Assembly (NCBI GenBank): GCA_947466535.1
Contig: CANIEV010000010.1
Coordinates: forward strand, 1 to 44,305
Direction of reading: 5' to 3'
Length of the DNA stretch: 44,305 bases
Origin: Betaproteobacteria bacterium
GTDB lineage: Bacteria; Pseudomonadota; Gammaproteobacteria; Burkholderiales; SG8-39
Shown: positions 1 to 44,305 of the stretch, in pieces
Numbering within the stretch: the stretch's first letter is position 1
Layout: each line of letters starts with the position of its first letter
Program-made: the position numbers and the translations under genes
The notes under the pieces: model-generated
What the model was told of the DNA's origin: nothing
Databases searched by the model: none
What the model saw: only the letters and a program-made list of their open reading frames with translations

Positions 1-243
1 GGTGTCGACGGTGCTGCCCTCCAGCTGCGCCGCAAGCACAAGGCAGCCGCGCACGATGTCGCCGTCCACGCGGACGGTACACGCGCCGCACACGCCGTGC
101 TCGCAGCCCACGTGGCTGCCGGTGAGGTCGAGTTCGTTGCGAAGGAAGTCGATCAGGTGGGTGCGCGCATCCACGGTGCGGGTGAGTGCGCGTCCGTTGA
201 CGGTGAGATTGACGGTGATTGCTTGTTCGAGCGGTGCGTTCAT
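1..243 (-). CDS. (2Fe-2S)-binding small subunit of xanthine dehydrogenase/CO dehydrogenase-type molybdenum hydroxylase (CoxS-like), C-terminus cut by window edge
   Basis: Minus-strand translation from ATG at 243: MNAPLEQAITVNLTVNGRALTRTVDARTHLIDFLRNELDLTGSHVGCEHGVCGACTVRVDGDIVRGC..., with the plant-type 2Fe-2S motif GCEHGVCGACT. Confidence 0.93.
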   Translation of the reverse strand, partial: MNAPLEQAITVNLTVNGRALTRTVDARTHLIDFLRNELDLTGSHVGCEHGVCGACTVRVDGDIVRGCLVLAAQLEGSTVDT

Positions 244-277
244 GGATCGTACCGTGGAGGAAATAGTGCTATGGGTT

Positions 278-1129
278 TTAGTGGGAGAACGCGGCAAGCG
301 CGCGTTCGGCGAGTACGGCTGCCATGTGCAGGCGGGTCTGCGGTCCGGCGTGCATGTCGGTCTGCGGATCGAGATCGGACTTGAGCGAAGCTTCGAGGAT
401 CGACCTGCGTTCTGCTGGGACCGCGGCGTCGAGCGCGGATTCGGCGTGCAGAGCACGCGCCGGTCGGTCGCCACAGCCGAAGTACACCAGGCGCAATTCG
501 CCGGGCTTCGGCCCGGGACGGCCGGCAATTGCGGCCAGACCGACGATCGCGTAGTCACCGTGGCGACGACTGAACTCGGCGAAGTGCGTCTTCGCGCCGG
601 CGGGTGTCGGGGCGATCTCGACACGGACGAGGATCTCGCCCGGTCCGATCGCGGTTTCGTACATGCCCTTGAAGAAGTCATCGGCCGCGACGCGCCGCTC
701 GCCCGTGCGGCCAGCGACTACGAGCGTCGCATTGAGCGCCACCATGCAGGCGGGCAGTTCCGCCGCCGGATCGGCAAGCGACAGGCTGCCGCCTAGCGTG
801 CCACGGTTGCGGATGGCGACATGCGCGATATTGGGCATCGCCTGCGCGAGCAAGGGCAGTCGGCGCGCGACGATGCCGCTGGACTCCACATCCGCATGGC
901 GGGAAAGCGCGCCGATTCGCACCACGCCCGACGCTTCGTCGATGAAGCGAAGTTCCTTGATGCGGCAAATGTCGATCAGCACGGCGGGCGAGGACAGGCG
1001 CAGCGCGAGCGAGGGCAGCAGGCTTTGGCCACCAGCGAGGATTCGCGCCTCCGGCCCGTGTTGGTCGAGCAGGTCGAAAACCTCGTCGAGCGATCTGGCC
1101 CGTGCGTAGGCGAAGGGAGCGGGTTTCAT
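278..1129 (-). CDS. FAD-binding medium subunit of molybdenum hydroxylase (CoxM-like)
   Basis: MKPAPFAYARARSLDEVFDLL...ILAGGQSLLPSLALRLSSP...RNRGTLGGSLSLADPAAELPA; AGGQSL and TLGGSL FAD motifs; start placed at the ATG at 1129 rather than the longer ORF start. Confidence 0.93.
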   Translation of the reverse strand: MKPAPFAYARARSLDEVFDLLDQHGPEARILAGGQSLLPSLALRLSSPAVLIDICRIKELRFIDEASGVVRIGALSRHADVESSGIVARRLPLLAQAMPNIAHVAIRNRGTLGGSLSLADPAAELPACMVALNATLVVAGRTGERRVAADDFFKGMYETAIGPGEILVRVEIAPTPAGAKTHFAEFSRRHGDYAIVGLAAIAGRPGPKPGELRLVYFGCGDRPARALHAESALDAAVPAERRSILEASLKSDLDPQTDMHAGPQTRLHMAAVLAERALAAFSH

Positions 1130-1145
1130 GTGTTTTGACTCCTGT

Positions 1146-1544
1146 TCAGGCCTTGGCGCCGACCCAGCCCTTGTGCGAGATGTCGAACACCACGCCGTTC
1201 GGATCACGGAACTTGCGCTCGAAATCCACGCCGCCTCCGCCCTTCAGTTCGCGGTGGAAGGTGCCTCCGTTGTCCTCGATCTTCTTGCTCATGCCCTCGA
1301 GGTCTTCAACGATGAAGCCCATGTGATGCAGCCCGACGAAGTCCTTGCCGCGTTCGTCGCCTGCGGCGTCATCGGTATGGAACTTTAGCAACGTGAGGTT
1401 GAATTCACCGTCGGAAAGCGAAAGACCGTCGCCGTAGGGCGTGGCGGCGTAGTTGACGCGCTTCATGCCGAAAGTGGTTTCGTAGAACTTTGCGGCGGGT
1501 TCGATTTCCGGTACCGAGATGGCGATATGGCGAAGCTTGGGCAT
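1146..1544 (-). CDS. VOC (glyoxalase/extradiol dioxygenase fold) family protein
   Basis: MPKLRHIAISVPEIEPAAKFYETTFGMKRV...GLHHMGFIVEDLEGMSKKIEDNGG...FRDPNGVVFDISHKGW. Confidence 0.88.
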   Translation of the reverse strand: MPKLRHIAISVPEIEPAAKFYETTFGMKRVNYAATPYGDGLSLSDGEFNLTLLKFHTDDAAGDERGKDFVGLHHMGFIVEDLEGMSKKIEDNGGTFHRELKGGGGVDFERKFRDPNGVVFDISHKGWVGAKA

Positions 1545-1581
1545 GGTGCTCTCCTTTGGAGTGAAGCAATGCGGGAGTGAA

Positions 1582-2760
1582 TCAGTTCGGCGAGGACAGC
1601 GGTTGCAGGATCGCGTAAAGGTTCTTCTTTGCCTCGTAACCGGCGCCTTCGTGCGACGGGATGCTTGTCCTGCCGTCGCGGACAGCGGTGCCGTCCCAGA
1701 GCCCTCCATAGGGCAGGGAGGCGTCGGGTGCGGCCTCGTGCATGCCGAGGCCGAAGGCGGCCACGAGATGCGCGGCGAAGAGATGTCCGGCGTGCGGGAC
1801 GAATGCGGAATGGGCCCAGCCTGCGGCGCGGTATTCGCGCAGGATGCGTACGTACTCCGGCACGCCGTAGGCGAGAAGCACATCGACCTGCACCCGGTCA
1901 CGTTCCTTTTGCAGACCGCCATAGCGCAACAGGTTGCGAGCATCGTCGAAGGAAAACAGGTTCTCGCCGGTGGCAATCGGCAACCGGGCCTGAGATGCAT
2001 ACCGTCCGAGCGCCGCGTAGTCGAGTGCGGAGGCCGGCTCCTCGACCCAGGCGACATCGAGCTGCGTCATGCGATCGAGCCATGCGTCGGCGATCGATGC
2101 ATCCAGCCTGCCGTTCGCATCCACCGCGATCCTCCCGCCGAGCGCGCGCGAGGCGGCTTCCACGCGCGCGGCATCGTCGGCGATGTTGTTGCCGCCGAGT
2201 TTGATTTTTACGAGAGGATAACCGGCATCACCCGCGCGTTTCACTTCCGCCGCGAGCGCGTCGAGCACATCGCTCGTCCGTCCGGGCCGGTAATGGCCGC
2301 AGGAGCCGTAGAGCGAAATCTTGGGGGATGCACCTGTCGCGCAATCCGGGTAGTGATCCGCAAGACAGCGCCAGAGCGGCTTGCTCTCGAGCTTGGCTCG
2401 TGCGTCCCAAAGCGCGGCATCGAGCAGGCCGATCGCGCCGGGTCGCTCGCCGTGCCCGCCGTCCTTTTCGTTTGCCATCGCGGCGCGCCAGCACGCTTCC
2501 GGATCGATCAGTCCGTTGTCATCAAGCAGGCTGTCGGGGCTGGCGGCAAGCAGACGCGGGATGAAGCGTTCGCGGAGCAGGGCGCCCTTGCCGTAACGGC
2601 CGATCGAGTCGAAGGCGTAACCCGTGACCGGCATTCCATTCTGAACGCGGTCGGTGACGATCGCGAGCGCAGATGCCGTCATCGAGTCGAAGGCGATCGC
2701 GGCGTTACTCATCGCGGCGCCGATCGGCACGGTTACTTCGCGGATGGCGAGAATCTTCAT
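1582..2760 (-). CDS. Enolase-superfamily protein (mandelate racemase/muconate lactonizing enzyme-like)
   Basis: MKILAIREVTVPIGAAMSNAAIAFDSMTAS...YPLVKIKLGG...IAVDANGRLD...WVEEPASALDY...IATGENLFS; start codon overlaps stop of the upstream coxL-like gene. Confidence 0.87.
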   Translation of the reverse strand: MKILAIREVTVPIGAAMSNAAIAFDSMTASALAIVTDRVQNGMPVTGYAFDSIGRYGKGALLRERFIPRLLAASPDSLLDDNGLIDPEACWRAAMANEKDGGHGERPGAIGLLDAALWDARAKLESKPLWRCLADHYPDCATGASPKISLYGSCGHYRPGRTSDVLDALAAEVKRAGDAGYPLVKIKLGGNNIADDAARVEAASRALGGRIAVDANGRLDASIADAWLDRMTQLDVAWVEEPASALDYAALGRYASQARLPIATGENLFSFDDARNLLRYGGLQKERDRVQVDVLLAYGVPEYVRILREYRAAGWAHSAFVPHAGHLFAAHLVAAFGLGMHEAAPDASLPYGGLWDGTAVRDGRTSIPSHEGAGYEAKKNLYAILQPLSSPN

Positions 2761-5117
2761 GGCACCTTGCGCAGCGCGCGCAGGATTCGTTCGGGGGTCA
2801 TCGGGAGCTCGCAGACTTCCGCACCGAGCGGTGCGAGCGCATCGTTCACCGCATTGGCGACCGCTGCTGCCGCCCCGACGACGCCGGCTTCGCCCACGCC
2901 CTTGCCGCCGAGCAGGGTGCCGGGCATGGGTGTCTCGATATGGCCGATCTCGATGTCGGGCATGTCGGCGGCCATCGGTACGAGGTAATCGGCCATGGTG
3001 GCAGAGAGAAGCTGTGCTTCGCTGTCGTAAAGGCATTCCTCGAACAGCGCCGCGCCTATGCCCTGCACTACACCGCCGCGAAGCTGCTCGTCGGCAAGCA
3101 GCGGGTTGACCACGCGGCCGCAATCCTCCACTACCCAGTGGCGAAGCAGGCGCACAAAGCCGGACTCGGGATCGACTTCGGCGAGGCTCGCCTGGATGCC
3201 GTTGGCGACGAGGAATGGACGCGGCGACGAATAGTGCCGCGTGACCATCGGATCGGTGGGCACATCGGTGGGGAGCACATGCTGTTTGTAATGCATCACG
3301 AAGCCGATTTCCGAGAGCGCCATTTCCCGGTCGGTGCCACGCACCCGCACCTTGCTGTCGACGAGTTCCAGGTCAGCGCTTGCGACTTCTAGCAGCGCGG
3401 ACCCGGCGGCGAGTATGCGTTCGCGCAAGGTTCCGGAGGCGAGAAGCGCGGCTTCGCCACCGATGGCCATGCCGCGCGATGCGTAGCTGCCGCCGCCCAT
3501 CGGCGTGACCGCGGTGTCGCCGTGGATGATGCGCACCGCATCAAAGGGCACGCTTAGTGTCTGTGCAATCAGCTGGGCCAGACCAACTTCAAGGCCCTGG
3601 CCCTGGAACTGTGCGCTGGTGACGCAGGTGACCGTGCCGGTGGGCTCAAGGCGCACGCTGCAACCGTCGCTTGCGGCGATCGCGATGCCCGAGGTGCCGT
3701 AGAACATCGGGCCTGTGGCGGTGGCTTCGAGGAAACTCGCAAAGCCGATGCCGAGATGGCGACCCTGCTTGAGGGCTTCGGATTGTTCGGCTCGCAGCCT
3801 CGGGTAGTCCATGAGCGCGAGCAGCTTGTCCAGGCACTCCGTCTGCGTGAGCTCGCCGCCCAGGTCGACGCCACTGGGCGTGATGTTTCCGGCACGTGCG
3901 GCGCTGCGGTAGTTGCGCCGCCGGAACTCGGCGGGGTCCATGCCGATCTTGCGCGCGGCGGCATCCACCAGCATCTCGGTCACCGCGCAGCCCACCGGCT
4001 GGCCGACGCCTCGATACGAGCCGACGTGAGGTTTGTTTTGAAACGCGATTCGCAGATGCGCTTCGTACGCGGGAGCGGCATAGGGGGCTCCGACGTTGTT
4101 GACCGCCTGCATGCCCTCGAGCACGCTCGCGCGCGGGTAGATCGAGAAGGCACCCGCTTCCATCAGGTCATCGGTGGTGAAGCCGAGCATGTCACCGTTG
4201 GCGTCGAAAGCGATGGCTGCGTCGGCCTGGTGCGCGCGCGCATGGTTGTCGCTGGCAAAGGCTTCGAGCCGGTCGCAGACGAATTTCACGGGTCGCCCGA
4301 GAAGAATCGCGGCGGCGCACACCGACATTTCATCGTCGTAGGCATGCAGCTTGATGCCGAACCCGCCGCCCACATCGGGGACTATGACGCGCACCCGGTT
4401 CTCGTCCAGCCCGAGTTGCGTCGCGAGGATGTCGCGCATCTGGTGCGGGACCTGCGTTGATGCATGGACCGTGAGATTGCGCTGCGTCGGATCGAATTCG
4501 GCCACGACCGTGCGCGCCTCAAGCGGCACACCGGTGTGTCTCGGAAACCGGAGTTGCCGGCGCACCACATGCGCCGCCGCGGCGAAGGCCGCCTGCGGGT
4601 CGCCCGCACTCATGCGGTGTTCAAACAGCATGTTGCTGTCCAGCGTCGGGTGCAGCACCGGCGCGTCTTCGGCGAGTGCATCGAGGCCGTTGGCAAGCGC
4701 TGGCAGAGATTCCCATTCGACTTCTATCAGTGCGACCGCGTCTTCGGCGACGGCGCGCGATTCTGCGATGACGATCGCCACCGGTTGCCCTTGCCAGAGA
4801 GCGCGTTCATGGGCGAGCGGTGCCTGCGGCGCGGAGCGGTGCGCCGGGGCCAGCCGAAATGTGGTGGTCCAGGGTTTGCACACCGCGAGCAGGTCCTTGG
4901 CCTGATAGACAGCGGTGACGCCCGGCAGCGAGCGCGCCTGACGCAGATCGACCGAAACGATACGCGCATGCGCATGCGGGCTTCGCAGAAAGGCGGCGTG
5001 CAGCAGACCGGGGATGCGCAGATCGTCGGTGTAGCGTCCGCGCCCTGCGGCGAGCTGGCGCGCCTTGGGTCGTGCGATGGAAGAGCCTATCAGGCTGGCG
5101 GAGTCGGAAGTGGACAT
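2757..5117 (-). CDS. Xanthine dehydrogenase family molybdopterin-binding large subunit, copy 1 (CoxL-like)
   Basis: 786 aa; ARQLAAGRGRYTDDLRIPGLLHAAFLRSPHAHARI, VPDVGGGFGIK, SYRGVGQPVGCAVTE, GGKGVGEAGVVGAAAAVANAVNDAL. Confidence 0.95.
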   Translation of the reverse strand: MSTSDSASLIGSSIARPKARQLAAGRGRYTDDLRIPGLLHAAFLRSPHAHARIVSVDLRQARSLPGVTAVYQAKDLLAVCKPWTTTFRLAPAHRSAPQAPLAHERALWQGQPVAIVIAESRAVAEDAVALIEVEWESLPALANGLDALAEDAPVLHPTLDSNMLFEHRMSAGDPQAAFAAAAHVVRRQLRFPRHTGVPLEARTVVAEFDPTQRNLTVHASTQVPHQMRDILATQLGLDENRVRVIVPDVGGGFGIKLHAYDDEMSVCAAAILLGRPVKFVCDRLEAFASDNHARAHQADAAIAFDANGDMLGFTTDDLMEAGAFSIYPRASVLEGMQAVNNVGAPYAAPAYEAHLRIAFQNKPHVGSYRGVGQPVGCAVTEMLVDAAARKIGMDPAEFRRRNYRSAARAGNITPSGVDLGGELTQTECLDKLLALMDYPRLRAEQSEALKQGRHLGIGFASFLEATATGPMFYGTSGIAIAASDGCSVRLEPTGTVTCVTSAQFQGQGLEVGLAQLIAQTLSVPFDAVRIIHGDTAVTPMGGGSYASRGMAIGGEAALLASGTLRERILAAGSALLEVASADLELVDSKVRVRGTDREMALSEIGFVMHYKQHVLPTDVPTDPMVTRHYSSPRPFLVANGIQASLAEVDPESGFVRLLRHWVVEDCGRVVNPLLADEQLRGGVVQGIGAALFEECLYDSEAQLLSATMADYLVPMAADMPDIEIGHIETPMPGTLLGGKGVGEAGVVGAAAAVANAVNDALAPLGAEVCELPMTPERILRALRKVP

Positions 5118-5121
5118 GGAG

Positions 5122-7482
5122 TCAGGGTACTTTGCGAAGGGCTCGAAGAATGCGCTCGGGGGTCATCGGAAGCTCGCAGACCTCGGCGGCAAAGGGTGCA
5201 AGCGCGTCATTCACCGCATTCGCAACCGAGGCGGCCGCACCGACGATGCCGGCCTCGCCCACGCCCTTGCCGCCAAGCAGCGTGTCGGTCACCGGTGTCT
5301 CGACGTGTCCGATCTCGATGTCGGGCATGTCGGCGGCCATTGGCACGAGGTAATCGGCCATGGTCGCGGCGAGCAGCTGGCCTTCGGTGTCATAGGTGCA
5401 TTCCTCGAACAGCGCCGCGCCGATGCCCTGGATCACGCCGCCGCGGAGTTGCTCGTCGGCGAGCAGCGGATTGATGACGCGGCCGCAGTCCTCGACCAGC
5501 CAGTGGCGCAGGAGGCGCACAAAGCCGGACTCGGGATCCACCTCGGCAAGGCTCGCCTGGATGCCGTTGGCGATGAAGTAGGGTCGCTTGGGCGTGTAGT
5601 GTCGCGTGACCATTGGATCGGTCGCAGCACCCGCGGGGAGCACATGCTGGCTGTAATGCATAGTGAAGCCGACTTCCGACAACGGCATCCCCTTGTCGGT
5701 GCCGCGCACCCGCACGCGGCTGTCGCGGAGCTCAAGATCCTCGACCGACACTTCGAGCAATGCGGCGCCGGCCGCGAGTATGCGCTCACGCAACTCGCCC
5801 GATGCCATGAGCGCGGCCTCGCCGCCGACCGACAGGCCGCGCGAGGCCCAGGTGCCGCCGCCCATCGGGGTGACCGCGGTGTCGCCGTGGATGATGCGCA
5901 CCGCATCAACCGGCACGCCGAGCGTCTGGGCGATCAACTGCGACAGCGCGACCTCCACGCCCTGTCCCTGGAACTGGGTGCTGGTGATGCAGGTGACCGA
6001 GCCGGTCGGCTCGAGTCGCACGCTGCAGCCGTCGCTCGCGGCGATCGACACGCCGGAGGCGCTGTAGAACATTGGCCCGGGCGCGGATTGTTCAATGAAG
6101 GTGGCAAAGCCTATGCCGAGATACCGGCCCTGTTTGCGTGCTTCGGCCTGCTCGGCGCGAAGCGCGGAGTAGTCCATCATAGCGAGCAGCTTGTCGAGGC
6201 AGGCGTCGAAGCTGAGTTCGCCGCCCATGTCGATGCCGCCGGGCGACTTGTTGCCCGAGCGCGCCGCGCTGCGGTGATTGCGGCGGCGAAATTCCGCCGG
6301 GTCCATCCCGATCTTGCGTGCCGCCGCTTCCACCAGTATTTCGGTGACCGCGCAGGCCACCGGCTGGCCCACACCGCGATAGGAGGCGACATGCGGCTTG
6401 TTCTGGAACGCCACCCGCAGGCGCGCGCGGAAACCGGGAGCGGCGTAGGGCGCGCCGACATTGACGATCGCCTGCAGGCCCTCGAGCGCGCTCGAACGCG
6501 GGTAGGCGGAGAACGCCCCCGCTTCCATCAGGTCGTCGGTGGAGAAGGCAAGCATGTTGCCCTGCGCGTCGACCGCGATCGCCGCATCGGCCTCGTGCCC
6601 GCGGGAATGGTTGTCGCTTGCGAAGGCCTCCAGCCGGTCGCAGACGAATTTCACCGGGCGCCCGAGCAGCACACTCGCGGCGCAGACGGACATTTCGTCG
6701 TCGTAGGTGTGCAGCTTGATGCCAAAGCCGCCGCCCACGTCGGGAACCACCACTCGCACGCGACTCTCGTCGAGCCCGAGCTGGCGCGCGAGGACATCGC
6801 GTAACTGGTGCGGCACCTGCGTCGAGGCGTGCACGGTGAGCAATTGCTGGGTCGGGTCGAATTCGGCCACGACGGTGCGTGTCTCCAGTGGCACGCCGGT
6901 GTGGCGCGGGAAACGCAACTGCCTGCGCACGACATGCGCCGCGCCTGCGAAGGCCGCATCAGGGTCGCCGACGCTCATGGTGTGTTCGAACAGGACGTTG
7001 CTGCCCAGTTCGGGGTGCAGAGGTGCGGTGCCTGGCGCGAGCGCCTCGCGGCCGCGGGCAAGCGCGGTAAGCGGATACCATTCAACCTCGATCAGGGCGA
7101 CCGCGTCCTCGGCAATCGCCCGCGACTCGGCCACGACGAGCGCCACTGGTTGCCCCTGCCAGAGGGCGCGTTCATGCGCGAGCGGTGGCTGCGGGGCGGT
7201 GCGATGGCCCGGAATCATGTTGAACACGGTGGTCCAGGGCTTGCACACGGCGAGCAGGTCGCTCGCCTGGTAGACCGCGACCACGCCGGGCAGCGCCCGT
7301 GCCGGCGCAAGGTCGACCGAGACGATGCGCGCATGCGCGTGCGGGCTGCGCAGGAAAGCCGAGTGGAGCAGGCCGGGGATGCGCAGGTCGTCGGTATAGC
7401 GGCCGCGTCCTGCGGCGAGCTGGCGCGCCTTGGGCCGGGGAATGGATGCACCGATCAGGCTGCCGGAGTCGGAAGTGGTCAT
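5122..7482 (-). CDS. Xanthine dehydrogenase family molybdopterin-binding large subunit, copy 2 (CoxL-like)
   Basis: 786 aa, same length and closely similar along the whole length to copy 1; VPDVGGGFGIK, SYRGVGQPVACAVTE, GGKGVGEAGIVGAAASVANAVNDAL. Confidence 0.95.
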   Translation of the reverse strand: MTTSDSGSLIGASIPRPKARQLAAGRGRYTDDLRIPGLLHSAFLRSPHAHARIVSVDLAPARALPGVVAVYQASDLLAVCKPWTTVFNMIPGHRTAPQPPLAHERALWQGQPVALVVAESRAIAEDAVALIEVEWYPLTALARGREALAPGTAPLHPELGSNVLFEHTMSVGDPDAAFAGAAHVVRRQLRFPRHTGVPLETRTVVAEFDPTQQLLTVHASTQVPHQLRDVLARQLGLDESRVRVVVPDVGGGFGIKLHTYDDEMSVCAASVLLGRPVKFVCDRLEAFASDNHSRGHEADAAIAVDAQGNMLAFSTDDLMEAGAFSAYPRSSALEGLQAIVNVGAPYAAPGFRARLRVAFQNKPHVASYRGVGQPVACAVTEILVEAAARKIGMDPAEFRRRNHRSAARSGNKSPGGIDMGGELSFDACLDKLLAMMDYSALRAEQAEARKQGRYLGIGFATFIEQSAPGPMFYSASGVSIAASDGCSVRLEPTGSVTCITSTQFQGQGVEVALSQLIAQTLGVPVDAVRIIHGDTAVTPMGGGTWASRGLSVGGEAALMASGELRERILAAGAALLEVSVEDLELRDSRVRVRGTDKGMPLSEVGFTMHYSQHVLPAGAATDPMVTRHYTPKRPYFIANGIQASLAEVDPESGFVRLLRHWLVEDCGRVINPLLADEQLRGGVIQGIGAALFEECTYDTEGQLLAATMADYLVPMAADMPDIEIGHVETPVTDTLLGGKGVGEAGIVGAAASVANAVNDALAPFAAEVCELPMTPERILRALRKVP

Positions 7483-7559
7483 GGATGTGTACTGCAGGGA
7501 CCTGCGACGGGTGATAGGGGCGCACCGGGAGGAAACCCGTGCGCGCCCCGGCTTGCGCG

Positions 7560-8519
7560 TTACTTGTCGAACACCGCGCGAAGTGCCTTGGTCTGCTCCG
7601 GCGCGCGCTTGCTCATTTCGCTCCAGTACGCGTCATAGGCCTGTTTGCGGTACTCGGGACCCATGTTGACCGTCTGGATGCCGGCTTCGGCCTGGCGCTT
7701 GAGTTCCAAGCCGACCTTTTCGCTCACCCACTTCGTGTTGTCCTCGTCGAGCCACTCGCTCGACTTGTTGAGCACGTTGCGTTGCGCATCGGTGAGCGAT
7801 GCCCACTTCTTGCCGTTGACCAGCACGTTGACGATCACGGTGTAGAAGCCCGGGTCGATGCGGTATTTGGTGTGCTTCGCCCAGCCGAGGTCGAAGATGC
7901 CAAGGGCCGGCCAGCCGTAGCCGTCCACCACGCCGCGCTCGAGCGCGGTCTGCACTTCGCCCGGGGCGGTGTTGACCAGCGCGGCGCCGAGGGTGGTGAA
8001 GAAGGGCGTGAAGTTCGGCGTGGTGCGAAGCTTGAGCGCCTTGATGTCCGCGGTCTTGCTCACCGGCTTGAGCGTGTAGGCGTGGAACTGCACGCCATCG
8101 CCGTAGGCGCCAAGGAGATGCACGCCGCCGAAACGCTCGGCAGTGGCTTTTTGAAGCGCTGTCCACGCGCCGGATTTTTTCTGCTGGATGGTGGAGATTG
8201 TGGCGAGGATCTGTGCGTCCGCCTCGGGCATCACGTTGGTGTAATAGGCGGGCGGGACGCAGGCCATGTCGAGCACGCCTGTGCGTACCGCATTGCCCTG
8301 TTCGAACGAAGGCACCGCCTCGGGGCCGCCGACGAGGCGCATCTGCACCTGGCCCTTGCCTTCGGCGTTGACATGCGCGATGAAGCGGCTGCACATCTCG
8401 CCAAAGGTCGTGTTCTGCGGGACGAACACGGCGGTGCGCATTGTGACTTCCTGGGCGGAGGCAGCGCCGGAGACGGCGAACAGTGCGGCGAGGGCGGTAC
8501 TGCGTGCAACGTGTTTCAT
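7560..8519 (-). CDS. TRAP transporter substrate-binding protein (DctP family), copy 1
   Basis: Signal peptide MKHVARSTALAALFAVSGAASA then QEVTMRTAVFVPQNT...PGEVQTALERGVVDGYGWPALGIFDLGWAKHTKYRIDPGFY. Confidence 0.9.
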   Translation of the reverse strand: MKHVARSTALAALFAVSGAASAQEVTMRTAVFVPQNTTFGEMCSRFIAHVNAEGKGQVQMRLVGGPEAVPSFEQGNAVRTGVLDMACVPPAYYTNVMPEADAQILATISTIQQKKSGAWTALQKATAERFGGVHLLGAYGDGVQFHAYTLKPVSKTADIKALKLRTTPNFTPFFTTLGAALVNTAPGEVQTALERGVVDGYGWPALGIFDLGWAKHTKYRIDPGFYTVIVNVLVNGKKWASLTDAQRNVLNKSSEWLDEDNTKWVSEKVGLELKRQAEAGIQTVNMGPEYRKQAYDAYWSEMSKRAPEQTKALRAVFDK

Positions 8520-8544
8520 GGACACTCCTTGTGGGTGGTCAAGT

Positions 8545-9027
8545 TCAGAACGGTGCGGCAAAGGCGAAAAGCGGCGAGTCGCAGTTGAGCAGCCGCACGG
8601 TCTTGCTCCGGATACGCAGGCCGTCGCCGGTCTGCGCGAGTTCGTGGCGCACGCGGGCGCTGAGAATATGTTGGATGCGCTCGCGCAGGACGAAGATCAC
8701 CGCCAGCGAATTCACTTCGATCGAACTGTCGGCCTGCACGGTCGCGACGATGCTGTTTACATGGCGATGGGCCAGCGCCGGAGGGTTTTCCACGGGTGTC
8801 GCGGGATGCAGAAGCCGGCGGATCCGCAGTTCGAGCAGGCGCCGCTCTTCGTAGACGATCGACACTGCGGTGTGCGGTGACTCCTGGTCCGGCTGCGACG
8901 GCATCCAGTACCAGCCATCGGGCAGAAATAGCTCGGGCCAGTGGGCATAGCGCCGGTCATCCAGCATCCTCGCTTCATCGAGGACGAAACGCTCGGCAAG
9001 TTCTTCGAGGGAAGCCGCGCTGCTCAT
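8545..9027 (-). CDS. Aromatic-ring-hydroxylating dioxygenase beta subunit
   Basis: MSSAASLEELAERFVLDEARMLDDRRYAHWPELFLPDGWYWMPSQPDQESPHTAVSIVYEERRLLELRIRRL...; start overlaps stop of the Rieske alpha gene. Confidence 0.88.
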   Translation of the reverse strand: MSSAASLEELAERFVLDEARMLDDRRYAHWPELFLPDGWYWMPSQPDQESPHTAVSIVYEERRLLELRIRRLLHPATPVENPPALAHRHVNSIVATVQADSSIEVNSLAVIFVLRERIQHILSARVRHELAQTGDGLRIRSKTVRLLNCDSPLFAFAAPF

Positions 9028-10358
9028 TCCGGGCTCCCTTTCATCCATCGTTCCCAGGCAGTGAACTGGTTGCGAATGTGCAGTTCGCTCGTGCCGGGTG
9101 CGCTCATCGAGCCGTCGGGCGCGGTGCGGTCGAGGTCGAAGCCGCGCGACAGGTCCACCCAGTCGGTGGCGGCATCTTCCAGCCCACGTTGGCAGCGCTC
9201 GAAGATATCCAGATCGTCGGCGGCAACCAGCGATCCCGAGGACGCGGCGGCCGTGAGAAAACGCATCGACAGCGCGGTCATTTCATCGGGTGCCCCGTCG
9301 AGCGCGAAGCAGTAGCTTGTGACCACCGTATGGTCTACCGCGACCGGCTGGACCACACGCATCACCTGAAATCGCGAGTTGACGGTTATCGTCGGCCAGA
9401 TCAGGTTGTTGAAGCGGTCCATCGCGAGGATTTCCTGCACCTTCGCTTCGCCGTGTGTCGCGGTAAGTGCGGCGAGGTAGCGCTGGAACACCGGATCCTT
9501 GCGCTCGGCGGCGATTACTCCCGCGCCACGGTAGAAACTGCCCATGTAGGCGTGGCCTCCCGGGTAGCCGTGGATGCCGATTTCGTTCCATTCCGCGGCG
9601 CGCAGGCCGTTTGCAAGCTGCATCTGGACCACCTGGCCAGTCATGCCGGGAAGGTCCGCAGCCTCTCGATCGGCGCGCGCTGCGGCGACCGCGCTCACGT
9701 GAACGATACCCGGGTGTACCTGGTCGGCGGCATTTTCAAGGAAGAACTTCCAGTTGCCGCGGTACTCCATATGCAGACGGCCGCCGGTCTGGGTCAGGCT
9801 GCCTCCGGGGGCGCGGTCCACCATGTTGTCCAGCACACTCGTGATCCCTCCGAGAAACGCGGGGAGGTCGGGGCCGCTCGCGGCGTGAGAGCCGAACACA
9901 AAACCGCGATAGGAGGCGACCCGCGGAACGCGCGCGAGCGATTTGTCGTCGTAGCGGAAATCCTTCGAATAGCCCTCGGGGAGCGGCACGCCGGTGAGGC
10001 TGCCATCGAGGTCGAAGCTCCATGCGTGGTAGGCGCAGGTGAACTGGCGCGCATTGCCGCGCGGCGCGGTGATCACTCGGGCGCCGCGGTGGGTGCAACG
10101 GTTGTGCAGCAGGGCGAGCGAGCGGTCGGCCTGGCGTACCAGTAGCACTTCGTCGGGGCCAAGCCGGGTCAGGAGAAAGTCACCGGGTTTCGGCACCTGG
10201 CTTTCGTGGCCGACGTAGAGCCAGGCACGACGGAATATTCGTTCCTGCTCGGCGGCGAAAATGTCGGGATCGGTATAGACCGAGCGGTGAACCGCTCGCG
10301 GCTGGACAAGATCGGAATACACGCGTTTCACCAGAAAGGATTGCCGGGACGCCCGCAT
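9024..10358 (-). CDS. Rieske (2Fe-2S) aromatic-ring-hydroxylating dioxygenase alpha subunit
   Basis: Rieske motifs CTHRGA and CAYHAWSFDLDG; mononuclear iron motif NAADQVHPGIVH. Confidence 0.94.
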   Translation of the reverse strand: MRASRQSFLVKRVYSDLVQPRAVHRSVYTDPDIFAAEQERIFRRAWLYVGHESQVPKPGDFLLTRLGPDEVLLVRQADRSLALLHNRCTHRGARVITAPRGNARQFTCAYHAWSFDLDGSLTGVPLPEGYSKDFRYDDKSLARVPRVASYRGFVFGSHAASGPDLPAFLGGITSVLDNMVDRAPGGSLTQTGGRLHMEYRGNWKFFLENAADQVHPGIVHVSAVAAARADREAADLPGMTGQVVQMQLANGLRAAEWNEIGIHGYPGGHAYMGSFYRGAGVIAAERKDPVFQRYLAALTATHGEAKVQEILAMDRFNNLIWPTITVNSRFQVMRVVQPVAVDHTVVTSYCFALDGAPDEMTALSMRFLTAAASSGSLVAADDLDIFERCQRGLEDAATDWVDLSRGFDLDRTAPDGSMSAPGTSELHIRNQFTAWERWMKGSPE

Positions 10359-10419
10359 CGCGCTGTCGGAACAATTGCGAAAAACGGGCTGCTAAATTGC
10401 ATGCCCATTGTAAGGGCAT

Positions 10420-12564
10420 TCATGCCGGCTGAACCCAGCCGATGACCGTGGAGCGCAAGCGATCGACGAACCGGTCCCATGCGTTCGGGTTCTGCACTAT
10501 TTCAGCTCGGAAGAACGAGGGGCAAAGCACGGCCGCATGAGCGATCTCGCCGCACAGCCCGCAGCCGACGCAGTCGTTGTTGACGTGCGCGACCGGATCG
10601 ACCTTGAGCGGATCGCTCGAGTCCTGGATGGTGAGCGAGGGGCAGCCGGAGAGCCGGATGCAGGAGTGGTCGCCGGTGCAGGTGTCCTCGTCAACGCCAA
10701 AGCGGGTCCTGACCACGCGTTCGCCGTTTCTGAGCGCCGCGGCATTTACCGGTCTGATCCGGCGTTGCCGTTCGAGCTGGCATTCGCCTTCGGCGACGAT
10801 CACCTTCAGTCCGGGCTCTGACGTGGTGAATGCCTCGCGCAGCGTTTTGATCATCTCTGGCACGCGGTAGGTGTGCACAGTGCGCAGCCACTTCACGCCG
10901 ACGCCGCGCAATGCGTTTTCGATGGTGACGTCCGAATCTGCTGCGCTCGCACCGCCCGCGCTGGCGCGGGCCGCGTCCAGCGGCGAGGACACGATCTCCT
11001 GCGTCCCGGTGGCCGAGGTGTATCCGTTCTTGATCACCACCAGCACCGAGTCGCTCTTGTTGAGCAGCGAGGAGGACACCCCCGAGAGCAATCCGTTGTG
11101 CCAGAAGCCGCCGTCGCCCATGATCGAGAGTGTGCGCCGCTGCATCATCGGGCCGACGCCTGCGGCGCTCGCGAGGCTCATGCCGTAGCCGAGGATGGTG
11201 TTGCCCTGCGAGAAGGGCTCGTAGGTCGCAAAGGCATGGCAGCCGATGTCGGCCGCGATATGCGGCTTGCCGATTTCCGCCTGTGACATCTTCATCGCGG
11301 TGAAGATCGGGCGTTCCGGACAGCCGACGCAAAAGCCCGGCGGACGCGGCGGAAGCGCATCCAGCACACCGGCGGCACGCTTGCGGATGTCGGCGATGCG
11401 CGACAGCGCCTTGTCTGGCGTTTCGGTGCCGAGATGCGGCGCATGCAAGCCGACGAACGAGGAGAGCGCCTTGAGCAGCACCTCGGTGGTGTATTCGCCT
11501 GCCATCGGCAGTATGTCCTTGCCGTGCAGAGGCGTCTGTATGCCTGCACGTCGCAGCTGCGTGGCGATGTCCTGTTCGATGAATTCCGGTTGGCCTTCCT
11601 CTACGACGAGGACCGCCTTTTTCGAGGTGCAAAACGCGGCGATCTCATCAGGTACCAGTGGATAAACCACGTTGAGCGCGAGCACCGAAATCTTCGCGTT
11701 TCCGAATGCGTCGGCCAGTCCGGCGAGTTCCATCGCTCGCAGCAGGTTATTGTGCAGGCCCCCGGGGGCGATGATTCCAAGGCTGGTGTCGGAGCCGTCG
11801 AATATCTCGTTCAGCTTGTGCTCGACGATGAAGCGCCGCGCCGCCGGAAGGCGCACTTCCGCCTTGAGCTTTTCCTGGCGGAAGGTTTCCGGCGGATGCG
11901 ACAGGCGTTCGTAGAGAAACGATGCAGGCTCATCCATCGGTCGCGCGGTGGACACCGCCGCGGCGCGATTGGCGCGGGTAGCAAAGCTGCCCTTCACATG
12001 GCAGGCGCGTATGCGCAGCGCCAGCATCACCGGTGAATTCGACGCTTCCGAGAGTTCAAATCCCTTCTCCACCATGTCGGTGATGCTGGTGAGGTTGGGG
12101 CGCGGGTCGAGCATCCAGATGGAGGATTTCAGCGCGAAGGCGAGCGTGCGCTCGAGCGCAACGCTCGCACCTTCACCGTAGTCCTCGCCCACGACCACGA
12201 GCGCGCCGCCCATGACGCCCGCGGTGGAGAGATACGAGAGTGCATCCGATGCAACGTTGGTGCCGACCACCGACTTCCACGACACCGCACCACGGACCGG
12301 ATAGCTGATCGAGGCACCGAGCATTGCGGCGGCGGCGGCCTCGCTGGTGCAGGGTTCGACATGCACGCCGAGTTCCTGCATGTAGTCGCGCGCCTGAACC
12401 ATCACATCCAGCAGATGCGAAATCGGCGCGCCCTGGTAGCCGCCGACATACGAGACGCCCGACTGGAGGAGCGCCTTGGTCACCGCGAGGATGCCTTCGC
12501 CGTGGAAGGTGTCACCCTCGCCCAGCTTGAGCGAGGCAATCTTGTCGTGGAACGAGACTTCCAT
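10420..12564 (-). CDS. Indolepyruvate/2-oxoacid:ferredoxin oxidoreductase alpha-like subunit (IorA type), copy 1, with C-terminal ferredoxin domain
   Basis: 714 aa; VTKALLQSGVSYVGGYQGAPISHLLDV, CVGCPERPIFTAMK, TPP motif GDGGFWHNGL, C-terminal CVGCGLCGEIAHAAVLCP. Confidence 0.9.
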   Translation of the reverse strand: MEVSFHDKIASLKLGEGDTFHGEGILAVTKALLQSGVSYVGGYQGAPISHLLDVMVQARDYMQELGVHVEPCTSEAAAAAMLGASISYPVRGAVSWKSVVGTNVASDALSYLSTAGVMGGALVVVGEDYGEGASVALERTLAFALKSSIWMLDPRPNLTSITDMVEKGFELSEASNSPVMLALRIRACHVKGSFATRANRAAAVSTARPMDEPASFLYERLSHPPETFRQEKLKAEVRLPAARRFIVEHKLNEIFDGSDTSLGIIAPGGLHNNLLRAMELAGLADAFGNAKISVLALNVVYPLVPDEIAAFCTSKKAVLVVEEGQPEFIEQDIATQLRRAGIQTPLHGKDILPMAGEYTTEVLLKALSSFVGLHAPHLGTETPDKALSRIADIRKRAAGVLDALPPRPPGFCVGCPERPIFTAMKMSQAEIGKPHIAADIGCHAFATYEPFSQGNTILGYGMSLASAAGVGPMMQRRTLSIMGDGGFWHNGLLSGVSSSLLNKSDSVLVVIKNGYTSATGTQEIVSSPLDAARASAGGASAADSDVTIENALRGVGVKWLRTVHTYRVPEMIKTLREAFTTSEPGLKVIVAEGECQLERQRRIRPVNAAALRNGERVVRTRFGVDEDTCTGDHSCIRLSGCPSLTIQDSSDPLKVDPVAHVNNDCVGCGLCGEIAHAAVLCPSFFRAEIVQNPNAWDRFVDRLRSTVIGWVQPA

Positions 12565-12594
12565 CAGGCCCTCCGCGTGGATTCAGCACCTGCG

Positions 12595-12652
12595 GTCATT
12601 GCGGCGACCCTGGCCAGCAAGACGGCCCGCAGAACGCTTCGCCCGCAATGAC
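12595..12652. repeat. Inverted-repeat intergenic element of the GTCATTGCG...CGCAATGAC type
   Basis: GGTCATTGCGGCGACC...CGCTTCGCCCGCAATGACG; the ends are inverted repeats; related sequences at 31546 and 44132. Confidence 0.7.
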
Positions 12653-12666
12653 GTGGTTCAGCCCGC

Positions 12667-14241
12667 CTACGTCGCTTTTTTCTGTCCCGGCTTGCGGCGC
12701 ACGATCTGGATCGGGTGTGCCTTTACCGGGCGACGGGGTACGCCGACCTTTTCCAGCGAACCGTCCAGCACCTTTCCGTCCGGATCGGCGAGCGCCGCAT
12801 CGCGTGCCGCGCGTACCGTCATGCGCAACACCTGCGGGTCGCGGACCGTACCGGCTTCGACCAGCGTGTCCATGATGCGAAGGAAGTTGTCCTTGCTGCG
12901 CTGATGGGTGTCGCCGTAGCCCTTGATCAGGCGGCCGAGCAGTGCTACTTCGAGCGCGAGTTCGAGGTCGGTCTTGCCGGCGTTCGCGACCGCGCGCAGC
13001 CAGCGCTCGATCAGCGCCTGTTCCTGCGGGAAGCGCGAGGTCTTGCGGCGCAGCGGACGAAGCCACGCGAGGGTGCGCAGCATCAGGAATCCGGTGATGC
13101 TGTTGGTCTTGATGTACATGCCCTTGTGCAGGGCGGGCAGGCCACGCTTGCGACGGCCGGCTTCCCAGTTAAGCATCGCCGAGGCGATGCCCGAAGGCAT
13201 CACGGCCGCGATTTCTTCCACGCCGGGCTTCAGGAATTCGACGATCTGGACAGGCTCGTGCGGCTTGGCGCGCACCTCGTTGCGAACGCGCTCGAAGCGG
13301 CTCCTGCGGGTCTTGAGATCGGCGACGCGAATCACGTCCTCGTAGCTCATCCAGAGCGCGAGAAAGCGCGCGGTTTCGTTGGTTAGTTTGCAGCCCCCTG
13401 CGGAGCCGCCCTTTTCGCGGTCGAGCGCGAGGATCGGCTCTATGCGGTCGAGATACATGCTGGCGTACGCGGCATCCTGATAGTCGGTGGTGCGTGCCAC
13501 GCCTTCCTCGACGATGCGGTGCGTCTCAGGCGGGAAGGTCTTTGCAACGCGCTCGACCGGGAATTTCTTCCAACGCTTGGCGTCGTCCAGCGTAGCGGCC
13601 TTGAGTTCGCCGGTGGCATGACGATAGGCGAGGTCGAATCCCTTGAGGCTCGCCTCGACGCCCTTGCCTGCCTTGCGGATGGCGTCTTCGCAGGCCGCCC
13701 GCGGCAGCGGAAGCGCCCCGGAACCGGCCATCGCGCCGAACAGCACCGCGCTGATCACGGTACCGGATTTCACCGCGAGATCGGCCATGTCGAACAGGAT
13801 GGCGCGCCTGGCCAGCTTGTCCGCGGCCTTCATGATTTTTTCCACGTTGATCCGCCCGTCGCCCATCGACATCTTCTCGAGCACCGTATACACGCGGTGG
13901 GTCGAGGCGATCAAGGTGGTGCGATCGGGGCTGACATAGCCGTTCTGCATCGCACGTGCCGACTCGATGATCTCCGATGCGACCATCAGGTCGACATTGC
14001 CCGGCGCCGGGGTGAGTGCGAGCACCGGGCGCTTGCCCTCGAGCGTGTCCCAGCGGGCGGGGTAGATCTCGACGTAATAGGTGGTTGCACCGGTGCGCTG
14101 TGCGACGCCGGGAATCGATGTGCTCTGCACCGGAAAACTCTCGGCGGTGGCAGCGGCAACCAGCCAGTCGGCGAGCACGCCGCCGCCTTCGCCGCCCAGC
14201 GCGGCCACGAGTATGGTGATCGGACGTTCGGGTAGGTTCAT
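12667..14241 (-). CDS. Indolepyruvate oxidoreductase beta-like subunit (IorB type, 2-oxoacid:acceptor oxidoreductase gamma domain with C-terminal extension)
   Basis: 524 aa; MNLPERPITILVAALGGEGGGVLADWLVAAATAESFPVQSTSIPGVAQRTGATTYYVEIYP. Confidence 0.88.
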   Translation of the reverse strand: MNLPERPITILVAALGGEGGGVLADWLVAAATAESFPVQSTSIPGVAQRTGATTYYVEIYPARWDTLEGKRPVLALTPAPGNVDLMVASEIIESARAMQNGYVSPDRTTLIASTHRVYTVLEKMSMGDGRINVEKIMKAADKLARRAILFDMADLAVKSGTVISAVLFGAMAGSGALPLPRAACEDAIRKAGKGVEASLKGFDLAYRHATGELKAATLDDAKRWKKFPVERVAKTFPPETHRIVEEGVARTTDYQDAAYASMYLDRIEPILALDREKGGSAGGCKLTNETARFLALWMSYEDVIRVADLKTRRSRFERVRNEVRAKPHEPVQIVEFLKPGVEEIAAVMPSGIASAMLNWEAGRRKRGLPALHKGMYIKTNSITGFLMLRTLAWLRPLRRKTSRFPQEQALIERWLRAVANAGKTDLELALEVALLGRLIKGYGDTHQRSKDNFLRIMDTLVEAGTVRDPQVLRMTVRAARDAALADPDGKVLDGSLEKVGVPRRPVKAHPIQIVRRKPGQKKAT

Positions 14242-14256
14242 TTTCGTTTTCCCTGA

Positions 14257-16383
14257 CTAGGCCGGTTGCAGCCAGCCGATGACGGTGGATCGGATGCTCT
14301 GCATGAAGCGATCCCATGCGTTCGGGTTCTGCACGATCTCCGCACGGAAGAAGGACGGGCACAGTATCGCGGCGTGTGATACCTCGCCGCACAATCCGCA
14401 GCCGACGCAGTCGTTGTTGACGTGCGCGACCGGATCGACCTTGAGCGGGTCGCTGGACTCCTTGATGGTGAGCGAGGGACAGCCGGAAAGCCGGATGCAG
14501 GAGTGATCGCCGGTGCAGGTGTCCTCGTCGACGCCGAAGCGCGTGCGGATGACGCGTTCGCCTCGCTTGAGCGCCGCGGCGTTGATCGGCTTGATCCGTC
14601 GCTGTTTCTCCAACTGGCACTCGGCTTCTGCGATGATGACCTTCAGTCCCTTGAAGGGCGTGGTCATCGCCTCCCTCAGCGTCTTCGCCATTTCCGAGAC
14701 GTGGTAGGTGTGGATGGTCTTTCGCCACTTGACGCCGAGGCTGTCCAGCGCGCGTTCGATTCCCATGTCGGTGGACTTGAACTCGTCCTGGTGCGGCGAG
14801 GACGGGATGTTCTGGGTGCCGGTGGCCGAGGTGTAGCCGTTTTTCATGATGACGAGAATGCCGTCATCCTTGTTGAACACCGAGTTGGCGACGCCCGAGG
14901 TCAGCCCGTTGTGCCAGAAGCCGCCGTCGCCCATGACAGTGACCGTGCGTCGGTTGAACAAAGGGTCGATCGCCGAGTTGCTCGCAAGGCCGAGGCCGTA
15001 GCCAAGCACCGTGTTGCCGATATTGAACGGCGGAAGCGTCGAGAACAGGTGACAGCCGATGTCCGCGGAAATATGGAACTGGCCGGATTCGCGCTCGATC
15101 AGCTTCATCGCCGTAAACACCGGTCGCTCAGGGCAGCCGACACAGAACCCGGGCGGGCGTCCCGGCACCGGCGCGCCGAGGATCTCGGCGGCCTGGGCCT
15201 TGGTGCCGACAAGACGGTCGTGCGTTGAGCGGATCGCAGTAATATCGGTCGCCGAAGAACCTGCGAGTTCGAGAAACTTTGTCATGCCGCCGAGCACCAC
15301 TTCGCCGGTGTACTCGCCCGCAAGCGGGAGCACGTCCTTGCCATGGATCTTCGGGTCGTTGATCTCGGCACGTCGCAGGGCGGCCTGCACCGCGTCCTCG
15401 ATGAAGCAGGGCTGGCCTTCCTCGACCACCAGCACATGCTTCTTGCCGAGGCAGAAGGAGGCGATTTCCTTCGGGATCAGCGGGTAGGTCACGTTCAGAC
15501 AGTAGATCGGGATGCGCGACTTGCCGAAGGGGTCGGCCAGGCCGAGGCTCTGCAGCGACCGCACGGTGGCGTTGTACAAGCCGCCCATGACGATGATGCC
15601 GAGGTCAGAAATGTCGCCGTCGAAGAACTCGTTGAGTTTTTCGTCGACGACGAATTTTTCGGCTGCGGGCCAGCGCACGTCGATCTTCAGCTTTTCCTGC
15701 AGGTAAGTGGCCGGCGGCAGCACGATACGGTCGGTGCTGAATTCCGGCTGGTCCAGCATGGTGTTGGTCGAGATTTTCGGCGCGACGTTGGCTTTCGTCT
15801 TGAAGGTGCCGTACATGTGGCAGGCGCGGATGCGCAATTCGAGCATCACCGGCGTGCTGGATATTTCCGAAAGCTCGAAGCCCTTTTGCACCATGCGGGT
15901 GATGATTTCGAGGTCGGGGCGCGGATCGAGCAGCCAGATCTGCGACTTCATCGCGAATGCGTGGCTTCGCTCCTGCATGATCGAGGCGCCTTCGCCGTAG
16001 TCCTCGCCGGTGACGATCAGCGCGCCGCCCTTCACGCCTGCGGAGGCGAGGTTGGCGAGCGCGTCGGACGCCACGTTCGTGCCGACGGTGGATTTCCACG
16101 CGACTGCGCCGCGGATCGGATAATTGATCGACGCCCCGAGCATCGCCGCCGCCCCGGCTTCCGAAGCGTTGGTCTCGAGGTGGATGCCCAGCTCGTCGAG
16201 AAGGTCGCGCGCATCGTTGAGCACGTCCACCAGGTGCGAAATGGGAGCGCCCTGGTAGCCGCCGACGTACGACACGCCCGACTGCAGCAGGGCCTTGGTG
16301 ACCGCGAGAATTCCCTCGCCGTGGAACGTATCGCCATCGCCGAGGCGCAGGGCCGATACTTCTTCCTTGAATGAGCGTTCCAT
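14257..16383 (-). CDS. Indolepyruvate/2-oxoacid:ferredoxin oxidoreductase alpha-like subunit (IorA type), copy 2
   Basis: 708 aa; VTKALLQSGVSYVGGYQGAPISHLVDV, CVGCPERPVFTAMK, GDGGFWHNGL, CVGCGLCGEVSHAAILCP; paralogous to 10420-12564. Confidence 0.9.
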   Translation of the reverse strand: MERSFKEEVSALRLGDGDTFHGEGILAVTKALLQSGVSYVGGYQGAPISHLVDVLNDARDLLDELGIHLETNASEAGAAAMLGASINYPIRGAVAWKSTVGTNVASDALANLASAGVKGGALIVTGEDYGEGASIMQERSHAFAMKSQIWLLDPRPDLEIITRMVQKGFELSEISSTPVMLELRIRACHMYGTFKTKANVAPKISTNTMLDQPEFSTDRIVLPPATYLQEKLKIDVRWPAAEKFVVDEKLNEFFDGDISDLGIIVMGGLYNATVRSLQSLGLADPFGKSRIPIYCLNVTYPLIPKEIASFCLGKKHVLVVEEGQPCFIEDAVQAALRRAEINDPKIHGKDVLPLAGEYTGEVVLGGMTKFLELAGSSATDITAIRSTHDRLVGTKAQAAEILGAPVPGRPPGFCVGCPERPVFTAMKLIERESGQFHISADIGCHLFSTLPPFNIGNTVLGYGLGLASNSAIDPLFNRRTVTVMGDGGFWHNGLTSGVANSVFNKDDGILVIMKNGYTSATGTQNIPSSPHQDEFKSTDMGIERALDSLGVKWRKTIHTYHVSEMAKTLREAMTTPFKGLKVIIAEAECQLEKQRRIKPINAAALKRGERVIRTRFGVDEDTCTGDHSCIRLSGCPSLTIKESSDPLKVDPVAHVNNDCVGCGLCGEVSHAAILCPSFFRAEIVQNPNAWDRFMQSIRSTVIGWLQPA

Positions 16384-16442
16384 TACGTACTCCTTGCTAG
16401 ATCATCAGTTGTACTTGCGATCCGCCGTCCTGTCGGGGGTGT

Positions 16443-17759
16443 TCAGCCGATCAGATTGGGCAGCCATACCGCGACCGCGGGTACGAAATACACCAGCGCC
16501 AGCACTGCCATGCTGAAGAGCACGTAGGGCGTTACAGCGCGGAATATATGGGCCATCGTGACCGCAGGGGGCGACACGCCCTTCATGGTCATCAGCAACA
16601 GGCCGTGCGGCGGCAACAGAAGGCCGAGCTGCATGCAGATCAGGAACATCACGCCGAACCACACCTGGTCGATCCCGAACTTCTGCACGATCGGCATGAA
16701 GATCGGAAGAGTGATCATCATCATGCTGACCTGATCGAGGAAAAGCCCGAGGAAGATGAGCATGCCCATCATGCAGGCAATCACCACCGCGATCGGCCAG
16801 CCCTGCCCGGTGATGATCTGCACCAGTCCGTCGCTCGCGCCGGAAAACGAAAGCAGCTGTGCGAAGGTGGTGGCGCCGACGATGATGAACAGGATCATTC
16901 CCGACACGCCGGCCGTGCCGCGCAGGGATTTGAGCATCGCATCCAGGGTGAGCGCCCGGTAGGCAAGCGCCAGAAGAATTGTGGCGAAGGCGCCGAGCGC
17001 GGCGGTTTCGGTGGGCGTCGCCCAGCCGACCAGCATCGCTCCGACCACGACGCCGAATATCGACACCAGCGGGATCACGTACTTCACGAACGGCTGGAAT
17101 TTCTGCCAGCCGTGAAATTCCTCGAACTCGGAATTCGGCGCGAGTTCCGGATTGATCTTCACGCGCAGGATGATGTAGCCGATGAAGACGAGGCTCAGGA
17201 TCAGGCCGGGGATGATGCCGCCGACCAGCAGCTTGGATATCGAGATGCCCGAGAGGCTGCCAAGCAGGACGGTGAGTGCCGAAGGCGGAATGAGCATGTC
17301 CACAGCACCGATCGCCATGATCGGGCCGGTGGCCATCACCGGGTGATAGCCGCGTGCGAGCATGACGGGCAGCATCAGGCTGCCGAGCATCGCGGTGGTG
17401 GCAATGGTCGAGCCTGAGATGGCGGAGAACACCGTGCCGGCGACCACCGCGACCACGGACAGCCGGCCGGGAACGGCGCTGATCAGGCGTTCCACGCCAT
17501 CAATGACCTTGATTGCGAGGCCGGTGTGGAACAGCACTTCCCCCATCAGGATGAACAGCGGGATCGGCGTGAGCGAGAAACTCGTCACCGAGGACACGCT
17601 GTTCCTGACCAGCTGCACCAGGCCAGCTTCGCCGCCCAAGAAAATGATCGCCCCGGCAAGATTGATCACAAGGAACGAAAACGCGACCGGAAGCCCGAGG
17701 AACAGGAGAATGGTCGAACCGCCCAGCATCAGCCACGCTGCTGCTTCCCAGGACATCAA
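16443..17759 (-). CDS. TRAP transporter large permease (DctM family)
   Basis: 438 aa polytopic; SGSTIATTAMLGSLMLPVMLARGYHPVMATGPIMAIGAVDMLIPPSALTVLLGSLSGIS. Confidence 0.95.
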   Translation of the reverse strand: MMSWEAAAWLMLGGSTILLFLGLPVAFSFLVINLAGAIIFLGGEAGLVQLVRNSVSSVTSFSLTPIPLFILMGEVLFHTGLAIKVIDGVERLISAVPGRLSVVAVVAGTVFSAISGSTIATTAMLGSLMLPVMLARGYHPVMATGPIMAIGAVDMLIPPSALTVLLGSLSGISISKLLVGGIIPGLILSLVFIGYIILRVKINPELAPNSEFEEFHGWQKFQPFVKYVIPLVSIFGVVVGAMLVGWATPTETAALGAFATILLALAYRALTLDAMLKSLRGTAGVSGMILFIIVGATTFAQLLSFSGASDGLVQIITGQGWPIAVVIACMMGMLIFLGLFLDQVSMMMITLPIFMPIVQKFGIDQVWFGVMFLICMQLGLLLPPHGLLLMTMKGVSPPAVTMAHIFRAVTPYVLFSMAVLALVYFVPAVAVWLPNLIG

Positions 17760-17790
17760 CGACTCCTCTTCTTGCTAATCATGCCGCGAT

Positions 17791-18324
17791 TCATGCGGCA
17801 GATACCGCGTCATCACGCGGACCGCGTTCACCCTGGTACAGGCGATGCATCCGGAAAAGCACCTCTATCGAGAGCAGCAGGAACGCGATCGGCAGCGGGG
17901 CGATCGACCACCATTCCGGCGTGATCAATGCCTTGATCGTCATCGCGCCCGAGGTGTAGCTCGCAATGGTTGCCTTGATCCCGTACCACATGATGACCAG
18001 GCTGCAGACGAGCGCCATGACATCGCAGATCCATTCGAAGACCCAAGCGAGCGTGCGAGGGATCGCGCGCAGCAGGATGTCCACCCGGATGTGCTGTCCC
18101 TGGCGCAGCAGCCAGGGCGCGGTCAGCATGGTGAGCAGATAGAGCATCGACTCGGTGACCTCATTGCCCCAGGCGAGACCGCGTACCCCGGGGATGATCG
18201 TCGCGTTGCGCAGCAGCACGTCGAGACAGATCAGGATCATCATGCAGAAGAGCACCGCGCAGCCCGCGAGGGCCAGCCAGGTGAGCAGTCTGCCGTACTG
18301 CTCGGAGAGTTTTTCGATGTTCAT
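17791..18324 (-). CDS. TRAP transporter small permease (DctQ family)
   Basis: 177 aa, four hydrophobic segments; ILICLDVLLRNATIIPGVRGLAWGNEVTESMLYLLTMLTAPWLLRQGQHIRVDILL. Confidence 0.93.
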   Translation of the reverse strand: MNIEKLSEQYGRLLTWLALAGCAVLFCMMILICLDVLLRNATIIPGVRGLAWGNEVTESMLYLLTMLTAPWLLRQGQHIRVDILLRAIPRTLAWVFEWICDVMALVCSLVIMWYGIKATIASYTSGAMTIKALITPEWWSIAPLPIAFLLLSIEVLFRMHRLYQGERGPRDDAVSAA

Positions 18325-18358
18325 CGCGGGCTGCCCGGTTCTTTGTGCGGATGCTCGT

Positions 18359-19463
<1,105 letters not shown>

Positions 19464-19485
19464 ATTGATCCGGCATATGCTATAT

Positions 19486-19500
19486 ATTCATGGCATGAAT
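19486..19500. promoter_or_regulatory. Candidate LysR-type operator overlapping the LysR start codon
   Basis: Perfect inverted repeat ATTCATG-G-CATGAAT containing a T-N11-A match. Confidence 0.4.
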
Positions 19501-20487
19501 GTCGGCGACGTCGATCTCAACCTGCTTCGAACCTTTGACGCGATCCTGCGCGAAGGCAGCGTGACCGCTGCGGGAGCACGGCTTTCGCTGTCCCAGCCGG
19601 CGATGTCCAATGCACTCTCGCGGCTGCGTGCGGTGTTCGAGGATCCGTTGTTCGTGCGCACTCCTCGCGGCATGCAGCCTACGCCCTTTGCCGAGTCGCT
19701 CGCCGGGCCGATTTCCCAGGCGCTCGCCCTGATCGAGCGCACGCTCGCACAGCGCTCCGGCTTTGAACCGGCGCGCTCCGAGCGCAGCTTCCGCTTTCAC
19801 ATGTCGGATATCGGGGAAATGCTGTTCCTGCCGCCCCTGCTCGAGCGCCTCGCGCGCGAAGCGCCGGGGATTCGTATCGAGACGACGGCCTTTGGCGAGG
19901 AGCGGATCGCCGATGCGCTCGCCTCGGGCGAAATCGACTTTGCGGTGGGTTTTCTCCCCGGATTGCGTGCGCCGGTGCGCAACCGCGCGCTTTTCAGCGA
20001 TGCCTACCTCTGCCTGCTTCGCGCCGACCATACGCACATCGGGAAAACGCTCAGCCGGGAGCAATTCCTCGCGGCATCACACGCGTTGATTTCCTCCATC
20101 GGCAGCGGTCACAGGGTGGTCGAGGACGCGCTTGTCGCGGCCGGAATCCGCAGGCGCATCAGCCTGCGCGTGCCGCATTTCATGGTGGTGCCGATGCTGC
20201 TCGAGCGGACCGACCTGATCGTGACCGTTCCCGAGCGTGCGGCGGCGGTTTTCGAGAGGCTTGGCAAGCTGAAACTGCTCAGGCCGCCTGTGGCCATTCC
20301 TCGCACCGACGTGCGGGTTCACTGGCACGAACGCTTCGAGCGTGACCCGGCGAGTCTCTGGATGAGGGAATTGCTGTTTGAACTGATCGCCGATTCCGCG
20401 CCGCGTCGCAAGCCGGCGGGGGGCGGCCGGCCGGTCAGCCGTTCTGCGAGGGTTCGTCCGTCTGCTGAACCGCGAGGGCCGCGATAA
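19495..20487 (+). CDS. LysR-family transcriptional regulator
   Basis: [63 protein letters not shown]; divergent from the TRAP/oxidoreductase array. Confidence 0.95.
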   Translation: [330 protein letters not shown]

Positions 20488-21376
20488 GCACGCGCTCGTA
20501 GCGCGCCCGCTCGGCCGCGGCAGATTCCGGCGTCCAGCAGTAGAAACCTTCCCCGGTTTTCATTCCGAGTTTTCCCTGGCTGACCTTGTCGCGCAGGGTT
20601 TGCGGCGGGGCATCGTCATTGGCGAGCGTCGGATAGACCGATGTCGCGGCGGCGCAGTGGATGTCCAGTCCCGCGAGGTCTTTTTGCAGCACCGGGCCGG
20701 CCGCGAGGTAGCGCATGCCGAAACCGTACTTGACCGCGGCGTCGATGTCCTCCGGACCGGCGAGGCCCTGGTTCATCAGCGACCAGGCTTCGCGCATCAG
20801 CGCGTGCTGCAGGCGGTTGGCAACAAAGCCGGGAATGTCTTTCGCCACCATCACCGGCTTCTTGCCGAGTGCGCGCACCAACTCGCCGAGGCGGCTCCAA
20901 AGCGTCTCGGGGGTGGATTCGCTCTTGATCACCTCCACCGCGGGGATAAGGTGGGCTGGCATGAAGAAGTGCAGGCCGAGCATGCGCTCCTGCGTTGGCA
21001 GGCCGCGCGCGATTTCGCTGACCGGGTAGCTCGAGGAGTTGCTGGTGATCACTGTGTCCGGGCGCGCCAGCCGCACGAGCGAGGCGAATACGCCGCGCTT
21101 GAGCTCGAGATTCTCCGGGGCACACTCCACCACAAGGTCCACCTTCGCCCAGCCGAGTTCTTCCAGCGAGGCAACGATCCCGGCCGGTGCTGCCGGCGAG
21201 ACCGGATGCAACTGCCGGATCGATTCGGCAAGCCGTCCGCGCGCCGCATCCCAGCGCGCAGTGTCCGGTTCCATGATCTCGACCGGTACGCCTGCCGCGC
21301 AAAAAATTGCTGCGATGTCGATGCCCATGACGCCACCGCCAATGACGGCAACGCGTTGCGGGAGTGTGCTTTGCAT
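20435..21376 (-). CDS. 3-hydroxyacyl-CoA dehydrogenase family protein (NAD-binding)
   Basis: MQSTLPQRVAVIGGGVMGIDIAAIFCAAGVPVEIMEPD...ITSNSSSYPVSEIA...MLGLHFFMPAHLIPAVEVI...PGFVANRLQHALMREAWSLMNQG. Confidence 0.92.
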   Translation of the reverse strand: MQSTLPQRVAVIGGGVMGIDIAAIFCAAGVPVEIMEPDTARWDAARGRLAESIRQLHPVSPAAPAGIVASLEELGWAKVDLVVECAPENLELKRGVFASLVRLARPDTVITSNSSSYPVSEIARGLPTQERMLGLHFFMPAHLIPAVEVIKSESTPETLWSRLGELVRALGKKPVMVAKDIPGFVANRLQHALMREAWSLMNQGLAGPEDIDAAVKYGFGMRYLAAGPVLQKDLAGLDIHCAAATSVYPTLANDDAPPQTLRDKVSQGKLGMKTGEGFYCWTPESAAAERARYERVLIAALAVQQTDEPSQNG

Positions 21377-21383
21377 GCCGGGG

Positions 21384-22352
21384 TCAGTCGACCTTGGCGC
21401 CGGCGGCCTTGACCACCTTGCCCCACTTGTCAATTTCCTCGCGAATGAACACCGCAAACTGTTCCGGGGTATTGCCAACCTGTTCAGCGCCCTGGCTGGC
21501 GAGGCGTTCGCTGGTCTCGGGCGTCGCGAGCCCTTTGACGATCGCATCGTGCAGCTTGCCGACCACATCGCGCGGTGTCGACGCGGGCGCGAGGATGCCG
21601 AACCAGGAACTTGCTTCGTAACCCGGCAGTCCGGCTTCCGCGATCGTCGGGAGTTCGGGAAGCACCGGCGCGCGCTTGCTGCTGGTCACGGCGACCGCGC
21701 GCAGCTTGCCCGCTCTTATGAAGGGAAGCGCCGATGGCAAATTGTCGAACATCAGGCCGACCTGGCCGCCGACAAGATCAGCGAGCGCGGGGGAACTGCC
21801 CTTGTACGGGATATGCAGCATGCTCACGCCTGCCATCGATTTGAATAGTTCGGCCGAGAGGTGGATCGAGGTGCCATTCCCGCTTGACGCGTAGTTGAGC
21901 TTTCCCGGTTCTCTTTTTGCAAGATCAATCAGGTCCCTTACGCTCTTTACCGGCAGCGACGGATGCACCACGAGGACGTTCGGAACAAGAGCCACAAGGG
22001 TGATCGGGGCGAAATCCTTCACCGCGTCATAGGGCATCTTTGAATACAACGCGACGTTTATGCCGTGGGTGCCGACGGTGCCCATCAGCAGGGTGTAGCC
22101 GTCGCCGGGCGATTTCGCGACAAGGTCCGCGCCGAGGTTGCCGCCGGCGCCCGGCCGGTTTTCCACCAGTGCCGACTGTCCGAAGCCCTTCTGCAGATCC
22201 TGCGCGACGGCGCGCGCGAGAATGTCGGTTGCTCCGCCGGGCGGGAAAGGCACGACGATCCGGATCTGTTTGTTCGGGAACGCCTGTGCCGCTGCGATGT
22301 TGGGCAAAGCGGCAAGAGCGATGAGCGCCGATGTGATCCAGTGCTTGAACAT
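21384..22352 (-). CDS. Tripartite tricarboxylate transporter (Bug/TctC) family substrate-binding protein
   Basis: Signal peptide, then [68 protein letters not shown]. Confidence 0.95.
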
Positions 22353-22376
22353 GTTGATTCCCCCGTCCTTGTTGAC

Positions 22377-23690
22377 CTACCAGTATTTCATCGCGCCGAG
22401 GTACAGGCCCTCGATCTCTTTTGTTCCGACTTCCCGCGGCGAATTCACCAGCAGGCGCTGCTGCGCGAACGCGCCCGCCGCGAGGGCCCCGACATCCGCC
22501 TCGCTGTAGCCCACACCGCCGATGCCGTTGGGGATGCCGGTGGCCTTCATCAGCTTGATGAGTTGGCCCGCGACCACTTCGCCCGCGTCGTCGTTCGACG
22601 CATCGCGTGTGTCGGCGCCGAGGCAGGCCGCGCCGTGCAGGTGGCGCTCCGGGCAGGCGCAGGCGGTGTACCGGAATACCGAGGGGGCGTTGACGATCAC
22701 CGACATGCCGTGCGGCACCATCGGCTCGTCCTGCGGATAGCCCTCGGGCCGGAAGTCCTTCACCAGCCCCGCCACCGAGTAGGACATGCCGTGGGGAATG
22801 TGTACCCCGGCATTGCCGAAGGCGATCCCCGCGAGCGTCGCGGCATACATCATGTTGTCGCGGGCTTCGTGATCGGACGCGTCGTTCACCGCGCGCTGCA
22901 GATATTTGCCCAGAAGCTTGAGCGCCGCCTCGCAGCCGATGTCGCTCCAGGGATTCGCGCCCTGGCTCATCGGCCGGGCAGCGGGCGAACCGGGCTTCGT
23001 GCGCATCGTGTAGGGGCGAGCGGTGTAGGACTCGAGCGCGTGGGCAAGCACGTCGAAGCCGCTCGCAGCCACCACGTTTCGGGGCAGCGAATAGGTGGCG
23101 CTCGGGTCGATCAGAGCGAGGGAGGGCTTCAGTCGCTTGGACGCAATGCCGGTCTTCACCTGCTTCTCCAGCAGGTCGAACACCGCGATGCCGGTGCATT
23201 CGGCGCCGGTGCCGCAGGTCGTGGGGCAGGCGATATGCGGTTTGAGCGGGCCCGGTACCGGACGCGCTTCGCCGATCGGCGCATTCACGTAGGCGAGGAA
23301 ATCGGCCGGATGAGTGGAGTAGAGGTTCGCCGCCTTGGCGGTGTCGATCACCGAGCCGCCGCCGACCGAGACGTAGCCGTCGAAACGACCTTCGGTCGCA
23401 AAACGCGCCGCCTGCTTGAACGAGGCATCGGTGGGCTCGACCCGGACTTCGTCGTACACCACGACGTCCAGTCCGGCATCGCGAAGCGACTTCTCCGCAT
23501 CAGCGAAAAACGCCAGCTTGCGAAGGGCGGGTTCAGTGAACAGCGCGACGCGCTTCATGCCGAGTGCTTTTGCCTGCTCGCCGGCCTCGCGAAGTACTCC
23601 GGGGCCGAAACTGATCGCGGCGACATCGACCGAAAACACCGACTCGGTCTTGCCGTCGTCGGCGATGGAATAGTAGTGGCAGCAGCTCAT
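22377..23690 (-). CDS. Iron-containing alcohol dehydrogenase, hydroxyacid-oxoacid transhydrogenase-like
   Basis: 437 aa; [67 protein letters not shown]; start set at the ATG at 23690 rather than the long upstream ORF. Confidence 0.88.
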
Positions 23691-23828
23691 GCGTCCTCCT
23701 CCATGCGGATGATACGCGAGGCGGTACCGAGCATTGGCTCGCTGTGGTCGAAGGAGTTCTTGCCCGCAAAGTGCCGGCGTACGCAGTGCTACACTGAGAC
23801 GCGCTATTTCTTGGCTCCGCCCCCCCAC

Positions 23829-24608
23829 ATGCACGTTTTCGAAACTCTTCCCTGGTGGGGCTACGCTTGGCTCGCCGTGGTGATGGTGGCCTCGGGTTTC
23901 TTTCACGGACTGATCGGTTTCGGTTTTCCGATCATCGCCACGCCGCTGCTTACGCTGATGTTCGATTTCAAGACCGCGCTCCTGCTGTCGGTTCTGCCTG
24001 GATTCATCACTACCATCCTCAACGCCTTTCGCGGCGGCAATCTCGGGGCGAGTCTCGGACGTTTCTGGTTCATGCCGGCATTCCACCTGACTGGCGCATT
24101 TCTCGGCACGCTCATCCTGATACGCGCGCCGTCCGAGCCGTTCATCCTGCTGCTCGCGGTTTTGCTGGTGCTCTATCTGTACCGGGAGCGGCTCGGCAAG
24201 CTGGACGTGCCGGTGGTGAAGGCGCACTGGATTGTTTTCGGCGCCGCCGCAGGGCTTGCGGGCGGAATATTCGAAGCGACGGCCAACGTGGCGCTTGCAC
24301 CGCTGATCATCTATTTCATGATTCTCGGGGTTGCGCCCGCCGCACTCGTCCAGGTACTGAACCTGTGCTTCATGTTCGGCAAGGCGACCCAGATTGTCAC
24401 CTGGACGACGGCGGGCAACGTGCCGCTCGGATTCTGGCTCCAGTGCCTGCCCTGGGCCCTGTTGTCGCTTATCCTGCTGCTTGCGGGCGAGCGCATCCGT
24501 CGGCGGGTGTCGGTCGAGACCTACATGGGGTGGTTGCGCAAATTTCTCTGGGCGATGGTTGCGCTGCTGATCGTCGGTTTTATGCGTGCGGTGCTGGAGA
24601 AGTCATGA
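23829..24608 (+). CDS. TSUP (TauE/SafE) family permease
   Basis: [59 protein letters not shown]; about 8 TM segments. Confidence 0.9.
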
Positions 24609-25318
24609 GAGTGTTCGTATTGCTGATGCTGATGTTCGCGTCCGGTTTCGCCGGCGCGCAGAGCCTGCGCGAGGATCTGTTTCGCGCGCTGGACGACCGC
24701 AACATGTCCGAACTGAAGCGCGTGATCCTCACCGGTGTTCACTTCACGGCGAAGAACGAGGAAGGTGAGCCCCCGCTGTTTGTAGCGGTGGAGAAGGGCG
24801 ACCTTGCGATCGTGTATGTTCTGCTCGAGGAAAAGGTGGACCCCAACGGTCGGACCGCCAACGGAGAAACCGCGTTGCACGCCGCCGCGCTGCATGTCGA
24901 TCCGGCGTTCACCGACCTGTTGCTGCAGCGGGGTGCCGACCCGAAGCTCGCGAATCGGGACGGGGAGACCGCGTTGCACTGGGCCGCGCTTTCCGGGTCG
25001 CTCGAGATGGTCAACCGGCTGGTGGCGCGTGTCGCCAATCCGGGTGCGCCCAACAGCGAAGGCGACACCTCGCTGCACATGGCGGCGGCGGCAGGTCATG
25101 CGGAGATCGTGGCGGTGCTGCTCGAAGCGAATGTGCGCAAGGTCGTTCGCAACAAGGCGGGCAAGACGCCGCTGGATCTGGCGATTGCGAATGAACATTT
25201 CGATGTGGTCAAGTTGCTCGGCGGCGCGCCTGCCCCTGTCCGATCGAAAGACCCGAACGCGAATCCGGGGCCGGTGCCCGCCGCCGTTCCCGCGGCCCCT
25301 TCCGCGTCGCCGCGTTAG
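24605..25318 (+). CDS. Secreted/periplasmic ankyrin-repeat protein
   Basis: Signal peptide [20 protein letters not shown]; repeats NGETALHAAALHVDPAFTDLLLQRGADP, DGETALHWAALSGSLEMVNRLV, EGDTSLHMAAAAGHAEIVAVLLEA, AGKTPLDLAIANEHFDVVKLL; start overlaps TSUP stop (ATGA). Confidence 0.93.
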   Translation: MRVFVLLMLMFASGFAGAQSLREDLFRALDDRNMSELKRVILTGVHFTAKNEEGEPPLFVAVEKGDLAIVYVLLEEKVDPNGRTANGETALHAAALHVDPAFTDLLLQRGADPKLANRDGETALHWAALSGSLEMVNRLVARVANPGAPNSEGDTSLHMAAAAGHAEIVAVLLEANVRKVVRNKAGKTPLDLAIANEHFDVVKLLGGAPAPVRSKDPNANPGPVPAAVPAAPSASPR

Positions 25319-25399
25319 ACAGCTTCCACGCCTCTCGGGCTTTTGCCTGTGCACAGCTTTGGGGCGGGGTGCACCAAGCCGGCGAGTCGTTCGGCGTTA

Positions 25400-25427
25400 G
25401 AATTTCCAAATTCCGTGGAATATTCCA
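25400..25427. promoter_or_regulatory. Palindromic candidate operator upstream of ABC operon A
   Basis: GAATTT-CC-AAATTC (25400-25413) followed by TGGAATATTCCA (25416-25427); contains TTCCAAATTCC, also found at 32411. Confidence 0.5.
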
Positions 25428-25550
25428 TTTCGGGTGATGCCCGTTGGCCAACATTCGATGGGCAGGAGTGTGCACGGTTCTTGCAGATGAGTGGATCACA
25501 GGCGCCGGACGATTCTCCGGCGCGGTCCAGATACCCACCAGGAGATCGTC

Positions 25551-26621
25551 ATGCAGCGCTCGAACAAATCCCGCTCCGCGCAGTACCCCGGCCTTGCCTC
25601 GTCGTCGCGCCGCAACCTTCTCAAGGGTGCGGGTGCTGCCGCGCTCGGCGCTGCCCTGCCACCCATCGGCATTCTCGGCATGGGCGGCGAGGCCTGGGCA
25701 CAGTCGCTCAGGTCGGTGAATTTCCAGCTTTCCTGGATCAAGAGCATCCAGTACGGCGGCTATTTCGCCGGGATCGAAAAGGGCTTTTTCAAGGACGCGG
25801 GCATCGACCCGACGTTCAATTCCGGCGGTCCGAACATAGACCCTGTTGCGAACGTGGCGAGCGGTAACTCGGTGATTGGCGACCGGCCGATCGGTCCGCT
25901 GCTCATCGCGCGTGAAAAAGGCATTCCGATCAAGGTGATCGGCACGGTGTTTCAGAAAAGCCCGTACGCGTTCATGAGCGCCGGCTCCAAGCCGATCCGG
26001 ACGATAAAGGAACTCACGGGCAAGACGATTGCGGTGTCCACCTCCGGCCGGCCGCTGGTGCAGAACCTTCTCAAGGAACACGGCGTCGACCTGAAGAGCG
26101 TGAATCTGGTTCCAGCAGCGCCGGATCCCGGTGCGCTGGTGACTGGCCAGATCGATGCCTATAGCGGCTATTCGACGAACCAGGGCGTGATGCTGCAGAC
26201 GCGCGGCTTCGATGTGCATGTTCTGGAGGTGCACGACCTCGGCGTTCCCGAGACCGCGGGTACGATCTATGTTCGCGAGGATTACCTCAAGACCAACCGC
26301 GACGACGTGGTGCGCTTCATGCGCGCGGCGATCCGTTCCTGGACCTGGGCGCTGGACAATCCCGAGGAAACCGCCAGGCTGATGGTGGAGAAGTACGGTG
26401 CGCCCGGCCTCGACTACAAGGCGCAGCTAGCGGAGATCAAGGCGAGCAAGCCCTACATTATTGCCGGGCCGGTGCAGAAACAGGGCATGCTCACGCTTGA
26501 TCTCGACCTGTACACGAAGATTATCGACCTTTATCGCAAGGTCGACATGATCAAGAGCCCGATGAGCGCTAAGGATCTCTGCGACCCGAGCGTCGCGATC
26601 GACGCCAACAAGAAGGCCTGA
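25551..26621 (+). CDS. ABC transporter substrate-binding protein, NMT1/THI5-like (NitT/TauT type), Tat-like signal
   Basis: SSRRNLLKGAGAAALGA Tat-like signal; SVNFQLSWIKSIQYGGYFAGIEKGFFKDAGIDPTFNSGGPN. Confidence 0.92.
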   Translation: MQRSNKSRSAQYPGLASSSRRNLLKGAGAAALGAALPPIGILGMGGEAWAQSLRSVNFQLSWIKSIQYGGYFAGIEKGFFKDAGIDPTFNSGGPNIDPVANVASGNSVIGDRPIGPLLIAREKGIPIKVIGTVFQKSPYAFMSAGSKPIRTIKELTGKTIAVSTSGRPLVQNLLKEHGVDLKSVNLVPAAPDPGALVTGQIDAYSGYSTNQGVMLQTRGFDVHVLEVHDLGVPETAGTIYVREDYLKTNRDDVVRFMRAAIRSWTWALDNPEETARLMVEKYGAPGLDYKAQLAEIKASKPYIIAGPVQKQGMLTLDLDLYTKIIDLYRKVDMIKSPMSAKDLCDPSVAIDANKKA

Positions 26622-26668
26622 ACGGGCCTGGAAGGAGAAGACATGGCAAGGAAGGCAGGTTTTCCTCG

Positions 26669-28141
26669 ATGAACGATTTGGCACCGCATATTTCGGCGCG
26701 GCTTCTCGATCCGCGCGGCGGCTGTTCTGTGTGCCGTCGCGCGAGCATCGGCTGGAGCGGTTCCAGCTTTACGGCGGTGGACGATCTTGCTGCGGGGCAC
26801 CCCGCCGACTCGGGATCGTTCTTTGCCATGCCGCCGCTTGCCAATGCGCACGATCATGTGCGCGGCGTGCGCCCCACCGCGCTCGGTGCCTACGACCTGC
26901 CGCTGGAACTCTGGCAGATCAACATGACCGGCAGCCCAAGCGCGGACCCGTACCTCGTGAATGTCGCAGCGCTCGGGCGTTCTGCGCTCGGCGGAACCGG
27001 TTCGGTGATGGTTCATTACACCCGGCCGCAGAACCGCACGCGGATCGTGCAGGAACTCGAGACCGTGGCACGCGCGGCCAACGATGTTGGCATCCGCGTC
27101 TGTGTGGCGGTTGCGCTGCGGGATCGTTACCCGATCGGCTACGCGCCGGATGAAAAGCTGATCGCTCTGCTCGATCCCGCCGATCGCGACCGGGTGCGCG
27201 ACAAGCTGGTGTTCGCCTCCGATTCGCCGCAGTCCCAGGTGGCGATGGTCGAGGACCTCGCGGCGAGAATCGAGAGTCCGACGGTCACGGTGCAGTTCGG
27301 CCCGTACGGCGCCGAGTGGTGTTCCGATGCGCTGTTGCGGCTGATCGCCGAACGTTCCGCGATCACCGGCCGCCGGGTGCACATGCACCTGCTCGAATCC
27401 CGCCTGCAGCGCGAATTCCTCGATTCGATCCATCCCGATGGTGGTCCGGTGAAGTATCTCGATTCGATCGGCATGCTCTCGCCCCGGCTGTCGGTGGCGC
27501 ATGCGGTCTGGTTGCGTCCCGACGAGATGGAACTGCTTGCGGAACGTGGTGTTACGGTGAGCGTCAATTCCAGTTCCAATCTCACGATCCGATCCGGCAT
27601 TGCACCGGTGCGCGACATGCATCGCGCCGGCGTGCCGCTCGCGATGGGCATGGACGGTTTCTCGGTTGACGACGACGACGACGCCTTTCGCGAACTTCGT
27701 CTCAACTACATGTTGCATCGCGGGGTCGCGATCGACGAAGGCTTGCCGCTCGGCGAGTTGTATCGCTTTGCGAGCTACGGCGGTCGGCGCTCGGTCACCG
27801 GGCGCGAGGAGGGCGGGGGTATCGCTGCGGGCGAACCCGCGGATCTCGCAGTTCTCGACTACGCGGGCATGTCGCGCGACCTGATCACCGACGGCCCGGG
27901 CGAGGCATCGCTCGTGGTAACGCGCGCGACCATGCGCCACCTCAAGCGCCTGGTGATCGCAGGCGAGGATGTGGTCGTCGATGGTCGTCTCGCCCGGGTT
28001 GATCTGGACGAGGTGCAACGCGAACTCGATGCCCAGGTTCGGGTAGCGGCCCCCGGCTTCCTTGAATGGCAGCAGGTGGCGCGCAGGCTGCGCGAGAAGC
28101 TTCGCGGCTTTTATTCGGCCGGACTGCATACCTGCGGCTGA
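26669..28141 (+). CDS. Amidohydrolase-superfamily protein (cytosine deaminase/aminohydrolase-like)
   Basis: 490 aa; metal motifs NAHDHVRG, HMHLLES, SVAHAVWLRPDE, VSVNSSSNLTIRSG, MGMDGFSVDDD. Confidence 0.85.
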   Translation: MNDLAPHISARLLDPRGGCSVCRRASIGWSGSSFTAVDDLAAGHPADSGSFFAMPPLANAHDHVRGVRPTALGAYDLPLELWQINMTGSPSADPYLVNVAALGRSALGGTGSVMVHYTRPQNRTRIVQELETVARAANDVGIRVCVAVALRDRYPIGYAPDEKLIALLDPADRDRVRDKLVFASDSPQSQVAMVEDLAARIESPTVTVQFGPYGAEWCSDALLRLIAERSAITGRRVHMHLLESRLQREFLDSIHPDGGPVKYLDSIGMLSPRLSVAHAVWLRPDEMELLAERGVTVSVNSSSNLTIRSGIAPVRDMHRAGVPLAMGMDGFSVDDDDDAFRELRLNYMLHRGVAIDEGLPLGELYRFASYGGRRSVTGREEGGGIAAGEPADLAVLDYAGMSRDLITDGPGEASLVVTRATMRHLKRLVIAGEDVVVDGRLARVDLDEVQRELDAQVRVAAPGFLEWQQVARRLREKLRGFYSAGLHTCG

Positions 28142-28177
28142 CTCCGATTTTCCCGATGATTCTCACGGACTGAAACC

Positions 28178-28993
28178 ATGTCGCTCGCGATCGATGTCAG
28201 GCAGGTCACGATGCTCTTCGATACCAAGGGGCAGCGGGTGATCGCGCTGGAGAAGACCGATCTTGCGATTCCCGCCGGCCGCTTCGGGTCGATCATCGGG
28301 CCGAGCGGTTGCGGAAAATCGACCCTGCTGCGGCTGGTCGCGGACATCATGCAACCCTGGTCGGGGACGATCAACGTCGGCGATGCGCCGCCTCGTCAGG
28401 CGCGTCGTGATCACGCGATCGGTTTCATTTTCCAGAGCCCGACCCTGTTGCCCTGGCGCTCGGTGCGGGAGAATGTGGAACTGCCGCTGGACATTGTTGG
28501 CCGGACGAGCGCGCGGGCGGCCACGCGCACGCCGGCGGAACTGATCGAACTTGTCGGCCTCAAGGGATTCGAGAACTCGCTGCCTTCCCAGCTTTCCGGC
28601 GGCATGCAGCAACGGGTTGCGATCGCGCGTGCCCTGGCACTCGAACCCGAAGTGCTGCTGCTCGATGAACCCTTCGGTGCGCTGGACGAGATCACGCGTC
28701 AGCGGATGAATCTCGAACTGCTGCGAATCTGGGCCGAATCCGGAACCACCGCATTGCTGGTGACCCACTCGATTTCAGAGGCGGTGTTCATGTCCGATAC
28801 GGTCTATGTGATGTCGCCGCGTCCGGGGCGGATCACAACCACGCTCGACATCGAGCTGGCGCGGCCTCGCGAGCTCGGGATGATGCGCACACAGGCGTTT
28901 TTCGAGTCGGTGAACAAGGTGCGTGACGCCCTGTTCGGCCGCGAAGCCGGGTCGCTTCCCGATGGTGCCCCGGCGCCGGTCGAGACCTACTGA
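28178..28993 (+). CDS. ABC transporter ATP-binding protein (NitT/TauT/SsuB type)
   Basis: Walker [10 protein letters not shown], signature LSGGMQQR, Walker [15 protein letters not shown]-loop VTHSISEA. Confidence 0.97.
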
Positions 28994-29001
28994 GCCGCAG
29001 G

Positions 29002-29796
29002 GTGACGATCGCGACTTCGCCGGCATCCGTTCGCCTTCGCCGCCTGGCGCTTGCGCTCGCGCCGGTGCTGGCGGTGATCCTCGCTCTTGGCCTCGCTGAA
29101 TTCCTGCAGGCTCGCGGCGCCCTTCCGGTGGTGATCCCCGCACCCTCGGCGGTCTGGGCGGATGCGGTGAAGAATCCGGCGGTGGTGACGCGCCACCTCA
29201 CGCCGACTGTGCTCAAGGCGCTCACCGGCTATGCGATCGCGGCCGGCATCGCGCTCTTGGCTGCGGCGGTCGCGAGCATGGTGGTCGTTCTGCGCGCCCC
29301 GATCTACAACCTTGGGGTCGGATTGCACAGCGTGCCGCTGATTGCGACCACGCCCCTGCTCGCCCTGTGGCTGGGCACCGGCCCGCCGACGCATGTGCTG
29401 GTCGCTGCACTTGCGTGCTACTTCCCGATGCTGGTGGGCGCGATGCAGGGCTTTCGTGCGGTGGAGCGCACGCGGCTCGAGTTGTTCCACACGCTCTCGG
29501 CCTCGCCGCTGCAGCAGTTGCGCTATCTCGTGATCCCGAGCGCGCTGCCGTATCTGTTTGCCGGGTTCAAGATCGCCGCGCCGTCGGCGGTGCTTGGCAC
29601 CATCACCGCGGAATGGGCGGGCGCGGAACTCGGGCTGGGCGCGCTGATGCTCTATGCGCTTGGCGCCTTCGACATCAACAAGGTCTGGCTTTCGGTGGTG
29701 CTCGCCTGCGGCCTGTCGGCAGCGGCCTACGCATTCTGGGCGCTGGCCGAACGTCTGGTGATCTACTGGGAATCCTCGACGGAGTTGAAGGACTGA
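29002..29796 (+). CDS. ABC transporter permease (NitT/TauT type), first of two
   Basis: 264 aa polytopic; FFHTLSASPLQQLRYLVIPSALPYLFAGFKIAAPSAVLGTITAEWAGAELGLG EAA-type loop (leading residue LELFHTL); GTG start. Confidence 0.92.
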   Translation: MTIATSPASVRLRRLALALAPVLAVILALGLAEFLQARGALPVVIPAPSAVWADAVKNPAVVTRHLTPTVLKALTGYAIAAGIALLAAAVASMVVVLRAPIYNLGVGLHSVPLIATTPLLALWLGTGPPTHVLVAALACYFPMLVGAMQGFRAVERTRLELFHTLSASPLQQLRYLVIPSALPYLFAGFKIAAPSAVLGTITAEWAGAELGLGALMLYALGAFDINKVWLSVVLACGLSAAAYAFWALAERLVIYWESSTELKD

Positions 29797-30596
29797 TGAG
29801 CGACGCTGCCACGCCGGGCCATGCCAGGCCCCCCCGTCCGCTTGTCGAGCGATTTGTAGTGCGGGTGATCTGGATCGTTCTTGCAATCGTCGCAATCGCG
29901 ATCCTCTGGCAGGGTGCGATCGAGGCGTTCAAGCCGCCAGCCTATCTCATACCAACACCATTCGGCGTGCTGCAAGCGTTCTCGGAAAAGCAGGACACGC
30001 TCGTGCATCACGCGAGCTATACCTTCAGTTCCGCGCTGCTCGGCCTTGTCGTATCGAGCGTGTTCGCGATATCGCTGGCGGTGCTGTTCGTGAGCTTTCG
30101 CATGTTTGCGCAGGCCTCGATGCCGCTGGTGATTGCCTTCCGCTCGATGCCTGCCGCCGCGATTGCGCCGCTGATTACGCTCATGGTCGGCCGGGGTGTG
30201 GGCACCAATATCGTGGTGGTGGTGCTGGTGTCCTTCTTCCCGATCCTGGTCAACCTGATGCGAGGGCTCCAGGCGCCCGATCCGACCACGCTCGAGCTCA
30301 TGCACGTGTACGGCGCCTCCCGCTGGCAGCAGATCCGCATGTTGCGCGCGCCGTTCTCTCTGCCGTATTTCTTCACCGGGCTGCGGATCGCAGGTGCCAA
30401 TGCGATACTGGGTGCGATGCTTGCAGAATGGCTGACCGGTTCGCGCGGACTCGGTTACCTGATTCTCGAGTCGGGGGAGTTGCGCGAAATCGAGCTGCTC
30501 TGGGCAGCGATCCTGACTTCCGTCTCGGCGGCGTTGCTGGTATTTGCGGTGACGGCCACCGCCGAGCGATCGGTGCTCCACTGGAGGGAACAATGA
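29796..30596 (+). CDS. ABC transporter permease (NitT/TauT type), second of two
   Basis: 266 aa polytopic; LMHVYGASRWQQIRMLRAPFSLPYFFTGLRIAGANAILGAMLAEWLTGSRGLG; start overlaps previous stop. Confidence 0.92.
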   Translation: MSDAATPGHARPPRPLVERFVVRVIWIVLAIVAIAILWQGAIEAFKPPAYLIPTPFGVLQAFSEKQDTLVHHASYTFSSALLGLVVSSVFAISLAVLFVSFRMFAQASMPLVIAFRSMPAAAIAPLITLMVGRGVGTNIVVVVLVSFFPILVNLMRGLQAPDPTTLELMHVYGASRWQQIRMLRAPFSLPYFFTGLRIAGANAILGAMLAEWLTGSRGLGYLILESGELREIELLWAAILTSVSAALLVFAVTATAERSVLHWREQ

Positions 30597-31528
30597 ACAA
30601 GCAACACGAGCTGAAGGCCACTCCCCGCTCGGTGCACTGGGGCTACTTCGATGCTGCGCTGCCGCCGGTGCTGGAGATCGGCTCGGGCGATACGGTGGTG
30701 GTCGATACCGTCTCGGGCCAGCCGGACGAACTGCCGGCCCTGCGTACACATGTGTTGCCGGAGCACCTGGAAATCCTCGCCGAAGTGCCGCATTTCCTCG
30801 GGCCGCACGTGCTCACCGGCCCGATCTGGGTGCGCGATGCCGAACCGGGAGATGTACTCGAAGTACGAATTCATTCGGTGAAGCTGCGCCAGCGCTGGGG
30901 TTACAACACGATGCGGCCGCTCAAGGGCACGCTGCCCGACGAATACCCGAAATTGCGCCATTCGCACTTCGACATCGACATCGAATCGAAGACCGGTACG
31001 CTGCCCTGGGGGAAGAAGATCGCGCTCAACCCGTTCTTCGGCGTGATGGGTGTGGCGCCACCGTCGTCCTACGGCAGGATCAACTCGAGCGATCCGCGGG
31101 AGTTCGGCGGCAACATGGATTGCAAGGCGCTCACCGAGGGCTCGACGCTGTTTCTTCCGGTGTTCAACAAGGGGGCGCTTTTCTCGGTGGGCGATGGCCA
31201 CGCGACCCAGGGCGACGGCGAGGTCAATCTCACCGCGCTCGAGACCGCGCTGAACGGCACGCTCGAATTCGTCCTGCACAAGGGCAAGACCTTGCGCTGG
31301 CCGCGGGCAACCACAAAAACCCATTACGTCACGATAGCGATGGATCCGGATCTGGACGACGCGGCGAAGATTGCGTTACGCGAGATGATCGCGTGGATCA
31401 CCGAAATGTCGGGCCTGTCGCGGGAGGACGCGTACATGCTCTGCAGCCTCGCCTGCGACCTGCGGGTGACGCAACTCGTCACCGCGAACAAGGGCATCTA
31501 CGCGATGCTGCCGAAGGAATTGCTGTAG
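30593..31528 (+). CDS. Acetamidase/formamidase family protein
   Basis: 311 aa; GPIWVRDAEPGDVLEVRIHSVKLRQRWGYN, FFGVMGVAPP, FGGNMDCKALTEGSTLFLPVFNKGALFSVGDGHATQGDGEV. Confidence 0.95.
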   Translation: MNKQHELKATPRSVHWGYFDAALPPVLEIGSGDTVVVDTVSGQPDELPALRTHVLPEHLEILAEVPHFLGPHVLTGPIWVRDAEPGDVLEVRIHSVKLRQRWGYNTMRPLKGTLPDEYPKLRHSHFDIDIESKTGTLPWGKKIALNPFFGVMGVAPPSSYGRINSSDPREFGGNMDCKALTEGSTLFLPVFNKGALFSVGDGHATQGDGEVNLTALETALNGTLEFVLHKGKTLRWPRATTKTHYVTIAMDPDLDDAAKIALREMIAWITEMSGLSREDAYMLCSLACDLRVTQLVTANKGIYAMLPKELL

Positions 31529-31545
31529 GGACCGGATGCGTTCGC

Positions 31546-31571
31546 GTCATTGCGAGCGCAGCGACGCAATC
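31546..31571. repeat. Partial copy of dispersed GTCATTGCGAGCGCAGCGACGCAATC repeat
   Basis: Half-element matching the arm of the repeat at 44132. Confidence 0.65.
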
Positions 31572-31595
31572 TCTACCGATGAGCCGCCGCTGATC

Positions 31596-32318
31596 CTATT
31601 TCGCACGTAAGCGCTTTGCCGGCTTCGGTTCTCCCGCAAGCGCAACACTCTTCGCCACCGCGTTTGCCGTATCGCCGATATGTTCCGCGAGTATCTTCGC
31701 CGCCGCTTCCGGCTGCCGCGCTTTTACCGCGCGTGCGAGGACCGTGTGATGGGTCGCGAGTTGTGGCTGCCGGCGTCCGGCGGATTTCGCCAGCCGCCTG
31801 TAACGGTCGAACTGGTCGTGGAGCAGGGCGCAGAAATGCAGCAGCCAGGGTGATCCGCAGGCGGCGATCAGGGCGGCATGGAATTCGCGGTGCCGTGCCT
31901 CCCAGTCCTCGCGCAAGGGCGGTTCGGCAATGCGCGTCGGGTCGAATTTGGCGAGGACGTGATGCGCGGAGACAACCCGGGCCTCCCAGTCGTCGTCACC
32001 GCGTTCGACCGACAGCGCGATCGCGGCGGTCTCGAGCCGGATCCGGTTGTCGGTGATGTCACGCAGGTCGTGCCAGGACGCAGGCCGGACGCGAAAGCCG
32101 CGCTGGCTCTCCTGGACCACGAGGCCATCCGACGCCAGGCGAGACAGCGCCTCGCGCACCGGACTGATGCCTGCGCCGTAGAGTTCGCGCATCCTGTCGA
32201 GCAGGAGCTTCTGCCCGGGTTCGAATCGTCCGCGGATGATGTCAATCCGCAGGCGCGAGAGCACCGCCTCGGCGACGGTTGAACTTCCCTCGACACGCGG
32301 TTCGGCTGTCTTGTCCAT
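31596..32318 (-). CDS. GntR-family transcriptional regulator (FCD/VanR-FadR-like)
   Basis: VAEAVLSRLRIDIIRGRFEPGQKLLLDRMRELYGAGISPVREALSRLASDGLVVQESQRGFRVRPAS. Confidence 0.95.
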   Translation of the reverse strand: MDKTAEPRVEGSSTVAEAVLSRLRIDIIRGRFEPGQKLLLDRMRELYGAGISPVREALSRLASDGLVVQESQRGFRVRPASWHDLRDITDNRIRLETAAIALSVERGDDDWEARVVSAHHVLAKFDPTRIAEPPLREDWEARHREFHAALIAACGSPWLLHFCALLHDQFDRYRRLAKSAGRRQPQLATHHTVLARAVKARQPEAAAKILAEHIGDTANAVAKSVALAGEPKPAKRLRAK

Positions 32319-32390
32319 CCCTTGTCCTCTCATTGCGCCGGTCTGGTGTACTTCGATGCGGACTTGCACTAATCCGGTAATTCGCCGAGG

Positions 32391-32421
32391 ATTTGGAAAT
32401 TCAGGGAAAATTCCAAATTCC
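32391..32421. promoter_or_regulatory. Palindromic candidate operator between gntR and ABC operon B
   Basis: ATTTGGAA (32391-32398) - 12 nt - TTCCAAAT (32411-32418), perfect 8-bp arms; contains TTCCAAATTCC at 32411-32421. Confidence 0.55.
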
Positions 32422-32563
32422 TGATCTTCCGGCATCTTTGTCTCATGACCTGCCAGTGGCCGTCCCCGGATTCGGCTTTCCCACTGGAACGGTGTTAAGG
32501 GCACGCATTTTGCGTGCCACGAAGTCACCGGGCTGCCCCGGCACTTCTAAAGAGAGGTTACCC

Positions 32564-33619
32564 ATGCTCCGCGCGTCGTCGATTCCCGCAAGCCTTCGCA
32601 TTGTCTTCGCCACGGTGCCGTTGTTCGCCGCGCTTGCCGCGTTCCCCGGTCACGCTTTTGCGCAGTCCTCGCCCAGGGTGAAGATGGTTCTCAACTGGAA
32701 ATACCAGGGGCCGCAGGCCTGGTTCTTCATCGCCCAGGACAAGGGCTACTTCAAGGCCGAGGGCGTGGATATCGATCTTGACCAGGGCGAAGGGTCGGGG
32801 GCGCCCGTGGGCAAGATCGCCTCGGGGGCCTATAACGCGGGCTTCGGCGACATCAATGCCATCATCAACCTCGCGGCCATCAAGCCGCAGGATGCGCCGG
32901 TGGGCGTGTACATGATGTACAACATCCCGCCCTTCGTGATCGCGGCGAAGAAATCTTCCGGCATCAGGACGCCGAAGGATCTCGAAGGCAAGACACTCGG
33001 CGGCGCAGGCAACGATGCGGCGCTGAAACTGTTCCCCGCCTTTGCCAAGCTCGCGAAGATGGATGCCTCGAAGGTGACCATCACCAACATGGCGCCCAAC
33101 CTGCGCGAACAGATGCTGCAGCGCGGCCAGGTGGACGCGGTGTTCGGGTATGTGAACACGATCTGGTTCAGCGCCAAGCCGCTTGGCATCGATCCGGAGA
33201 AAGATCTCGTCTGGCTCAAGTACTCCGACTACGGCATGGACCTCTACAGCAACACGATCATGGTGTCCAAGGCGCTCGCGAAGGATCACCCGAAGGTGGT
33301 GAGCGGCATGTTGCGCGCGCTCAACCGCTCGATCGCCGAGGTCGCGAAGAACCTCGAGCCCGGTATGGACGCTGTGATGAAACGCGAACCGCTGCTCAAT
33401 CGCGGCATCGAGAAGGAGCGCCTTGTAGCCACCCTCAAGAACGAGATGTCGCATCCCGAAATCAAGGAGATCGGCTTCGGTGACGTGAAGGACGACCGCC
33501 TCAAGCGCGCAATCGCCCAGGTGGTGGATGCCTACGGCCTGCCACGCGCGCCGTCCAACGCGGAGGTGTTCGACCGTTCCTTCCTGCCGCCCAAGGCGGA
33601 TCGGATGTTCGCGTTTTGA
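32564..33619 (+). CDS. ABC transporter substrate-binding protein (NitT/TauT type), second system
   Basis: Signal peptide, then SSPRVKMVLNWKYQGPQAWFFIAQDKGYFKAEGVDIDLDQGEGSGAPVGKIASGAYNAGFGDINA. Confidence 0.93.
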   Translation: MLRASSIPASLRIVFATVPLFAALAAFPGHAFAQSSPRVKMVLNWKYQGPQAWFFIAQDKGYFKAEGVDIDLDQGEGSGAPVGKIASGAYNAGFGDINAIINLAAIKPQDAPVGVYMMYNIPPFVIAAKKSSGIRTPKDLEGKTLGGAGNDAALKLFPAFAKLAKMDASKVTITNMAPNLREQMLQRGQVDAVFGYVNTIWFSAKPLGIDPEKDLVWLKYSDYGMDLYSNTIMVSKALAKDHPKVVSGMLRALNRSIAEVAKNLEPGMDAVMKREPLLNRGIEKERLVATLKNEMSHPEIKEIGFGDVKDDRLKRAIAQVVDAYGLPRAPSNAEVFDRSFLPPKADRMFAF

Positions 33620-34452
33620 GCACGGCATTCGTAGAACTCGCCGGCGCCAGCCTGCGCTACGGCCGGCGCGGCGGCACGGGAACGCTGGCTCTTGCCGATG
33701 CGAGCATGAAGATCGCCGAGGGCGAATTCTCGGCGATCGTCGGCCCGAGCGGCTGTGGCAAGTCCACCGTGCTCAAGCTGGTGTCGGGCCTGATGCGCGC
33801 ATCGGGTGGCAGCGTGATCGTCGACGGACGCGAGGTGGCGGGGCCGGCAAAGGCACTTGTCGGCATGGCCTTCCAGAACCCGACCATGCTTCCCTGGCTC
33901 ACCATCCTCGACAATGTGATGATTCCGATGCGCATCGTCGAGCCTTACCGCAGCACCTGGCGAGACAAGCGTGACGAATACGAGGCGAAGGGGCTCGAAC
34001 TGCTGAGGACGGTCGGTCTCAAGGGATTCGAGAGAAAGCACACCTGGGAACTCTCCGGCGGCATGCTGCAGAGGGCATCGCTGGTGCGCGCGCTGATCCA
34101 CGAACCGCGCCTGCTGCTGCTGGATGAGCCCTTCGGTGCGCTGGATGCGTTCACCCGCGAGGATCTGTGGGCGGTGCTGCAGGACCTGTGGATAGCAAAG
34201 CGCCCGACGGTGATTCTGGTCACCCACGATCTTCGTGAGGCGGTGTATCTCGCCGACACCGTGTATGTGATGAGCGCGCGTCCCGGCCGGCTGCTGGATG
34301 TGCGCCGCTCGCCGTTTCCCCGGCCGCGCACGCTCGCCACAACGTTCGAGGACGAGTTCGTGCACGTCACGCAGGCGCTGCGCGTCCAGATCGGCGAGGC
34401 GCGCCTTGCGCAGTTGACCACCCAGGCGGCCGATCCGGCCGCCGCCATCTGA
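33616..34452 (+). CDS. ABC transporter ATP-binding protein (NitT/TauT type), second system
   Basis: Walker [50 protein letters not shown] start overlapping the upstream stop. Confidence 0.96.
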   Translation: MSTAFVELAGASLRYGRRGGTGTLALADASMKIAEGEFSAIVGPSGCGKSTVLKLVSGLMRASGGSVIVDGREVAGPAKALVGMAFQNPTMLPWLTILDNVMIPMRIVEPYRSTWRDKRDEYEAKGLELLRTVGLKGFERKHTWELSGGMLQRASLVRALIHEPRLLLLDEPFGALDAFTREDLWAVLQDLWIAKRPTVILVTHDLREAVYLADTVYVMSARPGRLLDVRRSPFPRPRTLATTFEDEFVHVTQALRVQIGEARLAQLTTQAADPAAAI

Positions 34453-34459
34453 GACGTCC

Positions 34460-35233
34460 ATGGACGATCCTTCTTTCTTGCGGCGCAGCTTCCCCTGGCT
34501 GTTCGCGATAGGCCTGTTTCTCCTGTGGGAGATACTCTGCCGCGCGTTCGGCGTGTCGGATGTGCTTTTGCCCAAGCCGACCCAGGTGCTGAGCGTGCTG
34601 TACGAAAAGCGTGCCGCGCTTGCGCCGCATGCCATCCAGACGCTGCTCACCACGCTTGCGGGCTTTGTCGGGGGGGTGCTGATCGGCATCCTGCTCGGCG
34701 TGGCGATCGGTTCGTCCCGCCTGGTGTACGACGCGGTGTATCCGCTGCTCGTGGGCTTCTACAGCATCCCGAAAGTCGCGGTGGTGCCGATCTTCGTTGT
34801 CTGGTTCGGCAGCGGCACCGTCCCCGCGGTGCTGACCGCGCTGGTGATCTGCATCTTCCCGGTGGTGGTTAATGTGGCCACGGGTCTTGCCACCACCGAG
34901 CCGGAACTGGAGGACGTGCTGCGCGCGCTCGGCGCGAGCAAGCGCGACATCCTCTGGCGGGTCGGCCTGCCGCGCGCGCTGCCGTACCTGTTTGCCTCGC
35001 TCAAGATTGCGATCTCGCTCGCCTTCGTCGGTTCGGTGTTGTCGGAGACGGTCGCGGCGAACCGCGGCATAGGCAACATGATGGTGCTTGCAAGCGGCAA
35101 CTTCGACGTGCCACTCGTGTTCGCGGGGCTGGTGATACTCGCGGTGATGGGCATCTCTTTCTACGCGGTGTTCGCGTGGCTCGAGGCGAGGTTGACAGGC
35201 TGGGCTACGCGGAAGAATGAGTTCGCGAATTAG
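34460..35233 (+). CDS. ABC transporter permease (NitT/TauT type), second system
   Basis: 257 aa polytopic; LEDVLRALGASKRDILWRVGLPRALPYLFASLKIAISLAFVGSVLSETVAANRGIG. Confidence 0.94.
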   Translation: MDDPSFLRRSFPWLFAIGLFLLWEILCRAFGVSDVLLPKPTQVLSVLYEKRAALAPHAIQTLLTTLAGFVGGVLIGILLGVAIGSSRLVYDAVYPLLVGFYSIPKVAVVPIFVVWFGSGTVPAVLTALVICIFPVVVNVATGLATTEPELEDVLRALGASKRDILWRVGLPRALPYLFASLKIAISLAFVGSVLSETVAANRGIGNMMVLASGNFDVPLVFAGLVILAVMGISFYAVFAWLEARLTGWATRKNEFAN

Positions 35234-35244
35234 GAAGTGTCTGA

Positions 35245-35267
35245 ACAAGGGGGCGATGCCCCCTTGT
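35245..35267. repeat. Hairpin element copy 1 (ACAAGGGGGC-gat-GCCCCCTTGT)
   Basis: Perfect 10-bp stem with 3-nt loop; related hairpin at 36206-36227. Confidence 0.8.
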
Positions 35268-35386
35268 ATATCCGCCACTCCAGAGGGATGCTCAGTTCGA
35301 TTCGTTGCACAATCGGGACTTGATCAGAGCTTCCTTGGGAATGTGCCCGGCACGCGGCACTTGAAAAACGAAACGACGGAGTGAGG

Positions 35387-36172
35387 ATGGAACTCAAAGA
35401 CAAGGTGGCGCTTATCACCGGACCGGCGAAAGGCATGGGAGCCGACGTATCGCTCGCGCTCGCTCGCGAAGGCGCGGATCTGGTGTTGGTGGGCCGCGAC
35501 ACGGCGGCGATCGAGCCGGTGGCGGCGCAGGTGCGAGCACTCGGCCGTCGCGCGATCGTCGCGCGTTGCGACGTGACCAATGAGGCCGAGGTGACTGCGG
35601 CGGTCAAGGCGGGCGAGAAGGAATTCGGCCGCATAGACATCCTGGTGAATATCGCCGGCGGCACCGGACCGGTGGAGAAAAAGGGCTGGGAGACCACTGG
35701 CGCGGAGTTCGATGAAATCGTCGAACTCAATATGAAGGGCTGCTTCCTCACCATGCAGGCGGTGCTGCCCGGCATGATGGCAAGGCGCTACGGCAAGATC
35801 TGCAATGTCGGTGGCACCTTCGGACTGCGCGCCGCGCCCGGACGCATGGCCTACAGCGCGTCCAAGTGGGGATTGCGTGGCATCACCAAGACCTTTGCCT
35901 TCGAGGCGGGGCCGTTCAATATCAATGTCAATTGCGTCGCGCCCGGCATGGTCGAAGGCCCGCGCTTCACAGGAAAAGTGTTGCCGGCCAAGGCTGCGAA
36001 GGCAGGCGTTAGCGTGGAGGAGGCCCGGCGGCAGTACGAAGAGAACTACGCACTGCGTCGCATCACCACCGGCGAGGACGTCGCGAACGCGGTCGTGTTT
36101 CTGGTGAGCGAAAAATCAAGACAACTCACCGGCGTCGATCTGCCGGTGGACGGGGGATGGGCTTCACTATGA
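35387..36172 (+). CDS. SDR-family NAD(P)-dependent oxidoreductase
   Basis: MELKDKVALITGPAKGMGADVSLALAREGADLVLVGRD...ILVNIAGGTG...YSASKWGLRGITKTFAFE...VDLPVDGGWASL. Confidence 0.94.
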   Translation: MELKDKVALITGPAKGMGADVSLALAREGADLVLVGRDTAAIEPVAAQVRALGRRAIVARCDVTNEAEVTAAVKAGEKEFGRIDILVNIAGGTGPVEKKGWETTGAEFDEIVELNMKGCFLTMQAVLPGMMARRYGKICNVGGTFGLRAAPGRMAYSASKWGLRGITKTFAFEAGPFNINVNCVAPGMVEGPRFTGKVLPAKAAKAGVSVEEARRQYEENYALRRITTGEDVANAVVFLVSEKSRQLTGVDLPVDGGWASL

Positions 36173-36205
36173 ATCTGCGCTATCTGAATCTGGACTGGGG
36201 GATTT

Positions 36206-36227
36206 ACAAGGGGGTGTGCCCCCTTGT
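36206..36227. repeat. Hairpin element copy 2 (ACAAGGGGG-tgtg-CCCCCTTGT)
   Basis: Perfect 9-bp stem; flanks match the reverse complement of copy 1 flanks (GGAT-TACAAGGGGG...CCCCCTTGTTC...CAGACA). Confidence 0.8.
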
Positions 36228-36237
36228 TCCTGTTCTC

Positions 36238-36291
36238 AGACAACTCACCGGTGTTGATCTGCCGGTCGATGGTGGATGGGCCTCGCTATGA
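36238..36291 (+). pseudogene. 3'-terminal remnant of a second SDR gene (RQLTGVDLPVDGGWASL*)
   Basis: 47 of 54 nt identical to the 3' end of the adjacent SDR gene, encodes the identical 17-aa C-terminus; no upstream SDR body. Confidence 0.8.
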
Positions 36292-37700
36292 CAAAAGTTG
36301 ACTACGTCATCCGCGGTGGGCAGGTGGTGTCACCGACAGCGACGATCCATGCGTCGGTGGCGGTGCACGAGGGCAGGGTGGTGGCGGTCGGCGAGGATGC
36401 GTTGATGCCCCCTGCGGCCGAGATCATCGATGCGACCGGAAAGTTCGTTATCCCCGGCGCGATCGACTCGCACGTTCACTTCCGCACCCCGGGCTACGAC
36501 TACAAGGAAGACTGGCATACCGGCACCGGCGCGGCCGCGCGCGGCGGCGTGACCACGGTGCTGGAGATGCCCAACACCAACCCGCCCACCGGCACGCTAG
36601 AGGCGCTGCGCCAGAAGCAGGCGATCGCGAAAGCGCAGGCGCTCGTTGACTACGGCATCTACGGCCTTCTAGATGAAAACAACATCGGTCAGCTCGAGGC
36701 GCTGATCGACGCCGGGGTTTCCGGTTTCAAGTGCTTCATGGGCAACACCTTCGGCGACCTGCCCGCGCCCTCGGATGGCGCGATGCTCGAAGGCTTCGAG
36801 ATTCTTGCGCGGCGCGGCATGCGCTGCACGGTGCACGCGGAGAATTTCTCCATCATGGCGCGGCGCCAGGCGCAAATGGAAGCGGCCGGCCGCACCGATG
36901 CGCAGGCGCATCTCGCCGCGCGTCCCGAGGTGTGCGCGATCGAGGCGGTGAGCCGCGCGGTGATCTTCGCCGAGTGGACCGGTGCAAGGCTGCATATCGC
37001 GCACAAGAGTTCGGGCGATGCGCTCTATCTGCTGCGCGATGCCAAGCGTCGCGGCGTGGATGTCACGGTGGAGACCTGTCCGCAGTACCTGTTGCTCGAC
37101 ACCGGGGACATGAAGCGGCTCAAGGGCATTCTGCGGGTGAATCCGCCGATCCGCGACCCCGAGCATCCGCCGCAGCTCTGGGCGGCGCTGAAGGAGGGCC
37201 TGATCGACATGATCGCCACCGACCATGCGCCGCACAGCCCTGAGGAAAAGACCCGCGAGAACATCTGGAAGTGCGACTGCGGGTTTCCCGGCGTGGAGAC
37301 GCAGATGCCGATCATGCTGACGGAGGTCAACAACGGCAGGCTCACGCTGCAGGACTATGTTCGCATCTCCAGCTTCAACCCGGCGCGCGCCTGGGGATTT
37401 TTCCCGAGAAAGGGCGCAATCCAGCCTGGCGCGGACGCCGACATCGTGCTGGTGGACATGGCCGCCGAACGCACCATCGACCAGGGTTCGCTGTTTTCCA
37501 AGAGCAAGATCACGCCCTGGCACGGACGCAAGGTGAAGGGGCTGCCGATGCTCACCATGGTGCGCGGCAAGGTGGTGATGAAGGACGGCAAGATCCTCGC
37601 CGAACCGGGCTGGGGCAAGCCGGCGGTGCAGGAGATGCCTGCGCCCGCGCCGCGAAACACCCACAAGACCAGCGCCGCGATCGTCGCGTTCAAAGGCTGA
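36288..37700 (+). CDS. Cyclic amidohydrolase, dihydroorotase/allantoinase/dihydropyrimidinase family
   Basis: MTKVDYVIRGGQVVSPTATIH...GAIDSHVHFRTPGYDYKEDW...GFKCFMGNTFG (candidate carbamylated Lys)...IATDHAPHSPEEK; start overlaps the SDR remnant stop (ATGA). Confidence 0.92.
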   Translation: MTKVDYVIRGGQVVSPTATIHASVAVHEGRVVAVGEDALMPPAAEIIDATGKFVIPGAIDSHVHFRTPGYDYKEDWHTGTGAAARGGVTTVLEMPNTNPPTGTLEALRQKQAIAKAQALVDYGIYGLLDENNIGQLEALIDAGVSGFKCFMGNTFGDLPAPSDGAMLEGFEILARRGMRCTVHAENFSIMARRQAQMEAAGRTDAQAHLAARPEVCAIEAVSRAVIFAEWTGARLHIAHKSSGDALYLLRDAKRRGVDVTVETCPQYLLLDTGDMKRLKGILRVNPPIRDPEHPPQLWAALKEGLIDMIATDHAPHSPEEKTRENIWKCDCGFPGVETQMPIMLTEVNNGRLTLQDYVRISSFNPARAWGFFPRKGAIQPGADADIVLVDMAAERTIDQGSLFSKSKITPWHGRKVKGLPMLTMVRGKVVMKDGKILAEPGWGKPAVQEMPAPAPRNTHKTSAAIVAFKG

Positions 37701-37704
37701 GGCG

Positions 37705-38868
37705 ATGGCCAACAGGGACACACCCGACCGCGAGCTGTTCGGCATCCTTTCCGAGCTGATCGCGATTGATTCGACGTTTCCGCCGGGCGACACCCGCCGC
37801 ATTGCCGACTGGGCGGCAGCACGGCTGGCACGTGCGGGCTATGCAACCGAAACCGTGGCGGGCGTGCCGGAGATGTCGAACGCGGTCGCACGCCTTGGCA
37901 GCGGCAAGCCATCGCTTGTCTTCAACGTGCATTACGACACCATCGGCCCCGGCGAACGTGCGGCCTGGTCGGGTGATCCGTTCAAGGCGGAGCTTCGCGA
38001 TGGCCGTATCTACGGACTCGGTGCGGGGAATTGCAAGGGACCAATGGCGGCGCAGGTCTGGGCTGCAGAGGAAGTTGCCCGTCGCGGCGGTCCTGCGCGC
38101 GGCGAGCTGGTTTTCACTTTCGTCGGCGACGAGGAGAGCCTCGGCGAGAACGGTCTTGCACTCCTGCGCGCTCGCGGCATCGTCAGGCCCGACATGCTTG
38201 TGGTAGGCGCGCAGACCGAAAACCAGCTGATCATCGCCGAGCGCGGCGTGCTCTGGACGAAGATCCGCACCCGGGGCCGCGCGGCACACGCCGGCCTCGC
38301 GCCCGAGGGGGACAGCGCGATCCTGCGCATGATGCGGGTGATTGCGGCGATCGAGCGCGATTTCGCGCCGAAGATCGCGCAGCGGCGCTCCGGCACGCTG
38401 CAGGCGATGATCAACATCGGCCGTATTCGCGGCGGCAGCAACACGAACGTGGTGCCCGATTTCTGCGAGATCGAGGTCGACAGGCGCCTGGTGCCGGAGG
38501 AAACGGTGGAGGGCGCGCTGGCCGAACTTGAGCAGGCAGCGCTCGCCGCGGGCGAACCTGCGGGCACGGTGGAAGTCGAGCGCATCACCGGCACCCGAGG
38601 TTTTCGCGGCAGCGAGAGCGGGCCCTGCGTGCGTGCTTTTGGCGAAGCGATCTCTGATCGCACCGGAAAGCCCGCGAAATTCCTCGACGTGGTGGGCGTG
38701 TTCGACGGTCGCTGGTTTGCGGGTGACGGCATCGAGATACTCGATTTCGGCCCGGGCGAGGGCGCCGAAGGCCACAAGCCCAACGAATCGATGCCGCTGG
38801 ATCAGCTGGTGGATGCGGCGCTCATCCAGGTGGATGCGATCGGGTCGCTACTTGGTCTTCGTAAGTAA
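37705..38868 (+). CDS. M20 family metallopeptidase/amidohydrolase (ArgE/DapE-like)
   Basis: NVHYDTIGPGE, GLGAGNCKGPMAAQVWAAEE, FTFVGDEESLGENG, RGRAAHAGLAPEGDSAI. Confidence 0.93.
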   Translation: MANRDTPDRELFGILSELIAIDSTFPPGDTRRIADWAAARLARAGYATETVAGVPEMSNAVARLGSGKPSLVFNVHYDTIGPGERAAWSGDPFKAELRDGRIYGLGAGNCKGPMAAQVWAAEEVARRGGPARGELVFTFVGDEESLGENGLALLRARGIVRPDMLVVGAQTENQLIIAERGVLWTKIRTRGRAAHAGLAPEGDSAILRMMRVIAAIERDFAPKIAQRRSGTLQAMINIGRIRGGSNTNVVPDFCEIEVDRRLVPEETVEGALAELEQAALAAGEPAGTVEVERITGTRGFRGSESGPCVRAFGEAISDRTGKPAKFLDVVGVFDGRWFAGDGIEILDFGPGEGAEGHKPNESMPLDQLVDAALIQVDAIGSLLGLRK

Positions 38869-39016
38869 ATCCTGAACATTCATTTAGCAGACCCAGCAAG
38901 GACGCCTGAAAGCGGGTAAACGGCGATCAGTTCTGATTCATATTACGGGTTTGTTTGATACGTCTGCATGCCGGGGATGCGGAAGAATTCCATTCCGCTG
39001 CGGTGATTCCGGTCCG

Positions 39017-39709
39017 CTAGAAATCCCTGATCTGTGTTTTCTCGTAGACGGTGACGATGCGCCTGCCGTCCCAGCAGTAGCCAAAGTGCGGGCCTTGCAC
39101 GCAGTTCGAAAGCACTGGCGCCCGGAACACGCCGGCGCATTCGCCGCCCGGATCGCGCACGCTGTCGTACACGACACCGTTCGAACCCGCACTGCGCAAG
39201 CTCCTGCCCATCGCTTGGCCGGGGGCATGGTTCACCGGGTCGTAGACGTCTGCCAGATCGCGCCGTCCTCGTATGTCGTGAAGCTCGCCGCGAAGATCGG
39301 CATAGTAGGCGCGCATGTCGATCTCGATCGGGCCTTCCCGGGTTCGTTCAAGAAACTGTGCACGGTGATGCATCGTTTCGGCGATCGCGGTGTCGAGCGA
39401 ACGCGCCGCGTAGTACACGCCCCATGTGCCGTCGCTGAAGCGGCTGCCTTCCGGGTTGAGATGCGTGAACGCGGCCATGATTGGCTGGGTCCCGGGTCCG
39501 GTGATGCGGTCTTCCGGCGTCACCAGCGAGAGTTGTCCCGCTTCCTGCCGCAGGCGCGGATTGGTCATGGCTTCGACCGCGAAAACCGAATCGAGATCCT
39601 CGGGCGAGGCCACCCGGTCATACAGTCCTGTGGGCGGAAAGCGGCTGGGGATCAGCCGGTAACAGGGCGTCCACGCCACTGCAGACACGGCAGGCACTAC
39701 AGCGATCAA
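39017..39709 (-). CDS. RES domain-containing toxin
   Basis: CYRLIPSRFPPTGLYDRV...SRFSDGTWGVYYAARSLDTAIAETMHHRAQFLE...GSNGVVYDSVRDPGGECAGVFRAPVLSNC; TTG 39709 or GTG 39697 start, overlaps antitoxin stop. Confidence 0.88.
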   Translation of the reverse strand: MIAVVPAVSAVAWTPCYRLIPSRFPPTGLYDRVASPEDLDSVFAVEAMTNPRLRQEAGQLSLVTPEDRITGPGTQPIMAAFTHLNPEGSRFSDGTWGVYYAARSLDTAIAETMHHRAQFLERTREGPIEIDMRAYYADLRGELHDIRGRRDLADVYDPVNHAPGQAMGRSLRSAGSNGVVYDSVRDPGGECAGVFRAPVLSNCVQGPHFGYCWDGRRIVTVYEKTQIRDF

Positions 39710-40113
39710 GCCCAGCCGCCCCGTTGGGCATCGAGATACTGGCGCACGACATAAAGGTCCGACACTTGGCCCGAGAGCATGCGTTCGAGTGCGCTGCGTC
39801 CACCGAACATCGGCGCGGTATTCGGCTTGCGCACCCAGGTATCCGCCGCTGCCTCCTGCGGCAGCAGCACCTGCAGCGCCGAATAGATGCCGAAGATATA
39901 GGAAAGCCGCTCCAGCGTGTCCTGAGGCAGGGTCAGGTCCGTGATCTGTTTCCATCGGTAGAACGTTGATTTCGATGGATTTCCGAGCAGCGCTATCTGC
40001 TCCTTGCCGGAAAGGTTCCAAGCATCCGCAATGCGAAAGAAGGTCCGCAAAGCGGCACCGGAGACCTTGTGCGAGTCGAGTGCAGTGGGGGCTTCGTTCA
40101 GAACAGCGGACAT
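39706..40113 (-). CDS. Antitoxin of RES/Xre system (MbcA/ParS/Xre, DUF2384-type)
   Basis: IADAWNLSGKEQIALLGNPSKSTFYRWKQ...LERLSYIFGIYSALQVLLPQEAAADTWVRKPNTAPMFGGRSALERMLSGQVSDLYVVRQYLDAQRGGWA. Confidence 0.9.
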   Translation of the reverse strand: MSAVLNEAPTALDSHKVSGAALRTFFRIADAWNLSGKEQIALLGNPSKSTFYRWKQITDLTLPQDTLERLSYIFGIYSALQVLLPQEAAADTWVRKPNTAPMFGGRSALERMLSGQVSDLYVVRQYLDAQRGGWA

Positions 40114-40121
40114 GGCGAATT

Positions 40122-40160
40122 CCTAAAATGGGATCATTTAAAGATATATTCCATATTAGG
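40122..40160. promoter_or_regulatory. Candidate toxin-antitoxin operator
   Basis: Inverted repeat CCTAAAATGG (40122-40131) ... CCATATTAGG (40151-40160), 9 of 10 positions paired, 9 nt upstream of the antitoxin ATG. Confidence 0.55.
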
Positions 40161-40388
40161 ACAATAAGCGATGCGGATCAACAGTCGGCCAGACCCCTCG
40201 ACTTCCACAGCCTAGGCAATGCGCTATATAAATCGTCTGCCGGCTGACTCCTTGAAAGAGTCGCGGTTTGTGGCGACGACATCCACATGCATTTAGGGTG
40301 GATCTTCCCATGAGCCTGCGACCGTGGAGAATTCAGGCGGCGACTCTAGCAGCCGGGGTTCGGTTGCTATTGAACAGGGGCCTCGTGC

Positions 40389-40826
40389 ATGACGCGACTT
40401 TCCGGTTACAGGATCTGCGCCTGTCCACTCTGTGGACAGGAACGTCTTTTCCCCGCATACGGGTCGATCAATCTGACGACTGCCATACCGGACGATGTGT
40501 TCGAGTCGATGGGCCGGCCAGTGCAATGCGGTTGCGGAAATCGATTCTCGGTCGAGGAGGGCCGGTTTGTACGATGGGCAAAGGAAGTACTTTTTTGTCG
40601 GAATAACACGGAGTCGGCGAGATTTGTTCATGTCGTATCACGGCGTACCGCATCCGTATCTGAAAGAGATGCCGAAGGAGTATTTCGTGTTCGAGAAGAT
40701 CCCGTAAGCGCATATGGAATACGTATTGCTTACGCGATGGGAGTGGCAAATTTTATGTTCTCAGGGAAGCATTTGTATGCTGCGTGTGAGGGTGTGCGCA
40801 ATCTCGGAAAGCAGTGCTCCATCTGA
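40389..40826 (+). CDS. Zn-ribbon (CxxC...CxC) domain protein, uncharacterised; possibly the N-terminal part of a frameshifted gene with the next ORF
   Basis: YRICACPLCGQERLFPAYGSINLTTAIPDDVFESMGRPVQCGCGNRFSVEEGRFV; overlaps ORF 40714-41943 in another frame. Confidence 0.5.
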   Translation: MTRLSGYRICACPLCGQERLFPAYGSINLTTAIPDDVFESMGRPVQCGCGNRFSVEEGRFVRWAKEVLFCRNNTESARFVHVVSRRTASVSERDAEGVFRVREDPVSAYGIRIAYAMGVANFMFSGKHLYAACEGVRNLGKQCSI

Positions 40827-41943
40827 TGTATACAAATTATTCAAGATGGCGCCCCAGTTTAATCTGGGCGATGCCCATGCATTTGTAATTGCAGAGCTTT
40901 CGAATGGATGGCGAGTATCGGATACGCGAAGTCAATTTGGCGCCAGTGAGGTTGTCGAGGCGCTAAGCTTAGAGTCGGTAGTGTGCTTTTTCCCTTTAAC
41001 TTCAGATGAATTGGACGATCTTCAGGAAAAGGCGGTCGCTGGCGCGATATTGGTCGAGAGTCCAAGATTCGAGCATCAGTGGTTGGAATGGGTTAGTGAG
41101 AAGACAAAGGACTTGGTTTCGAAGTCTTCTGAAAAATTTGTGCGCGCTCTCGGTTTGGATGAATGGCTTTTTGAGGTCTCTGAGGCAATCAATAAAGCAA
41201 AAGACTTTGATGAAAATGATCCTTCGAATCACGGTAGCCTGATCGGATTATTTCTCAGCAATGAAAAGAAGATAGTAAAAGATGACCAAGCAAGATCAAA
41301 GGAAGGAACGTGCGCGCACGCGATTGCATGTGCAACTTTGTGGGCAAGTTTCGTCTGCGGTCGAACTGTTCCAGAAAATGATTCCGATTTACGGAAGCGA
41401 TTGGATATTCGATTAGAGCGGTACCTTGAGTGGCAATGCAGGGAGCCAAATTATTTGACCTCAGGTTTTCACCGCGAATTACAGGCACTTGAGCAAGAGG
41501 CTCCACGCGCATTTAACGAACTGCTAACACCAACAGGGCTCGGGATATACCTTCGCTTCTCAGTGGCAATTCAGTCCAGGCTACCGCCAGAGCCAACCGA
41601 CTTGGTGGCTGCCATCCTGAGGCTGCAACAGCTGGACGGTGGTCTAGCAGCAGCGGCATGCGCCTATTTAATCGGCCCCAAATTAACGCCACAGTTCATT
41701 CACTCAATTGCCATAGCGCTTGATGGAGAACGGTATCCATCAGTGGATTCGGTTTTAGCTGCGAAATCAATGGGGTTGGGGACGTTGGACACTTTACGGA
41801 AGCGTATCTCGGACTTGAAGACTGATTTAGACATTGACGAGACCGATATTGAGGCGGCAGAGAATCATTCCGAAGTGCATCAATCGGAAGCGGCTAGAAC
41901 ATCTGTTGCAGTAGTGGATGCTGACCCTGATAAAAAGGTTTAA
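40714..41943 (+). CDS. Uncharacterised 409-aa protein in an AT-rich islet
   Basis: Long ORF with normal amino-acid texture (MAPQFNLGDAHAFVIAELSNGWRVSDTRSQFGASEVVEALSLESVVCFFPL...); no family recognised; composition clearly lower in GC than neighbours. Confidence 0.7.
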   Translation: MEYVLLTRWEWQILCSQGSICMLRVRVCAISESSAPSDVYKLFKMAPQFNLGDAHAFVIAELSNGWRVSDTRSQFGASEVVEALSLESVVCFFPLTSDELDDLQEKAVAGAILVESPRFEHQWLEWVSEKTKDLVSKSSEKFVRALGLDEWLFEVSEAINKAKDFDENDPSNHGSLIGLFLSNEKKIVKDDQARSKEGTCAHAIACATLWASFVCGRTVPENDSDLRKRLDIRLERYLEWQCREPNYLTSGFHRELQALEQEAPRAFNELLTPTGLGIYLRFSVAIQSRLPPEPTDLVAAILRLQQLDGGLAAAACAYLIGPKLTPQFIHSIAIALDGERYPSVDSVLAAKSMGLGTLDTLRKRISDLKTDLDIDETDIEAAENHSEVHQSEAARTSVAVVDADPDKKV

Positions 41944-42048
41944 GTGAATAGATCGCATCGACGGATATGACATTCGTGCTTCTGCGACGCTAGGGAATAC
42001 TGCCAACGTTTTAGTGACGGTCTGTGACCCCTACACATGCGGTACGTC

Positions 42049-42888
42049 TCAAAGCGCCCCCGCCGCGAACGTATTGCAGTCCCGCGTCCGGCCCGAGTCC
42101 AGGCCCTTTTTGAACCAGCGCACGCGCTGCTCGGACGATCCGTGGGTAAAGGATTCGGGCACGACGCGGCCCTGGCTTTTCTGCTGCAGGCGGTCATCGC
42201 CAATGGCGGTGGCGGCATTGAGCGCTTCGGCGATGTCGCCCGGGTCCAGTTGATTCAGGGTGCCGGCATGGTTGCCCCAAACGCCGGCGTAGCAGTCGGC
42301 CTGCAGTTCCATGCGCACCGACGTCTGATTGGCTTGCGCTTTGGAGGCGCCCTCGCGCGCGCTCGCCATCTTCTGGAAGGTGCCGGTGAGCTTCTGCACG
42401 TGATGTCCCACTTCGTGCGCGATCACGTAGGCCTGTGCAAAGTCGCCCGGGGCCCGAAAGCGGCTTTGCAACTCGCGGAAGAACGCGAGATCGATATAGA
42501 GTTTCTCGTCGCCGGAGCAATAAAAGGGGCCGGTGGCGGATTGCGCCATGCCGCAGGCGGAACGTACCTGCCCGTCGAACAGGACCAGGGTGGGCGGACG
42601 GTACTCGGCGTTCGACTGCTCAAAGATCTTGCCCCAGACGGCTTCGGTGCTTCCGAGGACACGGGCGACAAACTGACCCGTCGCGTCGGCGGGTGCGCCT
42701 TTGGTCACTTTCCTCGTCTCGGCCTGGGGCATGACCTGTTCGGCCACATTCATCACCGTGCTCGGGTCGAACCCCAGGAAGTAGGCGACGACGGCAATCA
42801 CGATGCCACCGACGCCCAGGCCGCCGCCAATGCCGATGCCGCGCCGGTCTTCGACATTACTGCTGGGCTGCTGGTCGCCTAGTTGCAT
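42049..42888 (-). CDS. Neutral zinc metallopeptidase (YpfJ-like)
   Basis: N-terminal TM anchor after GIGIGGGLGVGGIVIAVVAYFLG; AYVIAHEVGHHVQ metal motif; MELQADCYAGVWG. Confidence 0.92.
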   Translation of the reverse strand: MQLGDQQPSSNVEDRRGIGIGGGLGVGGIVIAVVAYFLGFDPSTVMNVAEQVMPQAETRKVTKGAPADATGQFVARVLGSTEAVWGKIFEQSNAEYRPPTLVLFDGQVRSACGMAQSATGPFYCSGDEKLYIDLAFFRELQSRFRAPGDFAQAYVIAHEVGHHVQKLTGTFQKMASAREGASKAQANQTSVRMELQADCYAGVWGNHAGTLNQLDPGDIAEALNAATAIGDDRLQQKSQGRVVPESFTHGSSEQRVRWFKKGLDSGRTRDCNTFAAGAL

Positions 42889-43024
42889 CGATGTTGCGCC
42901 TCAATGGGGTAGGGGGATACGCGAGGCTGCTGATGAATCGCTAATTACAGTACTTGTGCCGGTTCGCAGACACCGTGCGCCAGCGCGCACAATGGCGGTT
43001 GTCACGACCAACCTGCACTCCAAC

Positions 43025-44038
43025 ATGAAATTATCGGTACTCGACCAATCAAGCGCCTCCAAAGGCAAGACCCAGGACGTGGCGATCCGCGAGACCCTCG
43101 CGCTCGCGCGTCATTGCGATGCCCTCGGTTACAGCCGTTACTGGGTGTCGGAGCATCACAACTCCGGAAACATCGTCGGCACCGCGCCCGAGGTGCTGAT
43201 GGCGGCGATTGCCGCCACCACGCAGCGAATCCGCGTCGGCAGCGCCGGCATCATGCTGCCGCATTACTCGGCGCTGAAGGTGGCCGAACAGTTCCGGGTG
43301 CTCGAGGCGATCGCACCCGGCCGGATCGACATGGGCGTGGGCCGCGCACCGGGATCGGACCAGCTCACCGCGCGGGCGCTGAATCCGCATCCGGACAACG
43401 TCGAAGACCACTTTCCTCGCCAGGTGCAGGAACTGCAGTACTGGGTGTCGGGCACGACCTTGCCGGAGGGGCATCCGTTTCGTCGCGTGGTGGCCAGCCC
43501 CACCGGACCGACGACCCCCGACCTGTGGATGCTCGGCAGCTCCGACTACGGCGCGCAACTCGCGGGCTACTTCGGCCTGCCCTATGCCTTTGCGTATTTT
43601 TTTGCGGAGGGCGTAGGCGTTGAGCAGGCGCTGGATCTGTACCGCAAGAACTTCCGCCCAAGTGCGTTGTACCCGAAGCCCAAGGCCACGATCTGCGTCT
43701 GGGCGCTTGCCGCCGACACCGACGAGGAGGCGCAGTGGCAGTTCAAGAGCCGCGAACGCTCGAGCATCGATCGTGATTTTGGCATCCGCCTGCCGCTGAT
43801 ACCGCCCGAGGAAGCCGCGGCGCGGGTGCTCAATCCCGCGGAGCAGGCGATATCCGAGCGACTGCGACGCAAGGCGATCATCGGGTCGGCCGCCACCGTG
43901 GCCGAGAAGCTGAATGATCTGGCAAAAAAGCTCGATCTGGACGAACTGGTGATCGTGACCTGGACCTATGATCCGGAGCCAAGGCGGCGTTCGTACGAGC
44001 TGCTGGCGGAGGCGTTTTCCCTCCCGAAGGCCGGGTAA
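43025..44038 (+). CDS. LLM class flavin-dependent oxidoreductase (luciferase-like)
   Basis: MKLSVLDQSSASKGKTQDVAIRETLALARHCDALGYSRYWVSEHHNSGNIVGTAPEVLMAAIAATTQRIRVGSAGIMLPHYSALKVAEQFRVLEAIAPGRIDMGVGRAPGSD. Confidence 0.95.
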   Translation: MKLSVLDQSSASKGKTQDVAIRETLALARHCDALGYSRYWVSEHHNSGNIVGTAPEVLMAAIAATTQRIRVGSAGIMLPHYSALKVAEQFRVLEAIAPGRIDMGVGRAPGSDQLTARALNPHPDNVEDHFPRQVQELQYWVSGTTLPEGHPFRRVVASPTGPTTPDLWMLGSSDYGAQLAGYFGLPYAFAYFFAEGVGVEQALDLYRKNFRPSALYPKPKATICVWALAADTDEEAQWQFKSRERSSIDRDFGIRLPLIPPEEAAARVLNPAEQAISERLRRKAIIGSAATVAEKLNDLAKKLDLDELVIVTWTYDPEPRRRSYELLAEAFSLPKAG

Positions 44039-44131
44039 AAGTCAAACATTTATTTTAAAACCCGGCAGCCCGTGCGTTAGAGCGGTCGATTGACGTCTAT
44101 TTCTGGTGCAATAGGCGAGCGACTCCACGGA

Positions 44132-44206
44132 GTCATTGCGAGGCGCGCAGCGACGAAGCAATCCCCCCGGGGCCTGTGAGATTGCTTCGCTTGCGCTCGC
44201 AATGAC
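44132..44206. repeat. Inverted-repeat element GTCATTGCGAGGCGCGCAGCGACGAAGCAATC...GATTGCTTCGCTTGCGCTCGCAATGAC
   Basis: Long imperfect inverted repeat visible directly; arms shared with 31546 and 12595 elements. Confidence 0.8.
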
Positions 44207-44296
44207 GGCGAGTTGCGGCCGGATCAGGCCTTCAGCACCGCTATCGTTCGCTCGCAATGACGGCGAACTGCGGCCGTATCAGGCCTTCAGAACCGC
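44195..44296. repeat. Two imperfect tandem units, period 55 (GCTCGCAATGACGGCGA..TGCGGCCG.ATCAGGCCTTCAG.ACCGC)
   Basis: 44195-44241 and 44250-44296 differ at only a few positions. Confidence 0.75.
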
Positions 44297-44305
44297 CAAT
44301 GCAAA

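Follow-up and report, generated by a model that had tools for sequence, protein, structure and literature searches.

The locus examined here raises the question of which regulator reads an inverted repeat lying between a divergently oriented gntR gene and an ABC transporter operon (operon B), and which genes such a regulator would govern. The window, meaning the whole stretch of 44,305 nucleotides of DNA that was analyzed, contains ATTTGGAA-N12-TTCCAAAT at 32391–32418, with perfect 8-bp arms at 32391–32398 (ATTTGGAA) and 32411–32418 (TTCCAAAT); the surrounding sequence, 32390–32421, is GATTTGGAAATTCAGGGAAAATTCCAAATTCC. An initial annotation had described these arms, the N12 spacer, and arm centers 20 bp apart, all of which are confirmed in the sequence. 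It had also noted that the promoter of a second ABC operon (operon A) shares TTCCAAATTCC, which indeed occurs in exactly two copies in the window, at 25404–25414 in the operon A promoter and at 32411–32421. The shorter TTCCAAAT is found three times against 0.52 expected, and the longest string common to the two promoters is the 12-nt GAATTTCCAAAT, present in opposite orientations and reached in 1.2% of shuffles. By itself, the 8-N12-8 palindrome is moderately unusual and not compelling: the exact form appears in 0.5% of dinucleotide shuffles of the 245-bp gntR/operon B intergenic region, and any perfect inverted repeat of at least 8 bp with a spacer of 0–20 appears in 6% of them.

The product of gntR combines an N-terminal GntR winged helix with a C-terminal FCD domain (Pfam GntR 56.7 bits, FCD 75.3 bits, both over cutoff), the domains of the GntR/FadR-FCD subfamily. 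Its nearest named family is CsiR/GlaR, the glutarate repressor of E. coli and P. putida; it is 38% identical to E. coli CsiR, and CsiR is its best NCBIfam match, although the PRK11534 score of 156.1 bits falls under the curated equivalog cutoff of 218. In P. putida, CsiR represses a divergent operon, gives several EMSA complexes, and protects two regions (PMC6667623). Unlike the CsiR systems, the window has no csiD or lhgO among the neighbors examined, which encode ABC transporters, amidohydrolases, FmdA, M20, and SDR proteins (Table 1). Operon A spans 25551–31528, the start of its first gene having been picked via the ribosome-binding site, and operon B spans 32564–38868. The operon B amidohydrolase scores 384 bits, exceeding the AllB cutoff of 357.85. 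Since gaps of 147 and 103 bp precede the SDR and amidohydrolase genes, respectively, transcription of every operon B hydrolase from one promoter is only plausible. Operon A is preceded by an ankyrin-repeat protein gene (23855–25318), and operon B is followed by a luciferase-like monooxygenase gene (42803–44038).

Table 1. Genes, predicted operator units, and possible promoter elements in the window
Feature	Positions	Strand	Evidence or remark
gntR, FCD-type GntR regulator, CsiR-like, 240 aa	31596–32318	−	Pfam FCD 7.5e-21, GntR 1.8e-15
Operon A gene 1, NMT1/SsuA-like substrate-binding protein, Tat signal	25551–26621	+	Pfam NMT1 8e-46, TAT_signal
Operon A genes 2–6: amidohydrolase (8-oxoguanine-deaminase-like), ABC ATPase, two permeases, FmdA/acetamidase	26669–31528	+	
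Operon B transporter: NMT1 binding protein, ABC ATPase, permease	32564–35233	+	
Operon B enzymes: SDR, allantoinase/hydantoinase-type amidohydrolase, M20 ArgE/DapE-type hydrolase	35381–38868	+	
Operator unit A (predicted), AATTTCCAAATT	25401–25412 (center 25406.5)	+	Only exact copy in the 4.63-Mb genome
Weak second unit at operon A, ATATTCCATTTC	25420–25431 (center 25425.5)	+	7/12 by eye; 19 bp from unit A
Weak third site B unit, AATCCGGTAATT	32371–32382 (center 32376.5)		9/12 match to AATTTCCAAATT
Operator unit B-left (predicted), AATTTCCAAATC	32390–32401 (center 32395.5)	−	11/12 match to operon A site
Operator unit B-right (predicted), AAATTCCAAATT	32408–32419 (center 32413.5)	+	11/12 match; 18 bp from B-left
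Possible sigma-54 promoter, operon A, GTGCACGGTTCTTGCA	25470–25485	+	14/16, one invariant G of GG lost
Possible sigma-54 promoter, operon B, GGGCACGCATTTTGCG	32499–32514	+	13/16, GG-N10-GC present; weak alone

The recognition unit is better parsed as a 12-bp near-palindrome, AATTTCCAAATT, with the halves AATTTC and CAAATT. The initial description of the element as spanning 20 bp, about two helical turns, holds for the 8-bp arms, but the repeating unit is this 12-mer, and its centers at the gntR/operon B site (site B) are 18 bp apart. At operon A, the unit sits within a perfect 6-2-6 palindrome, GAATTTCCAAATTC (25400–25413). A weaker third site B unit lies on the gntR side, 19 bp from B-left, at the expected spacing. 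The palindrome first noticed therefore corresponds to the outer portion of a tandem array whose steps are 19 and 18 bp. None of 20,000 shuffles reproduced the joint arrangement, in which promoter A holds a palindromic 12-mer and promoter B holds two or more 11/12 copies of it spaced by 18/19 bp. When the 4.63-Mb genome was searched with WTTSSAAW-N10-WTTSSAAW, the site B tandem was the only match with no mismatch; the corresponding 19-bp pattern with up to one mismatch gave three matches, the promoter A pair among them. No operator unit of 8/12 or better was detected in those internal gaps of operons A and B that were checked, the 147- and 103-bp gaps included.

A wider AATTTCCAAATT regulon in the same genome was considered and rejected. 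Among the 16 genome matches to AATTTCCAAATT within one mismatch, three are the promoter units described above and eight are copies of another 12-mer, AATTGCCAAATT; the others are single copies, several of them apparently coding. The AATTGCCAAATT copies lie on contigs C40, C174, C185, C50, C66, C220, C265, and C330, and in the three that were inspected (L095, L100, and L101, from C40, C174, and C185) the 12-mer belongs to an inverted repeat, TTGCCAAATTTRGCAA, which looks like a small repeat element or the site of another regulator.

The nearest gntR homologues within the same family reach at best 43–44% identity (98 family genomes), and no orthologue was retrieved at E ≤ 1e-60 from 369 genomes of the class; footprinting therefore used relatives from other groups. 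Eighty relatives were fetched. Upstream of gntR, CsiR-like FCD GntR relatives (38–54% identical) have clade-specific 12-bp palindromes: ATTTTCGAAAAT in Bradyrhizobium and Shinella, RTTGTCGACAAY at Kaistia-like loci, ATAATCGATTAT in Billgrantia, and AAAATCGATTTT in Salinicola and Halomonas. A second copy, defined by a match of at least 9/12, occurs at exactly 18 or 19 bp in 28 of the 66 loci with such a palindrome, a count that includes related strains and is thus not one of independent cases; shuffling of the flanks gave a mean of 0.2 and a maximum of 2 in 200 trials. The 18/19-bp spacing recurs in Bradyrhizobium, Shinella, Halomonas, Zobellella, and Oceanospirillaceae, with additional copies clustering at 37–38 bp. 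Site B of the window has the same arrangement, at least two 12-bp units 18/19 bp apart near gntR (one step of 18 bp and a weaker one of 19 bp). In the tree, the window GntR is tentatively placed with the array-bearing Kaistia and Halomonas groups (support 92/82), on a long branch and in no starred clade. Ten Bradyrhizobium loci (L052, L059, L063, L066, L067, L076, L078, L081, L084, and L090) display the same ATTTTCGAAAAT palindrome on both flanks of gntR, near 9910 and 10740.

The closest GntRs (49–54% identity) come from Kaistia dalseonensis, K. hirudinis, Prosthecomicrobium pneumaticum, and a Bosea MAG (L011, L013, L014, and L017), and in all four loci the operon A transporter, the SDR, and the amidohydrolase also have homologues. 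Units stepped at 18/19 bp precede the operon that lies downstream of gntR in every one of these loci; they also precede the operon A homologue in three, the fourth having one unit there. Before gntR itself, a strong unit has a weak companion, 37 bp away in three loci and 30 bp away in the remaining one. This four-locus pattern is the best evidence that one GntR may control a transporter operon, an enzyme operon, and itself. The loci resemble the window in their shared gene set and in having sites near all three promoters, but they differ in half-site letters, and their gntR is divergent from an amidohydrolase gene rather than from a transporter. Four genomes from the family to which the window belongs served as a negative control: each has orthologues of the amidohydrolase and the M20 hydrolase, one has the SDR as well, and none has a gntR homologue at E ≤ 1e-50. 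No AATTTCCAAATT-like site was present near those orthologues. Triple ATTGTYGACAAT-like arrays at 18/19 bp were observed before the operon following gntR in L011 (10600–10950), L013 (10660–10960), and L017 (10620–10960); in L013, the first product of that operon resembles, by eye, a pyroglutamyl-peptidase.

How the window units relate to characterized operators can be judged from the FadR subfamily, whose sites are normally TKGT-N2/3-ACMA, the G being contacted by the Arg at HTH position 28 (PMC4494728). The same study reads paired sites that lie centrally in a divergon, at a short and constant distance from each other, as a sign that both operons are controlled cooperatively (Suvorova et al. 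2015; PMC4494728). FadR-subfamily (FCD) operators are, as in the window, short A/T-rich palindromes beside gntR, with a divergent promoter and close double sites. The window differs in having TT/AA in place of the GT/AC pair and in arraying its units at 18/19 bp. The TKGT/ACMA boxes, common though not universal in the FadR/FCD subfamily, are absent from the AATTTCCAAATT units, whereas the Kaistia operator, ATTGTCGACAAT, retains GT-N2-AC. Since NanR and BioR are known exceptions to these boxes (PMC4494728), the missing GT/AC does not exclude the window GntR from the subfamily. The window protein and the relatives shown with it appear to lack the Arg that contacts the G, a lead only, given a hand alignment with helix numbering by eye; the apparent loss is consistent with A/T at those operator positions in the window. 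The initial annotation had noted that the motif is unlike TNGTNNNACNA, and its letters do differ, but the site belongs to a recognizable variant found across this GntR clade, with A/T-rich arms around a 2-bp center. NanR, itself an FCD GntR, loads as three dimers on a repeated (GGTATA)3 operator (PMC8012715); its repeats are direct half-site repeats, unlike the 12-bp palindromes at 18/19 bp of the window. The E. coli csiD promoter was also tried as a template and set aside, as it is without a palindromic 18/19-bp array.

On this comparative footing, the adjacent CsiR-like FCD GntR regulator very probably uses the palindrome as a tandem operator, predicted to serve gntR, operon A, and operon B. 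The proposal of the initial annotation that one GntR regulates both ABC operons and itself thereby gains support, and a local, two-operon, autoregulated GntR regulon is well supported as a prediction. Local gene control of this sort is ordinary, and the system is of a known kind. Observed directly for the array are its sequence, its genome-wide uniqueness, its conserved spacing, and its co-occurrence with the gene. Regulator dimers would bind the 12-bp near-palindromic units, 18–19 bp apart and probably cooperatively, so that two or three dimers could fill an array; the gntR/operon B array would serve gntR autoregulation and operon B, and the matching array at 25401–25431 would serve operon A. 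We infer this binding, as well as a repressing and not an activating role, the type of inducer, and any added sigma-54 nitrogen input. Judging from the behavior of the GntR family, the regulator without ligand would most likely keep gntR and both operons repressed, and a carboxylate-type pathway substrate or intermediate may bind the FCD domain and release it. Several features temper the proposed tandem operator: identity to the nearest relatives is only about 50%, and it is the architecture of their operators, not the letters, that matches the window (ATTGTCGACAAT vs AATTTCCAAATT); the window units have a CC center where those of relatives mostly have CG; and the second operon A unit is weak (7/12).

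The alternative that survives best concerns promoter type and is compatible with the tandem operator. Here, sigma-54 together with a nitrogen-control activator would be the main switch, and the GntR array would block or activate from upstream instead of covering a sigma-70 promoter. A scan for sigma-70-like promoters found none in the operon A and operon B promoter regions, and scoring against the sigma-54 consensus TGGCAC-N5-TTGC with GG-N10-GC returned one candidate element in each (Table 1). The operon A homologues of the Kaistia/Prosthecomicrobium/Bosea loci all have a 15–16/16 element; in three of the four, it follows the last unit by 27.5 bp. The window elements are weaker, at 14/16 with a broken GG and 13/16, and sigma-54-like matches across the whole window are no commoner than in shuffles. 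The operon B element, readable on both strands, is moreover overlapped by a GC-rich perfect inverted repeat, GGCACGCA-TTT-TGCGTGCC (32500–32518), immediately before operon B, and is also part of this hairpin. Because the matches are not enriched and the operon B element is also a hairpin, sigma-54 control of the window operons is possible but weak rather than established, and sigma-54 as the main switch is regarded as a tentative option. A near-perfect TGGCAC-N5-TTGCT directly follows GntR-type units before the NMT1 transporter operon in L011 (1776–1838), L013 (1846–1908), and L017 (712–774), where nitrogen control combined with a substrate-specific GntR is possible.

It is unlikely that the array is the operator of a different regulator, either a paralogous FCD GntR or an unrelated factor, with the adjacent GntR binding elsewhere. 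Three paralogues in the same genome, 38–41% identical, could in principle bind, and the CC-centered units match the letters of no relative exactly. However, the exact unit occurs nowhere else in the genome as a promoter array, and the architecture and position agree with those found for the relatives of this GntR. Upstream of one of the paralogues (L002) lies a distinct array, a AATCGATT pair whose members, read by eye, are 19 bp apart, and this points to a separate specificity. Equally improbable, or slightly more so, is that the single 8-N12-8 palindrome is the recognition element, contacted by one GntR tetramer or dimer through arms 20 bp apart: the arms are perfect, but operon A has no 8-N12-8 element and yet has the 12-mer, which recurs at 18/19 bp in relatives and as a third site B unit at 19 bp. 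A chance palindrome with no regulatory role, for which the 6% of region shuffles might speak, is already disfavored by the joint test, the genome-wide uniqueness, and the spacing conserved in relatives, and is highly improbable.

With the tandem operator preferred, the row of evenly spaced sites is, as far as sequence comparison goes, common to the distant relatives of the regulator. This suggests, as a possibility somewhat short of even, that a branch of CsiR-like FCD GntRs in Alpha- and Gammaproteobacteria uses phased sets of two or three 12-bp palindromes with an 18/19-bp step. Since the step is kept while the letters change between clades, dimer-dimer contacts, and not half-site sequence, would be the conserved feature. 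A step fixed at 18/19 bp across this branch might be new to specialists; a limited literature search returned no description of it for a tandem or FCD operator and no GntR linked with AATCGATT. The operator rule (12-bp unit, 18/19-bp step) could be used to predict regulons of other unannotated CsiR-like GntRs. For the window, it provides a concrete candidate regulon for two NMT1-type transporters and a set of cyclic-amide/ureide-type hydrolases, whose substrate the inducer of the GntR would reveal. In two loci from Halomonadaceae/Oceanospirillaceae (L012 and L035, ~6970–9840), the gntR relative lies beside gamma-glutamyltransferase-like and chromate-transporter-like genes (by eye).
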